From an uncultured delta proteobacterium (GTDB taxonomy: Bacteria > Desulfobacterota > Syntrophia > Syntrophales > Smithellaceae): a stretch of DNA of 64,000 bases. A model generated the notes under the pieces. That model was not told the DNA's origin. It saw only the letters and a program-made list of their open reading frames with translations, and made no database searches. Numbering within the stretch: position 1 is the stretch's first letter; each line of letters opens with the position of its first letter. Shown here piece by piece: positions 1 through 64,000 of the stretch. Both the position numbers and the translations under genes were made by a program. Where the stretch lies: contig CAIVQG010000035.1 of the NCBI GenBank assembly GCA_903907985.1, positions 1 through 64,000 on the forward strand, written 5' to 3'.

Positions 1-51
1 CGGCCTCCGGGGCCACAACCCGGCACTCTAACCAACTGAGCTACACCCACC
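1..51 (-). tRNA. tRNA-His (GTG), 3' part cut by window edge
   Basis: Read on the minus strand from 51, the sequence gives an acceptor and D-arm typical of tRNA-His, including the extra 5' G (G-1). The anticodon GTG lies at 14-16 in a TTGTGGC loop closed by a CCGG stem. The variable loop, T-arm and 3' acceptor strand lie beyond the window start, so only about two thirds of the gene is present. Confidence 0.9.
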
Positions 52-61
52 ATTTTCGCCT

Positions 62-138
62 TGGTGCGCCTGGAGGGATTCGAACTCTCGGCCCACGGAT
101 TAGAAGTCCGTTGCTCTATCCAACTGAGCTACAGGCGC
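62..138 (-). tRNA. tRNA-Arg (TCT)
   Basis: A complete cloverleaf can be folded on the minus strand: acceptor GCGCCTG pairs with CAGGCGC, the D-arm carries the usual GCTCAG, and the anticodon TCT lies at 102-104. The T-loop has TTCGAAT, and CCA is encoded (62-64). It lies 10 nt upstream of tRNA-His in the same orientation, so the two are probably one transcript. Confidence 0.95.
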
Positions 139-224
139 ATTCTTAATTCTGCACCAAAAAAAGAGCTAGCCTAATATCCCCTCTTCCTGCTTTTGTCAAG
201 TTCAATTGCTGATTATTTTATATC

Positions 225-1961
225 TTACCGGACATAACCGGCAATACCATCAAACTTGTAACCTTTTTTTACAGCTTTTTCTCCCTTCGAATCAGTGGTA
301 TAAAAATGATGCCCGGTAGCGGAATTAAACCACCGGTAGAGCTCTTTGGTATTCGTCATTCGCGATGTCGCAATATTGCCAATAGATCCTTCAAAAAGAT
401 ATCCTTGTAACTGTTTGCCTCCACCTTTGGGATCATAGTGATAAAAATGATCCTTTTTCAGAGGATTATACCACCGATAAAAACTTGTTGTTCCAGGTGT
501 ATCCGGAACAAAAAGACGAAAAGCAATACCATCTTTGGCATAGGCATTTTGACTGAGCCGTTGAGTTTCCGCTTGCGGATTAGCCGTAAAGAGAAAATCC
601 AATCCTTTCGAATAACGAAACACATCGATAACTTTTGTCGATTTGTCGGGAATTACTTCCACAAAGACTTCGACGATTCCTTCACCGCCATTGGAATTAA
701 AAACTATGTTATCACCGTAAAAACCCGGTGTAAGCTGCGCGGCATTTAAACTAACATTAATATATTCCGTCTCCAGTGTAGTTGAACCTGAATAGGGAAA
801 AACATTAATCCATCCGGCTGGGCCTCTCACAACATCTTTCCCCAAAACCCTAACGCCTTCAATATCTAAATGACCATCCTTATTCACCAGAGTAACTACA
901 TGAGGAGCGTCAACAAGTCCTTCGGCGACCAATAGCTCGCCTTTTTCTTTCTGATCGGCAAACCAGTCATGTTCATTGATTAACTTTTCATCAAGATAAA
1001 CAGTAAGATTGCCCGCATCCGGGTAAGTTGCATAATAAAGAATCAATCCCGTCCCGGTGAAACGAAATTTAAGAGAATTAGTACTGGCGGCGCTTGATGG
1101 GTATCCATCATTTTCCGCCCATTTGCCGATTATTTCCATTGATTCCTTTAAATAAGCAGATGGAAGATATGTTCCACTTCCCCTTATCTCTTCGTTAACA
1201 AATGATATATATTTCCCCTGCTTGAATACACCAATCTGGACATCCGTGCGTTTTTGTTTTTGCTCGGCAACAGACCACTTTAATATTTCTTTACCTTTAT
1301 TCGTCAGTCTTATTTTCTTGGACACACTTTTCCCCTGCAGCACGCTGCCCATATCCATTCTTTCGGGGTTCAAATTGATTTGAGCCAACTCTTTACTGGA
1401 AACTACTTTGAACGTTATAAATATTGTCCTATTACCGCCGGCTGAAGTAATTTTAATAGATTCCCTGTGCTGACCTGCTGATAAATCCTTCCGGCAGACA
1501 AGCTTTCCGTTTCCTGCCGTCATTTTAATTTCTACCGGGTAGAATAGGGCGCGGGATTTGGATAAATTTACCGTTTGTTCACTCACTAAAACATGAACTT
1601 CAATGCGCAAATAATCGGCATCATCTACAACGGTACTGGACAATTTCTGGTTTTCCGGTATCTTCCAGCCTTCCACACCACCTGTTGACCAGTTCATAAT
1701 CCCGGGAACCATATTCTTTAGAGCAAATACGCCGGACCCGGTTTCACCGGAACCAATTGTTCCAATATCCATTTCTCTTGGTGTAACTGCCAATACAGGG
1801 CGAGGAAGCGTATTATTTTCATTAACGATATTTTTGCCATTTAAGCCATTTTTCTTGATATTGGGCTGGATTTGTCTCGCCCCGTTTTGGGCAGTGACAC
1901 TAAATGGACAAATGATTAGTCCGATAATAATTAAGACAATAAATTTGTTTATCCCTGACAT
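225..1961 (-). CDS. Secreted multidomain protein with C-terminal DUF5648-like repeats
   Basis: A 578-residue protein with an N-terminal signal peptide (basic start, hydrophobic run, VTAQ cleavage region near residue 25). Residues about 55-235 hold two Ig-like segments of the DUF1573/ASPM-SPD-2-Hydin type ('MDIGTIGSGETG', 'MDMGSVLQGKS'). Residues about 260-390 look like a carbohydrate-binding-type beta sandwich. The C-terminus (about 445-578) has two aromatic repeats of the form 'YRWYNP...DHFYHYD' and 'YRWFNSATGHHFYTTD', the signature of DUF5648 beta-trefoil-like repeats. An extracytoplasmic binding or adhesion role is inference; no catalytic motif is visible. It is divergent from dprA, with about 200 nt between them. 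Confidence 0.7.
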   Translation of the reverse strand: MSGINKFIVLIIIGLIICPFSVTAQNGARQIQPNIKKNGLNGKNIVNENNTLPRPVLAVTPREMDIGTIGSGETGSGVFALKNMVPGIMNWSTGGVEGWKIPENQKLSSTVVDDADYLRIEVHVLVSEQTVNLSKSRALFYPVEIKMTAGNGKLVCRKDLSAGQHRESIKITSAGGNRTIFITFKVVSSKELAQINLNPERMDMGSVLQGKSVSKKIRLTNKGKEILKWSVAEQKQKRTDVQIGVFKQGKYISFVNEEIRGSGTYLPSAYLKESMEIIGKWAENDGYPSSAASTNSLKFRFTGTGLILYYATYPDAGNLTVYLDEKLINEHDWFADQKEKGELLVAEGLVDAPHVVTLVNKDGHLDIEGVRVLGKDVVRGPAGWINVFPYSGSTTLETEYINVSLNAAQLTPGFYGDNIVFNSNGGEGIVEVFVEVIPDKSTKVIDVFRYSKGLDFLFTANPQAETQRLSQNAYAKDGIAFRLFVPDTPGTTSFYRWYNPLKKDHFYHYDPKGGGKQLQGYLFEGSIGNIATSRMTNTKELYRWFNSATGHHFYTTDSKGEKAVKKGYKFDGIAGYVR

Positions 1962-2165
1962 AAAGTCACCTCAAAAACAGATAAGGCTACCTAGCGTAAA
2001 GCATAAAATTAAGCAACAAGTTACATTTGGACCATAATTAATGTGTTTCGGTCTTTAGTCTTTTGGCCTTTAATATCCAATCTTAATACCCGGGCAGTTA
2101 CTAAAACCCTTGACACATCAGACAGATAAGATGTAACGTGCAACCACTTTTTCATAGGTATTTAT

Positions 2166-3299
2166 ATGGAATACGATAAATTAAAATATTTGCTGGCCTT
2201 AAAGTCCATTTCCGGAATAGGCAATATTATGATTCCTGGGCTGATTGATACTTTCGGTACTTTGGAAGCTATTTTTTCCGCCTCCGCCTCCCAGTTGCAG
2301 GCGACGCCGGGAATTACAAAAAAAGCTGCTGCCGGCATTACCGCATTTAAAGACTGGGCGACTATTAATAAAGATCTCGAACTTTTGGAAAATTCCGGCA
2401 TTAATATTATTACTTATCAGGACGAATTATATCCTGCAAAACTATTAGAGATTTATAACCGACCACCCTTACTTTACGTAAAAGGCAACCTCAAAAAAGA
2501 AGACATCAATATAGCCATTGTAGGTTCCAGGCTCGCCAGCACTTACGGCAAATATACTACCGAGAGAATCAGCCGCGAACTTGTCCTTCAGGGCATAACA
2601 GTTGTCAGCGGATTAGCACGGGGCATCGATTCGGCAGCTCATCGCGGAGCACTGACGGCACAGGGACGTACCATAGCAGTTCTGGGCACTGGCCTGGATA
2701 TTATCTATCCTCCGGAAAACAAAAAATTGTTTACCGCAATTTGCGAAAACGGAACCATCGTTTCTGAATTCCCTCTGGGGACACCGCCACGCGCCTGTAA
2801 TTTCCCTGCCCGCAATCGTATCATCAGTGGCATTTCTTATGGAGTGGTTGTGGTAGAAGCAGGAGAAAAAAGCGGCTCGCTGATTACAGCAAGGCTGGCA
2901 CTGGAACAAGGACGTGAAGTTTTTGCCGTTCCGGGAAGCATTGATTCACCAGGCTCTCGGGGCACAAACAAACTTATCAAGCAGGGAGCAAAACTGATTG
3001 AGAATACCGTTGATATTTTAGAAGAAATTCTACCCCAACTGGAAAAAACAAAAATTCCAGAATTATTATCAGTTACACGAAAAAAAACGGGCCTGGTTGA
3101 AAAGAAAGAAAATTTAAATTCCAGCGATCGGCAAATTATCGCGCTTTTATCCGATAGCCGCCTTCACATAGATGAACTGATAAACACTACAGGCTTAGCG
3201 CCCGGTGACGTCTTAAGTTCATTAATGAAACTGGAGTTAAATGGGATTATCAGGCAATATCCGGGAAAGTTTTTTTCTTTAGTGGCAGTTACGAAATAA
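2166..3299 (+). CDS. dprA: DNA-processing protein DprA/Smf
   Basis: A 377-residue DprA: binds single-stranded DNA and loads RecA onto incoming DNA in natural transformation; cytoplasmic. The N-terminal ~70 residues resemble the HhH/SAM-like domain. The Rossmann-like core (about 100-285) carries the family motifs 'VGSRLAS', 'SGLARGIDSAAHRGAL', 'PARNRIISG' and 'GSLITARLALEQGREVFAVPG'. The last ~55 residues fit the winged-helix DprA tail. Length is normal. The ATG start follows an AGG-type ribosome site. A TTGACA hexamer at 2110-2115 could be a -35 box, but no convincing -10 follows. Confidence 0.95.
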   Translation: MEYDKLKYLLALKSISGIGNIMIPGLIDTFGTLEAIFSASASQLQATPGITKKAAAGITAFKDWATINKDLELLENSGINIITYQDELYPAKLLEIYNRPPLLYVKGNLKKEDINIAIVGSRLASTYGKYTTERISRELVLQGITVVSGLARGIDSAAHRGALTAQGRTIAVLGTGLDIIYPPENKKLFTAICENGTIVSEFPLGTPPRACNFPARNRIISGISYGVVVVEAGEKSGSLITARLALEQGREVFAVPGSIDSPGSRGTNKLIKQGAKLIENTVDILEEILPQLEKTKIPELLSVTRKKTGLVEKKENLNSSDRQIIALLSDSRLHIDELINTTGLAPGDVLSSLMKLELNGIIRQYPGKFFSLVAVTK

Positions 3300-3453
3300 T
3301 CATAACAATTCTAACTATTTCGTTACAGGCCCTTATGCCGGTTACGACATTTCAATGTTACAGTTATTGTTGATAAACGGCCTACAGCAATAAATAAGTC
3401 TTTACAAATTTCCATCTCCCCATTATAGGGTGCGGCAAAATAAAGGAGTAATC

Positions 3454-5778
3454 ATGGCCAATTCGTTAGTCGTTGTAGAATCACCCACAAAAGTTAAAAC
3501 AATTAAAAAATTTCTGGGGAAAGATTTTAATGTTGTCGCTTCTATGGGGCATATCAAGGATCTGCCTAAAAGCACTCTAGGTATTGATCTGGAAAATGAT
3601 TTTGAACCGACTTATAAGAATATTGATGCCAAGAAAAAAATAATTGATGAACTGAAAAAAGCGGCCAAAAATGCTGAAAATATCTATCTGGCGCCCGATC
3701 CGGATCGCGAAGGTGAGGCAATTGCCTGGCATATATCCGAAGTAATCAATACGAAAAACAAAAACGTTTACCGCGTATTATTTAACGATCTGACTAAAAA
3801 TACTGTTTTAGAGGCAATTGCCAATCCTTTGAGTCTGGATTTCAATAAATACGAGGCTCAACAGACGCGCCGCATTCTGGACAGACTTGTGGGCTATCAG
3901 ATCAGCCCGGTGCTTTGGGATAAAGTTAAAAGAGGCTTAAGCGCCGGACGTGTCCAGTCCGTTGCCGTGAGAATGATTTGTGACAGAGAAGCTGAAATAA
4001 ATATATTCGTCCCCGAAGAATACTGGAATCTTGCGGCAAAATTTGAGGGAAGCAATCCTCCACCCTTCGATGCAAAATTACATAAAATTGATGGAAAAAA
4101 AGCAAAAGTTGTCAATGGTGAGCAGTCAGCCCAGCTTATTGAATCCCTGAAGAAAGCTTCTTTTATCGTCGAAAAGCTCGAAAAGAAAGAGCTGAAGCGC
4201 TCCGCCTTGCCGCCCTTTACCACCAGCAAATTGCAACAGGAAGCTTCGCGCTGGTTGCGTTTCTCCGCCAAAAAGACCATGATGGTCGCGCAAAAATTAT
4301 ATGAAGGCATTGAAGTGGGAAAGGACGGCTCCATTGGTCTCATTACCTATATGAGAACCGACTCTTACCGCATTGCCGATGAAGCGCTTACCGCCGTGCG
4401 CGACTACATTAAAGATAATTATTCTGCCGACTATCTGCCTTCCCGGCCGAATACATATAAAAACGGGCAAAAAGCACAGGATGCTCATGAAGCAATCCGG
4501 CCATCCACCATGGTTTATAAGCCCCAGGATATTAAAGAATATTTGTCTGCTGATGAATTTAAGCTTTACCTGCTCATCTGGAACCGCTTTGTCGCCAGTC
4601 AAATGAATCCTGCTGCTTTTGATCAAACCACAATTGATATCAGTGGCGCTAAATGTATCTTACGTGCTCAAGGACAAATCCTTAAATTTCCCGGGTTCAC
4701 CATTGTATATACGGAAGGCAAGGATGATTCACCAGAAGAGAACGGGATTGACAAACTTCTGCCGGAACTTAAAGTTAAAGAAAAACTGACATTGCTCGGT
4801 TTAAACTCTGAACAAAAATTTACTCAGCCACCACCTCGTTTTTCGGAAGCTTCTCTGGTGCGTGAACTGGAAGAAAAAGGCATCGGCCGCCCCAGCACTT
4901 ATGCGGCAATCCTCTCCACTATTCAGGATCGGGAATACGCCCGCCGTGAAAAGGGAAAATTCTTTCCCACAGAATTGGGAATGATCGTTACCGAACTGTT
5001 GGTTAAAAACTTCCCTACCGTTCTGGATATGGCTTTTACCGCCGACATGGAAAATAAACTGGATATGATTGAGGGGGGCGAAAGCAAACGCATAAAAACC
5101 CTTCACGACTTTTATGATCTTTTCGCGCAAGAATTAAAAACGGCGAAAGATGAAATGAGGAATGTTAAACAGGAAGAGACTCCAACCGACCTCATATGCG
5201 AAAAATGCCAGAGTACGATGGTTATCAAGTGGGGAAAGAACGGGCGTTTTCTTGCCTGCTCCAATTACCCGACATGTAAGAACACAATGAACTTCACACA
5301 TGATGAAGAAGGGAAAATTCGCCACGTGGAAACTCAAACAACAGAAATCAAATGCAACAAATGCGGAAAAGCAATGATTGTCAAAGATGGGCGCTTCGGG
5401 CAATTCCTGGCTTGTTCGGGATATCCCGAATGTAAGAACACCATGAATGCTACCAAAAACGAGAATGGCGAGATAGTTGTGCAGGAAGCCCAGGCAACAG
5501 ATGCCGTGTGTGAATTGTGTGGGAAACCAATGGCCGTCAAACGCGGCCGTTATGGCCAGTTCCTGGGTTGTTCCGGTTATCCCGAATGCAAAAACATCAA
5601 GAAGATGGGTAAAGATGGACAAGCGGCGACGCAGGAACCGGAGATTTCCGATGTAGCTTGTGATCAATGCGGCAAGCCCATGGCCATCAAACGCGGCCGC
5701 TTTGGAAAATTCCTCGGTTGCACAGGGTATCCTGACTGTAAGACTATCAAGAAGATGCCCAAAACGCTTTCTGAATAA
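3454..5778 (+). CDS. topA: DNA topoisomerase I
   Basis: A 774-residue type IA topoisomerase that relaxes negative supercoils. The start is placed at the ATG at 3454 because AAAGGAGT lies 6 nt upstream; an upstream GTG at 3430 has no such site. The TOPRIM domain (residues 1-120) opens with 'LVVVESPTKVKTIKKFLG' and has the acidic 'DPDREGEAIAWH' motif. The catalytic tyrosine is in 'YMRTDSYRI' (Tyr299). The C-terminus has four tandem C4 zinc ribbons (about 575-770), each CxxC...C...C with a 'GRFGQFLACSGYPECK' pattern. The stop overlaps the trmFO start by one base (TAATG), so the two are translationally coupled. Confidence 0.97.
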   Translation: MANSLVVVESPTKVKTIKKFLGKDFNVVASMGHIKDLPKSTLGIDLENDFEPTYKNIDAKKKIIDELKKAAKNAENIYLAPDPDREGEAIAWHISEVINTKNKNVYRVLFNDLTKNTVLEAIANPLSLDFNKYEAQQTRRILDRLVGYQISPVLWDKVKRGLSAGRVQSVAVRMICDREAEINIFVPEEYWNLAAKFEGSNPPPFDAKLHKIDGKKAKVVNGEQSAQLIESLKKASFIVEKLEKKELKRSALPPFTTSKLQQEASRWLRFSAKKTMMVAQKLYEGIEVGKDGSIGLITYMRTDSYRIADEALTAVRDYIKDNYSADYLPSRPNTYKNGQKAQDAHEAIRPSTMVYKPQDIKEYLSADEFKLYLLIWNRFVASQMNPAAFDQTTIDISGAKCILRAQGQILKFPGFTIVYTEGKDDSPEENGIDKLLPELKVKEKLTLLGLNSEQKFTQPPPRFSEASLVRELEEKGIGRPSTYAAILSTIQDREYARREKGKFFPTELGMIVTELLVKNFPTVLDMAFTADMENKLDMIEGGESKRIKTLHDFYDLFAQELKTAKDEMRNVKQEETPTDLICEKCQSTMVIKWGKNGRFLACSNYPTCKNTMNFTHDEEGKIRHVETQTTEIKCNKCGKAMIVKDGRFGQFLACSGYPECKNTMNATKNENGEIVVQEAQATDAVCELCGKPMAVKRGRYGQFLGCSGYPECKNIKKMGKDGQAATQEPEISDVACDQCGKPMAIKRGRFGKFLGCTGYPDCKTIKKMPKTLSE

Positions 5779-7097
5779 TGACCAAACCTTCTGTAACAAT
5801 TATCGGCGGCGGCCTTGCCGGCTGTGAAGCGGCCTGGCAGATTCTGCGGCGGGGTCATGCGGTCCATCTTTATGAAATGAAGCCGCAGAAGTTTTCTCCC
5901 GCTCACAAAATGGATGAACTGGCCGAACTTGTTTGCAGCAATTCTCTGAAATCTAACCGTCTGGATAGCGCTCCCGGTCTGCTTAAAGAAGAAATGCGCC
6001 ACCTCAACTCGCTGATTGTTGCCGCCGCAGATAAAACAGCCGTGGCTGCAGGTCAGGCGCTGGCAGTTGATCGCCGGCAATTCGCCCAAAATGTGGAATT
6101 TCAACTTCATCAGCATCATGAATTTTCTCTAACCCGATGTGAGGTAACTGAAATCCCAGCAAAAGCGTTGACTATAATTGCCACCGGTCCTTTAACCTCC
6201 GATATCCTGGCACAGGAAATTGCCCGAATACTCGGCAGTTCCTATTTATATTTTTATGACGCCATCGCGCCGATCGTAGAGGCGGACTCGATAAATATGG
6301 AAAAAGTCTATTGGGCATCCCGCTACGACAAAGGCACACCTGATTATTTAAATTGTCCACTTTCCGAAGAAGAATACAAGCATTTCCGGCAGGAATTACT
6401 GGACGGTGACAAAGTTGCCGCCAAAGCTTTTGAAGAAGTGAAACATTTTGAAGGTTGTCTGCCGATTGAAGTTTTGGCATTTCGTGGTGAAGACACACTA
6501 GCCTTCGGCCCGATGAAACCAGTGGGATTAATTGATCCGCATACAGGGACTATGCCTTATGCTGTAGTACAATTACGCCGGGAAAATTCTTCCGGCTCTC
6601 TCTTTAATCTGGTTGGTTTTCAAACAAAATTAACCTGGCCGGAACAAAAGCGTATATTCCGTCTGATCCCCGGTCTGGAAAATGCCGATTTCGCTCGTTA
6701 CGGCAGCATCCACCGGAACACCTATATCCACTCCCCTTCCCTCCTGCAATCCTCACTTCAGCTAAAAGGAAATCCGCAAATTTTCTTTGCCGGCCAGATT
6801 ACCGGTGTGGAAGGTTATATGGAATCGACGGCAATGGGGCTTTTAGCGGGATTAAATGCCGCTGGAATTCTTGAAGGAAAAAAACTCAAACCGCCTCCTT
6901 CGACTACAGCAATTGGGTCATTATTAAATTATATAACTTCTACCGGACTGGCCGATAATTTTCAACCGATGAATATTAACTTTGGACTAATGGAACCTCT
7001 GCCGGGGAAAAAGATAAAGAAAAAAGAAAAGCATCTTTTATATGGGCAGCGTTCGCTTCAGGCTCTGAAAGATTGGATGACCGAGCAGAATATCTAG
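5778..7097 (+). CDS. trmFO: Methylenetetrahydrofolate-tRNA-(uracil-5-)-methyltransferase TrmFO
   Basis: A 439-residue flavoprotein that makes m5U54 in the tRNA T-loop using methylene-tetrahydrofolate. The FAD-binding GxGxxG motif is at the N-terminus ('IIGGGLAGCEAAW'), followed by the TrmFO-specific 'LVCSNSLKSN' with its catalytic-region cysteine. A second conserved block is 'FFAGQITGVEGYMESTAMGLLAG' (about 335-357). Length is normal. The start overlaps the topA stop, reproducing the topA-trmFO pairing seen in many bacteria. A gap of 58 nt to the convergent transglycosylase shows no strong terminator. Confidence 0.96.
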   Translation: MTKPSVTIIGGGLAGCEAAWQILRRGHAVHLYEMKPQKFSPAHKMDELAELVCSNSLKSNRLDSAPGLLKEEMRHLNSLIVAAADKTAVAAGQALAVDRRQFAQNVEFQLHQHHEFSLTRCEVTEIPAKALTIIATGPLTSDILAQEIARILGSSYLYFYDAIAPIVEADSINMEKVYWASRYDKGTPDYLNCPLSEEEYKHFRQELLDGDKVAAKAFEEVKHFEGCLPIEVLAFRGEDTLAFGPMKPVGLIDPHTGTMPYAVVQLRRENSSGSLFNLVGFQTKLTWPEQKRIFRLIPGLENADFARYGSIHRNTYIHSPSLLQSSLQLKGNPQIFFAGQITGVEGYMESTAMGLLAGLNAAGILEGKKLKPPPSTTAIGSLLNYITSTGLADNFQPMNINFGLMEPLPGKKIKKKEKHLLYGQRSLQALKDWMTEQNI

Positions 7098-7155
7098 AAC
7101 CATTGGAACTAATAGTAACCACGACTCCGACTCTATACTAATTATATCTCCTGAT

Positions 7156-7905
7156 CTATGCTTTCATGTTTTTCAGATAGCTGTTTACGCGGTCAATATA
7201 ACTAATTGTTTCCTGGGGAAGGTGCCGGGGGTTTCTTTCTAGATTACCCATACCCCAATTGTAAGCCGCCAGGGCCAGATACACTTTCCCATCATAACGA
7301 TCCAGCAATGTTTTCAAGTAACTTGTTCCGCCCATAATATTTTCTTGAGGATCATAAGCATTCTTTACTCCCAAATCCCTTGCTGTTTCCGGCATCAATT
7401 GCATTAACCCCATTGCCCCTTTGGGTGAGGTCGCCTGTGGATCAAAATTACTTTCAGTTTTAATGACGGATCGAATTAAGTCCGGGTCAACTTCATACTT
7501 GCGCGCTGCTTTTTCAATAATAGCATCCAGATTAAATCGGCTCGAATTAACATTATTTTTTGGCGGCACCTGACGGTTTTTTGACGCTTCCATTAAAGAG
7601 GTGTTTAATTCTCTGGCATAATCAGGCAACATTGTCGACGGGATATTATTAATTTGTTCTCCATTGTTGAATACCATAGTAAAAAGGTGGCGGTTCATTT
7701 GAGTTTGGATGTTTTTAACAAGAAGTGCTACTTGATCTTTGGTTAATGCTGGAAGTGCCGCCCCCGATGATCGGGAAGTACCTGTTTCCTGAAGAGTATT
7801 TCGCAAAAGATCGATAAAAGTGCTTTGATTATTTACTGATGACGGATTAGTTTTATCAATACCGGCAATTCTTAATAATTCATTATTTTTAACGGAAATA
7901 ATCAT
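7156..7905 (-). CDS. Lytic transglycosylase (SLT domain), probably flagellum-associated
   Basis: A 249-residue protein that would cleave peptidoglycan glycan strands. The start at 7905 is chosen because GGAGGAG lies a few bases upstream; an in-frame ATG 33 nt earlier lacks this. The N-terminal ~125 residues are unassigned. The C-terminal SLT/GH23 domain (about 125-245) has 'VIKTESNFDP' with the catalytic glutamate, 'SPKGAMGLMQLMPETA' and 'ALAAYNWG'. No signal peptide is obvious, which suggests export by another route, such as the flagellar one. The local FlgJ has only the rod-binding domain, so this enzyme could supply the muramidase activity (inference). Confidence 0.85.
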   Translation of the reverse strand: MIISVKNNELLRIAGIDKTNPSSVNNQSTFIDLLRNTLQETGTSRSSGAALPALTKDQVALLVKNIQTQMNRHLFTMVFNNGEQINNIPSTMLPDYARELNTSLMEASKNRQVPPKNNVNSSRFNLDAIIEKAARKYEVDPDLIRSVIKTESNFDPQATSPKGAMGLMQLMPETARDLGVKNAYDPQENIMGGTSYLKTLLDRYDGKVYLALAAYNWGMGNLERNPRHLPQETISYIDRVNSYLKNMKA

Positions 7906-7965
7906 GATCTCCTCCTGACACTCACCAGAAGGTATCAATTATTATGCCATTTCTCATAAAATAAA

Positions 7966-9450
7966 TTACAGGATTTTAATAAAGGCGTTGACGACATCCT
8001 CGTCAAATTGGGTATTTTTATTTTTACCTAATTCTTCGATGGCTTCTTCCACAGGCATTGCCGGACGATAGGGACGATTATTGGTCATAGCGTCAAAGGA
8101 ATCAGCAACTGACAAAATACGCGCCAGAAATGGAATTTCGGTTCCGGAAATTCCCCACGGATAACCTTTCCCATCCCATCTTTCGTGATGACATTCAATT
8201 ATTTTTCTTTCTTTCTCCAGTAAAACAACAGGACGGAGAATATTTTCACCAATCGTAGGATGATTCTTGATGATCAAGAATTCTTCCAAAGTAAGCTTAT
8301 CCGGTTTGAGCAAAATGCTGTCCGGAGTGGCAATCTTACCAACATCGTGGAGAACCCCTGCGATTTTCAGACTTTCCATATCTTTCATCGAGCAGCCCAT
8401 TTGCGCTGCAATTCTTAACGACATTTCCGTGACGCGCTGGGAATGTTCTTCCGTATAATGATCCCGTGCCTGAATCGATGATATCAGCGATTTCAAAGTA
8501 TCCATAATGTTGGAATAGATACTTTCATAAAGAATTTTATTTTCTAAATTCAAAGAAGCCCGTTTGGTCAGACTTAAAATATGATGCAAATCTTTCTTAT
8601 TAAATATTTCCCGATTTTTCTTTTTTCTGATACTTAAAATACCCAATATGGAATTGCGGATCATCAGCGGAGCACAAATCAATGATGGTGAAATGTCCTG
8701 ATGCTCGTTGGAACTGATCATAACTGCTTCTTTTCGGTCAACGACTTCATTGAAAACCATTTTAAGAGCAGAACTGTGCGTATAATTACGGTTAATTTCT
8801 TCTGCTTCACCCTTCACCACTTTCGGATGAAATTCATTGTCCTGTTCATCAAAAAGCAAAATAGAGCAGACTTCTCCATCCACCAACTTTAATGCCAGCG
8901 CGGCTATCTTCTCAAAAATAACGTCATTATCCAGAGGAGAATCTTCTATTGAATCAAATATATATCCCTGTTTAGAAAGCTCGTCGGATTTGTCTTTAAG
9001 GTTGGCTTGATCCTGGATTATTTCGGCGCCTTCTTTTGATAACAGCTTCTTTCCCCGCAAATGAATATCAACTTTAAAAAGCAGGTCATCAATGTCAAAA
9101 GGCTTTGTCAGAAAATCAACAGCTCCTTTTTTAATGGCGCTAACGGTAAGGTCAACGGTGGGATTGCCGGTAATCATAATAACAGCGGCAAAAAGATTCT
9201 TTTCTCGAATGCGGTTTAACAAATCCATCCCGCTCATGCCGGGCATCATGATATCGCTGATTACAAGGTCATAATTATTTTTGTTAAAGAGTTGTAAAGC
9301 TTCTTCGCCATTCTCTGCTTCATTAACTTCATATTGAGAAGACTGCTCCAAGGCATCAACAATGAGTCTTCGGGTGGGCAGATAGTCATCAACAACTAAT
9401 ATTTTTTTCTTTTCTTTATACTTCTCTTCGGCTGGCATTTTCATTGCCAT
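7966..9450 (-). CDS. Response regulator with REC, GAF and HD-GYP domains (c-di-GMP phosphodiesterase)
   Basis: A 494-residue cytoplasmic regulator. The REC domain (about 15-135) has the DD pair, phospho-acceptor Asp66 in 'VISDIMMPG' and the conserved Lys in 'FLTKPFD'. A GAF domain follows (about 175-305, 'ICSILLFDEQDNEF'-like region). The HD-GYP domain (about 320-494) has 'HDVGKI' and the 'HHERWDGKGYPWG' box needed for c-di-GMP hydrolysis. It lies between flagellar genes, so it may set c-di-GMP levels for motility; that is inference. The sensor kinase is not adjacent. Confidence 0.92.
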   Translation of the reverse strand: MAMKMPAEEKYKEKKKILVVDDYLPTRRLIVDALEQSSQYEVNEAENGEEALQLFNKNNYDLVISDIMMPGMSGMDLLNRIREKNLFAAVIMITGNPTVDLTVSAIKKGAVDFLTKPFDIDDLLFKVDIHLRGKKLLSKEGAEIIQDQANLKDKSDELSKQGYIFDSIEDSPLDNDVIFEKIAALALKLVDGEVCSILLFDEQDNEFHPKVVKGEAEEINRNYTHSSALKMVFNEVVDRKEAVMISSNEHQDISPSLICAPLMIRNSILGILSIRKKKNREIFNKKDLHHILSLTKRASLNLENKILYESIYSNIMDTLKSLISSIQARDHYTEEHSQRVTEMSLRIAAQMGCSMKDMESLKIAGVLHDVGKIATPDSILLKPDKLTLEEFLIIKNHPTIGENILRPVVLLEKERKIIECHHERWDGKGYPWGISGTEIPFLARILSVADSFDAMTNNRPYRPAMPVEEAIEELGKNKNTQFDEDVVNAFIKIL

Positions 9451-9551
9451 AAGAGTTTACACCTTTTAGGGGAATAAAAAATGATTTGTCCGATAGATAC
9501 AACTTTTTACTGAATCAGGAAAGCAATAATTTTTAACAAAGCTTATTTTTC

Positions 9552-9758
9552 TTATTTTTTCAAGATAACATCTCGAATATTATAGCTTATTTTATCAAAC
9601 TCTTCCGCTTTATTTTCTTCTTTAACTGACAATGAAACCACATCGGTGTATTTTCCTTCCGGTGCATTTCCCTTGGCAGTAGCCTGTGATACTCTTAGTT
9701 TACTTTGCCTAGTATAGGCACTAAGCACACTATCAATCTGATAAGGTGTGATTGTCAT
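9552..9758 (-). CDS. Small flagellar protein, DVU0524 (FlgM-associated) type
   Basis: A 68-residue protein. The ATG at 9758 is chosen over an upstream start at 9806 because a GGGAGAG ribosome site precedes it. The upstream start would also lie inside the sigma-28 promoter (9797-9823). It begins 'MTITPYQIDSVLSAYTRQ', which resembles the short DVU0524-type family often annotated as FlgM-associated in deltaproteobacteria. The C-terminal half ('DVVSLSVKEENKAEEFDKIS') has the look of an FlgM-like helix. A role in late flagellar regulation is inferred from family resemblance, the promoter and the neighbouring flaG. Confidence 0.6.
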   Translation of the reverse strand: MTITPYQIDSVLSAYTRQSKLRVSQATAKGNAPEGKYTDVVSLSVKEENKAEEFDKISYNIRDVILKK

Positions 9759-9796
9759 TTCACTCTCCCTCTCCCCATTAAATCTCTCCACTGTAC

Positions 9797-9823
9797 ATAT
9801 CGACAATATTAAGCAAAACTTTA
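9797..9823 (-). promoter_or_regulatory. Sigma-28 (FliA) promoter for the small 9.6-kb flagellar gene
   Basis: On the minus strand TAAA (9823-9820) is followed by exactly 15 nt and then GTCGATAT (9804-9797). The sigma-28 consensus is TAAA-N15-GCCGATAA. The predicted start of transcription is some 30 nt upstream of the ATG at 9758. Confidence 0.75.
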
Positions 9824-9866
9824 ATTATTATTCACAGCATAAGCTGAAACGGTAATATTTTTCTAT

Positions 9867-10244
9867 TTAACCCTTTTCATTGAATATCATGCCGCACAGT
9901 TCGCTCATTTTGATCTGAAGTGCTTGCATCTCTTTGGGCGGGATTTCACGAATGACATCGCCCGTTTTCTTGTTCAATACCTTGATCGCGATCTTTTCAT
10001 CATGCACTCCATAAAAAGAATACTGTAGACTGATATTCATACTGTCAAGCTGGTATTGCATTTCCGCGACCATCTGTTTAACTTGCTCAGGACTGACAGT
10101 GCCATCTCCTCCTATCGACTTTACTGATAGGGTAGGATCAGTCTTCTGTGCAGGCCCGAAGGACGCCATCGTCGGTGCAGGCGCTGTCACCTTTAACGAA
10201 GAGTCGGGCATTGCTCCACTCATATCGACAGAGCTTATATTCAC
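9867..10244 (-). CDS. flaG: Flagellar protein FlaG
   Basis: A 125-residue FlaG homologue; FlaG proteins affect filament length or assembly, and mechanism varies by species. The C-terminal FlaG domain (about 55-122) has the characteristic 'LQYSFYGVHDEKIAIKVLNK' and 'VIREIPPKEM' motifs. The N-terminal half is Ala/Pro/Ser-rich linker. AGGAGGA precedes the start. It marks the left edge of the glycan island and is transcribed away from it. Confidence 0.9.
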   Translation of the reverse strand: MNISSVDMSGAMPDSSLKVTAPAPTMASFGPAQKTDPTLSVKSIGGDGTVSPEQVKQMVAEMQYQLDSMNISLQYSFYGVHDEKIAIKVLNKKTGDVIREIPPKEMQALQIKMSELCGMIFNEKG

Positions 10245-10279
10245 TTAACTTCCTCCTCTTATTATTTTATTCTACTATG

Positions 10280-10307
10280 GCATCGACATTTTGCAATAAA
10301 AACTTTA
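10280..10307 (-). promoter_or_regulatory. Possible sigma-28 promoter for flaG
   Basis: On the minus strand TAAA (10307-10304) is followed by 16 nt and GTCGATGC (10287-10280). The flank resembles the stronger motif at 9797-9823. The spacer is one longer than the usual 15 and the -10 is imperfect. Confidence 0.45.
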
Positions 10308-10473
10308 ATCTCCTGCTGAAGAATTATAACATCAACGTATATAAATCATTCAACACCCAGCAGATACTTTGCCGCAAAACCTAGTACAGAATAATTTATT
10401 ACACACTTATTGTAAAGAAATTTTTGAATTAGCTGAAAAAGAAAATCGAGCAATATATCAGGAGGAGGAACAA

Positions 10474-10654
10474 GTGTATTTGTTTGATAACATTTACAAA
10501 AATAAAGATTGTTTTGATGGTCGGACAAAACTGCTTCAAGGGATCATTGTTGGCAATCTGGCTTAAGGAATTCGGTACGGATATCATCGGCAACTCCAAT
10601 GAAACACCTATCCAACCTAATAATTTTAAGCATCGAAACTCCGGGAGAAAATAG
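10474..10654 (+). pseudogene. Fossil of the 5' end of a CDP-glucose 4,6-dehydratase gene (rfbG-like), frameshifted
   Basis: A GTG preceded by AGGAGGAGG opens a frame that reads like an rfbG N-terminus ('NIYKNKDCFDGRT'). After a frame change at about 10518-10530 it continues as 'FKGSLLAIWLKEFGTDIIG' and then 'PIQPNNF', ending at a TAG. This matches the Rossmann start of RfbG in the intact gene downstream ('GHTGFKGSWLSLWLHELGANVTG'). Only about the first 55 codons remain. It differs in sequence from the second fossil at 12.7 kb, so it is a separate event. Confidence 0.75.
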
Positions 10655-11368
10655 CACATAGTGTGGAAACAAAGGCTTCTATAATCCATATCCGTCAAAA
10701 AACATCATCTACGTCAATTATCTGACTTCCATCCTTATCAGAATCCCAACTATTATCATTTAATTTTAAAAATATCATGGAGATGCATATTGCATTGATT
10801 CTATGAGTATTACTCAAATACTCGCACGGAAAATACACTAATAAATAGATTATAAATATATGATTATATTATTTTCTATATGAAGCGGAGCATTGGGACC
10901 AACGTGCAACAAAGCTAAATGACATTTATGAATGAATAGGATATGTCCATTAATGACGGTCCCGTAAAAAACGGCCAAATGCCCTCTACCCGGCGAAGAC
11001 CGCTGTTCAGAACATCCTGTAAATACTGGATTCTTGCTTAGTAACCTGAAGGTTACAGACCATAATGACGATTCTATTGTTTTTTTCTCCTCTTTGCATC
11101 TTCATCGTTAATGAATCAAACAGATAAAATGGCACTAATATTGCTAAATAGTTACAATATTTATTATAATATTTCGTTTTCAAAGGATAACGAGGCGGCA
11201 AGGAGGAAACACCGTAGTCTATTATTAACGAGTGGAGGCCTTCCTAATTATACGTTGAACAAGCCGTCGGCGATGCCACAATAAGTTGAGGCTGCGATCA
11301 CGAATTAGCATTAATATACCCGGCAAAAAAAGCCGGTTGCGGCACATTTTGCTCAGGACTGATGACAA
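10655..11368 (+). other. Gene-free AT-rich spacer at the left edge of the glycan island
   Basis: About 710 nt without a credible coding frame. It has a short palindrome around 10806-10826 and a degenerate copy of the interspersed 'CTGGATTC...ATGACG' repeat (about 11025-11073), which contains a small AACCT/AGGTT inverted repeat. Base composition is patchy. It looks like decayed DNA between the rfbG fossil and rfbH, and presumably holds the rfbH promoter, which I cannot place. Confidence 0.5.
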
Positions 11369-12706
11369 ATGAATAATCATAACGAAGCAGGATCATCTTT
11401 GAGGAATAAGATTTCAGATCTGATTGGGGAATTTTATCGCCAAAATGCGCCGCGAACCGAATTTATTGCGGGAAAAACACCTATTCATTACTCTGGTCGA
11501 TATTACGATGAAAAAGAAATGCAAGCTGCAGTGGAAGCATCTCTTGACTTCTGGCTGACGGAAGGGCGATTTACTTCTCGCTTTGAATCTGAACTAGCCA
11601 AAACAGTGGGGACTAAGCATGCCCTTCTGGTAAATTCCGGTTCATCGGCTAATCTTCTGGCTCTAACAGCCTTAACGTCCCCCCTTCTGTGCGACCGGCG
11701 GTTGCATCCCGGAGATGAAGTTATTACAGTAGCAGCCGGTTTTCCCACCACCGTTAATCCTATTATTCAAAACGGCCTCATTCCAGTGTTTGTGGACGTG
11801 GATATACCCAACTACAATATCAATACAGCTGATTTATTAAAGGCTCTGAGTCCCAAGACGCGCGCTGTATTTGTCGCCCACACTCTGGGCAATCCTTTTA
11901 ACCTCGACGAGATTATGTCTATTGCCCGAAAGCATAACCTTTTTGTGATTGAAGATAATTGCGATGCCCTGGGATCATTTTACAAAGGGCAATTAACAGG
12001 ATCTTTCGGACATCTTGCTACTTGTTCATTTTACCCCGCGCACCATATTACACTCGGCGAAGGCGGTGCGGTTCTCACATCTGATGATACACTCGCGAAG
12101 ATCGTTCGCTCCCTCAAAGATTGGGGAAGAGATTGCTTCTGCGGACCTGGTCAAAACGACCGCTGCGGGAAGAGGTTTTCCAGACAGTACGGAGAATTAC
12201 CGTTTGGCTACGATCATAAATACGTTTACTCCCACATTGGATATAACCTGAAAGCAACGGAATTTCAGGCCGCCATTGGTGTTGAACAATTAAAGAAGTT
12301 GAATCAGTTTTGTGAAATACGCCGGAGAAATTTTCAACTTTGGCTGAACGGCTTTGCAAAACATGAGGAATATTTCATCTTACCGGAAACGACGCAAAAC
12401 TCCGACCCGGCCTGGTTTGCTTTTCCGTTAACTGTGAGAAGCGAAAAAACCGCATTTACCAGAAATGACATTACGTCTTATTTAAACGAACATCTAGTTG
12501 AAACAAGAAACCTCTTTGGCGGCAACCTGCTTCGCCAACCGGCATATAAAAACATTACTCATCGCAAGATTGGTGAGCTTCCCAACACTGACCGTGTTAT
12601 GAATGATACTTTCTTCCTGGGAACATATCCCGGCCTGGACAGAGAACAAATTGATTATTCGTTAAACATCGTGGAACATTTTTTTTCATTGCGGGGAATA
12701 AAATGA
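11369..12706 (+). CDS. rfbH: CDP-4-keto-6-deoxy-D-glucose 3-dehydrase (E1)
   Basis: A 445-residue DegT-fold PMP enzyme that removes the C3 hydroxyl of CDP-4-keto-6-deoxyglucose on the way to 3,6-dideoxyhexoses. The usual PLP-anchoring lysine is replaced by His225 in 'FYPAHHITLGEGG', the hallmark of E1. The cysteine-rich stretch 'DWGRDCFCGPGQNDRCGKRF' matches the E1 iron-sulphur ligand region. It needs a reductase partner (E3, DdhD), which is not seen in the window. It heads the plus-strand glycan island and should act after RfbF and RfbG, encoded 1-3 kb downstream. Confidence 0.95.
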   Translation: MNNHNEAGSSLRNKISDLIGEFYRQNAPRTEFIAGKTPIHYSGRYYDEKEMQAAVEASLDFWLTEGRFTSRFESELAKTVGTKHALLVNSGSSANLLALTALTSPLLCDRRLHPGDEVITVAAGFPTTVNPIIQNGLIPVFVDVDIPNYNINTADLLKALSPKTRAVFVAHTLGNPFNLDEIMSIARKHNLFVIEDNCDALGSFYKGQLTGSFGHLATCSFYPAHHITLGEGGAVLTSDDTLAKIVRSLKDWGRDCFCGPGQNDRCGKRFSRQYGELPFGYDHKYVYSHIGYNLKATEFQAAIGVEQLKKLNQFCEIRRRNFQLWLNGFAKHEEYFILPETTQNSDPAWFAFPLTVRSEKTAFTRNDITSYLNEHLVETRNLFGGNLLRQPAYKNITHRKIGELPNTDRVMNDTFFLGTYPGLDREQIDYSLNIVEHFFSLRGIK

Positions 12707-12850
12707 AAAAAAGTTTTGCGGACTTGTATGAGGGGAAACGTTTGTTTGTAACCGGCGACACAGGTTTTAAGTGATCCGGGCTGACACTTTGGCTGGATGA
12801 ACTCGGCGCATATGTAACTGGTTCTAGGTTATCCCCTCTCCATAACTGAA
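12703..12850 (+). pseudogene. Second fossil of an rfbG 5' end with an in-frame stop
   Basis: Directly after rfbH an ATG overlaps the rfbH stop (AATGA), exactly where rfbG would follow in a normal rfbH-rfbG operon. It reads 'MKKSFADLYEGKRLFVTGDT' then 'GFK', a TGA, then 'LTLWLDELGAYVTG' in the same frame. The TGA falls at the Gly codon of the GFKGSWL motif. Sequence similarity ends about 50 codons in, and a stop follows at 12850. The intact rfbG starts 800 nt further on. Confidence 0.85.
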
Positions 12851-12980
12851 TAAGGCATGAAGTTTGTGTATAAAATACCACTGCAAACAAAGCGCCCACC
12901 CCCACCCACTCATTTTGTAATCGAGAGGGCGGAGCTTTATAAATCAATCATTTGTTCAGTAAAAAATACTTTTTATCATT

Positions 12981-13112
12981 TCTGGACTTGACAAAAATCA
13001 CCACTGGTTGTTTCTTGATACCGTGGCACTGACTCAGGCCAAAGCCACTTCGTTGGCAGTAACAGGCGATCGAGATATCATGATCACAATCAAATTAAAG
13101 GAGTTATCATGA
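12981..13112 (+). pseudogene. Possible C-terminal remnant of a PIN-domain toxin
   Basis: An open stretch without a start codon reads 'GLDKNHHWLFLDTVALTQ' followed by 'AKATSLAVTGDRDIM' and ends at TGA. The pattern 'D-K...FLD.A..AKA..L.VTGDRD' is that of the C-terminal half of PIN-domain ribonucleases of toxin-antitoxin modules. No N-terminal half or antitoxin is visible. An AAAGGAG site at its end serves a following ATG (13109). The assignment rests on a short match. Confidence 0.4.
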
Positions 13113-13151
13113 ATCGTCCGCACTTTAATTTTGGCATATTTGGATCGAACA

Positions 13152-13661
13152 ATGAAAACAAAATTCCTAAATGACTGGAAGATAAAGGCAGAAGACATCT
13201 CTTTAATTGTTTATGATTTTGATGGGGTGATGACAGATAACAGAGTCATTCTTTCCGAAGATGGAAAGGAAAGCGTTATCGTTAACAGATCAGATGGCCT
13301 AGCCGTGAGTATTTTGAGAGATATGGGGATACGACAGCTTATTTTATCAAAGGAAACAAATTCAGTTGTATCAACCAGAGCACAAAAGCTTAGCTTACAA
13401 GTTTTACACGGTATCGATAACAAGGAATTCATTCTTCAGCAGTATTGCCAAGAAAAAAATATCTCCCTCGATAATGTTGTCTTTATCGGAAATGATCTTA
13501 ATGACGTCAATTTAATGCGCCTGGTAGGTTTTCCCTTGTGCCCCGAAGATGCCTATCCTGAGGCGAAAGCGGTAGTCAAATTCATTATCCCGGCAAATGG
13601 CGGTAAGGGTGTTATTAGAGAACTGGTCAATCACATTATAAAGAAAGAGACAAATGTTTAA
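13152..13661 (+). CDS. KdsC-like HAD phosphatase (nonulosonate/KDO-8-P phosphatase type)
   Basis: A 169-residue HAD hydrolase of the C0 type. Motif I is 'VYDFDGVMTDN' with both catalytic aspartates, the C-terminal motif is 'FIGNDLNDVNLM', and 'LSKETN' fits motif II. Such proteins dephosphorylate KDO-8-phosphate or sialic-acid-9-phosphate, or are fused to NeuA. The neuB-like gene at 25.4 kb makes a nonulosonate role plausible. Start: ATG 13152 is used. A better ribosome site serves an ATG at 13109, which opens only a 21-codon frame overlapping this start and may couple translation. The 3' end overlaps rfbG by 8 nt. Confidence 0.8.
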   Translation: MKTKFLNDWKIKAEDISLIVYDFDGVMTDNRVILSEDGKESVIVNRSDGLAVSILRDMGIRQLILSKETNSVVSTRAQKLSLQVLHGIDNKEFILQQYCQEKNISLDNVVFIGNDLNDVNLMRLVGFPLCPEDAYPEAKAVVKFIIPANGGKGVIRELVNHIIKKETNV

Positions 13662-14748
13662 CGATTTCTATCAAAACAAACGCGTCCTCGTCACCGGCCA
13701 TACCGGTTTCAAAGGGTCATGGCTTTCCCTCTGGCTCCATGAATTAGGCGCAAACGTTACCGGTTTCGCCTTGCCCCCCAGTACAAATCCTTCACATTTT
13801 AATCTCATCAGTCTGGACAATCTGGTGGGTCACTTTGAAGGCGACATTCGTGATCTCGAAACCATAAAGCATGTCTTTGATATTGCCAAACCAGAGTTAA
13901 TTTTCCATCTGGCCGCCCAGGCTCTGGTTCGGGATTCTTACAATGATCCCAAAACAACATTCGATACCAACATTGGCGGAACGGTCAACGTTCTGGAAGC
14001 CATCCGTCAATGTCCCAGTGTCAAGGCGGTTGTCGTCATCACTTCTGACAAGTGCTACGACAATCGAGAGTGGGTCTGGGGTTATCGTGAAAACGATCCG
14101 TTGGGAGGCCATGACCCATACAGTGCCAGCAAAGGAGCAGCGGAAATTGTTGCTGCGGCCTATCAACGCTCCTATTTTGACAAAAACGGACAAGGTCCCC
14201 ATCTTGGCTTGGCCACAGCCCGCGCAGGCAACGTCATAGGTGGCGGCGACTGGGCTAAAGACCGAATCATTCCCGATTGTATCCGCGCTCTCACCACAGA
14301 TCAACCCATAATCATCAGAAATCCGCAGGCGACCCGTCCCTGGCAGCATGTTCTGGACCCGCTAGCCGGATATCTCCTACTTGCCGCCCGTCTTCTGGAA
14401 AACCCGGACAAATATAGCGGCGCCTGGAACTTCGGGCCGCAGACATACGATCAGACTACCGTGCGCGAACTGGCAGAGCGCTTAATCACCACTTGGGGAA
14501 GCGGCACAATCCAATCACCGCCCGCGAAAAAAGCGCCTCATGAAGCGCATCTGCTGCATTTAAGCATCGATAAGGCGATCTTCGATTTGAAATGGCAGCC
14601 TGTTCTGGATAGTTCATCCGCAATCAATTGGACGGTAGACTGGTATAAATCCTGGCATCATTCCCAGGAAACACGGCAGGAATTATCCGTTCTCCAGATC
14701 AGAAAATTTGCCGAACTTGCAGCGTTAAAAGGACAAATGCTTTCTTAG
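13654..14748 (+). CDS. rfbG: CDP-glucose 4,6-dehydratase
   Basis: A 364-residue extended SDR that converts CDP-glucose to CDP-4-keto-6-deoxyglucose. The NAD-binding motif is 'VTGHTGFKGSW', the catalytic YxxxK is in 'YSASKGAAE', and 'TSDKCYDNREW' is typical of RfbG. Length is normal. It overlaps the phosphatase gene by 8 nt and is followed by rfbF 43 nt later. It makes the substrate for RfbH. Confidence 0.96.
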   Translation: MFNDFYQNKRVLVTGHTGFKGSWLSLWLHELGANVTGFALPPSTNPSHFNLISLDNLVGHFEGDIRDLETIKHVFDIAKPELIFHLAAQALVRDSYNDPKTTFDTNIGGTVNVLEAIRQCPSVKAVVVITSDKCYDNREWVWGYRENDPLGGHDPYSASKGAAEIVAAAYQRSYFDKNGQGPHLGLATARAGNVIGGGDWAKDRIIPDCIRALTTDQPIIIRNPQATRPWQHVLDPLAGYLLLAARLLENPDKYSGAWNFGPQTYDQTTVRELAERLITTWGSGTIQSPPAKKAPHEAHLLHLSIDKAIFDLKWQPVLDSSSAINWTVDWYKSWHHSQETRQELSVLQIRKFAELAALKGQMLS

Positions 14749-14791
14749 CATACAAATAACTTTATAGAATGAAATTTTCGGGGAAAGAATT

Positions 14792-15559
14792 ATGAAAGTC
14801 GTCATTTTAGCCGGCGGCATGGGCACGCGCATCAGCGAAGAATCGCATCTGAAACCCAAACCAATGATTGAAATCGGTGAACGCCCCATCCTTTGGCATA
14901 TCATGAAGCATTATTCGCGGTATGGCTTCAATGAATTCATTATCGCTCTGGGCTACAAGGGGGAGATGATCAAGCGATACTTCGCCGATTATTATAACCT
15001 GAATCACGACTTTACCGTTTCTCTCAGTGACGGCAGCGTTGAGCGTATCGGCGGCAATCCGTGTGAACCGTGGAAAGTCCACCTTGTTGATACAGGGCAA
15101 CTCACGCTGACAGGAGGACGCCTTCAGCGCCTGGCATCGCTCATTTCTGAAGACCATTTCATGATGACGTATGGTGACGGCGTCAGTGATGTTAATCTGA
15201 ATGCGTTGCTGAGATTTCATCAGGAAAACAGAGGTCTGGTAACCTTGACCGCCGTGCGGCCCCCCGCCCGTTTCGGCGCGCTAGAATTTGAAGGAAACAA
15301 AATCAGCCATTTCAAAGAAAAATCGATTCTTCACGAAGGATGGATCAACGGTGGTTTTTTTGTCATCAACACCAAAGCCTTAAGCTACATAAAAGAAGAT
15401 GTAATGTGGGAACATGCCCCAATGGAAAATCTGGCAAAGGACGAAGAACTTTGCGCTTACAAACACGAAGGTTTCTGGCAGTGCATGGACACCGCCCGCG
15501 ATCTCCAGTACCTGGAGTCGTTATGGAAAACAAATAACGCACCCTGGAAGAGCTGGTAA
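14792..15559 (+). CDS. rfbF: Glucose-1-phosphate cytidylyltransferase
   Basis: A 255-residue nucleotidyltransferase that makes CDP-glucose from CTP and glucose-1-phosphate, the first step of the CDP-dideoxyhexose route. It begins with the 'VILAGGMGTRISEES' nucleotide-binding loop, then 'KPKPMIEIGERPILWHIMK'. 'GFWQCMDTARDLQYLE' near the C-terminus is family-specific. A GGGGAAAG site precedes the ATG. Confidence 0.96.
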   Translation: MKVVILAGGMGTRISEESHLKPKPMIEIGERPILWHIMKHYSRYGFNEFIIALGYKGEMIKRYFADYYNLNHDFTVSLSDGSVERIGGNPCEPWKVHLVDTGQLTLTGGRLQRLASLISEDHFMMTYGDGVSDVNLNALLRFHQENRGLVTLTAVRPPARFGALEFEGNKISHFKEKSILHEGWINGGFFVINTKALSYIKEDVMWEHAPMENLAKDEELCAYKHEGFWQCMDTARDLQYLESLWKTNNAPWKSW

Positions 15560-15575
15560 ACAGGAGGTCATTCAA

Positions 15576-16742
15576 ATGCCAATAAGATCATGTCCGGTTT
15601 GTGGTTCACCTGACGCCGATGAGCTTCATCGGCTTCGCCTGATACTGTTTGACGATCATCCCCTAGCGCATAACTATGTAACGGCTGTGTGCCGAAAGTG
15701 CGGTATGGGATTCAACCGCGAAACATTACCGGCAGAAGCCTATAACCGTTACTACACCAAATTATCAAAATATGTCGTAAACACCTCAGCGTCTGCTCCC
15801 ATTCCCCGCCTGCCCGAATGCGCCGAGATTCTTGCACACCTTCTTCCCCGCGACACGGCTATTCTCGACGTCGGTTGTGGCAGCGGCGGGTTTTTGGAAT
15901 CATTGCGCAAGCGCGGCTTCACCAACCTGGCGGGGCTTGACCCCACGCCGGAGTGCATCCGGATTATCCGGGAAGATCTGGGCCTCGACGCACGCGTCGG
16001 GACGATCGCCGAGCATCCGTTTCCACCCCGATCATTCGATTTAGCCCTTTCCACAGTCGTCTTCGAGCACCTGCTGAATCCCGGCCTAGATGTGGATAAG
16101 ATGGCTGATCTGTTGAAGCCAGAGGGAATGGCTTTCATTCTGGTGCCTGACGCATCACGCTTTGCCGAGTTTATGGTCTCCCCTTTTCAGGACCTCAATG
16201 TTGAACACATCAACCATTTCTCATCGGACTCCTTAAACAAGTTGTTTGAAAATAGAGGATGGGAGCATCTCGATGCGGGTAGCGCCACTTTCACCTTAAC
16301 GCCTACCTGGCAATCAACACTTATTTGGGGTTTATACCGCAAGCGAGATCAGTCCCAACGTCTTTCAGCCGCTGATCACACCTTGCGCGAGGGGCTTTCG
16401 GACTATATCGTCAAAAGCGAAGCCATGCTGGCAAGGATGGCGGCGAACCTGCGGACTGAACTTGCAGGTGACACGGACGTGATGCTCTGGGGAGCAGGTC
16501 ATCTCACCTCGGTGTTGCTGGCACATGATGTGCTCACAGATAAACGGATCAAGGCGGTCATCGACAGCAATCCGAATTACGCCGGGAAAACCCTGGCGGG
16601 AGCGCCGGTCGGCGGCCACGAACTGCGCAGCGACTTTCAAGGACCGATTGTCGTGGCAACCGTCCGGGAGCAGGATGCTGTCATTTCGCAAATCAAGCAA
16701 TTGGGTTGGTCGAATCGACTGGTCCGTTTATATCATCACTGA
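15576..16742 (+). CDS. SAM methyltransferase with zinc-binding N-terminus, sugar C-methyltransferase type
   Basis: A 388-residue protein. The start at 15576 is set by AGGAGGT 9 nt upstream; the longer frame overlaps rfbF. Domain order: an N-terminal C4 zinc-binding region ('CPVCGSPDADE' and 'CRKCGMGFN'), a class I SAM fold with 'AILDVGCGSGGFLESL' (about 90-230), and a C-terminal Rossmann-like part ('LWGAGHLTSVLL', 'IVVATVREQD'). This architecture matches TylC3/NovU-type NDP-sugar C-methyltransferases (Methyltransf_13/11/14). With rfbF-G-H beside it, methylation of a CDP-deoxysugar is likely but unproven. Confidence 0.8.
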   Translation: MPIRSCPVCGSPDADELHRLRLILFDDHPLAHNYVTAVCRKCGMGFNRETLPAEAYNRYYTKLSKYVVNTSASAPIPRLPECAEILAHLLPRDTAILDVGCGSGGFLESLRKRGFTNLAGLDPTPECIRIIREDLGLDARVGTIAEHPFPPRSFDLALSTVVFEHLLNPGLDVDKMADLLKPEGMAFILVPDASRFAEFMVSPFQDLNVEHINHFSSDSLNKLFENRGWEHLDAGSATFTLTPTWQSTLIWGLYRKRDQSQRLSAADHTLREGLSDYIVKSEAMLARMAANLRTELAGDTDVMLWGAGHLTSVLLAHDVLTDKRIKAVIDSNPNYAGKTLAGAPVGGHELRSDFQGPIVVATVREQDAVISQIKQLGWSNRLVRLYHH

Positions 16743-16753
16743 GGGACTGTGAC

Positions 16754-17800
16754 ATGGCAAAAAAAGTGGAAAACTGGGGTGCAAACCGTAAATGGAACGA
16801 AAACGTTAAACGGGCTGTGCTAGCCGACGTGGTGCCGCTTGACACCCCCTATGTCGCATACATCGACCCCGCCAACGCCTGTAATTTCCGCTGCAAGTTT
16901 TGTCCAACCGGCCATCCCGATATTCTCCGCAAAATCAAGCGGCCCGTCGGGATGATGGATTTCAATTTATTTGAGAAAATCATCGAAGACTTCAAGCAAT
17001 TTCCGGAAAAGTTGCGCGTTTTGTTCATGCACAAAGATGGCGAACCGCTTCTGAACCCCCGAATAGGCGAGATGCTTGCCTTGGCCAAGCAAAGCGAAAT
17101 CGCACCTGTTGTCTGGCTGACCACCAACGGCGCTTTAATGACCCGTGAAAAGACTATCGAAATCATCGAATCCGGAATTGATTACGTCAGGCTGTCAGTC
17201 GAGCATGTGACAGCGGAAGGTTATCGCGAAATGACGAAAACATTCGAAGACTATGATGGATTGCGGCGCAATGTGGAATTTCTTTTTAATGAAAAAAGTC
17301 GCAGAGGCAGCAAGCTTAAAATCTGGGCCAAGATGATTGATTTCACCTTTACTGAAGAAGAGCTCAAAAAATTCGGCGAGGATTTTGGCCATATTGCCGA
17401 TGAGGTTTTGCTGACGGGAACGGGCGTCTGGACCGATCAAATGGGAATTGATTTTAACCTGGGCGCTAAACCGGAAGCGGGATACGACGGTGAAACACCC
17501 ATCAAAAAGAATCGTATCGTATGTCCGTATACTTTTTACAATATTGCGGTTAATTTTGACGGATCCACCGGTGGTTGCATGCTGGATTGGTCCCACTCTC
17601 TCGCCGCCGGCAATGTTCAAAATCAAAGTTTAGTGGACATCTGGAAGAGTCCTGAAATGAACCGAATTCGTTTATTACACCTGGAAGGTCGGCGTCGCGA
17701 GCTCCTCTCCTGCAACGGTTGTCAGTGCGTCCAATTTATGCCGGCCGACAATGAACTGGATGACCACAGAGAAAGATTGATTCCGTTGTTCAAAGCTTAA
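16754..17800 (+). CDS. Radical SAM protein with SPASM-like C-terminus, paralogue 1
   Basis: A 348-residue radical SAM enzyme. The [4Fe-4S]/SAM motif CxxxCxxC is 'CNFRCKFC' (Cys43, 47, 50), followed by 'PTGHPD' and a 'HKDGEPLLNP' strand. The C-terminus (about 255-345) has further cysteines in 'IVCPYTFYN', 'GGCMLDWSH' and 'CNGCQC', fitting auxiliary clusters of a SPASM domain. The start is the ATG at 16754, after a weak GGGAC site. Substrate is unknown; the place in a sugar cluster suggests a sugar or its carrier. It is one of three consecutive paralogues. Confidence 0.85.
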   Translation: MAKKVENWGANRKWNENVKRAVLADVVPLDTPYVAYIDPANACNFRCKFCPTGHPDILRKIKRPVGMMDFNLFEKIIEDFKQFPEKLRVLFMHKDGEPLLNPRIGEMLALAKQSEIAPVVWLTTNGALMTREKTIEIIESGIDYVRLSVEHVTAEGYREMTKTFEDYDGLRRNVEFLFNEKSRRGSKLKIWAKMIDFTFTEEELKKFGEDFGHIADEVLLTGTGVWTDQMGIDFNLGAKPEAGYDGETPIKKNRIVCPYTFYNIAVNFDGSTGGCMLDWSHSLAAGNVQNQSLVDIWKSPEMNRIRLLHLEGRRRELLSCNGCQCVQFMPADNELDDHRERLIPLFKA

Positions 17801-17831
17801 ACAAATCTTGCATTATCCATGGTAACCGCCT

Positions 17832-18890
17832 ATGACTAAAACCCTCACGTACCTTAAAAAAAGCAGACCCTGGGAAAAAGACCGGCCTCGCTTACGGCTT
17901 GCGGAAAGTCTTCCGCTTACGACCCCGCTCGGTATGCAGATTGACCCCTCCAATCTCTGCAACTTCCGTTGCCAATTCTGCCCGACCGGTCATCCGGATC
18001 TGTTGCGCCAGGTAGGACGATCCAAAGGGCAGCTTATGTCATGGACTCTGTATGAAAAATTGATATCGGAGCTTTACGCGTTTCCACAGCCGTTGAAAAC
18101 GTTGTCCCTGCACAAGGACGGCGAACCGCTGATTAACCCATGCATCGCCGAAATGGTTTCTCTGGCCCGAGAAAGAAATATCGCCGACAAGATCATTATC
18201 CTGACAAATGCTTCCCTACTGACAAGAGAAATGTCCACAGCCCTGATCAAGGCCGGCCTTGATGTCATTCGCATATCAGTTGAACACGTAAGCGCCGAAG
18301 GTTATCGTAAGTTTACTCAAACATACGATAACTATGATCAAATCGTTCGCAACGTTCAGATACTCCATGAAGAAAGAGAGCGTTTGCAGGCGCCGTTGTT
18401 TATAGCGGCCAAGCTCATCGATTTCGGACTCACCGGCGACGAACTGGAAATATTCACCCGTGATTTTTCATCGTGCTGTGACGAAATCAGCAGGACACCG
18501 GCGCAGGGGTGGAGCCTCAGTGAAATTTTTGATTTCACCCTGGGCAGTCAGCCGATCGTTTCTCTGGACGGTCAAACCCCTTTGAACCCAAAACGCGTCG
18601 CCTGCCCTTTTCCGTTTTACACAATGGCGGTCAACGCCAACGGCCTGGTCTCGCCCTGCCCTGATGACTGGTCGCACAAGGCGACCATCGGTGATGCCCG
18701 TGCGGAAACTCTTCAGGAAATCTGGAACGGCTCCCGCTTGCAGGAATTTCGCCTGATGCACCTGGATGGCCAGCGCAGTCAAAATGTAGCCTGCGCCAAA
18801 TGCCATTGCATACAGGGCATTCCGGAAGACAGTGATCTTGATGCGCATCTGGAACAATTGACCCCTCTATTTGCCGGAGAAAAGCCATGA
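17832..18890 (+). CDS. Radical SAM protein with SPASM-like C-terminus, paralogue 2
   Basis: A 352-residue paralogue of the preceding gene. The radical SAM motif is 'CNFRCQFC' (Cys43, 47, 50), with 'PTGHPDLLRQVGRSKGQL' after it and 'LHKDGEPLINP' later. The C-terminal cysteines are kept ('VACPFPFY', 'SPCPDDWSH', 'CAKCHC'). The tail 'DSDLDAHLEQLTPLF' is shared across the set. The stop overlaps the next start (ATGA), so translation is coupled. Divergence between paralogues is well beyond a recent duplication, suggesting distinct substrates or a relay. Confidence 0.85.
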   Translation: MTKTLTYLKKSRPWEKDRPRLRLAESLPLTTPLGMQIDPSNLCNFRCQFCPTGHPDLLRQVGRSKGQLMSWTLYEKLISELYAFPQPLKTLSLHKDGEPLINPCIAEMVSLARERNIADKIIILTNASLLTREMSTALIKAGLDVIRISVEHVSAEGYRKFTQTYDNYDQIVRNVQILHEERERLQAPLFIAAKLIDFGLTGDELEIFTRDFSSCCDEISRTPAQGWSLSEIFDFTLGSQPIVSLDGQTPLNPKRVACPFPFYTMAVNANGLVSPCPDDWSHKATIGDARAETLQEIWNGSRLQEFRLMHLDGQRSQNVACAKCHCIQGIPEDSDLDAHLEQLTPLFAGEKP

Positions 18891-19942
18891 GCGTTTCCAC
18901 CTGGGGCCAGTCCCGACAATATAATGCCGATGCACCTCGGCATCACCTAGCCGACGAATTGCCACTTGCCGCACCCTATCTTATCCACGTCGACCCGACC
19001 AACTTGTGCAATTTTAAGTGTCCATTTTGTCCGACGGGCCATCCCGAACTGCTCGAGTCTGTGGGGCGCCCGGCAGGTCGTATGGATTTTTCCCTTTACA
19101 AAAAAATCATCAACGATATGCTCGTCTTCCCGGTCAAACCCAAAGTGCTGCACCTGTACAAAGACGGGGAACCGCTGATGCATCCCGATTTCGGACGGAT
19201 GGCACTGCTCGCCAGGACTCAAAAAGCTGCCGATCAGATCAACCTGACCACCAACGCAGCCCTTTTGACTGTGAAGCGTGCCAGAGAAATCCTGGATGCC
19301 GAAATTGACATCGTACGGGTTTCCGTTGAGCATGTCCATGATGCCGGTTACCGCGAAAAGACAATGACCTTTGCGCGATACGACAAGATTATCAGCAATG
19401 TTGCTGGTCTTTTTGAAGAGCGCAACCTCCGCAAGGCCAAAACCCGGATCTGGGTTAAAATTCTGCATCTTGGATTGACCGATGAAGATATTGAAAAATT
19501 CGGACGCGACTTTAAGGGCATCTGCGATGAATGTCTCGTCATGACCCCGATGGGCTGGAGTCGGACGGACATTTACGATTTTACCCTCGGCAGCAATCCG
19601 ACCACGGGAGACAATGGAGAAACACCGCTCAAGCAGGATCGCATCGTTTGCCCCTATCCGTTTTATTCCCTGGCCATCAATTTTGACGGCTCCGTATCGG
19701 TTTGTTGCGCGGACTGGTCGCATGGCACCGTTGTCGGCAATGTTCACGATACGGCATTAGTGACCATCTGGAACAGTTCGGCAATGAGGGAGTTAAGAAC
19801 GCTACATCTGGACAATCGCCGCTCAGAAAACAGCGCCTGCGCAAATTGTCAAACGATGCGGGGCCTTCCCGATGATAGCGATCTTGATGATGACAGAAAG
19901 CGGCTCTTGCCTCTGTTTTTAGATGATGATTCAAATCGATAA
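18887..19942 (+). CDS. Radical SAM protein with SPASM-like C-terminus, paralogue 3
   Basis: A 351-residue third paralogue. The radical SAM motif is 'CNFKCPFC' (Cys41, 45, 48). The 'YKDGEPLMHPDF' strand and the C-terminal cysteine sets 'IVCPYPFYS', 'VSVCCADWSHG' and 'CANCQT' are present. The ATG overlaps the stop of paralogue 2 by 4 nt. Its C-terminus is the closest relative of the broken fourth copy at 23.1 kb. Confidence 0.85.
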   Translation: MSVSTWGQSRQYNADAPRHHLADELPLAAPYLIHVDPTNLCNFKCPFCPTGHPELLESVGRPAGRMDFSLYKKIINDMLVFPVKPKVLHLYKDGEPLMHPDFGRMALLARTQKAADQINLTTNAALLTVKRAREILDAEIDIVRVSVEHVHDAGYREKTMTFARYDKIISNVAGLFEERNLRKAKTRIWVKILHLGLTDEDIEKFGRDFKGICDECLVMTPMGWSRTDIYDFTLGSNPTTGDNGETPLKQDRIVCPYPFYSLAINFDGSVSVCCADWSHGTVVGNVHDTALVTIWNSSAMRELRTLHLDNRRSENSACANCQTMRGLPDDSDLDDDRKRLLPLFLDDDSNR

Positions 19943-20440
19943 AGCATGGTGAATGGTCGACATCAAGAGTATTTAGATAAGTACAAGATAATACAAATAT
20001 TGAGAGCTTTGCATAACTACATAAAACTAACAATTTTGTCATTCCGTGCAAGCGAAGCGCGACACGGAATCCAGTATTATCAATGGTCTTCTGGATACCG
20101 GTCTTCTCCGGTATGACGATTATGGTGGTTCTGCAAAGCTCTCAACGCGATTGGGGGGAGAGTGTTCCATGGCCTGCGCGGTACACAACCCCAAAAAGAT
20201 TGTTCATTCAATAAAATGTGCGATTGTGTGTTTCAAAGAGAGCACATTGCTTCCCCAGAACGTTTAACAAATGGCATCTTAGTTCAACGATGCGCTGCAT
20301 GTCGATGAAAAGGTGATTTTTGTCAGCAATATTTTTCCACCGGGACAAGAAACTTATTTTTTAAGAAATGATTTTATCAGTTTGGATAATTTTCTGACAA
20401 AAGAAGGCTTTTCAAGATCGAATTAGAGGTAATTACGACG
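19943..20440 (+). other. Non-coding stretch with a repeat element and small remnants
   Basis: About 500 nt between two radical SAM genes. It contains the inverted-repeat element at 20000-20145. It also has a 47-codon open stretch at about 20283-20426 ('KVIFVSNIFPPGQETYF' inside it) that begins directly after a stop and lacks a start. That stretch looks like the tail of a lost gene that I cannot identify. No promoter is evident for the gene at 20441. Confidence 0.5.
20000..20145. repeat. MITE-like element with 14-nt perfect terminal inverted repeats
   Basis: TTGAGAGCTTTGCA at 20000-20013 and its exact reverse complement at 20132-20145 flank about 118 nt. The core (20038-20119) is a palindromic unit of the form 'TCATTCCGTG...CACGGAATCCAG...CTGGATACCGG...CCGGTATGACG', a repeat type common in intergenic DNA of deltaproteobacteria and relatives. 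It has no coding capacity. I see no clear target-site duplication. Confidence 0.65.
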
Positions 20441-22015
20441 ATGCGAAAAATCCTATTTCTTTTTCTTCCGGCTAGATTTCCCACAGAAAGCTCCGGCAAG
20501 CGCTCGAACTCGAAGGCTTCATTGCCTTACGGTTTATTGTCTATGGCGACATATCTGAAAAAGTATGCAAAATCCGAAGTTGATATTCGCATTTTAGATT
20601 TGAATGCAAATAGCTTGACTCTTGACGAAATGGTTGAGGAAGTTGAAGCCGCATTGGCCGCCTTCTGTCCTGATATTGTCGGTTTGTCAACATTGTACAA
20701 CCCCGCATATCCTCTGGTAGAACCGCTTACAAAAGCTGTCAAGCAATTTAGCGGGGACATCGTAACAATCGTCGGCGGGGCAGTCGGGTCGAATCTTTAT
20801 GACGAAATCTTAAGCGAGGTCGCTACTTTAGATGCCACTTGTTATAGCGAAGGAGAAATTCCTTTACTTGATCTTATGGATTCTGAAAATCTGCCTGAGA
20901 CACTGGAACGTCATCCGTCGTTCATTACCCGTAAGACACTTACCGCAGGAAAAAAACCGACGGCAAAATTGGTGGAGAACCTTGACGATATTCCGTTCCT
21001 TGACCTGTCAATGGTCGATGTTTCCAAATATGTGAGCCAGTGGGGCAACGACGGGACTGAAGGTGTTTCTTTATCTATTCATACATCACGAGGCTGCCCG
21101 TTCAAGTGTGTTTTCTGCTCTGCTCCTAAGCTTCATGGGAGTCAAATGCGTTATATGAGCACTGCAAGGGTTTTAAGCGATGTCAAGAATATGGTCGATC
21201 ATTATGGCATGACGTCGCTCAGCATCATGGACGACCAATTCTTGATAAACAAGAGCCGGGCTAAACAAATCTTGAGGGGACTGGCAGAGTTAAATATATC
21301 CGTGGAATTCGCTTCCGGATTAACACTTACGTATATCGACGAAGAAATGGCAACATTGATTAAGCAAGCTGGTGCCAAGTCCGCAGTATTGGCTATCGAG
21401 AGCGGCTCAGATTTTGTGCTTAGGGAATTGATCAATAAACCGCTAGCGCTGAAAAAGGTAAGACCGGTCGTGGAGGCACTAAAGAGACAGGGATTGTTTA
21501 TAATTGCCTTCTTTGTAACCGGCATTCCAGGCGAGACCGAAAAGGACAGATTGGAGACATTGAAACTTATCACCGAGGTGGAAATTGACTGGGCCGTGTT
21601 TGTGATAGCCACACCATATAAAGGCACCAGATTGTACGATATTTGTATGGAAAATGGCTACATTGACACAAAGTCTGTTGTACGAGCAGACGTTTACATT
21701 GGGACGATCAACACACCTTACATGTCGGCCGAGTACATCACCAAACGAACATACCTCATGAACCTTGAGGCAAATTTTATAAACAACCCTAATATCAGAA
21801 ACGGGAATTTCAGCAATATAGTCGCTTACCTCGAACAAATCGCCACAAAATATCCTAATCATGCTTTTGCACACCGCGCCTTGGCCATAGTTTACGAAGG
21901 ATTACATAAGGATACGGCGCTCATCGAGAAACACAAGACAGCTTATGATAATATTCTCAGAAGTGACCCGATGTGGCGAGGCTACGCTGAACATTTTGGA
22001 TTGATCGCTAACTAG
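20441..22015 (+). CDS. B12-binding-type radical SAM protein
   Basis: A 524-residue protein. Residues 1-150 fit a cobalamin-binding Rossmann fold ('PYGLLSMATYLKK', 'PDIVGLSTLYNPAYPLVEP', 'IVTIVGGAVGS'). The radical SAM domain follows with 'SRGCPFKCVFCSAP' (near residue 220) and runs to about 400 ('FFVTGIPGETEKDR'). The C-terminal ~100 residues are helical and TPR-like. Members of this class methylate unactivated carbons or rearrange substrates. A role in sugar or lipid-carrier modification is inferred from location only. It is separated from the SPASM set by repeat DNA. Confidence 0.85.
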   Translation: MRKILFLFLPARFPTESSGKRSNSKASLPYGLLSMATYLKKYAKSEVDIRILDLNANSLTLDEMVEEVEAALAAFCPDIVGLSTLYNPAYPLVEPLTKAVKQFSGDIVTIVGGAVGSNLYDEILSEVATLDATCYSEGEIPLLDLMDSENLPETLERHPSFITRKTLTAGKKPTAKLVENLDDIPFLDLSMVDVSKYVSQWGNDGTEGVSLSIHTSRGCPFKCVFCSAPKLHGSQMRYMSTARVLSDVKNMVDHYGMTSLSIMDDQFLINKSRAKQILRGLAELNISVEFASGLTLTYIDEEMATLIKQAGAKSAVLAIESGSDFVLRELINKPLALKKVRPVVEALKRQGLFIIAFFVTGIPGETEKDRLETLKLITEVEIDWAVFVIATPYKGTRLYDICMENGYIDTKSVVRADVYIGTINTPYMSAEYITKRTYLMNLEANFINNPNIRNGNFSNIVAYLEQIATKYPNHAFAHRALAIVYEGLHKDTALIEKHKTAYDNILRSDPMWRGYAEHFGLIAN

Positions 22016-22076
22016 CGGCGTCCAAGGGAAGCACCAATATGCATCGAAAACAGGCAAGTAATGTTGAGGCGTCACA

Positions 22077-22991
22077 GTGATGACTTCGCGTGAAGACAGT
22101 TTTCTAACAAACAGGGAGAGAGTCGCTACCTGCTGTATTTGTTGCGGGAGCAAGGCGTTGTCGAAGTCACCAGCGATACTTATGCCTTTTGTGGCTCACC
22201 GTATATTTAACTGGCAACCAGTTAAAATCGATCACAGTTGGGGATTGAATACGATTCAAAGTGGTACAGCTTACGCAATATGCAATTCAACTCTATGTTC
22301 GGTGTGCGGGCTATTATTCCTGGATATGCGTTTTTCTGATAATGAACTACGCTCACTCTATGACGGCTACAAAAATGAAGCTTACACAGAGCTTAGAGAA
22401 AAATATGAGCCTGGTTATAAACAACTTTATGAGCGCATGGCGGGTGTTGGTGGTGTGAAAACCTATCTCGATAAGGTTGAGGAATTCTTGATGCCATTGC
22501 TTTCCTTGCCTGCCAGAATACTAGATTGGGGTGGTGATACGGGAGAAAACTCCCCATTCAAAAATTGCAATAAAATGCTGGATATTTATGATATCAGTCA
22601 AAAAAAGCCAGCGAGTTATGCAAGAGCCGTTGATAAAGATGTTGCACAACATACAGACTACGATTTGATAGTTTGTAGCCAAACATTAGAGCACATACCC
22701 TTTCCATCAGAGATGCTTGTTGAAATAAAAAAAGCGATGAGGAAGGAAACCATCTTATACATAGAAGTTCCTTATGAGGAAATAATGCGCACATACTTGG
22801 ATGACAAGAATATTCACACGCGGAAGAAGCACTGGCACGAGCATATCAATTTTTTTTCAGAAAAATCATTAAAAATGTTGTTGAATAATTGCGGGCTAGA
22901 AATTGTCTCGTTTCGTCTGTTGCTATTGCCAGAGGCTCCTTCCAATGGTTCGCATTTGTTTCAAATAGCGTGTAAGTCGATTACCCTTTAA
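22077..22991 (+). CDS. Class I SAM methyltransferase with N-terminal zinc-binding cysteines
   Basis: A 304-residue protein. It opens with 'CCICCGSKAL' and later 'CSVCGLLFLDMRFSD', a split C4 zinc site like those of O-antigen-cluster methyltransferases. The SAM fold has a weak glycine motif ('ILDWGGDTGENSPF') and the post-I/motif II region 'YDLIVCSQTLEHIPFPSEML', then 'WHEHINFFSEKSLKMLL'. Start is GTG 22077 or ATG 22080; GAGG lies 7-10 nt upstream. Substrate unknown; likely a glycan component. Confidence 0.8.
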   Translation: MMTSREDSFLTNRERVATCCICCGSKALSKSPAILMPFVAHRIFNWQPVKIDHSWGLNTIQSGTAYAICNSTLCSVCGLLFLDMRFSDNELRSLYDGYKNEAYTELREKYEPGYKQLYERMAGVGGVKTYLDKVEEFLMPLLSLPARILDWGGDTGENSPFKNCNKMLDIYDISQKKPASYARAVDKDVAQHTDYDLIVCSQTLEHIPFPSEMLVEIKKAMRKETILYIEVPYEEIMRTYLDDKNIHTRKKHWHEHINFFSEKSLKMLLNNCGLEIVSFRLLLLPEAPSNGSHLFQIACKSITL

Positions 22992-23081
22992 TTTACGAAC
23001 AGACCTTTCTGAATGGGGTAGAGGTATGTTTCACAAGAGAATGATCAAAATAATATTGTGATGCAATACGGAGGTGACAGA

Positions 23082-23353
23082 ATAAAGAAGGTCGAGGAAT
23101 GGGGGGATCGCAAGTGGAACGAAAACGTGCAACGTGCCCGCCTGGCACAGTCGTCGGCAACGTCCGCGACACGGCGTTGATTGACATCTGGAATGGTTCA
23201 GCCATGCGGAAGTTGAGAATGATCCATCTCGCCAAGCGTCATACGGGAAACAGCGCCTGTGCAAATTGTCAAACCATGCAGGGTCTGCCCGACGATAGCG
23301 ACCTCTATGATAATCGAGAGATTCTTTTGCAATTATTTTCAGATGGTGACTGA
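23082..23353 (+). pseudogene. Fourth SPASM radical SAM gene, collapsed by an internal deletion
   Basis: The first ~25 codons ('IKKVEEWGDRKWNENVQRAR') match the N-terminus of paralogue 1, with ATA where ATG is expected. At about 23143-23147 (TGGCA) the sequence jumps, in another frame, to the C-terminal ~70 residues ('TVVGNVRDTALIDIWNGSAM', 'CANCQTMQGLPDDSDL'), which match paralogue 3. Some 250 codons including the CxxxCxxC motif are gone. TGGCA is expected at both ends of the lost segment, so microhomology-mediated deletion or inter-paralogue recombination is likely. Confidence 0.85.
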
Positions 23354-23473
23354 AATCGAAAACAGATGGTGTATGAATATGACAACAAGATGTAAGATGA
23401 TCGCCTTGCCTAGAATGCCTGTGCAAATTTCTACTTATATTTTTATTAGAACTCAAAGTGTTGGAGATTTCTC

Positions 23474-25249
23474 ATGCGGATAGCCGATTACATATGGTCT
23501 TTTTTAGTTGGAAAAGGTGTAACCGATGTTTTTCTCGTTACCGGCGGCAATGCCATGCATCTGGATGACGCCCTTGGCCTGGAGACACGGATCAGTACTA
23601 TCTGCGTTCATCATGAACAGGCTGCCGCCATGGCAGCAGAAGGCTATGCCCGAGTCGGCAACTCCCCCGGGGTAATTTGTGTTACGTCCGGTCCCGGAGC
23701 CATTAACACGCTGGGCGGACTTTACGGCGCCTTCGTTGATTCTTTACCGGTAATCTGCATTGCCGCCCAGTCAAAAAGAGAGCTGCTGAGATCTGCACGA
23801 AACCAGGAACATGTAGCGGGTCTCCGGCAGCTTGGCGTTCAGGAAGCAGACGCTGTTTCCATGGCACGCCCGGTTACAAAGTATGCCGCAACCATTCTTG
23901 AGCCGTTCATGGTTCGTTATGAATTGGAAAAGGCATGGCATCTGGCCACATCGGGACGTCCCGGCCCTGTTTTTCTTGACGTCCCCCTTGATGTCCAGGC
24001 AACTGATATTGATCCCGGGGTTCTCCCCTGCTTCACACCGCAACCTGTTAAGTACCGTCCACTGACCCTGCGTTGCTCGGAACTGGCTAAAAGGCTTCGT
24101 ATGGCACAACGCCCCCTGCTGCTTGGCGGGGAAGGGATTCGCGAAGCAGGAGCGGCAGATGAGTTCATGAAATTCGTAGAGTTTCTAGGGATCCCAGTCG
24201 TCACGGCTTGGATGCCGGACATCTATCCTCCGGACCAGCCTTATTATGCCGGGCGTATTGGAACCCTTGGCACACGGGCAGGGAACATCGCTCTGCAGAA
24301 CGCTGATTTCGTCCTCGCGGTAGGCTCGCGGCTTTCGGTACCTCAGACCACCTTTAACTGGGAAAATTTCGCGAAACGAGCCCATGTGGTCTCCGTCAAC
24401 ATCGATCCGGCGGAACTGACCAAGCCAATTCATGTTGCCGATGAATTGCTTCCCGTCGATCCACTGCTTTTTCTCCAGGAAATGTTAACCGTATGGAATC
24501 CTCGGCAAGCAATTCCGCAATCCTGGATAAAATGGCTTGACTGGTGCAAGACCAGCGTCGAACGCTACCCCGAAGTAACGGATACTATGCGCTCAATCAC
24601 GGAAAAAGGAATTCACCCCTATTTTTTTATCGAGGAGCTTTTCAAGCGTCTGGAAGATGATGCCTTCGTGGCCTGCGGCAATGCCGCGTCCGCATGCGTT
24701 GCCTTTCAGGCTGCTCCTTTGCGGCAGCGGCAGCGGCTTACCAGCAATGCCAGCGCAGGCGCGATGGGCCATGACCTGCCGTCGGCCATTGGCGCAGCGG
24801 TCGCCCGGAAGGGAAAAAGAGTGATATGTCTTGCCGGTGATGGCAGCATCATGATGAACCTCCAAGAGCTGCAAACCGTTGCATCTAAGCAGCTGCCGAT
24901 CGGCATATTTGTGATGAACAATGGCGGATACCTGTCCATCAGGTCGACACAAAGGAATTTCTTCGGCCGTTACTTCGGAGAAAGCCCGGAAAGCGGAATC
25001 TCATTCCCGGATTTCGTATCCGTCGCCCAATCCTTTGGTCTTCCGGCATTCAAATTGGATGGTGTGCATTTTGCCGCTCGTTTAGCAGAAATCGTCGCCA
25101 TTGACGGACCCTGGTTGTGCGATGTACGCCTAAATCCCGACATCGGTTTTGAACCATGCATCGTCTCTACAAAACTCCCCGATGGCAGTATGGTTTCGTC
25201 ACAACTTGATAACATGTTTCCTTTTTTGCAGGAAATCGAAAAAATATGA
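23474..25249 (+). CDS. ThDP-dependent acetolactate-synthase-like enzyme, YerE candidate
   Basis: A 591-residue enzyme with the three-domain layout of acetohydroxyacid synthases. The N-terminal Pyr domain carries the ThDP-activating Glu48 in 'VHHEQAAAMAAEGYAR', the middle domain spans about 190-330, and the C-terminal PP domain has 'LAGDGSIMMNLQELQ...MNNGGY' (about 455-482). Neither a small subunit nor other branched-chain amino acid genes are nearby. In Yersinia, YerE is a homologue that adds a two-carbon acetyl unit to CDP-3,6-dideoxy-4-ketoglucose, the RfbH product. With rfbF-G-H in the same island, a YerE-like role making a branched sugar is the best inference. A housekeeping AHAS is less likely. 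Confidence 0.75.
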   Translation: MRIADYIWSFLVGKGVTDVFLVTGGNAMHLDDALGLETRISTICVHHEQAAAMAAEGYARVGNSPGVICVTSGPGAINTLGGLYGAFVDSLPVICIAAQSKRELLRSARNQEHVAGLRQLGVQEADAVSMARPVTKYAATILEPFMVRYELEKAWHLATSGRPGPVFLDVPLDVQATDIDPGVLPCFTPQPVKYRPLTLRCSELAKRLRMAQRPLLLGGEGIREAGAADEFMKFVEFLGIPVVTAWMPDIYPPDQPYYAGRIGTLGTRAGNIALQNADFVLAVGSRLSVPQTTFNWENFAKRAHVVSVNIDPAELTKPIHVADELLPVDPLLFLQEMLTVWNPRQAIPQSWIKWLDWCKTSVERYPEVTDTMRSITEKGIHPYFFIEELFKRLEDDAFVACGNAASACVAFQAAPLRQRQRLTSNASAGAMGHDLPSAIGAAVARKGKRVICLAGDGSIMMNLQELQTVASKQLPIGIFVMNNGGYLSIRSTQRNFFGRYFGESPESGISFPDFVSVAQSFGLPAFKLDGVHFAARLAEIVAIDGPWLCDVRLNPDIGFEPCIVSTKLPDGSMVSSQLDNMFPFLQEIEKI

Positions 25250-25392
25250 ACCACCAGTTTATAGCAGGTGCAAACACAGGAGAAGCTTTCCGCGCGAATG
25301 AGAGGTTTGGTTTGGGCATCATTGTTTTTGCTCTGATAGTGATACCAACAAAGTCATTGGATTGAGCATTTCTAATTAAAGGAGGAAATATC

Positions 25393-26310
25393 ATGTCGGG
25401 TAAACCTTTTTGGGAGGATTTCATTCAAACTGAACCGTGGCCTATTGTGCGCAAACCGTATATCATTGCCGAGATCGGTATTAATCACAACGGCGATATA
25501 ATCCTGGCAAAACAGATGATTAAATCCGCATATCAGTGTGGCTGTCAGGCCGTGAAATTCCAGAAGCGCACCCCGGAACTCTGTGTTCCCAAACATCAGC
25601 GTGATCTATTGCGCGAGACCCCATGGGGGCTCATTACCTATATGGAATACCGTAAAAAAATCGAATTCGGACGAGAGGAATATGATGAGATAGATTCCTT
25701 TTGCCGTGAATTGGGGGTGGATTGGTTTGCTTCCGCGTGGGATATTCCGAGCCTTGAATTTCTTCGCAAGTATAATTCCCCGTACAATAAGATTGCGTCC
25801 GCCATGCTGACGCACCGCGAACTGGTGCGACAGGTCGCTCAGGAAGGAAAAATGACATTCATTTCCACTGGCATGAGTGAATATGCTGATATTGATTACA
25901 TTGTTAAATTATTTAGAGATATCGGTTGCCCCTTCATCCTCATGCACTCAGTTTCCGAATATCCGCTTATTAACTACAAGGTTAACCTGCGCCAGATTAC
26001 TGCCTTGCGCACCAGGTACAATTGTCCGGTCGGCAACAGTGGCCATGAGTCAACGATGTTACCGAGCCTGCTTGCAATCATGATGGGGGCAGTCGCCATA
26101 GAACGCCACTTTACCATCGACCGTGCATACTGGGGAACCGACCAGGCCGCCAGCTTGGAAACACGCGGTATGGCAACGCTGATGAATTACATTAATCAGA
26201 TCCCTTATGTGCTTGGCACCGGCGAGCGCGTCATAACCGAAGTGGAAAGGGCTAATGCAAAAAAACTACGTTTCTTCATCGAAGAACCCGAGCGTAATCA
26301 AAGTAAGTGA
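25393..26310 (+). CDS. neuB: NeuB-like nonulosonate (sialic acid family) synthase lacking the SAF domain
   Basis: A 305-residue TIM-barrel synthase that would condense phosphoenolpyruvate with an N-acylhexosamine. The start follows AAAGGAGGA. Family motifs include 'IIAEIGINHNGD', 'AVKFQKRT', 'FASAWDI', 'NKIASAMLTH', 'FISTGMSE' and 'GNSGHES'. The barrel is complete but the C-terminal antifreeze-like SAF domain (about 60 residues) normally closing the active site is missing. No CMP-transferase gene (neuA) is in the window. It may therefore depend on genes elsewhere, or be a divergent synthase. Confidence 0.85.
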   Translation: MSGKPFWEDFIQTEPWPIVRKPYIIAEIGINHNGDIILAKQMIKSAYQCGCQAVKFQKRTPELCVPKHQRDLLRETPWGLITYMEYRKKIEFGREEYDEIDSFCRELGVDWFASAWDIPSLEFLRKYNSPYNKIASAMLTHRELVRQVAQEGKMTFISTGMSEYADIDYIVKLFRDIGCPFILMHSVSEYPLINYKVNLRQITALRTRYNCPVGNSGHESTMLPSLLAIMMGAVAIERHFTIDRAYWGTDQAASLETRGMATLMNYINQIPYVLGTGERVITEVERANAKKLRFFIEEPERNQSK

Positions 26311-26316
26311 TACGGC

Positions 26317-26579
26317 ATGACCTGTTGGTTTGATCTGGATGGTGCAATCTGTATTGATACCCAGGGGAAACACAACCAAGCAGAGCCATACCCTGAAATA
26401 TCATCGAGGTTAACAAGCTAAGTGGTGAAGGGTATGGCATCTTGATTTTTACTGCGCATGGTTCAGGAACCGGCATTGACTGGCTTGACGTAACCGAACG
26501 GCAGCTTTCGGAATGGGGAGTCTCCTATAATTGCCTTTATTTCAGCACGCCATCAGCCGATGTTTATATTGACGACTAG
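26317..26579 (+). pseudogene. Frameshifted HAD-type capsule/LPS phosphatase remnant
   Basis: The ATG opens 'MTCWFDLDGAICIDTQGK' and runs to 'EPYPEI' (near 26400). A frame change then gives 'IIEVNKLSGEGYGILIFTAH', 'GIDWLDVTERQLSEWGVSYN' and 'PSADVYIDD', ending at TAG. The order of motifs is that of small HAD proteins found in capsule and O-antigen clusters, where 'D-K' follows 'YIDD'. Here a stop replaces the continuation. No single reading frame is intact. Confidence 0.8.
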
Positions 26580-26680
26580 GCGTAACATTTTTCGGAGTTC
26601 CGTTTGGCGCGATTCGTAAAGATTTCCCGGAAAGCTGTACCCGCGACGTTTCCCCCATTTCCTTCTGATAGGGAATAATT

Positions 26681-27739
26681 ATGGTTAGACCAAATTCACA
26701 ATTGCCTCAAAGAGATCTAGAAGAAATATTGACACATGACGGTAGCCTTTGGGAAGAGTTGCGTGGTATACAATTATTTCTGACCGGCGCTTCCGGTTTT
26801 TTCGGGCGCTGGTTACTGGAAAGCCTTCTTCTGGCGAATGAACGACTGAAATTGAATTTAACCGTTGTAGCGCTGGTTCGCGATACGTCAGTGTTTGCTC
26901 ACAAAACGCTGCATTTGGCAAATTGTGATGCCTTGCACCTTCTGACGGGAGATGTGCGGGACTTTGCTTTTCCAAACGCTGAATTTACCCATATCATCCA
27001 TTTGGCTGCAAGCTCCGACGCGTCAACTCAGGCGGCGGATCCACTGGGATTGTTTTCGGTAATTGTGGATGGAACAAGACACGTTTTGGACTTTGCCCAG
27101 CACACCGGTGTAAAACGCTTTCTTTTTGTTAGTTCAGGGGCTGTGTACGGACAGCAACCGCCGGGCATGGCTAGAATTAAGGAAGATTACCAAGGCGCGC
27201 CAGACTGCACAAATCCGCAATCAGTATATGGCTCAGCAAAACGGGCAGCCGAACAGTTATGCAGCCTGTATAATTCTGTCGGGTTACTGGAAGTAGCGAT
27301 AGCACGGGCATTTGCTTTTATAGGTCCAGGTATGCCTCTTGCGGGGCATTTTGCAGCGGGTAATTTCATCCGTGATGGAATTGCTGGCGGACCAATAACA
27401 GTCAATGGCGATGGTACGCCACTCCGTTCGTACCTTTACGCAGCAGATTTGACCTGGTGGTTATGGAAAATCCTGATTAAAGGTGCTCCGGGACGAACAT
27501 ACAATGTCGGTGGCAACGAGATCGTTTCCATCAAGGAGCTTGCCGAAATAGTGGCGGACTGTTTCTCTCCTTGTTTAAGCGTTGAAGTGAAAAAACATCC
27601 TGACTATGGAAAAATACCTGAACGATATATTCCGGATATTACGCAAGCGGAAAAAGAACTTGGTCTCTCTATCCGCATCCCTCTCAAGGAGTCCTTGCGG
27701 CGGACAATAGCTTGGCATTATTCCGTCAACCATTCATGA
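26681..27739 (+). CDS. NAD-dependent epimerase/dehydratase (extended SDR)
   Basis: A 352-residue extended SDR. NAD-binding GxxGxxG is in 'LTGASGFFGRWL' (near residue 35), the catalytic serine region is 'FVSSGAVYG' and YxxxK is in 'VYGSAKRAAE' (about residue 183). 'GDGTPLRSYLYAADL' is the usual sugar-SDR substrate loop. The first ~30 residues extend beyond the Rossmann core. It could be the 4-ketoreductase that completes a CDP-dideoxy or branched sugar (a CDP-paratose/abequose synthase or YerF role), but the sequence does not decide this. Confidence 0.75.
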   Translation: MVRPNSQLPQRDLEEILTHDGSLWEELRGIQLFLTGASGFFGRWLLESLLLANERLKLNLTVVALVRDTSVFAHKTLHLANCDALHLLTGDVRDFAFPNAEFTHIIHLAASSDASTQAADPLGLFSVIVDGTRHVLDFAQHTGVKRFLFVSSGAVYGQQPPGMARIKEDYQGAPDCTNPQSVYGSAKRAAEQLCSLYNSVGLLEVAIARAFAFIGPGMPLAGHFAAGNFIRDGIAGGPITVNGDGTPLRSYLYAADLTWWLWKILIKGAPGRTYNVGGNEIVSIKELAEIVADCFSPCLSVEVKKHPDYGKIPERYIPDITQAEKELGLSIRIPLKESLRRTIAWHYSVNHS

Positions 27740-27843
27740 TCATTTGTAATAATATTTGATAAATTATTAGTCTTTAAGGAAGGATTTTAAAAAGTAATAT
27801 TGGAATATCAGCGACCACGAAAATATAAAAGAGGATTGCTTTA

Positions 27844-28914
27844 ATGCTAAATAAAACATTGTTAGTCACAGGATCTTCAGGGCTTATTGGTTCGGCAGTT
27901 GTTGAAAATCTTTATACTGATTTCGAAAAAGTGTATGGATTAGACAATAATATGCGGGCAATTTTTTTTGGCATCCAAGGTGATACTCGTTGGAACCAAC
28001 AAAGACTAGAAACCCATATTCCCAACTTCTCGCATATTGAAGCAGATGTCAGGGATAGGGCGAAAATATCGCAAGTAATATCCGAAATATGTCCATCACT
28101 CATTGTTCACACGGCGGCACAACCTAGTCATGACCTTGCTGCCAAAATACCTTTTGATGATTTTGACACTAACGCGGTGGGAACACTTAATCTTCTGGAG
28201 GCTGTGCGCGGTCATGCCTCCGACGCCGTCTTTATTCATATGTCAACCAACAAAGTTTATGGTGATGCCCCCAACAGGATTAAATTACGGGAAATGGAAA
28301 GCCGGTGGGATTACGATGATCCGCATTTTGCTGACGGCATTGATGAAAGTTTCACCATTGATCAATCAAAGCATTCACTGTTCGGCGCTTCCAAGGCGGC
28401 TGCAGATATTGTTGTTCAGGAATACGGCCGTTATTTTGGCTTACGGTCATGCTGTCTGAGAGGGGGGTGTTTAACGGGGCCTTCACATTCTGGTGTTGAA
28501 TTGCACGGGTTCCTGAGCTATCTGATAAAATGCAACCTTGAAAAGACTAAATACAGCGTTTATGGTTACAAGGGGAAACAGGTACGCGACAACATCCACT
28601 CGTATGACGTCGCCCAATTTATACGGCAGTTTTTTGCAAATCCGCGCATTGCCGAAGTTTACAATATAGGTGGAGGAAGAGACAATTCAATATCCATCTT
28701 GGAAGCTTTCACAAAAATAGAAAGCATATCTGGCATCAAGATGAACTTTGATTATTCAGAAACGAACAGAGAAGGAGACCATATCTGTTATCTAAGCAAT
28801 CTTTCCAAAATGAAATCTCACTATCCAGGGTGGGGTATTACCAAGAGCTTGGATGATATATTTTGTGAAATTGTTGCGTCATGGAAACATAGGCTAGGGA
28901 CTGCCTTACTATAG
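27844..28914 (+). CDS. CDP-paratose 2-epimerase-like SDR
   Basis: A 356-residue extended SDR. Its NAD motif is '[11 protein letters not shown]' and YxxxK is displaced as '[11 protein letters not shown]', a substitution typical of this branch. Blocks '[12 protein letters not shown]', '[13 protein letters not shown]', '[20 protein letters not shown]' and '[13 protein letters not shown]' are characteristic of CDP-paratose 2-epimerases, which give CDP-tyvelose. It fits the CDP-dideoxyhexose module of this island. A broken tail of a second copy lies at 33.3 kb. Confidence 0.82.
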
Positions 28915-28931
28915 CATCTGGAGAACTAAAA

Positions 28932-29873
28932 ATGTCTGCACTATCGAAGAAATCGAAAATATATGTTGCCGGTCATCGCGGTTTAGTTGGCGCCGCCATT
29001 TTGCGGCACTTAATCAGCAATGGATTTAACAATGTCATTGTAAGGACAAGAGCTGAACTGGATTTGACTTCCAGAACAGATGTCTGGAGTTTCTTTAACG
29101 ATGAGCGCCCGGAATATGTTATCCTTGCTGCGGCAAAAGTAGGTGGAATTGCCGCAAACATGTCTGAACCGGTAGAATTTTTAGTTAGCAATTTGGAAAT
29201 ACAGAATAATATTTTATTGGCTTGTCATAAATTTCTTACCACTAAGACAATGTTTCTTGGTAGTTCATGTGTTTACCCCCGAGAAGCACCGCAACCAATG
29301 CATGAGAGTGATTTTATGAGCGGCCCATTTGAACCAACGAATGAATCTTACGCAATTGCCAAAATTGCGGGCATTCGCCTTGCGCAGGCGCTTCGTCAAC
29401 AATATGGACTTAATGTGATTTGCCCGATTCCTTGCAATGTATATGGTCCAGGCGATCATTTTGAATTTGAACGCTCACATGTTGTATCTGCCTTGGTGAG
29501 ACGTTTTATAGAAGCTAAGAGGAATGATTCCCCAATAGTGACTCTATGGGGTACAGGGAACGCCCGTAGAGAATTATTACATGTGGATGATTTGGCAGAT
29601 GCGTGTCTATTTTTATTACAGAACTATGATTCACCAGAGATCATTAATACAGGTTCTGGGTATGATCTGACCATTCGCGAACTGGCTGAAACAATATCAG
29701 ATATTGTGGAATATAAAGGTAGGCTGGATTGGGACATAATGAAACCAGATGGAATGCCACGAAAATTATTGGATATTGATAGGCTAAATAAACTCGGCTG
29801 GCAGCATAAAATTGATTTAGAAACAGGTATCAGATCAGTTGTGCAAGATTTTGAATCAATCTATCCTCAATAG
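28932..29873 (+). CDS. GDP-L-fucose synthase / GDP-L-colitose synthase family SDR
   Basis: A 313-residue SDR of the Fcl/WcaG/ColC group, which epimerises at C3/C5 or C5 and reduces C4 of a GDP-4-keto-6-deoxysugar. Signatures: 'VAGHRGLVGAAI', 'LAAAKVGGIAANMSEP', 'LGSSCVYP', 'EPTNESYAIAKIAGI' (YxxxK) and 'NVYGPGDHFE'. Because the next gene is ColD-like, GDP-L-colitose synthesis (ColC role) is at least as likely as GDP-L-fucose. No gmd or manC is present in the window. Confidence 0.85.
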   Translation: MSALSKKSKIYVAGHRGLVGAAILRHLISNGFNNVIVRTRAELDLTSRTDVWSFFNDERPEYVILAAAKVGGIAANMSEPVEFLVSNLEIQNNILLACHKFLTTKTMFLGSSCVYPREAPQPMHESDFMSGPFEPTNESYAIAKIAGIRLAQALRQQYGLNVICPIPCNVYGPGDHFEFERSHVVSALVRRFIEAKRNDSPIVTLWGTGNARRELLHVDDLADACLFLLQNYDSPEIINTGSGYDLTIRELAETISDIVEYKGRLDWDIMKPDGMPRKLLDIDRLNKLGWQHKIDLETGIRSVVQDFESIYPQ

Positions 29874-29890
29874 AAAGGATGAGTAGACCT

Positions 29891-31159
29891 ATGAACTTAA
29901 AATACACTTATCAGTTACGTGAACCCGTTCAGGCTTTAATGAACGAATCATCGAGAATCAACAGTTTTAAAATGCAAAAATACTGGTATCCTCTCAGCAT
30001 AGCCACCTATGACGTAGAGGAAATATTGTCTGCAATAGACTCATTATGTTCTTTTCGAACGACAATGTGGGAAAAAACCATTGAATTTGAACGTCAATTC
30101 GCACACGAAGTTGGCTGTTCAGAAGCAATAATGGTCAACAGCGGTTCATCCGCCGATCTTCTGATTGCCTTCGCATTAGTAAACCCCACGAATAAATCAC
30201 TGAATCCGGGTGATGAAATTCTCGTGCCGTCTGTTACATGGCCTACTCAAATATGGTCGCCCATGATGGCGGGATTGAAAGTGCGATTTGTCGATACAGA
30301 CCCAAATTCTCTCAATATGGATTTAAATGATCTTGAGGCGAAAATCAGTTCAAATACGCGAGCAATTTCACTTGTTCATCTTATGGGCAATCCCTGCAAC
30401 ATGGATCGTGTTCTTTCTATTTGCCAAAAAAACAACCTGATTTTAATTGAAGACTGTTGTGAAGCCCTCGGCGCCGCGTTTAAGGGCAAAGCCGTTGGCA
30501 CATTCGGATTAGCAGGTAGTTTTTCGTTCTTTTTTTCTCATCACATTACAACCATGGAAGGTGGCATGATTATATGCAATGATCAGCAACTTTCGGATCT
30601 TTTTCGGCTGCTGCGCGCTCATGGGTGGGCACGTAACACCAAATACATTAAAACTGCTCCCGAAACCGGAATTGATCCCATGTACATGTTTTTGAATTGG
30701 GGATTCAATGTTAGACCCTCGGAGCTTCAAGCAGGTTTTGGCCTTGAACAACTAAGGAGATTGCCGGCATTTCACGCACAACGTGTTGCAAATGTTAGCT
30801 ACTTTCAAAGATATTTGAACAATCATTCAGAGATAATGCACTTAATGAAAGTTTTACCGGATGCAGACTGCTCATGGTTTGCGCTTCCTATCATGCTCAC
30901 ACCGGAATGCCCCTTCGAGAAACAATCATTGTTAACCCATTTAGAAGAACAAGGTGTAGAGACACGACCCATTGTAGCTGGTAACTTGACGAAGCAGCCG
31001 GTATGCAAGTTATACCCTGAATTGCAGGAGGGGAATTTGCCCGGCTCCGATGCTATCCATGATCGTGGTTTTTATCTCGGGTTGCACCCTTTTGAGGCTA
31101 CTAAAAATCTGGATCGGCTTGCGGATATTTTTGAACAATTTATTCGGAAACACACATGA
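29891..31159 (+). CDS. DegT-family PMP-dependent 3-dehydratase, ColD-like
   Basis: A 422-residue DegT-fold protein. The start at 29891 has AAGGATG about 10 nt upstream; the earlier in-frame ATG at 29879 sits inside that ribosome site. The PLP lysine is replaced by histidine (His217) in 'FFFSHHITTMEGGM', the mark of 3-dehydratases such as ColD (GDP-4-keto-6-deoxymannose 3-dehydratase) and RfbH. It lacks the RfbH cysteine-rich iron-sulphur segment, so it is the ColD type rather than E1. The adjacent Fcl/ColC-like gene supports L-colitose synthesis. Confidence 0.82.
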   Translation: MNLKYTYQLREPVQALMNESSRINSFKMQKYWYPLSIATYDVEEILSAIDSLCSFRTTMWEKTIEFERQFAHEVGCSEAIMVNSGSSADLLIAFALVNPTNKSLNPGDEILVPSVTWPTQIWSPMMAGLKVRFVDTDPNSLNMDLNDLEAKISSNTRAISLVHLMGNPCNMDRVLSICQKNNLILIEDCCEALGAAFKGKAVGTFGLAGSFSFFFSHHITTMEGGMIICNDQQLSDLFRLLRAHGWARNTKYIKTAPETGIDPMYMFLNWGFNVRPSELQAGFGLEQLRRLPAFHAQRVANVSYFQRYLNNHSEIMHLMKVLPDADCSWFALPIMLTPECPFEKQSLLTHLEEQGVETRPIVAGNLTKQPVCKLYPELQEGNLPGSDAIHDRGFYLGLHPFEATKNLDRLADIFEQFIRKHT

Positions 31160-31266
31160 AAATGTTATTTATAAAAATTTATGATTAATATCCTGAAAAA
31201 CAGGCACACTGCATACTTGGACAAAGACAAGAATGCCGACTATGAATAGATGGGGGAATGCCTTAA

Positions 31267-33243
31267 ATGATCACACTTAAAATATTGGGTGGCCTCGGGA
31301 ATCAACTCTCCGCTTTTGCCTGCGGATACAGTGTCGCCAAAAGGCTGAATCAGGAACTTGTGCTGGATGTAGCGGATTATTACAACGGCTACACCCACGC
31401 TTATGCGCTGGACGCCTTAAATATTCAGGTCTGCAGAAAACTGACCTATACACATGCCTCAGAAAAAATGTTGACCTCGGAGGTCATTCCGGCTCAACTA
31501 AAAAAAAAGTTTGATATTATTGTTGACGAGTCAGATGGCATTAAAACCAGAGATGCCTTGATGAATCAAATCAATCATCACCAAAATATATACCTTAATG
31601 GATACTGGGGCAACTACGATTATTTTTCCGATTATGAAGACGATATCCGTCTCATGTTCACACCACTTAGAAAATCTGACGAGTATCGTCTTTTTTTAGA
31701 TACTATTCGGGGACAATGCAGCGTCGCCGTTCATCTGCGCAGGACTGATTTTGTCGCTCTCGGAAACGTTTGCAGTGACGACTACTATAAAGCAGCCATC
31801 ACCTACATACAATCCATTCATCCTGATGCTGTATTCTATTTTTTTTCCGATGATATAGATTACGCAAAACAAAAGTTTGGCAATAAAGCTCACTTCCGAT
31901 ACATCCAAATATTTGGCGGCATGGATGCCAATCTTGATGAATTCTTTTGCATTTCAGCATGTAATCACAGAATTCTTCACTATGGCAGCAGTTTCAGCCA
32001 CTGGGCTAGTTTTCTGAATAATTTCCCTGAAAAAATTGATGTCATTTATGCCTCAAAAGACGCAACCAGACCCAAAGGTTTTGTTTGCCTGAATGATCAG
32101 GAGATCAGTGAATTGAAGACGAATTTTAATCCGCAGCCTCGATTTACCGTCCACAACAATATGGAGGCCAGAATATGTATCGAAAACCTACTTTCGCAGG
32201 GACAATACAAAACTGTCCTTAATATAATAAATGAAATTAGTATGGACGCCTATTCCGTCACACGTTCCGATTGCATCAATTTCCTGGCAGACAAAGCGAT
32301 CGCCAGTACACAAACGGACAATCTTATTACAGCGGAACAATGCCTGCACAAGCAGGCTCAATATTCTCAAGATGACGAAAATTTCCAGGCAAACTGCTTT
32401 GTTGTGTTAAGCGCACTTGGCAAAAAAATGGAAAGTGCCATCCATGCAGCCAGATGTGCAAGCCTTACACAAAACGCAGAGATGCGCAACAAACTGGATC
32501 ATTACTTTATAAATGACTCTCCAGAGCAACACATATACAACTTGGTGCGATATACCCCTAAAAAACACTTTATTATCGCACCAAATACATCCTGGTCCTA
32601 TTATATTAAAGCACCTCAATCCATTGCTGTATTATTAAGAAAGATGGGACATTCTGTGTCATATATTTATCCGCCGTCCGTCAATAATATCGACCCCACC
32701 CCAACTCCAGAGCACATCGTCAACGCATGTCTGACGGGCAAAATCGGCTGCGACAACCTTTATTCCTACGGCTTTGATTTATATCCATCAATCATAAACA
32801 ATACGTCAGGGAAAATGGTTTCTTTTGTGGAACCTCTGAGCGAACATTTGTGCCGAACCGGCTCCGATACAGCGGTGGTTTTGTTTCGTAATCCTCACTT
32901 GGTTGCCGGAAAGAGGGAAAGGACCTATGCAAAATTTATCTACTGGGATTTTCAGGATGCATTGGACAGTGAAAACGTTTGTATCAAAATATGGAATGAA
33001 AACATTCGGGAGTATATGTGCCGTGCGGCGGATCATGCAGTTATTATGGATTGGGACTTTTACACAAGAACACAGAAAGATTGGCAACTGAAAAATATCT
33101 CATTGTTCCAGTATCCGGGTACCAACGAATCGAGCAATTATAAATACATCCAGGAGCGTATCCCTTATACGCCAAACTATTTGGCCGACGATCGAACGAT
33201 AGCATTGGCTGCACTTATACTTGAGCTCTCCGATGTAAAGTAG
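31267..33243 (+). CDS. GT11 fucosyltransferase-like protein with a ~360-residue unassigned C-terminal part
   Basis: A 658-residue protein. Residues 1-270 match GT11 (alpha-1,2-fucosyltransferase family): 'LGGLGNQLSAFACGY' at the start, the GDP-sugar-binding 'VHLRRTDF' (about 155-162) and 'LHYGSSFSHWASF'. This would transfer L-fucose or a relative such as colitose from GDP, matching the two preceding genes. Residues about 295-420 are helical and TPR-like. Residues about 430-658 ('FIIAPNTSWSYYIKAP', 'VSFVEPLSEHLCRTGSD') resemble nothing I recognise and might be a second Rossmann-type transferase. Confidence 0.8.
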   Translation: MITLKILGGLGNQLSAFACGYSVAKRLNQELVLDVADYYNGYTHAYALDALNIQVCRKLTYTHASEKMLTSEVIPAQLKKKFDIIVDESDGIKTRDALMNQINHHQNIYLNGYWGNYDYFSDYEDDIRLMFTPLRKSDEYRLFLDTIRGQCSVAVHLRRTDFVALGNVCSDDYYKAAITYIQSIHPDAVFYFFSDDIDYAKQKFGNKAHFRYIQIFGGMDANLDEFFCISACNHRILHYGSSFSHWASFLNNFPEKIDVIYASKDATRPKGFVCLNDQEISELKTNFNPQPRFTVHNNMEARICIENLLSQGQYKTVLNIINEISMDAYSVTRSDCINFLADKAIASTQTDNLITAEQCLHKQAQYSQDDENFQANCFVVLSALGKKMESAIHAARCASLTQNAEMRNKLDHYFINDSPEQHIYNLVRYTPKKHFIIAPNTSWSYYIKAPQSIAVLLRKMGHSVSYIYPPSVNNIDPTPTPEHIVNACLTGKIGCDNLYSYGFDLYPSIINNTSGKMVSFVEPLSEHLCRTGSDTAVVLFRNPHLVAGKRERTYAKFIYWDFQDALDSENVCIKIWNENIREYMCRAADHAVIMDWDFYTRTQKDWQLKNISLFQYPGTNESSNYKYIQERIPYTPNYLADDRTIALAALILELSDVK

Positions 33244-33262
33244 AAAAGAAAATATAAGTAAA

Positions 33263-33388
33263 AGAGATCACATTTGTCACATCAGCAATCTCTCCAACAT
33301 GAAATTCCACTATCCACAATCGTGCATCGCGAAAAACCTAGATAATGTTTTTTATAGAATTTACGAATCGGAGAAAAAGCATAATTAA
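33263..33388 (+). pseudogene. C-terminal fossil of a CDP-paratose 2-epimerase-like gene
   Basis: A 42-codon open stretch without a start reads 'RDHICHISNLSNMKFHYPQ' then 'IAKNLDNVF', ending in TAA. It aligns with the last 40 residues of the intact gene at 27844-28914 ('[20 protein letters not shown]'). It shows that a second epimerase gene once lay just upstream of the giant gene. Confidence 0.82.
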
Positions 33389-33427
33389 TGATTGTCATTG
33401 ATTGTAGTTAAAACGGAAGGAAAACAA

Positions 33428-36400
33428 ATGAAAAATTCAGACTTTTTAAAATACTTGCACCTAGTGGTTGACATGAAAATAAATAAATATTCTCAATTGG
33501 GAGAAGAACTTATTTTATTAAAGATATTTGAAAACATTGGAACGACCAACAAGTATTTGGTTGATTTTGGCGCCGGCGATGGTGAGATCTTAAGTAATAG
33601 CAATTTGCTTATTGAGGAACATGGTTTCAATGGCTTGCTGATGGACGTTGATAATAAAGACAATCAGAAAGTAAAAAAAGAAATTATCACTGCTGAAAAC
33701 ATTTGTGCTTTGTTCAAAAAACATAATGTACCAAAAACTTTTGATCTACTTTGCATTGATATAGACGGCAATGATTATTATGTACTTAAGGCTATTATCA
33801 GAGGCGGTTATCGTCCGCGAGTTATTTTAACAAAGTTTAACGACTGTATTCCAAACGGAGTTGACAAATATATAAACTATAACGCAAATCATGTTTATGA
33901 CAATACTGACTATTACGGTTATTCTTATACTACTGGACTGAGACTTGCTAAAGAATTAGATTATGTCGTTGTTTGTGAAAACGGTAAAACCAATTTAGTT
34001 ATGATAGACAAAAACGAAAACTTGGATTGGAGTAAAATTGAACTGCCTGTTTTTTCACATCAACAATATCATAAACATAAGCCTGATGGCGAATGGATAA
34101 TCCATCAAAGACAGGCGCTAAACAACGATAAAAAGTTTCTCAGTCTTGAGCCCGTCAAGTCAGACAGTGGTTCGCTTTCTTTATCTTTTCTCGAAAGGAT
34201 TGTGTATCTCTTTCATGCTGATGTTTTTGTCGAAACCGGCACAAATTTCGGGGCCACAACAGCGGAAGCGGCAAAAGTATTTCGGGAAGTGCACACTATC
34301 GAACTTGGCCATGAATTATTTCAAAAGGCAACTAAGCGTTTCGAAAATAACGACAACATCCATGTGTACCATGGAGATTCATCTGTGGTACTGAAAGATC
34401 TCTTACCCCATATTCAGGGGAAAACCGTATTTTGGCTCGATGGTCATTATAGTGGTGGAGAGACCGCACGTGGCAATGAAAATACACCTATTATGAAAGA
34501 GATTCAATTAATACGGCAGCACAACATAAAGGATGCAATCATCCTTATTGATGATATCCGTATTTTCTGCAAAAATCCCAATCCTGCTTCCATTGTTTAC
34601 GGTTATCCGACACTTCGCGAACTGTTTTCCGCCATCCTTACAATTGACCACACGTATTGCTTTGAAATAATAGGTGACGTAGCAATCGCTTATCCATCAA
34701 ACGATGGTATTCAAGTATCATCAGTCATCCGGGGATGCACAATTAGCCGGTTCTATGATGAAAATCCGGAATTAGGCTATTCGATCCTTGAGGCTGAGCA
34801 GAATATTTCTTATGCTACTGGGTTGGAGCAGAAAGCAATTAGCCAGTTGTGTAACCAATTCGGTTTATCTAACTTCGAAGATCAGAGCAGGTACTATGCA
34901 CTTTGGTCCGGACTGATCCTATATCACAATAAAAAATATGTAGCGGCGATTCAATTATTTACGATGCTACTTTCACGCGGTTTCAATCATTGGCGGATCC
35001 AATGGTACCTCGCCCGTGCAGCATATGAATCCGGTAATTTGCCTATTGCACAAACTTCTCTTTTTGTTGTTCTAAACACACAACCGGATTTTCAGGATGC
35101 TCATGAACTGATGGACAAGATCAAAATCGACACAGCCAGGTGGAATACTATAACTACCAGTGAAGCCAGCCATCAGAAAAAGATTTTGTTTTACTGTGGA
35201 ATTAACAACTTGGTAAATTTCAGTCGGATTCGTCCGTATTATGATCTGTGTTATGGTTTTGATGCCAATCCCGAAAAAGTGGAGTATGCAAAAAAAATAT
35301 ATCACAATGATCCAGGAGTAAAAATTATCTATGGCGCACTGACGGAAAAAAGTGGTGAAGAAATTGAATTTACAATAACCACAAATTGGGATCCAGCATC
35401 TTCGCTTGGTAGTCCAAATCCTGAGTATCGTCCCAATGCAAAAAATCCCGATATGCTCGCTGCTCAGACAATCATCAAGGTACCTACAATAAGTCTCTAC
35501 GATTTTTGTATCAAAAATAATATTTCGCAAATCGATACCCTTTTAACCGATTTACAGGGTATCGATTTTACCGTGCTCAAAACGCTCATAATATTTATCC
35601 AAGCCTGCAAAATAAGGGAAATTCAGTGTGAAGTGGAACCCGACAATACTCCGACGCGCTATTTGGGAATACCGCCCGGCAAACTTAAAGACTTCAACAA
35701 ACTTCTATCCGAAAACTATGATGTCTTATGGATGGACCCTCCGGGGCCACCACAGGGCGCGTGGGAAATGGATGTCCGCTGGAGAGTCAAAAATACCGCA
35801 CCAGACGATCATGTTGACTTTGTCGTTGAAAATGAATTACTTGTTCCGCTCGTTAAAAGTTTTCTAATCAACTTTGTCAACGGACACCAACAAAAGGAAA
35901 TAACGATCAATCACAAGGGAAATGTGTCCGTCATCTGGTCGGCAAATCCAATTGACGGATGTGATGTATATGTTTACCACAACTCCTTCAGTTATCAAGG
36001 CAAAAGGGGCGGCGTAGACTTTTTAATGATGCTAGAACCTGCTGTTGTTCTGCCGGGCGAATTTGACGATCAGGTATGGAAACATTTTGATCACGTTTTC
36101 GGATTATTCGACGCCCTCCCCGCCCGGGGCACCAGATTTCATAAGATTTTTTTTCCAAGGGCAGATTTGGCGGGTGTCAATCCCATAACCGAAGCACAAA
36201 GCCTGCGTGAATCACGTTATCCATTATCAGGACGCAAGAAGGCCATCTGCATGATTGGCAGTAATAGAAGTTCCCATGTCCCGTACGAACTCTATTCAAA
36301 GCGCATTGAGGTCGCCCGCTGGTTTGCAGAACATTCCAAAATGCCCTTTGACGTTTACGGAACTCCTTTTGCTCTGCCCAATTACCGTGGGCCATGCCCG

Positions 36401-39400
36401 GTATCGCAGAAGTTATCCATGTTAAAACAATATCGATACAATCTCTGTTTTGAAAACACCAATGATCCTGTGCTTTCGGCCGGTTACGTTACGGAGAAAA
36501 TCCTTGATTGCCTGGAAACTAGAACCATCCCGATTTATCTGGGAGCATCCAACATAGAACAATATATTCCGCCTGAATGCTTTATTGACCTCCGGAATTT
36601 CGCTGATTATCAGGCATTGGACACATACATCCGTTCCGTCTCGGAGGCGAAATATCAAAGCTATATCAACCATATCGATAAATTTGTATGTTCGGGCGGA
36701 TTGAGGATGTTTTCGGAAACAGCGCTTTATCATCAGATCATTCAGACATTAATTGATGAAAAATCGCTAGATGCCAGATATTATGAAAATGACATTTTCT
36801 GGCAGTCGGGACCTTCATCAGCTGTACGAAAGAACGAATGGTCATCGACAATCACACCGGCAATGTGGACTTGGAAGCATTTGTCGAAAGCGAATCCACC
36901 CTTGCTGGAAAACGGAAAAATAGTCGACCAGCGGCCAAGCGACCAACACCTCACAGAGGCAAACGCCAAACACACTGCCAAATCATTTCTGATCGGGAAG
37001 AAACCATCAATCAAGGTGCTCGTCGCAGGCAGTAAATTTTCTTCCGGTAACGCGCGGCGAGGATATGACTATGTATGGTGGAACATTTTCGATGCGCTGA
37101 ACCACTTCGAAAATATCGAAACTAATTTTTTTGATTACGCCACGGAGGCGCAGCAACGTGGCGTTGCGGGCATGTCGGAGAGTCTTGAAGAAATCGTTCG
37201 CAAAGAAAATCCCGATTTGATTTTTTACAGTCCTGCTGACCGGAACGCGGGTATTCTTCGTGAAAGCTTAACGTCTATAGCTGATCACACAGACACGCGA
37301 ACCGTCATCTGGATGAATAATCATCAAGGGCATGTTAAAGAGGAGACAAACCTCTGGGCGTCATGTGCCAATTACATCATTACACTTTCACCAGAATCCG
37401 CAGGGTATTTTGCAGCAGCAGGTTTCGGCTCCAAAGTCATTGAGAGCCAATGGGGTTTTAATCCTTATACATATAACACATCATGCTTCAGACTCAGGGA
37501 GATCAGCTTTTGCGGCACCGCAAAAGGTAATCGTTCAGAAATTCTGGAGCAAATAAAGCAGAATGGCTTATCTGTCGATGTTTTCGGATCAGGCTGGCAC
37601 GAAGACTCATTCATTCCCTTTTACGATATGGTAAGGATTTTTGTTCAATCCAGGATTAACCTGAACCTCAGTGGCACATCTGAACTTACGACCAACCAAA
37701 TCAACAGGAGGACTTTTGAAGTGCCTGGGAGTCGTGGGTTCCTCCTTACAATGCCTGCCGACCATTTGGAAGATTACTATGAATCTGGTAAGGAAGTAGT
37801 TGTCGCTTCCTCGCTGGAAGAACTGATTGACAAAGCAAAGCATTATCTTGCCCATGAGCGGGAACGGGAAAAGGTTGCACAGCGCGGGCATGAACGAACC
37901 ATTGCCGAGCACACCTGGTCGAATCGCTTTATCGATATCTTTAAGCATATCGGGTTTACGGCCATACCCCAAAAACTGCCGACCATAAGCGGAACATCAC
38001 ATTTCAAACAATCCTCTCCGCAAAGTATGCCTGTCTCCGTAAAACATTCTGATCCTGAGAACTCCGCGGAAAAGCCAGTGGACTGTGATTACGAGAATAT
38101 TGAAACGAGTATTTTTATGATGGCATACAATAAGTTACAGTATACAAAACAGTGCGTCGAGAGTATTCTGCATTACACAAAAGGCAATTACGAGCTTCTG
38201 CTTACTGACAATGGCTCGACAGATGGAACATATGAGTATTTTGAATGGGTAAAGAGCTTTCACCCCCGTACGCGGGTCATAAAGAATTTTGCGAACCGGA
38301 TTGCAGAGTCCCTCGGCAATCATGGATATTCACTCGCACGCGGGAAATACGTTGCAGGTATCGCAAACGACGCCGTAGTACACGAGGGTTGGGTTAATAA
38401 CTTCATAGCACAAATTGAATCTGCGCCTGACATAGGAATTGTCGGGTCACGTTCCAACAGTATAAGTGGTCCCCAAGTGGCGCAGGTAGACTATAATACT
38501 TTAGAAGCTTACCATGCTTTTGCTGCTGAATGGTGTAAACAGTATAAGGGATCTAATTTCGCCATCCAACGAGTAGTTCCAATGGCAGCTATATTTAAAA
38601 AAACAATCTTAGAACGTATTGGATTTCTTGATCCTGATCTTCCAACCAACGGCAGGGATGGCGGATATGGGTTCAGTGATGACGATCTTACCTTGCGATT
38701 ACGCATGGGAGGATACAGATCCCTTGTTGCCAATGATGTGTTTATTCATCACTATGGCAGTGTAACTGCAAAACAGGATCGTCCTGATCTCTTCGGCGCT
38801 CCCCAAAATATCAACAAAGAAAAGTATATAAGGAAAATTAGAAATAATAACAGGATCATCATAGGAGCTGATGGTCAAATGACTATAAAACCTTACAGTC
38901 TGCATGATGTTATTCCGATTGATGAAAGAACGGCAATACGAACTCCGCGAATATGTTTCGTTGAGACAAACGACACTATTTCAAAGAAAACCGACGCCGA
39001 AAGCCTTTACGCTGCCGTCGCCCGAAAATATAACGGAGAAAATATCCAGAGTCAGAGCGAATCGATTCAATCCCTGATCCTGAAAATCCTTGATGACAAG
39101 CAATATGATTTTCTGGTTCTGATCGATTCTCGCCTCGCCCCTCCTCCGGAAATCATCTCGGCTCTTGCCGAATCCTCTCTGTGTTATCCGGATGTCGCGG
39201 TCATGGTTCCGGTTGGAAACTATGCGCCAGCCACCCACACACATAAAACAGATTTGGCACAAGAAGTTGAAATAATCCCTTATGCGGATTTGTCCCTGTG
39301 TTCGATCAATCTCAAAATCGTACGGCCCTTACTCCCGGGACTGGCCCGATGTGAAAATGACAATGAATTGATCTGGTTTATGCAACGGCGCATCCGGGGA

Positions 39401-42400
39401 GAAAGTTATTATATCGCCAAAGCAAACAATATTGAAGTAAATTGCAGTGTGCCGATAATTGCACATCCTTACGATACACAGACACTTCCGGAAAAACTGA
39501 TAAAAGAGAAAAAATATACGGAAGCTATTGCGGTTTACCAGAGCGATCTGCTGAAAGACCCGAACTTTGCCGAAGCCTACTATCACCTTGCCTGCATTGC
39601 CAGAGAACAACGACAGAAAGAAGAAGCAATAAAGAGGGCACAACAAGCGCTAGCGGTAGATCCGCATCACATTGAGTCTTTGATTTTCCTGTCCAGACTC
39701 TTTATGGATCAAAACAAATGGGAAAAAGCGGAATCTTTTATACGTCAGGCCAACCTTAAGCAGTCGGGACATCCGGACGTTTTGCAGATCGTGGCACAGT
39801 ATGAAAAAGTCGTGAAAGAAAATCCCGGCCTTTTACAGACCGAAGAATCTCACATAATCCCAGATTTGACAAATCCTGAATATGTTAAAGGCAGGACGTC
39901 CATCATCATCGCGGCATCTTCAAATCACGCACGCGAATGCCTCGCCGCTATTAAAAAACATACCCCTGAGCCTTATGAGCTGATTGTGATCGACGCGCTT
40001 GCCACTGCCGATTTGAAAAAGAAGCTGAAAAAAAGCGTTAAAGAGCACAGTCCCTATAAAATTCTGGAACATCAAACCAAAAAATCTTTATTGCAGTCCA
40101 TCAACCAGGGCATTAACAGTTCCACAGGTGAATATATTGTTCTGCTGAGCAATGATACTCTCGTTTCTGAAGACTGGCTGACCGGAATGCTCACATGTCT
40201 TAATTACGCACCTGCAGCCGGCGTTATCGCCCCTATGACAAACAAAGGCACCGGTCCCCAGCACGTAACGGACGAGTCTTATCAATCGGTTAATCATCTC
40301 GATAAATTTGCGGCAGAGTTTAAAGAGCGGTTTCATCACCGCCGGATTCCCTGCCGGAACATTGCCAGATTCTGCATGTTGTTCAAACGAACACTCGCAG
40401 AAAAGATCGGTCTATTCGATGAACGTTTCGATACCAGACAGTTTGAAGATGAAGATTTCTGCTGGAGGTCTGCCTTGGCCGGCTATCAAAATTACATCGC
40501 CGGCGATGTTTTTATCCACCATCACAGAAGCAAAGAACCTCAAGGCGACAGAACAATCCTCGATAAAAAATGGACACTCAGCCTGGACAGCTCCGAAGGC
40601 AAGAAGCTGGCAGTTATAAAAGCGATGGAATTCGCTGATATTTTATATTCACGAGGGGAAACAGATCGAGCCGTTGAAGCCCTCGTCAATTGTATTACAT
40701 TTACGCCTGACACTAAGGAGATTTATTATGAACTATCCCGCATTTTTATTGAATCTAAGAAATTTTCCGAAACGTTGGAAGTTGTCGGTACCATGCCTGA
40801 AGCGGCGAAAAATGATCTGAAGGGTCTGGAATGCGCTGGTTACGCCAAGGAAGGTTTAGGGCTGGATGATGAAGCGGCTGCATATGCGGACAAGATGTTG
40901 TCTCAGAATGAAAAATACCCGGCGGCGCTGAATCTGAAAGGAGTTTTGGCATATAAAAAAGATGACAAAGAAAAGGCGGTGGAGTATTTCCGTAAGGCAA
41001 TAGATGCTGATCCGGGTTACGGAGATGCATATACAAACCTTGGCGTTCTCTACTGGGGCATGGATAAAAAAGATGAAGCACTGGCGCATCTGCATAAGGG
41101 CTTTGTCCTGTCCCCGACAACACCTGATAATAGTTCGATTTACTATTCGGTTTTATCTTCTTCGGGACTGCATGGTGAGGCAGAAGCCGACTTTCGTGAA
41201 GCCTGCAGATCATATCCCCGTCATAAAATACTTGCTTTTTTATATATTGATATTCTCATCTCGCAAGGCAAGTTTGATATCGCAATGCTCAGGATAGAAG
41301 ACACAATCGCTTTGTTTGGCCTGGATGAAGGCATTCTGAACGCAGCTCTGTCTGTCCGCGAAAAAATCGGTCCTCTGCAAATTGATAAATCGTCAAATAA
41401 AGGAACACTATCCATTTGCATGATTGTGAAAAACGAAGAAAAATTCCTTGTTAAATGTTTAAGAAGCATACGGGATGTTGTGGATGAAATAATTATTGTG
41501 GATACCGGATCAACGGACAAAACCACTGATATCGCCAAAGCCTTCGGGGCTAAATTGTTTGACTTTCCCTGGACAGGTGATTTTTCAGCAGCTCGCAATC
41601 ATTCGCTTGCCCAGGCAACAGGTGACTGGATTTTCATTCTTGATGCCGATGAGGTGATTTCATCACTTGACTTTGATGAGTTGAAAACGATAGTTCACAA
41701 GCGACCTTCAACGGCAGTCACCTATAACATTCTGACAAGAAACTATATAGATCAGGAAAGCATCATTGGCTGGACCCCCAATGACGGGAAATATCCCGAT
41801 GAATCACATAACGGATGGATGCCCAGCGCAAAAGTGAGGCTTTTCACCAGAAGAAAAGATATCTTTTTTACCAATCCGGTTCACGAGTTGTTGGAAACTT
41901 CAGTAAGAAAGGCAAAAATACCCATTTTACCAGGCAATGTCGTTGTGCATCACTATGGCAAATTAGACGTGGCAAGGGATACGCAAAAAGGCGAGGATTA
42001 TTATCTGCTGGGGAAAATAAAGTATGAAAACGATCCAACAAACGTGAAATACATTCATGAACTGGCGAAACAGGCTCAAGTGCTTCATAAAAATGAAGAA
42101 GCAATGGAATTGTGGCTGAAGCTTCTCTCGCTTATAGATGCCGACCATCAATCACCGGCTTATCAGGAAATTGCCCGCATTTCATATGGTGATCCGATAT
42201 CAGAAACATATACACTGCTTGCAGGATCTTACATGGCTCTCAATCGCTATGATGAGGCATTAGCATCAGCGCGCAAAGCGATGGAGACAGAGGTAAAACG
42301 CAAAGAATATGTTAATGTTTACGCAGAGTGTGAAATTATCGCCGGCTCAATGGAGAAAGCGTTTTCCGCACTGGAAGAACAACTTAAAATAATGCCTGAT

Positions 42401-42661
42401 TACTCGATTGCGTTGATCTTGATGGCGGTTATTTCCTGTTTGAAAGGGGAAAAAGAAAGAACACAAGATTTATTCCAGTTATTGCAGCAGAAACATACTG
42501 AAATAACATTCCATTTAAACATAATTGCCAGAAGACTCAATAATTACGGGAAGAAGGATGAAGCCTTGCTTATCCTCAATGCGATGATTGAAAACAAGAT
42601 AAGCAATCAAGAAACAATGAGGCTTGTTGGTGTTATACAAAATAGCAGGAGCAGTGCGTGA
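33428..42661 (+). CDS. Giant multidomain methyltransferase-glycosyltransferase-TPR protein
   Basis: One uninterrupted frame of ~3,077 residues. The ATG at 33428 follows CGGAAGGA. Approximate order: FkbM-like methyltransferase (19-200, 'YLVDFGAGDGE'); second SAM-type domain (260-430, 'VFVETGTNFGATTAEA'); TPR (490-560); FkbM-like domain (585-790); GT10 fucosyltransferase fold (810-1100, 'NLCFENTND', 'GYVTEKILDCLE', 'PIYLGASNI'); CgeB-like GT (1195-1510); GT2 (1557-1785, 'LTDNGSTDGT'); degenerate transferase-like region (1835-2010); TPR (2018-2125); GT2 (2156-2370, 'LLSNDTLVSEDW'); TPR (2400-2600); GT2 (2660-2845, 'IVDTGSTDKT', 'ILDADE'); TPR (2860-3074). No signal peptide or membrane segment is evident. 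It ends 115 nt before flaF, on the opposite strand, near flagellin. Flagellin glycosylation is the leading inference. Confidence 0.88.
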   Translation: MKNSDFLKYLHLVVDMKINKYSQLGEELILLKIFENIGTTNKYLVDFGAGDGEILSNSNLLIEEHGFNGLLMDVDNKDNQKVKKEIITAENICALFKKHNVPKTFDLLCIDIDGNDYYVLKAIIRGGYRPRVILTKFNDCIPNGVDKYINYNANHVYDNTDYYGYSYTTGLRLAKELDYVVVCENGKTNLVMIDKNENLDWSKIELPVFSHQQYHKHKPDGEWIIHQRQALNNDKKFLSLEPVKSDSGSLSLSFLERIVYLFHADVFVETGTNFGATTAEAAKVFREVHTIELGHELFQKATKRFENNDNIHVYHGDSSVVLKDLLPHIQGKTVFWLDGHYSGGETARGNENTPIMKEIQLIRQHNIKDAIILIDDIRIFCKNPNPASIVYGYPTLRELFSAILTIDHTYCFEIIGDVAIAYPSNDGIQVSSVIRGCTISRFYDENPELGYSILEAEQNISYATGLEQKAISQLCNQFGLSNFEDQSRYYALWSGLILYHNKKYVAAIQLFTMLLSRGFNHWRIQWYLARAAYESGNLPIAQTSLFVVLNTQPDFQDAHELMDKIKIDTARWNTITTSEASHQKKILFYCGINNLVNFSRIRPYYDLCYGFDANPEKVEYAKKIYHNDPGVKIIYGALTEKSGEEIEFTITTNWDPASSLGSPNPEYRPNAKNPDMLAAQTIIKVPTISLYDFCIKNNISQIDTLLTDLQGIDFTVLKTLIIFIQACKIREIQCEVEPDNTPTRYLGIPPGKLKDFNKLLSENYDVLWMDPPGPPQGAWEMDVRWRVKNTAPDDHVDFVVENELLVPLVKSFLINFVNGHQQKEITINHKGNVSVIWSANPIDGCDVYVYHNSFSYQGKRGGVDFLMMLEPAVVLPGEFDDQVWKHFDHVFGLFDALPARGTRFHKIFFPRADLAGVNPITEAQSLRESRYPLSGRKKAICMIGSNRSSHVPYELYSKRIEVARWFAEHSKMPFDVYGTPFALPNYRGPCPVSQKLSMLKQYRYNLCFENTNDPVLSAGYVTEKILDCLETRTIPIYLGASNIEQYIPPECFIDLRNFADYQALDTYIRSVSEAKYQSYINHIDKFVCSGGLRMFSETALYHQIIQTLIDEKSLDARYYENDIFWQSGPSSAVRKNEWSSTITPAMWTWKHLSKANPPLLENGKIVDQRPSDQHLTEANAKHTAKSFLIGKKPSIKVLVAGSKFSSGNARRGYDYVWWNIFDALNHFENIETNFFDYATEAQQRGVAGMSESLEEIVRKENPDLIFYSPADRNAGILRESLTSIADHTDTRTVIWMNNHQGHVKEETNLWASCANYIITLSPESAGYFAAAGFGSKVIESQWGFNPYTYNTSCFRLREISFCGTAKGNRSEILEQIKQNGLSVDVFGSGWHEDSFIPFYDMVRIFVQSRINLNLSGTSELTTNQINRRTFEVPGSRGFLLTMPADHLEDYYESGKEVVVASSLEELIDKAKHYLAHEREREKVAQRGHERTIAEHTWSNRFIDIFKHIGFTAIPQKLPTISGTSHFKQSSPQSMPVSVKHSDPENSAEKPVDCDYENIETSIFMMAYNKLQYTKQCVESILHYTKGNYELLLTDNGSTDGTYEYFEWVKSFHPRTRVIKNFANRIAESLGNHGYSLARGKYVAGIANDAVVHEGWVNNFIAQIESAPDIGIVGSRSNSISGPQVAQVDYNTLEAYHAFAAEWCKQYKGSNFAIQRVVPMAAIFKKTILERIGFLDPDLPTNGRDGGYGFSDDDLTLRLRMGGYRSLVANDVFIHHYGSVTAKQDRPDLFGAPQNINKEKYIRKIRNNNRIIIGADGQMTIKPYSLHDVIPIDERTAIRTPRICFVETNDTISKKTDAESLYAAVARKYNGENIQSQSESIQSLILKILDDKQYDFLVLIDSRLAPPPEIISALAESSLCYPDVAVMVPVGNYAPATHTHKTDLAQEVEIIPYADLSLCSINLKIVRPLLPGLARCENDNELIWFMQRRIRGESYYIAKANNIEVNCSVPIIAHPYDTQTLPEKLIKEKKYTEAIAVYQSDLLKDPNFAEAYYHLACIAREQRQKEEAIKRAQQALAVDPHHIESLIFLSRLFMDQNKWEKAESFIRQANLKQSGHPDVLQIVAQYEKVVKENPGLLQTEESHIIPDLTNPEYVKGRTSIIIAASSNHARECLAAIKKHTPEPYELIVIDALATADLKKKLKKSVKEHSPYKILEHQTKKSLLQSINQGINSSTGEYIVLLSNDTLVSEDWLTGMLTCLNYAPAAGVIAPMTNKGTGPQHVTDESYQSVNHLDKFAAEFKERFHHRRIPCRNIARFCMLFKRTLAEKIGLFDERFDTRQFEDEDFCWRSALAGYQNYIAGDVFIHHHRSKEPQGDRTILDKKWTLSLDSSEGKKLAVIKAMEFADILYSRGETDRAVEALVNCITFTPDTKEIYYELSRIFIESKKFSETLEVVGTMPEAAKNDLKGLECAGYAKEGLGLDDEAAAYADKMLSQNEKYPAALNLKGVLAYKKDDKEKAVEYFRKAIDADPGYGDAYTNLGVLYWGMDKKDEALAHLHKGFVLSPTTPDNSSIYYSVLSSSGLHGEAEADFREACRSYPRHKILAFLYIDILISQGKFDIAMLRIEDTIALFGLDEGILNAALSVREKIGPLQIDKSSNKGTLSICMIVKNEEKFLVKCLRSIRDVVDEIIIVDTGSTDKTTDIAKAFGAKLFDFPWTGDFSAARNHSLAQATGDWIFILDADEVISSLDFDELKTIVHKRPSTAVTYNILTRNYIDQESIIGWTPNDGKYPDESHNGWMPSAKVRLFTRRKDIFFTNPVHELLETSVRKAKIPILPGNVVVHHYGKLDVARDTQKGEDYYLLGKIKYENDPTNVKYIHELAKQAQVLHKNEEAMELWLKLLSLIDADHQSPAYQEIARISYGDPISETYTLLAGSYMALNRYDEALASARKAMETEVKRKEYVNVYAECEIIAGSMEKAFSALEEQLKIMPDYSIALILMAVISCLKGEKERTQDLFQLLQQKHTEITFHLNIIARRLNNYGKKDEALLILNAMIENKISNQETMRLVGVIQNSRSSA

Positions 42662-42710
42662 CCGGCAGCCTCATAAATTACAAGTTTGCAGTATGACGAT
42701 ATTCAACAAA

Positions 42711-42752
42711 AACCCGCCGGGTCAGGTGACCCCGGCGGGTTTTTTGTTTTTT
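42711..42752. terminator. Bidirectional intrinsic terminator between the giant gene and flaF
   Basis: AACCCGCCGGGTCA pairs with TGACCCCGGCGGGTT (one bulged G) around a 2-nt GG loop at 42711-42741. A T-run follows on the plus strand and an A-run precedes it, so it can stop transcription from both convergent genes. Confidence 0.9.
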
Positions 42753-42775
42753 ACAGATGTTTCCTGCAGTTTATT

Positions 42776-43225
42776 TCAAACACTAAAGCTTGTTGCAAAA
42801 TGGTTCTTTTGCGGTTTTGGTAATGCCTGCCCCACCACCTGTTCGTTGTTGCTGGGGTTTTGGCTTAGACCAGCGGCGATGTTGAGATTAATATCGATGA
42901 GGATATTGAGCTTCTCCGGGGCCGGATACGCCAGAACCTCAAAGATTCTTTTATCGACAAAGATACTCAAGTTGAGAATATCCTCTTTGATTTGTCTAGG
43001 GAGGGGATTGTCCTCTTTGATCAACTCACTCTGTAATATACTCCAGATATTCTGATTGTTCATGAGAGCCTCTTGGAGCTGGAGATCCCGGTCCGCCGCG
43101 TTCCAGTTTTTCTGGCATTCTTTGATCTTGAATGCAGCCTGCATAAGCGCGCCTGCCTCGATCTCCCGTCCGGACATATACAACTTCTGGGTTGTTTTGT
43201 ATGCTTCAAGTTGGTTTGCGGACAC
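42776..43225 (-). CDS. flaF: Flagellar biosynthesis regulator FlaF
   Basis: A 149-residue FlaF homologue. The N-terminal ~120 residues carry the family pattern ('QLEAYKTTQKLYMSGREIEA', 'KNWNAADRDLQLQEAL', 'LNLSIFVDKRIFEVL'). The last ~30 residues are an Asn/Pro/Gln-rich tail. In alphaproteobacteria FlaF promotes flagellin translation or secretion, opposing FlbT. It overlaps flbT by 20 nt, so the two are coupled. Confidence 0.85.
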   Translation of the reverse strand: MSANQLEAYKTTQKLYMSGREIEAGALMQAAFKIKECQKNWNAADRDLQLQEALMNNQNIWSILQSELIKEDNPLPRQIKEDILNLSIFVDKRIFEVLAYPAPEKLNILIDINLNIAAGLSQNPSNNEQVVGQALPKPQKNHFATSFSV

Positions 43226-43604
43226 GATCTAGTACCTCCCGTTCATATTCTATCAGTTTCCTGGCCGATTTCAGTGCCTGATAATACTCGCTCTTGAGTA
43301 TATGTTCACTGATCTTGTCGACATGAATGAGCGTGCTGGGCACTGCACCTACAAGATCTTTGACCAGTGACCAGTAAGTGTTATGATATCCGACAATATT
43401 TCCGGCATCAATGTACATGAGTTGAATTACAAAATATATTCTGCTGCAATAGGTCGTTGCTTCCTCCTCGCGCATGATGTCTTTTTCACGAAGCACCGCA
43501 ACATTGTTTTCCACAACAAATTCGGAACGGTTTTTCCCGTTCTGTATTACCGCACCACCGATGATCAGTTTCTCCTGTGGTTTAAGCGCTATTTTCAGGG
43601 CCAT
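43206..43604 (-). CDS. flbT: Flagellin mRNA regulator FlbT
   Basis: A 132-residue FlbT homologue. It begins 'MALKIALKPQEKLIIGGAVI' and has the conserved 'KNRSEFVVENNVAVLREKDIM' segment, then a helical half. FlbT binds the flagellin 5' leader and limits its translation in Caulobacter. Its gene lies downstream of flagellin with flaF, the same trio as in alphaproteobacteria. Confidence 0.88.
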   Translation of the reverse strand: MALKIALKPQEKLIIGGAVIQNGKNRSEFVVENNVAVLREKDIMREEEATTYCSRIYFVIQLMYIDAGNIVGYHNTYWSLVKDLVGAVPSTLIHVDKISEHILKSEYYQALKSARKLIEYEREVLDRVRKPT

Positions 43605-43611
43605 ATCGGAC

Positions 43612-43959
43612 TCAGATCTTTACGGTCAGAATTGCACCCGGTTGAATATTTCCCGACGCCGCCGCTCTGACCGTTTCCGTTGCGTCGCTTTTCGATTTAT
43701 TGTCTAAGTTCGTATTTTGGAATTCCTGCTCGGCTCCGGAGCGCTTAAACTCTGTTCCTCCTATACTGACTTTTTTGATGAGATCCTGTCTTTGGTACGT
43801 TGCTATGGGGAAAAAAGGCGGGTCATAGACATCTACCAGGTTGGACTGCCCCAAGCTTACAGAAGCAACCTCTCTGTTATCACCGTCTTCCTTACTCCCT
43901 CCGTCAGGGCGAAACGCATTCTGCAGCCCCTGATATGGATTAATATTATTGACATTCAT
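43612..43959 (-). CDS. Hypothetical protein in the flagellin operon
   Basis: A 115-residue protein of unknown family between flagellin and flbT. It opens 'MNVNNINPYQGLQNAF', a start like those of FlaG and other small flagellar proteins. It is rich in Asn, Gly, Ser and Asp, with no membrane segment or signal peptide. The start lies 72 nt after the flagellin stop and the stop 7 nt before flbT, so it belongs to the operon. Confidence 0.6.
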   Translation of the reverse strand: MNVNNINPYQGLQNAFRPDGGSKEDGDNREVASVSLGQSNLVDVYDPPFFPIATYQRQDLIKKVSIGGTEFKRSGAEQEFQNTNLDNKSKSDATETVRAAASGNIQPGAILTVKI

Positions 43960-43979
43960 AATTCTACCCCATTTATTTC

Positions 43980-44008
43980 AGATGGGGAGGAATTCTTCCT
44001 CCCCATCT
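43980..44008 (-). other. Strong hairpin after the flagellin stop
   Basis: AGATGGGGAGGAA and its exact reverse complement flank a 3-nt loop (13-bp stem). It lies 22 nt downstream of the flagellin stop. There is no T-run on the minus strand, so it is more likely an mRNA-stabilising or processing hairpin, which would raise flagellin levels over the downstream genes, than a full terminator. Confidence 0.65.
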
Positions 44009-44030
44009 GGGCGTTTAGCCTATGGTCTTA

Positions 44031-45482
44031 TTACTGGAACAATCTCAGAACTGACTGGGCTGCCTGCGCCGAGAGGCTCAGAGCCGTGGTGGCCAGAGAC
44101 TGACGGGTCTGCAGCATCAGCATGTTGGCGCCTTCTTCATTGGTATCGGCCAGTGTCAGGGCATCCGAACCTGCATTCAGAGTGTTAATCATGTTCGTCG
44201 AAAATTGCTGACGAACGGTGATAATGCTCAAGTTGCCGGACAGTTTGGACGCTTCCGTACGCATAGTAGATGAAGCAGTATCCAGCGCTGTCGTGGAGGT
44301 GTCAACCGAACCGCCTGTGACCCATGTTGCATCCGCAACGCCGAGGTCGCTTGCTTTCGCACTGAATCCTACCACAGACAGTGTGGTGCCTTCGAACTTA
44401 ACGGTCATAGTGTCTGCGTTCAGAAGGTTTTTGCCCTTATACCCGGAGTCTAACGCCAACTTATCCATCTGGAAAAGCAAATCGTTAAACTGGGTTTGTA
44501 AACTCTTCAGGTCGGAAGCTGTTGTCTGAGAGAGAGCCGCCGTGATTCCTGTTGTGGGAGCCGTGTACATGGCAGTCGTAATATCATATTTCGCCCTCGA
44601 CACCGTCACCACCCCGCTTTCTGCAGTTGCTGAATAGCCCAAGCCAGACAAGGTAGTGTTGGCGGTGATAAGCGCCTTCAGAGTAGTAGCGGTATCTGCA
44701 GCAGTAGCACTAGCTTTGTAATAGTTAGTAGCGGATGTCGCTGCTTTTGCCGCACTATAAACTGACGTCAGCGCTACGCCACCTAACGTCAGTACGGCGC
44801 CGAGTGCCTCAGCAGTTGCAGTTATTGTAGAAGCAGTTGAGACTTTAGTAATTGCGGCAATGTTTGCTTGCTCACCTGCACTATCTGTATTGTTGACACT
44901 TATAAGAGTCGTGCCGGTTGTAAGAGCCACAGTATAACCAGTAAAGTTTGCTGCGATTGCAGTCTTCAGATTAAGGGCGTCAGTAGTAGCGACACCTGTG
45001 ACATAAAACTGAACACTCGTCATGCCAGCAGTCGTGCTTACGCCGGTCAGCGTCGTGGAACCAACCGTAACAGTTTCACCCGCTGTCATACTTGCGGATA
45101 TGCCTATGGTTGCACTCGAAGCGTTGCCGCCTGCTATGGTGGCCGCTGGTGTTAAAGTAACTTTAATGCCACTGGCGCTCGAAGCAGATTGCGCAATACC
45201 TTTAGCTTGCTCAATCATCGTACTGATCGCCGTTATACCTTTGTCGGCGGCGGTGATCGTCTGAACGGCCTGGCCCATCGCATCCTTCAAACTATCGATA
45301 ACAGCCGCACGAGCGTTCAATGCCTGGGACGCAAAATATGATACCGGGTTGTCCATTGCTGTGTTAACTTTTTTGCCTGTAGAAAGGCGGTTTTGCGTGC
45401 GGTCTAAAAGACTTACTGTGGTTTGAAGAGATAAAAGGTTGTTTCTCATTCCCGAGGTTAAACTGATATCATTAATAGCCAT
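44031..45482 (-). CDS. fliC: Flagellin
   Basis: A 483-residue flagellin. The conserved N-terminus ('LLSLQTTVSLLDRTQNRLST', 'NPVSYFASQALN') and C-terminus ('EEGANMLMLQTRQSLATTAL', ending 'AAQSVLRLFQ') form the D0/D1 core. The middle (about 105-330) is very rich in Thr, Ala and Ser, low in charged residues, and is the exposed part where O-linked glycans attach in other flagellins. AAGGAG precedes the ATG. It is transcribed from the sigma-28 promoter at 45627-45653, with a leader of about 138 nt. Confidence 0.95.
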   Translation of the reverse strand: MAINDISLTSGMRNNLLSLQTTVSLLDRTQNRLSTGKKVNTAMDNPVSYFASQALNARAAVIDSLKDAMGQAVQTITAADKGITAISTMIEQAKGIAQSASSASGIKVTLTPAATIAGGNASSATIGISASMTAGETVTVGSTTLTGVSTTAGMTSVQFYVTGVATTDALNLKTAIAANFTGYTVALTTGTTLISVNNTDSAGEQANIAAITKVSTASTITATAEALGAVLTLGGVALTSVYSAAKAATSATNYYKASATAADTATTLKALITANTTLSGLGYSATAESGVVTVSRAKYDITTAMYTAPTTGITAALSQTTASDLKSLQTQFNDLLFQMDKLALDSGYKGKNLLNADTMTVKFEGTTLSVVGFSAKASDLGVADATWVTGGSVDTSTTALDTASSTMRTEASKLSGNLSIITVRQQFSTNMINTLNAGSDALTLADTNEEGANMLMLQTRQSLATTALSLSAQAAQSVLRLFQ

Positions 45483-45626
45483 AATTTTTCTCCTTTTCTA
45501 GGTTGCTTTCTGACAATTCTTGCCAGAGTTTTTTTGTTCCAATGATGCTGCTCTTCTAAAAGTGTTCGTCTGAATTTACTTAAGATTATCCTCCCTTCTG
45601 ATCATTTTAAACTTCCTTATGCTACA

Positions 45627-45653
45627 TTATCGGAAATTCCCCATAATACTTTA
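45627..45653 (-). promoter_or_regulatory. Sigma-28 (FliA) promoter of flagellin
   Basis: On the minus strand TAAA (45653-45650), exactly 15 nt, then TCCGATAA (45634-45627); this differs from the FliA consensus at one base. The leader down to 45482 contains several GGA triplets, including one in the ribosome site, which is what CsrA targets look like; FlbT could act here too. Confidence 0.88.
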
Positions 45654-45840
45654 GCCGCGAAGGACTTTTTTTAAAAATAAATCGGTGAATAGGCTGAAGA
45701 CTGGAGGCTGAAGGAGAATGCGCTGAAACCTTTTGTAGGCCGCTTGACTCACGCGGCGAATAAACTTCAACAAATGCCGCCGGGTCAGTTGACCCGGCCT
45801 ACAAGAAAATAGCTGTTTTTGTAGGCCACACCTTGTGGCC
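45654..45840. repeat. Palindromic intergenic repeat cluster
   Basis: TTGTAGGCCG (from 45733) and CGGCCTACAA (to 45805) are inverted copies. Inside lies a hairpin CCGGGTCA/TGACCCGG (45780-45797). Another GTAGGCCACA...TGTGGCC unit follows (45821-45840). No credible gene is present. This appears to be mobile or REP-like intergenic DNA behind the flagellin promoter. Confidence 0.55.
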
Positions 45841-45996
45841 TTGCTTGACCTAGCACAAATACACATTGACATAAAAATCCTATCACCATTGTATCTTCTG
45901 GAAAAGATTGAAGAAGGTGAAACTGATATAAGAGAAGGACGCGTATTATCCCACCAGCAGGCCCTCGAAAGGATATCTGGAAAGTGGCAAAGCTGA
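45841..45996 (+). pseudogene. 5'-truncated antitoxin of a ParE/RelE-type module
   Basis: The open stretch, without a start codon, ends 'LYLLEKIEEGETDIREGRVL' then 'SHQQALERISGKWQS'. This is the usual C-terminus of short antitoxins paired with ParE toxins. Its TGA overlaps the toxin start (45984). The N-terminal DNA-binding part is gone and repeat DNA lies in its place. Confidence 0.6.
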
Positions 45997-46297
45997 TATG
46001 GGCCCAAAAAGCAATCGAGTCTCTGGAAGCAATTTATGATTACATCTCACGTGATTCAATCCAATATGCAAATTATCAAACCCGTAAGATTGTAGAATCG
46101 GTCGAGCGTTTAAGTCTCTTTCCTGAATCAGGTAAAATTATTATGGAGTTGAACAATCGATGTACAGACAAGTTATTGTTGGCACATATCGTGTTATTTA
46201 CAGGTTTGATGGATCGCTGGACACATTATTTATAATAAACATCGTACATGGTAGTCGCCTATTAACTGATTTTTATGTTGTTGAACCAACAGGCTAA
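45984..46297 (+). pseudogene. Frameshifted ParE/RelE-family toxin
   Basis: From GTG 45984 it reads 'MAKLIWAQKAIESLEAIYDY' and 'RLSLFPESGKIIMELNN', a ParE fold. After 'ELNN' (about 46155) the frame must change to continue with the expected ParE ending 'MYRQVIVGTYRVIYRFDG', 'IINIVHGSRLL', 'EPTG' and TAA. One missing base explains it. The toxin is therefore dead in this sequence, consistent with its damaged antitoxin. Confidence 0.8.
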
Positions 46298-46317
46298 AGC
46301 CAACAATAGTACCTCGT

Positions 46318-46352
46318 GTGATCTCGCGTGACCTTTAGGTTATCAGGTTATG
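46318..46352. repeat. 35-nt interspersed repeat, copy A
   Basis: This 35-nt block matches 56875-56909 at 32 of 35 positions and ends CAGGTTATCAGGTTATG in the longer frame of the match. Both copies lie in non-coding DNA beside flagellar genes. Confidence 0.6.
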
Positions 46353-46439
46353 ACCCCATGCGTCGGGATCTCGCCATAATTCGCTGAGACCGTCAGTCTT
46401 GCAGTCAGCCTTTATCTTTCCACCTATTGCCATTTTTCC

Positions 46440-46467
46440 TCAAGTTTTATCCGACCAATACCGATAA
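46440..46467 (+). promoter_or_regulatory. Possible sigma-28 promoter for the TPR protein gene
   Basis: ACCGATAA (46460-46467) is an almost perfect FliA -10 box. Sixteen nt upstream lies TCAA (46440-46443), a 3-of-4 match to TAAA. The gene start is 32 nt downstream. The -35 is weak. Confidence 0.45.
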
Positions 46468-46498
46468 TTTAAATAGATCATATCAGATGAGGTTATTG

Positions 46499-47707
46499 AT
46501 GAGTTCATCATTGGGAGTTGCCAATTCAACATACATAGATTATTTATTTGCTGCCAACACAACTCATTCGCAGGCACAACTGGATTCTCTGGCTAATAAT
46601 GCCTTGTCGCGGGGAATAGATTTTTTCCAGAATGGTAATTATGACCAAGCCATTAAGGAATTTAAAACATCTGCCGGCCTGGCGCCCTTTACCGATAATT
46701 CCGCTAAAGCCTATAATTACATAGCTCAAGCCTATCTGAATCTGGAAAAAACAGATCAGGCAATTGCAACTTATAAACAAGCTCTTCAGATATATCCGGT
46801 GCGCGATGATTTGCATCTGGCTCTGGGTGATATTTACGCGCAAGAAGGCAATCAGGAGGAAGCCCAGAAAGAATATGAAGCGGCTGTACGATTTAATCCG
46901 AATTCAGCCGATAATAGATATTCGCTCGGTCAGAGTTATCTCGGCGCCGGTCAGTACAGTGCTGCCCAAGAGCAATTTCAAGCTGTCACCAAGCTGTTAC
47001 CCAACAGCGTCTCCGGCTACTATGGTTTAGGACAGGTGGCACGGGCGTCAGGAGACTATCCGGACGCGATTGCCCAATTGAACAAAGCCATTGGCGTGGA
47101 TAAAAATTTTGTAAATTCTTACCTGGAACTGGGATATACATACGCTGATATGGGCAATGATCAGAAGGCGAAAGAACAATTACTCATTCTGACGACAAAA
47201 GGATCTTCGTCAGCTACAACCCTTCAAAATTACATGTCCCAGGTGTCACAACCAAAAATACGTTTTGCTCTTGGTCTTGATGGATTCAATAATTATTTTG
47301 GACCGAAAACAAAAATTGCTACAATGGATGAAGATCTGGCAGCGCCCAACAGCACAAAACTTTATTCCATGAATTTTGTTTTTTCCAAAGACATGGATAT
47401 TGCATCTGTCCAGAACCGTTATAACTGGGGTATCAACAGAGCATCCATCACACAAAACGGCGGCGTTTATAATGGAGGATTTACCGTACCGAAAACAGAA
47501 GCGAACATTCTTCCCATCCCTGTGAATGTTACTTATGATGCCGATAAAAATACGGCCTCTGTCCGATTTCGAATTTCTCAGAATGCCGCCGGCAACGCCA
47601 CCCTGGACCCGGCACATATCGTTTTCAAATTCTACGGCCAGGATGCCTATGGCAAAGCCATGGATAAATCCGCCGATGAATACAGCGGTTTTTCCAGCAT
47701 AGCGTAA
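46499..47707 (+). CDS. TPR protein with C-terminal Ig-like (SbsA-type) domain
   Basis: A 402-residue protein. The ATG at 46499 has GAGG upstream; longer frames lack a site and would start inside the probable promoter. Residues about 25-230 are five to six TPR units ('ALSRGIDFFQNGNYDQAIKE', 'SYLELGYTYADMGNDQKAKE'). Residues about 255-400 form a beta-rich domain with 'SMNFVFSKDMD', the pattern of bacterial Ig-like SbsA domains. No signal peptide is clear. The 3' three quarters are part of an exact-length tandem duplication. A late flagellar role is suggested only by location and promoter. Confidence 0.75.
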   Translation: MSSSLGVANSTYIDYLFAANTTHSQAQLDSLANNALSRGIDFFQNGNYDQAIKEFKTSAGLAPFTDNSAKAYNYIAQAYLNLEKTDQAIATYKQALQIYPVRDDLHLALGDIYAQEGNQEEAQKEYEAAVRFNPNSADNRYSLGQSYLGAGQYSAAQEQFQAVTKLLPNSVSGYYGLGQVARASGDYPDAIAQLNKAIGVDKNFVNSYLELGYTYADMGNDQKAKEQLLILTTKGSSSATTLQNYMSQVSQPKIRFALGLDGFNNYFGPKTKIATMDEDLAAPNSTKLYSMNFVFSKDMDIASVQNRYNWGINRASITQNGGVYNGGFTVPKTEANILPIPVNVTYDADKNTASVRFRISQNAAGNATLDPAHIVFKFYGQDAYGKAMDKSADEYSGFSSIA

Positions 47708-47964
47708 CTATAAAATTAATTCATCTGCTATGAAGTCGTAAAAAGTCAAAAACCAATAGAATCGTCGTCCCGGCGCAGGCCGGGAACCAGAAAACTGAAT
47801 AAATTAACTGGATTCCGTATCAAGTCCGGAATGACATAACAATGGTTTCCCGACTTTTTACTGTCTCCTCAGTTTCCGTGCTATTTTTCTTCCTTCTTTT
47901 GACTGCCGTCATCAGATTTCTGATCTTTTTCCGGAGCGCTTTGGTCAATATCTTTCCTGTGGAT
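46847..47964 (+). repeat. Tandem duplication unit 1 (1,118 bp)
   Basis: This unit starts at GGCAAT in the TPR gene and runs through its 3' end, a palindromic intergenic repeat (about 47764-47836) and a copy of the csrA 3' end, to the GGCAAT that opens unit 2. Units 1 and 2 have the same length to the base. They differ by scattered substitutions, most at their 5' ends, and are nearly identical from about 47590 on. Confidence 0.92.
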
Positions 47965-48825
47965 GGCAATGAATCTGAAGCCCTGTCAGAATATGAAGCA
48001 GCTGTGCGATTGAATTCGAATTCAGCTGAGAATAGATATTCTCTGGGACAGAGCTATCTCAGTTCCGGTCAGTTCAGTGCTGCTCGCGAGCAGTTTCAAG
48101 CAATCGTCAAGCTTTCGCCTAACGGCGCTTCCGGCTACTATGGTTTAGGACAGGTGGCGCGGGCATCAGGAGACTATCCGGATGCAATTGCCCAATTGAA
48201 CAAAGCCATTAGCATGGATAAAACATTTGTAAATTCTTACCTGGAACTGGGATATACCTACGCTGATATGGGCAATGATCAGAATGCGAACGAACAATTA
48301 CTCATTCTGACAGCAAAAAAATCTGCGTCAGCTACAACACTTCAAAATTACATGTCTGAGGTCTCACAACCACGAATAAATTTTGCTCTTGGTCTTGATG
48401 GATTCAATAACTATTTAGGACCGAAAACAAAAATTGCGGAAATGGATGCAGATCTAACAGAGCCCAACAGCACAAAACTTTATTCTATGAACTTTGTTTT
48501 TTCCAAAAACATGGATATTTCATCTATACAGAACCGTTATAACTGGGGTATCAACAGAGCATCCATCACGCAAAACGGCGGTGTTTATAATGGAGGATTT
48601 ACTGTACCGAAAACAGAAGCAAACATTCTTCCCATCCCGGTAAATGTTACTTATGATACCGATAAAAATACAGCCATTGTCCGATTCCGGCTTACTCAAA
48701 ATGATACCGGCAACGCCACCCTGGACCCGGCACATATCGTTTTCAAATTCTACGGCCAGGATGCCTATGGCAAAGCCATGGATAAATCCGCCGATGAATA
48801 CAGTGGTTTTTCCAACATAGCGTAA
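47842..48825 (+). CDS. Chimeric truncated TPR-Ig ORF with an antisense-csrA-derived hydrophobic N-terminus
   Basis: A 327-codon open frame created by the tandem duplication. Residues 1-43 ('[20 protein letters not shown]'...) are the reverse strand of a duplicated csrA 3' end. From 'ESEALSEYEAAVRLNSNSAE' onward it is the TPR plus Ig-like part of the neighbour (the first ~117 residues are absent). By chance the antisense part is a strongly hydrophobic segment resembling a signal anchor. There is no good ribosome site or promoter before the ATG, so expression is uncertain. The frame of the copied part is intact. Confidence 0.5.
   Translation: MVSRLFTVSSVSVLFFFLLLTAVIRFLIFFRSALVNIFPVDGNESEALSEYEAAVRLNSNSAENRYSLGQSYLSSGQFSAAREQFQAIVKLSPNGASGYYGLGQVARASGDYPDAIAQLNKAISMDKTFVNSYLELGYTYADMGNDQNANEQLLILTAKKSASATTLQNYMSEVSQPRINFALGLDGFNNYLGPKTKIAEMDADLTEPNSTKLYSMNFVFSKNMDISSIQNRYNWGINRASITQNGGVYNGGFTVPKTEANILPIPVNVTYDTDKNTAIVRFRLTQNDTGNATLDPAHIVFKFYGQDAYGKAMDKSADEYSGFSNIA
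47881..47970 (-). pseudogene. Duplicated 3' end of csrA
   Basis: On the minus strand the stretch reads '[17 protein letters not shown]' then 'KSDDGSQKKEEK' and a stop. It matches the last ~30 residues of intact csrA at 48999-49205. It lacks the whole RNA-binding core and has no start. It was copied by the 1,118-bp duplication. Confidence 0.85.
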
Positions 48826-49082
48826 CTATAAAATTAATTCATCTGCTATGAAGTCGTAAAAAGTCAAAAACCAATAGAATCGTCGTCCCGGCGCAGGCCG
48901 GGAACCAGAAAACTGAATAAATTAACTCGATTCCGTATCAAGTCCGGAATGACATAACAATGGTTTCCCGACTTTTTACTGTCTCCTCAGTTTCCGTGCT
49001 ATCTTTCTTCCGTCTTTTGACTGCTGTGATCCGATTTCTGATTTTTTTCCGGAGAGCATTGGTCAATATCTTTCCTATGGAT
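47965..49082 (+). repeat. Tandem duplication unit 2 (1,118 bp)
   Basis: Second copy, from GGCAAT at 47965 to just before GGCAAT at 49083, where it enters the intact csrA gene. It holds the chimeric TPR-Ig frame, a second palindromic intergenic repeat (48882-48954, exactly 1,118 nt after the first) and the csrA 3' end. Six-base GGCAAT at all three boundaries points to microhomology at the original junction. Confidence 0.92.
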
Positions 49083-49205
49083 GGCAATATTGCGGGGGGC
49101 TTCAACGCCGATGCGAATATTTTTTCCCTTACTATCAAGGATGGTTATTTTAATGTCGTCGCCAATTGTAATAGATTCGCCAAACTTCCGTGTCAGGACA
49201 AGCAT
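48999..49205 (-). CDS. csrA: Carbon storage regulator CsrA
   Basis: A 68-residue CsrA, an RNA-binding dimer that blocks translation at GGA-containing leaders. The family core '[18 protein letters not shown]' and '[18 protein letters not shown]' is complete. The C-terminus carries a ~20-residue polar extension. It follows flgL by 20 nt, the usual flgK-flgL-csrA order, but fliW, which normally antagonises CsrA in this position, is absent from the gap. Confidence 0.95.
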
Positions 49206-49225
49206 TTTGCCTCCAGCAAATTTTT

Positions 49226-52200
49226 CTATTTAAGGTAATCCAGAATCGTCATTTTCCCAACTTGTGCCGCCATGCTATATGACGCCTGCAAGGCTGTCTG
49301 TTTCATTTGATAGGCTACAATTAATTTAGCTAAATCGGCCGTTTCTATTTTAGAACTCAGGTTTGTAATTTGTTCGTTAAAAGCTGTATGGTTTTCTTTT
49401 GTCAGGGTTAAAGAATTAATTTTAGTGCCGACAGTCGCCAGATGGGTAACAACTTGCGTTTGCGCAACTTGCAATTCTTCTATTCGCGCAGCAATCTCAT
49501 TGCCATCATTAGCCTCCAAGGCCGTCTTTATCGCAGTCAAAGTGGTCAGCAAATCAACTGTCCCCGGACCGTGAACGGTAACGGAGCTTAATGACGCCTG
49601 TGTTGCCGGTGGTCCTACCGTACTTCCGGTAATGGAAAATGATGCCGTGTTATTGGCACTCCACGTCTCGGTTCCGGACAAAGACAGCTTTATAACATCC
49701 GTTCCTGTTCCATCGACATCAATATTGACTGCGGTGTCACTTACCGAAGCAATAACCATATTCGGATATTGAGTGTGGTTAGTCAGAGTCCAACTGCCGG
49801 CAGTGCCTCCGCGCGTCAGCATGATGTTGTCATCTTTGGTAAGAGTGGTTCCGGTACCGGTGGTTAAGGAAGCGTTGGCAACAGGGCCATTGGCCGCTGC
49901 AAAAGCAGAAGAACCGGTGATGTTATATATAAAATTATTATTTTTACCGATTTGCATGGTCAGGTTGTCACCGTCGCCCCGATAACTACCTGCTGGATAA
50001 GCGTTCACCGTAAACAAATCATTGGCGGCAAGATTAACAGTATTTGGTGTAAAGGTCGTTGTTATCCCGTCGCCAAGCGTAATCGTTTTGGTTGTAGTTG
50101 CGGTAACTGCCCCAAAATCGAGAGAACCGCCGACAGGATTAGTGGTAACAAGGGTCATTGCCATCTGACTTTCGCCAGTCGTATTATCTGTGACGGTGAT
50201 TTTTCCGGCGGCGTCGATAGATGCAGTCACAGTGCCGCCAAAAGTCGTTTCAATTTGTGTGAGCAAATCATGCACTGTACCCGTCGCTGCATTTGCTATG
50301 GTATATGTGCCTGGTCCGACGGCGGTACCATCATGCTTTTTCCCCGATATAGCTATAGTGGTACCATTCTGGACATTGGCGCCGGTTATTTTGTTCCAGG
50401 CGGTCGCAGCGGTAATGGGTAATCCGCCGGCTGTATTAGCTATGCTGCCCTTAACCTCCTGAGGCGGAAGAGCTTGCACTGCCCCCCAGGTCTTACCGCC
50501 GTCCGCCGATATTTTATAAGTGGAGACGGCCAATGTGCCGCCGGTAATAATTTTTACAGCATACGTTTTGTTTTCTGTTCCGGTATAAGTGCCACCGGAA
50601 GCTACTGTGCCGTTAAAAGCATTGGCTGTTGCCGCGGAAGCAGTGCCAATACCCGTAGCTATTGCCTTTACTGTAAATAAATCATCGGCGGCAAGATTAT
50701 TAGTGCCGGCAGTAAAGGTCAATTTTATCCCGTCGCCTAAAGTTGTTTGTGTGGAAAGGCCTGTTTTTGTTGATCCCCAAGTCACGCCACCGTCGGAAGA
50801 AATTTTATAAGTTGCATCCGCCAATGGACCGCCGGCAATGATTTTTAAAGCATAAGTCTTGTCTACCATTCCCGTATAAGCACCACTGGCTACAACTGTG
50901 CCGTCAAAAGTATTAACCGGCGCTGCGGTTGCATTTCCAGTAATGGCAGCACCCGCATTCACCGTAAATGAATCACCGGCAGCAAAAGTACCTGCCGTAA
51001 AGGTCATGGTTGCACCGTTGGTTACATCGCTACTGTCACCTAAAGTAATGGTTCCACCAGCACCGACCGTATAAGTTGTGCCCCAGTGTGCACCGTTGTC
51101 GGTAGACATATGATAAGTTGCGGCACCCAACGCTCCACCAGCTACAATTTTTACAAGATACGTTTTGTCTGTTGTCCCCGTATAAGTACCGCCGGACGTA
51201 ACTGTGCCGGCATAAGTATTAGGTGGTACTGCGGTTGCGGTTGCGGTTCCAATTGTGGCAGCTGTTGCATTCACGGTATATTTATCACCGGCAGCAAGAT
51301 GCTGCGCTCCGGAATCGTTAATGGTGATGTTCATTCCGTCGCCCAGAGTAATAGATGTTGTTGTGGTTGTGGCAACTGTACCGAAATTAAGAGCACCGCC
51401 AACAGGATTAGTGGTAACAAGAGTCATTGCCATCTGACTTTCACCAGTCGTGTTATCCGTAACTGTGATTTTTCCGGCGGTATCGATAGATGCAGTCACA
51501 GTGCCGCCGAAAGTGGTTTGAATTTGTGTGAGCAAATCCTGCACTGTGCCTGTCGCCGCATCCGCTATTGTAAATGTGTCTGCCGGCAGTCCACCTACGA
51601 CGGTGCCATCGTGCTTTTTCCCCGTTATAGCAACAGTGGTACCATTCTGGACATTGGCGCCGGTAATTGTGTTCCAGACGGTCGCTGACGTAATGGGAGA
51701 TCCGCCGGCTGTATTAGCTATGCTTCCCTTGACCGCTTGAGGTGGAAGAGCTAACGTAGCGCCCCAGGTCGTGCCACCATCAGCGGAAATTTTATAAGTT
51801 GCCGCCGCTATTGTTCCACCATCAATAATTTTAAAAGCATAATTTTTGTTTACTGTTCCGGTATAAGTACCGCCGGATGTAACCGTGCCGTCAAAAGTAT
51901 TGACCGGTGCTGCGGTTGCATCTCCAATACTACTCAATGGATTTGTCGAGAAAGGCGCAACATCCGTTTTTGATCCGCTAAACAGATAACTATCGCCACA
52001 CTTGGCATTCATCAAGGACGCGACTTGATCAATCAAGCTGGAAAGAAATGTCACTGAAGAGTCTCTTGTATCAGATGTAGCAGAATCCCCCCCGGCTAGG
52101 GACTCGGTAGTAGCAACATTAATTGCTTTGGCAATAACATCTTTAATACCGGAAAGATTTGTATTCGTTAACGACAACCAGGTATTGGCGTCCGTAATGT

Positions 52201-52399
52201 TTTTTTGATACTGCTCAATTGAGGCCAGGGTCGAACGATAATTTAATGCCTGACCGGTGCCAACCGGATCATCCGACGGCCTGTTGATATTTTTTTGTGT
52301 AGTGAGCTTTTCCATCAGATCAGCGGATTGGCTCTGAACAGTATATAAATTGTTGGTCATCGCATTAAATTTCATATTTTCTGTAACTCTGCTAATCAT
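49226..52399 (-). CDS. flgL: Hook-filament junction protein FlgL (HAP3) with a ~640-residue repeat insertion
   Basis: A 1,057-residue FlgL, over three times the usual ~300. The N-terminus ('[20 protein letters not shown]', '[20 protein letters not shown]') and C-terminus ('[20 protein letters not shown]', '[20 protein letters not shown]') are standard D0/D1 parts. Between about residues 163 and 800 sit two repeat families. Type 1, '[17 protein letters not shown]' plus 'TYKISxDGGxTWG', occurs four times. Type 2, about 120 residues including '[10 protein letters not shown]' and '[10 protein letters not shown]', occurs twice. The frame is open throughout. The insertion would project from the filament base as a surface-exposed domain. 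Confidence 0.92.
50010..51913 (-). repeat. Internal repeat array in flgL
   Basis: Four copies of a ~50-residue module begin near 51895, 51212, 50911 and 50620. Two copies of a ~120-residue module lie at about 51745-51340 and 50470-50075. Long DNA stretches of the two larger modules are nearly identical (for example around 50170-50270 and 51430-51530). Such identity allows slippage or recombination that would add or remove modules in frame. Confidence 0.85.
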
Positions 52400-52418
52400 A
52401 AATGCTTGCCCCCTTGTC

Positions 52419-54119
52419 CTATTTTCCCAGGTTGATCAAAATATCCATCATCTCTGAAACAACCGTTGTTAGCCTGCCGGCGGCATTGTAAGCCGTCTGA
52501 TATTTAATCAGATTGAGCATCTCTTCATCCAGCGAAACTCCGGAAAGCGCTTCTCTTTGGTCGCTACGCTGATTAGCTATCGCTTGTTCACTAGCTAATG
52601 CCGTGGTCGAACTGGCGACGTCCTGGCCTATTCCAGCCATAAATGCATTGTAATACCCTTCTATATTCGTTGTGCTGTCCTTTTTGGTCAGGGAAAAAGA
52701 AAGTGCATCGCTATTGGTCCAAGTGCCGGACAAATTTAATGTTATATCGGCGGTTCCATTCCCGTTGAGATCGAGAGTAACACTTTTATCGTCAGCAGAT
52801 AAAACTTTAAGTGATGTGTAACCGCCATTATTTGCTATAGTCCAATTTGCAGAAGTCGCACCACGCGTCAGCGCTATGGCAGAGGTTGTATTTTTATAGG
52901 CCTGCCCAATATTATTAATTTGACCCACGGCAGAACCTGAGCCGGTAGTTATTGAAATTTTCCCTAAAGAGGCATACATTTTATCTTCTCTGATGGTAGC
53001 CATGGCAGTGGCATTATCACCATCGGCATTGACAGTGGAAGAAGCAGCAATTTTTCTGGCATCGGCAACTATAGCCGCACTGACTTGCATGTTCCTTGCT
53101 TCCGTCATATTGATTGATGTATCTGTAGTCGAAGTGAAAAAAGCGCCACCCATATTGCCGTCCTGATCATAACCGGCCATATGTTGAGTGTTTACTTTAT
53201 TGATAATACCGGCAGCTGTCTGATTTAACTCATCAATATAAGAGGCCAGAACAACATCTCTAATATCCAATAATCCACCCAGTTCGCCACTTGTAATATC
53301 ATTATTCAGCGAATTGCTCAGGTCATCAGTAAAAACTATGTCCTTTAAATTGGCGTTGGTGGAATTACTCTGAGTTGTTAATTGCCATTTGTTACTTCCT
53401 TCAACCAGAGTTTTACCGCTTGCGGGCAGATAAATGTATAAAGAACCGTCACTGCGTTCAATATAATTAATATCAATTATTGAGCTTATTTTGCTCAGTA
53501 GCGTCATTCGATTATCTCTTAGCGAAGATGCCTGGCCGCCTGCACCTTCTATTCTTGTAATTTCTGCATTCATACCTGACATTTCACTTAAATATCCGTT
53601 CAATTTATCGACATCATCAGTTATCGTTTGATCAATGCTATACTGTATACTAGACAGTTCTTCTGCTCTTGAATTAAAAATACCGGTCAGATTTTGCGCT
53701 GCTGTTTCAAGAACATCTCTCTCGGCTTTGCCTGATGGGTTAACGGAAAGATTGTCCCAGGCGCTCCAAAACTTACTTAAGGCGTCATTTATACCGTCTC
53801 CCGAACTTTCATTCACAACACCTTCAACTTGAGTTAACAAACTATTCCGGGCTGAGGCGTTGCCGACGGCCGAATCCTGTGCAACTATTTGAGAACCGAG
53901 AAATTTATCATAAACTCTCTCAATATCGGCAATTTTTACCCCAATCTGTTCCTGATTTGATGAGGCATCTCTTGTTCCAACGGATTGAAACACCGGACGA
54001 ATCCGCGTATAGCCGGGGGTGCTGACATTCGAAATATTCGATCCCGTAACATTAATTGCCGTTAAATTACTGAGAATAGCCTCTTTCGCAGTAATTAAAA
54101 TTCTGCTAATGTCAGACAT
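52419..54119 (-). CDS. flgK: Flagellar hook-associated protein 1 FlgK
   Basis: A 566-residue FlgK, which caps the hook and joins it to FlgL. The N-terminal rod-family motif is 'LTAINVTGSNISNVSTPGYTR', and the C-terminus has 'SGVSLDEEMLNLIKYQTAYNAAGRL'. 'NDALSKFWSAWDNLSVNP' is typical of FlgK. Length is normal. It lies 19 nt upstream of flgL and 1 nt downstream of flgN. Confidence 0.95.
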   Translation of the reverse strand: MSDISRILITAKEAILSNLTAINVTGSNISNVSTPGYTRIRPVFQSVGTRDASSNQEQIGVKIADIERVYDKFLGSQIVAQDSAVGNASARNSLLTQVEGVVNESSGDGINDALSKFWSAWDNLSVNPSGKAERDVLETAAQNLTGIFNSRAEELSSIQYSIDQTITDDVDKLNGYLSEMSGMNAEITRIEGAGGQASSLRDNRMTLLSKISSIIDINYIERSDGSLYIYLPASGKTLVEGSNKWQLTTQSNSTNANLKDIVFTDDLSNSLNNDITSGELGGLLDIRDVVLASYIDELNQTAAGIINKVNTQHMAGYDQDGNMGGAFFTSTTDTSINMTEARNMQVSAAIVADARKIAASSTVNADGDNATAMATIREDKMYASLGKISITTGSGSAVGQINNIGQAYKNTTSAIALTRGATSANWTIANNGGYTSLKVLSADDKSVTLDLNGNGTADITLNLSGTWTNSDALSFSLTKKDSTTNIEGYYNAFMAGIGQDVASSTTALASEQAIANQRSDQREALSGVSLDEEMLNLIKYQTAYNAAGRLTTVVSEMMDILINLGK

Positions 54120-54120
54120 A

Positions 54121-54669
54121 TTATCCTTCCTTATGCAAATACATACCGTTTTTATGGGCAGATTTCATTTTTCCGCATTCCAGATAAACGGATTCCGAAG
54201 ACATGATGGAGCTTATAAAATCCAGTGAGCTTTTAATATTGCTCATGGACGCATCCAACAAATCCTTATTAGTTTCATTTAAGGCATTTATTTCCCGCGC
54301 AATTAATGCCAAAGTATCTCGGATCAACTCAATTTCCTTTCTTTGTTCAGGGCCTGCATGACTGGCTACTTGACTAAGTTTGACGACATTTGCCTTTATA
54401 TCGAGGTTCCGGGCAATTCTCTTTAAGATGCTTGCTCTTGCTTCCTCCAGCATCCGCGCCTTGAGAATTATATTTTCTTTCAGGGCATTGTTATGGTTGA
54501 GCTCGTCAAGATTTGGTTTAATCAGCAATCTTTTTTCATTAATAAGGCAATTTTTCAGCTCCTGATAAATAGCTGATTCTTTTTCCAATATCTCGATCAG
54601 CGAGGTGAAAATACTCTCACAGGAGTTCTCTTCCCGGCAATTAGTTAAAATCATACCCTGTTCTAACAT
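54121..54669 (-). CDS. flgN: FlgN-family chaperone for FlgK and FlgL
   Basis: A 182-residue, almost all helical protein. FlgN proteins hold FlgK and FlgL for export. The pattern 'LIEILEKESAIYQELKNCL' followed by heptad-rich helices to about residue 150 fits the family. AAGGAT precedes the ATG. Position directly before flgK supports the call. Confidence 0.8.
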   Translation of the reverse strand: MLEQGMILTNCREENSCESIFTSLIEILEKESAIYQELKNCLINEKRLLIKPNLDELNHNNALKENIILKARMLEEARASILKRIARNLDIKANVVKLSQVASHAGPEQRKEIELIRDTLALIAREINALNETNKDLLDASMSNIKSSLDFISSIMSSESVYLECGKMKSAHKNGMYLHKEG

Positions 54670-54817
54670 CAGAATATCCTTATATTAATTTAGTTGATAA
54701 GTTAAACGTTGGTGTGCCCGCCCAGCAGCGGGCCGAAGAAAAGAAACTTACAGGGATATGGAACGGAAGAATAAAAGATGGGAAAAATCTAATAATACGG
54801 AATTTTTTGCCTCTTCG

Positions 54818-55126
54818 TTAAGCAAAAAGATCGACGATCGATTCTCCCACCATTTTCCCGGCAATCTTTTCTCCACTAACGTTGTATTTACCATTCTCTA
54901 CCTGACTTTTTATCTCCTGCACTTTTTGTTCGCGCACATCAGGTAACTGGGACAACGCATTTTTTGCTAGCTGAATATCTTTTGCCTGGGTGGAAAGATC
55001 AACTTTTTCTTCCGTTTTGGTGGGCGCACTGACAGCTTGTTTTTCAGTATTGGCGACATAATTGTCGCTTTTCTGATACTGCTGAACCATTTGCGCACTT
55101 ACATCTTTAATATCGGAAATTTTCAT
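54818..55126 (-). CDS. flgM: Anti-sigma-28 factor FlgM
   Basis: A 102-residue FlgM, which holds FliA inactive until the hook is built and FlgM is exported. The C-terminal binding region is present: 'VDLSTQAKDIQLAKNALSQL', 'REQKVQEIKSQVENGKYNVS' and 'IAGKMVGESIVDLFA'. The N-terminal ~45 residues are polar and likely disordered. It follows a sigma-28 promoter, so it feeds back on its own sigma factor. Confidence 0.93.
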   Translation of the reverse strand: MKISDIKDVSAQMVQQYQKSDNYVANTEKQAVSAPTKTEEKVDLSTQAKDIQLAKNALSQLPDVREQKVQEIKSQVENGKYNVSGEKIAGKMVGESIVDLFA

Positions 55127-55159
55127 TTAACTTTCTCCTTGATCTTCGTCTTACACCAC

Positions 55160-55186
55160 CTATCGGCAAAATCAATAAATAACTTA
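55160..55186 (-). promoter_or_regulatory. Sigma-28 (FliA) promoter of flgM
   Basis: On the minus strand TAAG (55186-55183), exactly 15 nt, then GCCGATAG (55167-55160), nearly the FliA consensus. It would drive flgM and probably flgN-flgK-flgL-csrA. Confidence 0.85.
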
Positions 55187-55190
55187 AACA

Positions 55191-55535
55191 TTATTTAATT
55201 TTTTCTTCAGGAACCTCCTTAATCTGATTTTTGGTTAATTGCTCATAAAGCATTTTTTGCAAACCCAACCCATTACCTTTATTGGCTAATTCATCAGCAA
55301 GTTTTTGATCCATAATCATAGTATACGTATCTTTTCCAGAAAAATTACTAAGACCGGTGGAGCCTTTAGGAATAGTCTGGCGCATCGTTTTCAGCAGATA
55401 ATATGCAAATATTGATTCAAAATCCTTGCAAGCTTTTTTGATTTTTAGCAGTTCCTCTTTCTTTTGTTTCGGCGCAATTTCGGTATTTTTTGCCTGATCC
55501 GTTATATTTCGAGTATTTAGATCTATTGTGTCCAT
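55191..55535 (-). CDS. flgJ: Rod-binding protein FlgJ (N-terminal domain only)
   Basis: A 114-residue protein matching the rod-capping half of FlgJ ('KKACKDFESIFAYYLLKTMR', 'DTYTMIMDQKLADELANKG', 'LGLQKMLYEQL'). The muramidase domain of enterobacterial FlgJ is absent, as in many deltaproteobacteria. The transglycosylase at 7.2 kb is a candidate partner. It follows flgI by 18 nt. Confidence 0.9.
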   Translation of the reverse strand: MDTIDLNTRNITDQAKNTEIAPKQKKEELLKIKKACKDFESIFAYYLLKTMRQTIPKGSTGLSNFSGKDTYTMIMDQKLADELANKGNGLGLQKMLYEQLTKNQIKEVPEEKIK

Positions 55536-55553
55536 GGCAGTCCTTCAATACTT

Positions 55554-56732
55554 CTAAATGATATGCAAATCTGCTTGCAGAGCACCGGCAGCTTTGATTG
55601 CCTGCAAAATAGTGATCAAATCACGTGGTGAAACACCCAGAGAATTAAGTGCTCTGACCACATCATAAATTGTCACTCCCTGGGGAACCATCATTAAGAA
55701 CTTCTTCTCTTCAGCAATATTTATTGTAGTTTGCGGAATTACAACTGTCTGTCCACCGGGAGCAACAACTGTACCTCCCGGACCGGGTGCCGGAGCTGCA
55801 CCGCCTGCCGGCGGAGCAGGGGCAAAGGGCAGCGGCTGCGATACTTTAGCGTCTTCTTTAATTTGAATACTGAGATTGCCATGGGCAATGGCCACCGTTG
55901 ATATACGCACATTATCACCCATAACGACCGTGCCGGTTTTTTCATTTAACATGACTACTGCTGCCGCATCGACGGGAACGTCCAGAGACTCAACAAAATA
56001 TACAAGTTCCGATAGTGAACCCGCAAAGGCGTCTCTTGCCTTGACGGTAACTGAAAAGGAATCAATTTGTTTCGCTTCCACAAAAGATATGGTTTTATTG
56101 ATAGTCGCAGCCATTCTGGAGGCCGTTGTAAAATCGGGGCGCTGCAAATTAATTACCAGTGACCGCCGGGAATCAAAATCATTTTGAAGTTCTTTTTCTA
56201 CAAAGGCTCCATTAGAAATACCACCTGCCGTAGTATGATTCTTCGACGCACCGCCACCGGCTCCACCGGCGGAAAATCCGCCCAAAGTCACCGCGCCTTG
56301 GGCTACAGCGTAAACCTCACCGTCAACACCGCGAAGAGGAGTAATAAGCAGGGTGCCGCCTAAAAGACTTTTTGCCGATCCTAAAGAAGAAACACTCACA
56401 TCAATTTTCGTTCCAATTTTGGCAAATGGCGGTAGCGCAGCAGTGACTATGACAGCAGCTATGTTATCTGCTTTCAGCGTCGCCGCTGTGCCTTTCATCG
56501 AAAGGCCCTGTCTGCTCATCATGTTTATCAGTGATTCAGAGGTAAAAAGATTCTTGGTCAAATCATCTCCGGTCCCCGCCAAACCAACGACAATTCCATA
56601 GCCGATAAGCTGATTAGCCCGGACACCACCGACAACGGCGATATCTTTAATTCTGGCGGCAAATACATTATTTGCCAACTGCAGCATTAATGTAAAAATG
56701 ATCAGACAGATTGTAATTTTTTCTTTTTTCAT
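55554..56732 (-). CDS. flgI: Flagellar P-ring protein FlgI
   Basis: A 392-residue FlgI with a signal peptide (hydrophobic run to 'NVFAARIKDIA'). Family motifs: 'NQLIGYGIVVGLAGTGDD', 'NIAAVIVTAALPPFAKIGTK' and 'LNSLGVSPRDLITILQAIKA'. A Pro/Ala/Gly-rich insert of about 30 residues (near 305-335, 'FAPAPPAGGAAPAPGPGG') interrupts a region that is shorter in typical FlgI. The ring forms in the peptidoglycan layer. Confidence 0.95.
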   Translation of the reverse strand: MKKEKITICLIIFTLMLQLANNVFAARIKDIAVVGGVRANQLIGYGIVVGLAGTGDDLTKNLFTSESLINMMSRQGLSMKGTAATLKADNIAAVIVTAALPPFAKIGTKIDVSVSSLGSAKSLLGGTLLITPLRGVDGEVYAVAQGAVTLGGFSAGGAGGGASKNHTTAGGISNGAFVEKELQNDFDSRRSLVINLQRPDFTTASRMAATINKTISFVEAKQIDSFSVTVKARDAFAGSLSELVYFVESLDVPVDAAAVVMLNEKTGTVVMGDNVRISTVAIAHGNLSIQIKEDAKVSQPLPFAPAPPAGGAAPAPGPGGTVVAPGGQTVVIPQTTINIAEEKKFLMMVPQGVTIYDVVRALNSLGVSPRDLITILQAIKAAGALQADLHII

Positions 56733-56937
56733 CTTCGAGCTCCCGCGCTTTTACTAAATCCTGGAATATTTTCCCTGCTTAGGAGCCGTTACGAAACAAC
56801 CTGCACTTTTTCGGTGTTTCGTTACGGCTCATTATGCCGTTCTCAGCATTTATTTGACCACCCATGCGGGTCTTGTGACCTCGCTTGACCTTCAGGTTAT
56901 CAGGTTATGGCAAGACAAGTTATTTTTGAACAACGGC
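56733..56937. other. Non-coding gap inside the flg operon with a 16-bp inverted repeat
   Basis: GAGCCGTTACGAAACA (56783-56798) and its exact complement (56815-56830) enclose a 16-nt loop. The following TTATGCCG...CAGCATTT segment resembles the 3.3-kb intergenic DNA after dprA, and 56875-56909 is copy B of the 35-nt repeat (copy A at 46318). It separates flgH from flgI in an otherwise tight operon, so repeat insertion is likely. The hairpin might attenuate flgI and downstream expression. Confidence 0.6.
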
Positions 56938-57639
56938 CTAAAACGGCCACACCCAATCCACCACTCTCGTCAGCCATCCCGGCCTCATTTTGTCGTTAAT
57001 GACACCATCGCCTGTGTAAAGTATCCGCGCATCGGCGATATATTGCGAAGCCACTGTATTGTCTGCGGTAACATCGTCGGGCCGAATAATTCCGGTAATA
57101 ACAATGAACTGGTCTTCGGCGTTGACCGTCATCTGTCTCTTTCCTTCAATCAGCAAATTACCATTATCTAAAACCTTTAAAACGCGGGCGCTGATGCTTG
57201 CTGATAATGTGCTGCTCCGGCTGGTATCGCCCGAACCCTTGAGAGCATTGGTAGATGTTCCACCTAAGCCAATTTTGCCTCCCATCGTGGCATTGCTGCC
57301 AATAATTGCATTCTCAATACCTAAAAGCGATGTAATAGCCGCCGATGTACTGGTGTCCTTACTGGTATTTGTTGAGGCCTTGTTTCCGCCGGTTGCTGTT
57401 TCAGAAATAATAATAGTTACAATATCATTGACATAGCGTGCTTTTTTACCGGAGAAAATTAAATTATTGCTGCTTTCACCAGCCCAGATGGACCCGGCGG
57501 CAGGCTGCGGCTTGACTATCGGGGGAAGAGCAACATCGTCCGGCCGGATATTTACCTTTTGTTCCGACAGACAACCGGTAACCATAAAAGCGGCTATGAT
57601 TAAGACCAATCCCGAATATCTCTGTTTTATTTTAAGCAT
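56938..57639 (-). CDS. flgH: Flagellar L-ring lipoprotein FlgH
   Basis: A 233-residue lipoprotein of the outer-membrane ring. The signal peptide ends in a lipobox 'VTGC' at residue 22. Family motifs: 'GSIWAGESSNNLIFSGKKA', 'DIVTIIISETATGGNKAST', 'VLDNGNLLIEGKRQMTVN' and 'GIIRPDDV'. Normal length. It lies 15 nt from flgA. Confidence 0.95.
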   Translation of the reverse strand: MLKIKQRYSGLVLIIAAFMVTGCLSEQKVNIRPDDVALPPIVKPQPAAGSIWAGESSNNLIFSGKKARYVNDIVTIIISETATGGNKASTNTSKDTSTSAAITSLLGIENAIIGSNATMGGKIGLGGTSTNALKGSGDTSRSSTLSASISARVLKVLDNGNLLIEGKRQMTVNAEDQFIVITGIIRPDDVTADNTVASQYIADARILYTGDGVINDKMRPGWLTRVVDWVWPF

Positions 57640-57654
57640 ACGAAGGCTCCATTT

Positions 57655-58392
57655 CTATTGGAAATCGACTTTAACTTTTGATTCGCCGACAACTCGGGCA
57701 TAAATTGTTTTATTGGATGTGATATTGCGCACTTTGACAAAAGATCCTTCCGCGCCATCTTCTTCCGAAAGACCCATCGTTGTAATATTAATTGCTCCAC
57801 TGTCCAGAACGATCTGTACCATCTTGCCCCTTTTAACAGCGGTTACTTCTTTGAACATATTGCGGGATAATTCAGTATTCGGACGAATACTGACTAAGAG
57901 CAATTTGCCGACAACTTCATCCACGCCAGAAACCGAGTTTAAGGGAATTGAACGTACCCATTTTTTTTGCACAGAAACATCGTGGGCACCGATTATGGAA
58001 TCTCTACCCAGATTTTTAACGCTGACAACAAATTCGTGGAGGATTTCAATTCTCACCCGAATTGATTCCTCCTTAAACATAATACCTCTATTATACAATT
58101 TAACGGCGAAGTAAGTATCTCCCAGGTAATTATCGTTTCCTTTAATATCTACTTTCCAGGAAACATGACCTGAAGGCAGAGCAATTTCGGGCAGACTGGA
58201 AAGGATTTCAAACCGCATCGTGCCTTGGGGCCAGGGCATATTTTTTTCAATATGCAAACCAATTGCTTTGTTTAATTTTTCCTGATCTATGACCGGATTT
58301 TCTGACGCGAATAAATTTCCCGCACCCAGGCAAATGATCAATCCGCAGATACTCGAAAGAACTATTAACTTGCCGGTTATTCGCTTAAACAT
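57655..58392 (-). CDS. flgA: P-ring assembly chaperone FlgA
   Basis: A 245-residue periplasmic protein with a signal peptide (to 'GNLFASEN'). The SAF-like C-terminal half has 'VVGKLLLVSIRPNTELSRNM', 'VKRGKMVQIVLDSGAINITT' and 'GSFVKVRNITSNKTIYARVV', the FlgA hallmark. It assists FlgI ring formation. Spacing to flgG is 3 nt. Confidence 0.92.
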   Translation of the reverse strand: MFKRITGKLIVLSSICGLIICLGAGNLFASENPVIDQEKLNKAIGLHIEKNMPWPQGTMRFEILSSLPEIALPSGHVSWKVDIKGNDNYLGDTYFAVKLYNRGIMFKEESIRVRIEILHEFVVSVKNLGRDSIIGAHDVSVQKKWVRSIPLNSVSGVDEVVGKLLLVSIRPNTELSRNMFKEVTAVKRGKMVQIVLDSGAINITTMGLSEEDGAEGSFVKVRNITSNKTIYARVVGESKVKVDFQ

Positions 58393-58395
58393 TTC

Positions 58396-59178
58396 TTACC
58401 TCTTGAGGTTGTTAACAATGGAGAGGAGAGCATCAGCCGTTTGAATGGCCTTGGAATTTATTTCATAGGCCCGTTGGCCGACAATCATACGGACCATTTC
58501 ATCGACTACACTGACATTGGACATTTCGAGAAAATGCTGGGATATTGTCCCGATGCCGTTTTCCCCGGGATTACCAACTATCGCCTCGCCGGATGATTCC
58601 GTCTTGTCGTAGAGATTTCTACCGATACTGGTTAATCCCGCCGGATTAATAAATGTCGCTAATTGTATCCGGCCTGTAGCTAATGTTGCTCCGGCCTGAT
58701 CGGTTGCGCTCCAGGTTCCTCCGGCATCAACAGCGAAGTCCACTGTTCCTGTCGGGATAGTAATGCTCGGTATAAGTTTTAATCCCTCGGAATTGACCAA
58801 AGCTCCTGTCTTATCAATTTTCAGGCTTCCGGCTCTGCTGTATGCTGTCGTTCCATTGTTATCGAACTGAAAAAAGCCGTTTTGCTCAATGGCCAAATCA
58901 AATTTATTACCGGTTTGTTGATAATCGCCCTGCGTGAATATTTTTTGCGTAGACATCGGTTTTACACCCATGCCTACTTCAATACCAACCGGCAACTGGC
59001 CTCCACCAGACGTCTGGGAACCGGATTTAGAAGAAATCTGGTACATGAGATCCAGAAAATCGGCTCGTGACTTCTTAAACCCAACTGTATTCACATTAGC
59101 CAAGTTGTTGGCCACAACATCCTGTTCTATTTGCTGGGCGGCCATACCTGTTGCCGCTGTAAATAAAGCTCTGATCAT
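58396..59178 (-). CDS. flgG: Distal rod protein FlgG
   Basis: A 260-residue rod protein. N-terminal motif 'QIEQDVVANNLANVNTVGFK', distal-rod 'AYSRAGSLKIDKTGALVNSE', and C-terminal 'NVSVVDEMVRMIVGQRAYEI' followed by 'AIQTADALLSIVNNL'. Normal length. AGGAGGAT precedes the ATG. Confidence 0.96.
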   Translation of the reverse strand: MIRALFTAATGMAAQQIEQDVVANNLANVNTVGFKKSRADFLDLMYQISSKSGSQTSGGGQLPVGIEVGMGVKPMSTQKIFTQGDYQQTGNKFDLAIEQNGFFQFDNNGTTAYSRAGSLKIDKTGALVNSEGLKLIPSITIPTGTVDFAVDAGGTWSATDQAGATLATGRIQLATFINPAGLTSIGRNLYDKTESSGEAIVGNPGENGIGTISQHFLEMSNVSVVDEMVRMIVGQRAYEINSKAIQTADALLSIVNNLKR

Positions 59179-59196
59179 ATGATCCTCCTTTTAAGA

Positions 59197-59910
59197 CTAG
59201 GACAACCTGCCCAGTCTGCTGGTAGAAATTTTATCTAAGTCGGCCATTGTCTGAATTATTTTTTGATACGCTTCAAAAGACCGATGCCCGTCGATCATCT
59301 CCACCATCTCTTTCATGGCATTGACGTTGGACGTTTCCAGATAACCGCTTGCTATTCGAGATGTGTCATTTTTCTTCAATCCGGCGTTTCCGTCATCGAC
59401 ATACTGCCCTCCGGCAGTACGAGTCAGTTGCCCCGGCTTGTCAAATGCAACTATCTTTAATTTCCCTGCCACATTGCCGTCAGCGGTGATATTGCCGTCA
59501 GCGTCTATATCTATCTGCGTACCGTTGATACTTATGGGTCCTGATTCTCCCAGGACTTTTGAGCCATCCTTTGTTACTAATTCTTTATTCTTATTAACTG
59601 CGAAACTGCCGTTACGGGTGTAGGTAGTGCCGTCTTTTTGTTGAATGGCAAAAAAACCGTCACCTTCGATGGCGACATCCAGCGGATTGCCGCTCCTCTG
59701 CAAAGTCCCCTGCGCAAAATCGATGACTATGGATGTTATTCCCAAATCAGAGCGGGCAGTTTCCTGCGCCGACTTTCCTTTCATTGCATAATATAGATGC
59801 TCTGCTTTGAATCCAGTTGTGGAGACGTTAGCAATATTATTGGCGATAAAATCCAACTGAGTCAGCTTTCTTGATCCGGCAATCGCAATTTGACTTATAT
59901 CGAAATCCAT
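59197..59910 (-). CDS. flgF: Proximal rod protein FlgF
   Basis: A 237-residue FlgF-type rod protein. The start at 59910 has AGGGAGAT upstream. A longer frame from 60048 adds 46 residues unlike any rod protein. Motifs: 'QLDFIANNIANVSTTGFKAE', 'VAIEGDGFFAIQQKDGTTYT' and 'SNVNAMKEMVEMIDGHRSFE'. It is first in the flgF-G-A-H-I-J run. The 283-nt space upstream may hold its promoter. Confidence 0.92.
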   Translation of the reverse strand: MDFDISQIAIAGSRKLTQLDFIANNIANVSTTGFKAEHLYYAMKGKSAQETARSDLGITSIVIDFAQGTLQRSGNPLDVAIEGDGFFAIQQKDGTTYTRNGSFAVNKNKELVTKDGSKVLGESGPISINGTQIDIDADGNITADGNVAGKLKIVAFDKPGQLTRTAGGQYVDDGNAGLKKNDTSRIASGYLETSNVNAMKEMVEMIDGHRSFEAYQKIIQTMADLDKISTSRLGRLS

Positions 59911-60193
59911 TGTTTCTATCTCCCTATTTTGCATTACCCTGTTGCAATCGATATGCCATAAGATTTCACCAAGACAAAGCTGCCGGAAATGGGGGAGGAA
60001 ACAACCTTCATAACACAGTTTGTCTTGACGATTAACAATAGTTATCAAATACTTAGCATCTGGCTAGAATAATTTGAAATATTGGATAATAAGAATAATT
60101 TAAATCAATACAGGTTTTCTGCAAAAAAAGTACGGCAGGAAATAATATGCCGGGGGGAAATTTTTTCCTTTAGGGGGTTAGTGAGGTTAATTT

Positions 60194-60493
60194 TTATAAT
60201 TTAGCAGGACTTGATGATCTCTGGTTTTCATTGATCGAATAAACAAAGGCAAGTATTTCCGCTACGGCCCGGTATAATTCCACCGGAATTTCAGCACCGA
60301 CATTCAATTTACTTAATATCTGAACCAAATCAGGATCGTTCTTGATGGGAATACCATTTTCTTCGGCAATGGCGATTATTTTTTCAGCAATTATTCCACG
60401 TCCACTTGCCGTCACTTTTGGCGCGCTATCTCCTGCGCTATCGTATTTTATGGCAGCAGCGAGGGCAGGTACCGGTTCTTTTTTATGTTTCAT
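60194..60493 (-). CDS. FlhB C-terminal-domain homologue (FlhX-type)
   Basis: A 99-residue protein matching only the cytoplasmic tail of FlhB/YscU ('PALAAAIKYDSAGDSAPKVT', 'GRGIIAEKIIAIAEENGIP', 'LVQILSKLNVGAEIPVELYR'). The autocleavage NPTH site is replaced and there are no membrane helices. Such FlhB-tail proteins are common next to fliK and may tune substrate switching. It lies 11 nt from the fliK-like gene. Confidence 0.85.
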   Translation of the reverse strand: MKHKKEPVPALAAAIKYDSAGDSAPKVTASGRGIIAEKIIAIAEENGIPIKNDPDLVQILSKLNVGAEIPVELYRAVAEILAFVYSINENQRSSSPAKL

Positions 60494-60504
60494 TATTACA
60501 CCAT

Positions 60505-61665
60505 CTATACAAAAAAATTAACCAAATCCGCAGCAAAAAAAGATTGCCTTGCTAAAAATTCTTCCTGCTCGTCCATCAAACCATCTTCCTGAACACAATC
60601 AATATAGTCAACCCGATAACCGGTTCCCGAAAGCGAATCCTTTAGTTCATCAAGATTGTTGGTGATTAGATCCCTTACTTCCTCTCTTTCGCACTTGATT
60701 ACACAGCTTACGCCCCCTTCGCGTATATTGGCATTAACCGCGATTTTTCCCAGCAGGTCCAAATCTAAAAAAATGGTAACTGCGCAGGATGAAAACTTCG
60801 TCTGTCCCTGGCCATTTTTGTCTTCCGGGGTAATCAATATACAGGCTAAGCGAAAACCATCAGCCACAGCAACAGGGACTTGCAATACCAACCCATTGTC
60901 ACTTAACTGAAAAACAGAATTTAGCACCTGCTTTACTTCAATCGCCTTTAAGGCTTCACCGGTAAATGCTGATATATTTGTCAGTTTCGCCGCCAATTCA
61001 ATATCCAGCTTTGGGTTTTCGCGGAGAACTTCGCTTACTGCCGCTGACAATTTTAACAGTAATGCTTTTAAATTACCCTCTAGAGGTTTATCAATTTTTC
61101 CCTGGGAGGCACTGGCAACAAGTTGTCTTAATGAATTCTCCAACAACAGGCCAAGCTTGGAAACAAACTCTTTCAAAAATAATGGATTATTCTTCGTGCG
61201 AGGAGAAAGGATTATGTCATCAAACAGTTTAATTAATTTATCCCCATGGCTTTGTGAAATCGCCGCCGGCAGGTTAGCAGTCTGCAAAAGCTTCGCAAAT
61301 TCGGCCACCTTATTGATAACGTGCAATAAAGATTCAGGATTTACCCGCCACTGCCGTAAGTTTTCATTAATCTGGGCATCGCCGGTTGAATTTTTGTTCA
61401 CGACAATATTTAAAGTAATTTGCGGCTGTAAGCTTTCCACTTTTACGATAAGTTTTTCGCCAACACTTAAAGGGACACTACTTGTTGCCGGAATCTGCAT
61501 ATTTTTCAAGGCCAGTGTATATTTATTACCGGCTGACTTTTCCAGAACAGTTACCGAAAGAGTTTCTCCCAGGACAACTCCTTTTTGCGCCACGTTAGAG
61601 CGGGATATTTCTATGCTGTTTTTAGTTATGCTGTTCTGAGCTGGTGATATTGGTGCGGAAGGCAT
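60505..61665 (-). CDS. fliK: FliK-like hook-length control protein
   Basis: A 386-residue protein. The N-terminal ~100 residues are beta-rich ('GETLSVTVLEKSAGNKYTLA') and the middle is helical. The C-terminus (about 270-370) resembles the FliK Flg_hook substrate-switching domain ('VAVADGFRLACILITPEDKN', 'FLDLDLLGKIAVNANIREGG'). The adjacent FlhB-tail gene supports the call. It would measure hook length and switch export from hook to filament. Confidence 0.75.
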   Translation of the reverse strand: MPSAPISPAQNSITKNSIEISRSNVAQKGVVLGETLSVTVLEKSAGNKYTLALKNMQIPATSSVPLSVGEKLIVKVESLQPQITLNIVVNKNSTGDAQINENLRQWRVNPESLLHVINKVAEFAKLLQTANLPAAISQSHGDKLIKLFDDIILSPRTKNNPLFLKEFVSKLGLLLENSLRQLVASASQGKIDKPLEGNLKALLLKLSAAVSEVLRENPKLDIELAAKLTNISAFTGEALKAIEVKQVLNSVFQLSDNGLVLQVPVAVADGFRLACILITPEDKNGQGQTKFSSCAVTIFLDLDLLGKIAVNANIREGGVSCVIKCEREEVRDLITNNLDELKDSLSGTGYRVDYIDCVQEDGLMDEQEEFLARQSFFAADLVNFFV

Positions 61666-62138
61666 CAGGTATTCTCATTGTTTATGCGGGAAAGATCAAC
61701 AATCAATCCAATTTCTGCCTGGGTAAAGCCGGTAATGCGTGCTGTTTCTTCTTCTCCATATCCCTGATTAATCATATTTGTTACTTCAGAATATTTACTG
61801 CGCGAAAAAGCAGAATCATTATTTGCCGCTTTTGCGTCCATAATTTCCTCTTCCCGCTGCGATTTTTCTAAAATGGTTTTTACTCTTTTTTCTTTCAGCT
61901 CCAGTTCCAGGGCAATTTCTTTCAAGGACAGCCTGCTTTGTTCCATAGCTTTCAGAAATAGATCGGAATTAACCTGTGATTCTATAATCAAAGATTTTAA
62001 TTCGGCTGTCATTTTTCGATGAGCATCAAGGGAAGGATTTTTAATGTTGGCATTTATCCGCCAAAGCAGAATTATTATCGCTGCAAATAAAACAATATCG
62101 AGGGCAATTTGCATGATTATCGGATTGAGAAAGTCCAT
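61665..62138 (-). CDS. Membrane-anchored coiled-coil protein in the flagellar operon (DUF2802-like)
   Basis: A 157-residue protein. The start at 62138 has AAGG upstream and gives a clear N-terminal membrane helix (about 7-27, 'IIMQIALDIVLFAAIIILLW'). A charged helical stretch and a C-terminal HTH-like end follow ('MINQGYGEEETARITGFTQA'). This layout is seen in DUF2802/DUF6115 proteins of flagellar operons. Function unknown. It overlaps the fliK-like gene by one base. Confidence 0.65.
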   Translation of the reverse strand: MDFLNPIIMQIALDIVLFAAIIILLWRINANIKNPSLDAHRKMTAELKSLIIESQVNSDLFLKAMEQSRLSLKEIALELELKEKRVKTILEKSQREEEIMDAKAANNDSAFSRSKYSEVTNMINQGYGEEETARITGFTQAEIGLIVDLSRINNENT

Positions 62139-62139
62139 T

Positions 62140-62454
62140 TTAAACCTTGATGTTGATGAGTCCGCCCTCGCCTTCCAATTCGCTTCCTTCACTTGCAGCA
62201 AGATGTTCGTGATTTTCTTTCGCGTGCTGTTCTTTTCTTTTCCGGCCGCTCTCGCGTTCTTCTTTTTCTTTGATTGCAGCCTTTTCCGACTCTTCCGATT
62301 GTATGACTTTTTCTCTTAAAAGACGATCCTGCTCAGATAAATGTAAGGCAAAATACCTCTGTTGCATATCCGGATTTTGCTGTTGGATCTGCTGAATTTT
62401 TTCCATCACGCTTGAATGGAGAATTACTTGTTGTGCATCTATTGCCCTGACCAT
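62140..62454 (-). CDS. Hypothetical flagellar-operon protein
   Basis: A 104-residue, highly charged, helical protein ('DAQQVILHSSVMEKIQQIQ', then a Lys/Glu-rich coiled-coil stretch). Similar short proteins occur in deltaproteobacterial flagellar operons without a known role. It ends 1 nt before the next start, so the two are coupled. Confidence 0.6.
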   Translation of the reverse strand: MVRAIDAQQVILHSSVMEKIQQIQQQNPDMQQRYFALHLSEQDRLLREKVIQSEESEKAAIKEKEERESGRKRKEQHAKENHEHLAASEGSELEGEGGLINIKV

Positions 62455-62531
62455 GAATTCTCACCCCCTGACTATTATTATCATGAAACAGGACCTCTCA
62501 TGTATATAAATCGTCAAAATGACGGAATTTC

Positions 62532-63329
62532 TTAAATTTCCTTTCTTCTGATTTTTTCGTTACGATAGGGAAAACCAATGGAAATAGTGCTAAAGTTCTC
62601 CTCACTGAAAAAATTAATTCTTGCTTGATATTTATCAAGGAGAAGCAACGACAGTAAAACTCCCTGATCAACTGCACCAGGAACATTCAAGGAATCAGAG
62701 TTCAAGTTTTCCATTAAGGCATCCAAGTCAGGGGCAGGCATAGCTTCACCTGAACTTTTAATAAACACACTGACATATTTATTATCATGATCCGTCTTGA
62801 TAGAAAATTCTTTCAAGCGACTGGCTAAAGCCCGAGTCATTGCAAAACGAATGATTCTCCAAAAGGCCAGCGACAAATCCGCCGTGTTACCCTTGAAATC
62901 GGGGACGTCTTTATCCCATTGAATATCTTTCTTTATCTCATGTTTAAAATCCAAATAGAAATTGACAAAGCGCATCTCCGCCGCCAGTAATTGAGAAATA
63001 TTGATTCTATCTTCATTTTTCGCGGCCAGTGCATAAAACTTGCCGGCAACATCTTTGAACATATCGAAGAAATAATCCGATTCCTGATTAACTGAGCGAA
63101 TATCAGTCTTGATCCGCTGCAAATCATCCATCATTCCGGCTGCAGCCTCTGGATACTTTTCTTCCATTTTTCTTACATTTTCCTCAATACGCCGCTGCAG
63201 CAGTTTTGATCTGCCCATTATACCGTTTAGAGGATTGGCAAAATTATGAAGAATACCAGGAATAAGTTCTTCAATAAAAGTTGCTGCAAAATCTTTTTCC
63301 AATGCCCGGTAAATTTCGCCTTTATCCAT
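62532..63329 (-). CDS. Histidine-kinase-like protein with degenerate ATPase domain
   Basis: A 265-residue cytoplasmic protein. The N-terminal DHp-like helix has 'IPGILHNFANPLNGIMGRSK', which keeps the phospho-acceptor His and Asn-Pro-Leu context of sensor kinases. The following ~150 residues fit the HATPase fold in outline, but I see no clear N, G1 or G2 boxes. There is no sensor or membrane domain. It may be a phosphotransfer or pseudo-kinase regulator of the flagellar operon; this is inference. Confidence 0.65.
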   Translation of the reverse strand: MDKGEIYRALEKDFAATFIEELIPGILHNFANPLNGIMGRSKLLQRRIEENVRKMEEKYPEAAAGMMDDLQRIKTDIRSVNQESDYFFDMFKDVAGKFYALAAKNEDRINISQLLAAEMRFVNFYLDFKHEIKKDIQWDKDVPDFKGNTADLSLAFWRIIRFAMTRALASRLKEFSIKTDHDNKYVSVFIKSSGEAMPAPDLDALMENLNSDSLNVPGAVDQGVLLSLLLLDKYQARINFFSEENFSTISIGFPYRNEKIRRKEI

Positions 63330-63349
63330 TTACTACATCTCCAAATGTT

Positions 63350-63961
63350 CTACATTATTACATAATTGGTAAAGTATACGTTTTTAACAATACCGGCGCC
63401 TAACATCTTGTTCAATTCCTGCAATATTTCTTGCTTCAACCGCTTGCGCTCTTCAATCGATCTTAAAACGACAGCATTTCTTCCTGTTGCCGTTGAATAA
63501 ATTATGCTCCTGATGTCACTTCTGTTTTCTAATTCAGCAGGCTTACCCGCCTCACTTAAGTCAAAGACAACATCGCACAGCAGAATTTTGCTTTTACCTG
63601 TTTTATCTTTCAGGTCAATGATAAAATCTTTAAAATATACATTATTTACTTTTAGCGGCTCTACTGCAGCCTGGATAACGACTTTCTCCTCTTTTGCAGA
63701 TTTCTTCTTCTCGATCGCCGTAACCTGTGTGCCTGATTTAAGCTTGGTCACATTCGGATCTGTTCGCGTAAGATAAAACCACAATACCCCGGTAATTACA
63801 AGAACAACGATTACAGCCGGCGCAGCGATCAAAAGAAGTTTGTTTAATGCCCATTTTTCTTGTGCAACAGGAAATGACTGCTCTTCAGTCAGAATCTTTA
63901 CATCCGTTATCTCTATATCCGGCAGATCTTCCAGAACATCTAATTTTGCTTTTTCTACCAT
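63350..63961 (-). CDS. fliL: Flagellar basal-body-associated FliL-family protein
   Basis: A 203-residue protein. Start ATG 63961 is preferred: GGGAT lies 6 nt upstream, while an in-frame GTG at 63973 overlaps that site. A cytoplasmic segment of about 45 residues precedes one membrane helix ('LLIAAPAVIVVLVITGVLWF'). The periplasmic domain has the FliL pattern: 'VYFKDFIIDLKDKTGKSKIL', 'ERKRLKQEILQELNKMLGAG' and 'VKNVYFTNYVIM'. FliL surrounds the stator and supports torque. Confidence 0.75.
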   Translation of the reverse strand: MVEKAKLDVLEDLPDIEITDVKILTEEQSFPVAQEKWALNKLLLIAAPAVIVVLVITGVLWFYLTRTDPNVTKLKSGTQVTAIEKKKSAKEEKVVIQAAVEPLKVNNVYFKDFIIDLKDKTGKSKILLCDVVFDLSEAGKPAELENRSDIRSIIYSTATGRNAVVLRSIEERKRLKQEILQELNKMLGAGIVKNVYFTNYVIM

Positions 63962-64000
63962 AATTGATCCCACAAATTGTTGATGAACAACGGCTTAGGG

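Follow-up and report, generated by a model that had tools for sequence, protein, structure and literature searches.

A giant multidomain protein encoded beside flagellin in a Smithellaceae genome is probably an enlarged GmaR-type flagellin O-glycosyltransferase

In a 64,000-nucleotide stretch of DNA from an uncultured member of the Smithellaceae (the window), the gene at 33428-42661 (+) encodes a single chain of 3,077 residues that combines glycosyltransferase (GT), methyltransferase and TPR domains. We consider it likely that this protein is a GmaR-type cytoplasmic flagellin O-glycosyltransferase, enlarged by domain accretion, which extends and methylates its glycan within one chain. It probably both puts a sugar chain on flagellin and extends it before export. 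The frame is uninterrupted, with zero stops, and a strong Shine-Dalgarno sequence (AAGGAAAACAAATG) precedes the ATG at 33428; the TTG at 33392 is a possible start but a less likely one, as the ribosome-binding site favours the ATG. An assembly chimera or fusion of neighbouring genes is ruled out by the presence of giant single frames (2,081 to 3,623 aa) in independent assemblies, which indicates that the 3,077-aa frame is not an assembly accident, and is also contradicted by short proteins that occupy the same position beside flagellin (the slot) and have the same C-terminus. The stop-free frame and the comparable giants bear out the original prediction of one open frame of 3,077 residues.

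Pfam searches with the full-length protein and with ten segments of it gave the domain order MT1, MT2, TPR, FkbM, GT10, CgeB-like, GT2a, an unassigned stretch, TPR, GT2-A, TPR, GT2-B and TPR from the N- to the C-terminus, all on the + strand. MT1, an FkbM-like methyltransferase (residues ~21-196; 33488-34015), gives a weak Pfam match (E=0.0055) and carries the motif VDFGAGDGE; it has a homologue at 34% identity in a same-family genome, and its GC content is 0.32, compared to 0.40-0.46 in the rest of the gene. MT2, a class I methyltransferase (residues ~262-418; 34211-34681; E=1e-3 to 1e-4), carries the motif VETGTNFGATT, and its homologues include free-standing proteins of 202 and 216 aa (38-42% identity). 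Both lie under the Pfam cut-offs, and both have plain SAM motifs and close homologues that are small separate proteins elsewhere. After TPR block 1 (residues ~485-575; 34880-35152) comes an FkbM methyltransferase (residues 609-740, 3e-8; 35165-35800), a module that the homologue in G002 also carries N-terminally (36%). The GT10 domain is of the alpha-1,3-fucosyltransferase type (residues 935-1082, 4e-18; 35858-36907), and its segment matches the alpha-1,3-fucosyltransferase FucT of H. pylori (2.7e-12), aligned through the NLCFENT..GYVTEKI motif; in L033 and L034 the GT10 module is near the N-terminus, nearer the chassis defined below. A CgeB-like Glyco_trans_1_2 domain, representing a GT-B half (residues 1369-1504, 3e-32; 37532-37939), lies within a full module at ~36908-38062. 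It is followed by GT2a (residues 1561-1691, 3e-20; 38102-38797), a polysaccharide-type domain with intact catalytic motifs, whose best PDB match is chondroitin synthase and which does not match GmaR. The next 235 residues (1791-2025; 38798-39502) match no Pfam family and give no confident AlphaFold fold (pLDDT about 30-50), and their sequence pattern suggests that they are possibly a decayed GT-A domain.

Beyond TPR block 2 (residues 2026-2140; 39503-39847) lie the C-terminal ~920 residues, comprising GT2-A, TPR, GT2-B and TPR, to which we refer as the chassis. The catalytic motifs of GT2-A (residues 2169-2327, 1e-14; 39905-40594) are degenerate in the window gene, with IDALATAD in place of VDNGSTDG, so GT2a and GT2-B are the only GT2 domains that look active from their motifs. 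TPR block 3 (residues 2390-2648; 40595-41371; Pfam and AlphaFold model) is followed by GT2-B, assigned as a GmaR-type protein glycosyltransferase from Pfam (residues 2662-2773, 2e-23), motifs and model (41390-41992). The C-terminal ~215 residues are TPR block 4 (residues 2850-3070; 41993-42637), recognised by Pfam over 2860-3060 and with model helices from ~2848. The domain count originally proposed, namely three methyltransferase-like domains, a GT10, a CgeB-like transferase, three GT2 domains and at least four TPR blocks, is right by Pfam in that all domains are present, but MT1 and MT2 are weak and GT2-A has lost its catalytic motifs.

Compared with solved structures, GT2-B matches GmaR first (phmmer 2e-31 to 22ao, 198 residues) and SunS/ThuS next, and it has DTGSTD, DADE, HE and HYG motifs in common with GmaR. 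Within the family, the DTGSTD-type, DADE, HE and HHYG-type motifs are intact in all 17 sequences that cover the domain; GT2-A is decayed in five. When modelled with AlphaFold (mean pLDDT 86.4, pTM 0.73), the chassis has SunS as its best match over GT2-B and the following TPRs (Z 22.7, 279 residues, 4.2 A), in a Foldseek/VIA structure search that used the whole chassis as query, a design that cannot rank every domain. The window protein has these features of a GmaR-type enzyme: a GmaR-homologous GT2 with conserved motifs, a TPR C-terminal to that GT2, and genetic linkage to flagellin. We see no MptE-like Maf domain (PF01973) in the protein, its segments or the whole genome, using a model that picks up the Maf-like protein of G026, and GT41 (PF13844) is absent from the matches of the protein and its segments, while present in the alternative slot occupant L166. 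The FlmG layout of an N-terminal TPR and a C-terminal GT-B is also different, as the catalytic core here is a GT2 (GT-A) at the C-terminal end. An analogy with OGT and FlmG had been drawn at the outset; it holds for a TPR-bearing glycosyltransferase tied to flagellin, but GmaR is the closer relative, with OGT and FlmG both being GT-B enzymes.

The gene ends ~1,370 bp from flagellin, and the adjacency noted in the original prediction stands with the correction that the genes are convergent, with flaF, flbT and a short frame between them. Terminator-like hairpins on both strands, at 42711-42741, separate the convergent genes. They are followed, all on the - strand, by flaF (42776-43225; PF07309, 9e-30), flbT (43206-43604; PF07378, 4e-43), a small frame in the flaG position (43612-43959) related to same-place frames in four other loci (L022, L029, L171, L172), and a 483-aa flagellin (44031-45482). 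This flagellin is the probable acceptor; S and T make up 29% of its central region. The window genome has one flagellin plus FlgL, and Maf is absent. Beyond flagellin lie two TPR proteins, a very large FlgL, FlgK, FlgN and flg basal-body genes. The TPR proteins (46427-47707 and 47842-48825, +) are tandem copies that share a conserved C-terminal domain; in the second a hydrophobic start has appeared and the N-terminal repeats are lost, and in several relatives one copy adjoins flagellin. They were considered as additional glycosyltransferases and rejected, as Pfam finds no GT domain in them. The FlgL-like protein (49226-52399, -) is longer, at 1,057 aa, than its relatives (728-923 aa); between its flagellin-type ends it has internal inserts that recur, around YTGTxxKxY and ISxDGG.

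Upstream, from 11 to 33 kb, lies a sugar island. It holds genes for CDP-glucose 4,6-dehydratase (RfbG) and glucose-1-phosphate cytidylyltransferase (RfbF), both above the equivalog cut-off (13654-15559, +), an RfbH/PseC-like aminotransferase, a NeuB-like nonulosonate synthase (25393-26310, +) and a GDP-L-fucose synthase-like enzyme (28932-29873, +; 2.5e-123; 411 bits, short of an equivalog cut-off of 500 bits), whose predicted activity is consistent with donor supply for GT10. Radical SAM/SPASM proteins and methyltransferases are also encoded; at 16706-19942 (+) three tandem radical SAM/SPASM paralogues are followed by a B12-binding radical SAM gene. Just upstream of the giant gene lies a separate 658-aa GT11-like protein of the fucosyltransferase family (31267-33243, +; Pfam), the C-terminal ~400 residues of which match no Pfam family. 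Because this island with its separate GT11-like gene adjoins, it is doubtful that the giant protein builds the whole glycan alone. The original proposal that one polypeptide builds and methylates an entire glycan is unsupported in view of the GT11-like, NeuB-like, CDP- and GDP-fucose-type, methyltransferase and radical SAM genes upstream, and is further weakened by the one dead-looking GT2.

The chassis family lies convergent against flaF-flbT-flagellin in 22 distinct genomes, of which 13 came from two initial searches (one of 40 relatives, the other a scan of genome contigs) and 9 from a draw of 297 genomes of the same phylum. Among the 40 relatives, the chassis is 53-67% conserved in same-genus and same-family genomes and the remainder of the protein differs, with homologue lengths of 2,114 (G002), 1,400 (G003) and at least 931 (G006) residues. 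Further proteins with the full chassis came from the contig scan, in records named as deltaproteobacteria, Nitrospirae and others; the complete ones have 1,386 to 3,388 residues. Where enough sequence is available, every full-chassis locus faces flaF-flbT-flagellin except L036 from Geobacter, which has no flagellin within 10 kb and sits in a cluster with sugar genes; in L039, flaF-flbT is 5 kb off. None of ~66 loci with only partial GT2/TPR similarity has this flagellin type nearby. In the 297-genome sample, the module (called above 400 bits) is found in 17 genomes, FlbT in 19 and both in 14 (Fisher p=2e-17), with FlbT present in 14/17 genomes that have the module compared to 5/280 that do not. 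The two are adjacent in 12 of the 14 genomes, and lie 13 kb and 271 kb apart in the others. Flagellin, FlbT and the giant are all absent from the same-genus genome G001. Pairwise distances for GT2-B and for FlaF plus FlbT are correlated (r=0.57, p=1e-4), a pattern that shared species history could also produce, and flagellin length shows no relation to giant length (p=0.91). Overall, the 22 convergent loci and the GmaR-type C-terminal GT2 support the early suggestion of a TPR-glycosyltransferase tied to flagellin. As GmaR-like GT2+TPR proteins are also found in cyanobacteria, in archaea and in G024, where no flagellin was detected, the wider family is not flagellin-specific.

Proteins in the slot span from 402 to 3,623 aa, with their N-terminal modules swapped. 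Minimal GT2-B+TPR forms of 401-402 aa occupy the slot in G084 and G227 (L153, L155), and the longest form is that of L146 (3,623 aa), which carries radical SAM, GT2, GT4 and GT9 modules; these three loci belong to the 12 adjacent cases of the 297-genome sample. Other N-terminal cassettes comprise two class I methyltransferases (G003, L029), two FkbM domains and a GT2 (G002), GT10 (L033, L034, L028), GT2 and a methyltransferase (L036), GT2, GT4 and a capsule-type domain (L035), WbsX, TPR, GT2 and GT4 (L031), or GT2 and GT4 (G028, L141). Modules of the window gene recur elsewhere, with MT2 and TPR block 1 in L091, FkbM in G002, GT10 in L033 and L034, and GT2a in G002 and L028. L091 itself encodes a chassis-less glycosyltransferase giant of 3,743 aa (3122-14350, +) with a weak flagellin-like frame 1.4 kb upstream. 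In L024, two giant frames, one of ~2,079 aa and one of 3,274 aa or more that the contig end cuts, overlap by 4 bp beside flagellin (3260-19320, -). Between flagellin and flbT, both L023 (11432-12361) and L038 (2614-3561) have an additional, divergent flagellin-like frame (310-316 aa).

Some genomes with FlbT lack the chassis, and in these the slot convergent with flaF can hold a different enzyme: a Maf/MptE-like protein with TPR in G026, a GT2-GT4-GT41 protein in G304, and in G064 a TPR with a GT9-like GT-B end, which is the FlmG layout. Alternative occupants of these three types are located at L170 8383-11331 (Maf+TPR), L166 3689-8155 (GT2-GT4-GT41) and L164 7953-9317 (FlmG layout). No recognised protein-glycosyltransferase is seen at the slot in G307, G048, G042, G021, G029, G031, G135 and G236, some of which are represented by short contigs. 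The occurrence of non-homologous enzymes of one function at one position is a strong comparative argument that the slot serves flagellin glycosylation.

From these observations we infer a course of events in which the invariant core, the C-terminal GmaR-type GT2-B flanked by TPR superhelices, would act first. By analogy with homologues, the TPRs would capture flagellin ahead of export and GT2-B would transfer the first sugar to flagellin Ser/Thr in the cytoplasm. The domain architecture suggests that GT2a, GT10 and the CgeB-like GT could then lengthen the sugar on the flagellin molecule so captured, and that the FkbM-type and class I methyltransferase domains may cap the glycan. Donors would come partly from the adjacent island, as CDP-hexose, a GDP-fucose-type sugar and the NeuB product. 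A stronger version makes the protein an assembly-line synthase: GT2-B would initiate, the TPR-captured flagellin would be handed on to the other GT and methyltransferase modules, and the swappable set would write the glycan of each strain's filament. This version we regard as tentative and less likely than not. Additional transferases are encoded in the island, so acceptors other than flagellin are conceivable for some modules.

An unlikely alternative is that only the C-terminal GT2-B and TPR act on flagellin, and that the N-terminal modules serve an LPS or capsule glycan or are passengers of a recombination hotspot. The bare core suffices in G084 and G227, module content varies even inside one genus, MT1 stands out by its GC of 0.32, and GT2-A and residues 1791-2025 look decayed. 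However, across a large evolutionary distance most members keep their extra modules in one frame with the flagellin-linked core; GT10, FkbM, GT2a and CgeB retain recognisable families and motifs; and LPS work would need no fusion, as free genes would be enough. That the whole protein works as a polysaccharide glycosyltransferase for LPS or capsule, and lies near flagellin only incidentally, is very improbable given the 22 convergent flagellin neighbours, the co-occurrence with FlbT (p=2e-17), the GmaR homology and the finding of Maf and GT41 types in the slot elsewhere, even if GT2, GT4, GT10 and GT11 domains with CDP/GDP-sugar genes are typical of polysaccharide loci and L036 lies in a sugar-gene cluster without flagellin. 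The least probable reading is that of a regulator or chaperone, whose TPR scaffold would bind flagellin, FlbT or FlaF and couple glycosylation to flagellin synthesis, comparable to GmaR as an anti-repressor. GmaR is indeed bifunctional (PMC9638930) and the slot adjoins the flagellin regulators FlaF and FlbT, but the catalytic motifs of GT2-B are complete in every member covering the domain. The reading that we favour remains an enlarged GmaR-type glycosyltransferase.

Flagellin glycans are normally made by sets of separate genes, and TPR-containing flagellin glycosyltransferases are already known in GmaR, FlmG and Maf-1. The peptide S-glycosyltransferases SunS and ThuS, which modify a Cys of a bacteriocin, likewise place sugar straight on a peptide, and SunS is the best structural match of GT2-B and its helices, but they have one GT domain. 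GmaR adds GlcNAc to Listeria monocytogenes flagellin, which its TPR is proposed to recognise (PMC9638930), and it resembles the window protein in having a homologous GT2 catalytic domain followed by TPR; unlike GmaR, which has 637 residues, one GT and a C-terminal anti-repressor, the core described here shares its chain with additional GT and methyltransferase modules and with a GT2-A/TPR half. A Clostridium GT2+TPR protein has also been proposed as a flagellin GT (PMC13317340). In C. difficile, CD0240, a GT beside fliC, adds the first GlcNAc, and neighbouring genes later decorate and methylate it (PMC4441256); the likeness is one of description, and steps carried out there by separate genes are here fused domains. 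The TPR domain of FlmG binds flagellin in the FlaF/FlbT flagellin system of Caulobacter (PMC7591256). FlmG and Maf glycosylate flagellin in the cytoplasm by means of a TPR module for the acceptor, as predicted for our protein, and both types use the same slot (Maf in G026, FlmG-like in G064), but neither FlmG (GT-B, one transfer) nor Maf (MptE-like) is its core. Enterobacterial flagellin islands contain GT41-methyltransferase fusions (PMC4875605), which also join a flagellin-linked GT to a methyltransferase domain; their core is, in contrast, GT41 (SPINDLY), and a giant multi-GT chain is not reported there. The chlorovirus enzymes A111/114R and A064R are virus-encoded single-chain multi-GT proteins that build a protein-linked glycan, which A064R also methylates (PMC7826918). 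They likewise have several GT domains in one chain, those of the window protein being predicted, but belong to an unrelated lineage, make an N-glycan on a capsid protein, have no TPR acceptor module noted and are much smaller. In open-licence papers, we found no description of a GmaR-type core with up to 3,600 residues of swappable modules at the flagellin slot, nor anything on the chassis family in the literature on flagellin glycosylation in Desulfobacterota with FlaF. The format was originally thought to be undescribed, and this applies to the giant module-swapping flagellin family within those papers, but not to its parts, which have precedents in GmaR, GT41-methyltransferase fusions and chloroviruses.

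GmaR-type, Maf, GT41 and FlmG-type enzymes have replaced one another at a single position, which offers an easy way to test by comparison how flagellin is chosen by TPR glycosyltransferases. If the assembly-line reading were true, the protein would work in the manner of modular megasynthases, and the glycan code would sit in one modular polypeptide, so that the structure of the glycan could be read from domain content.
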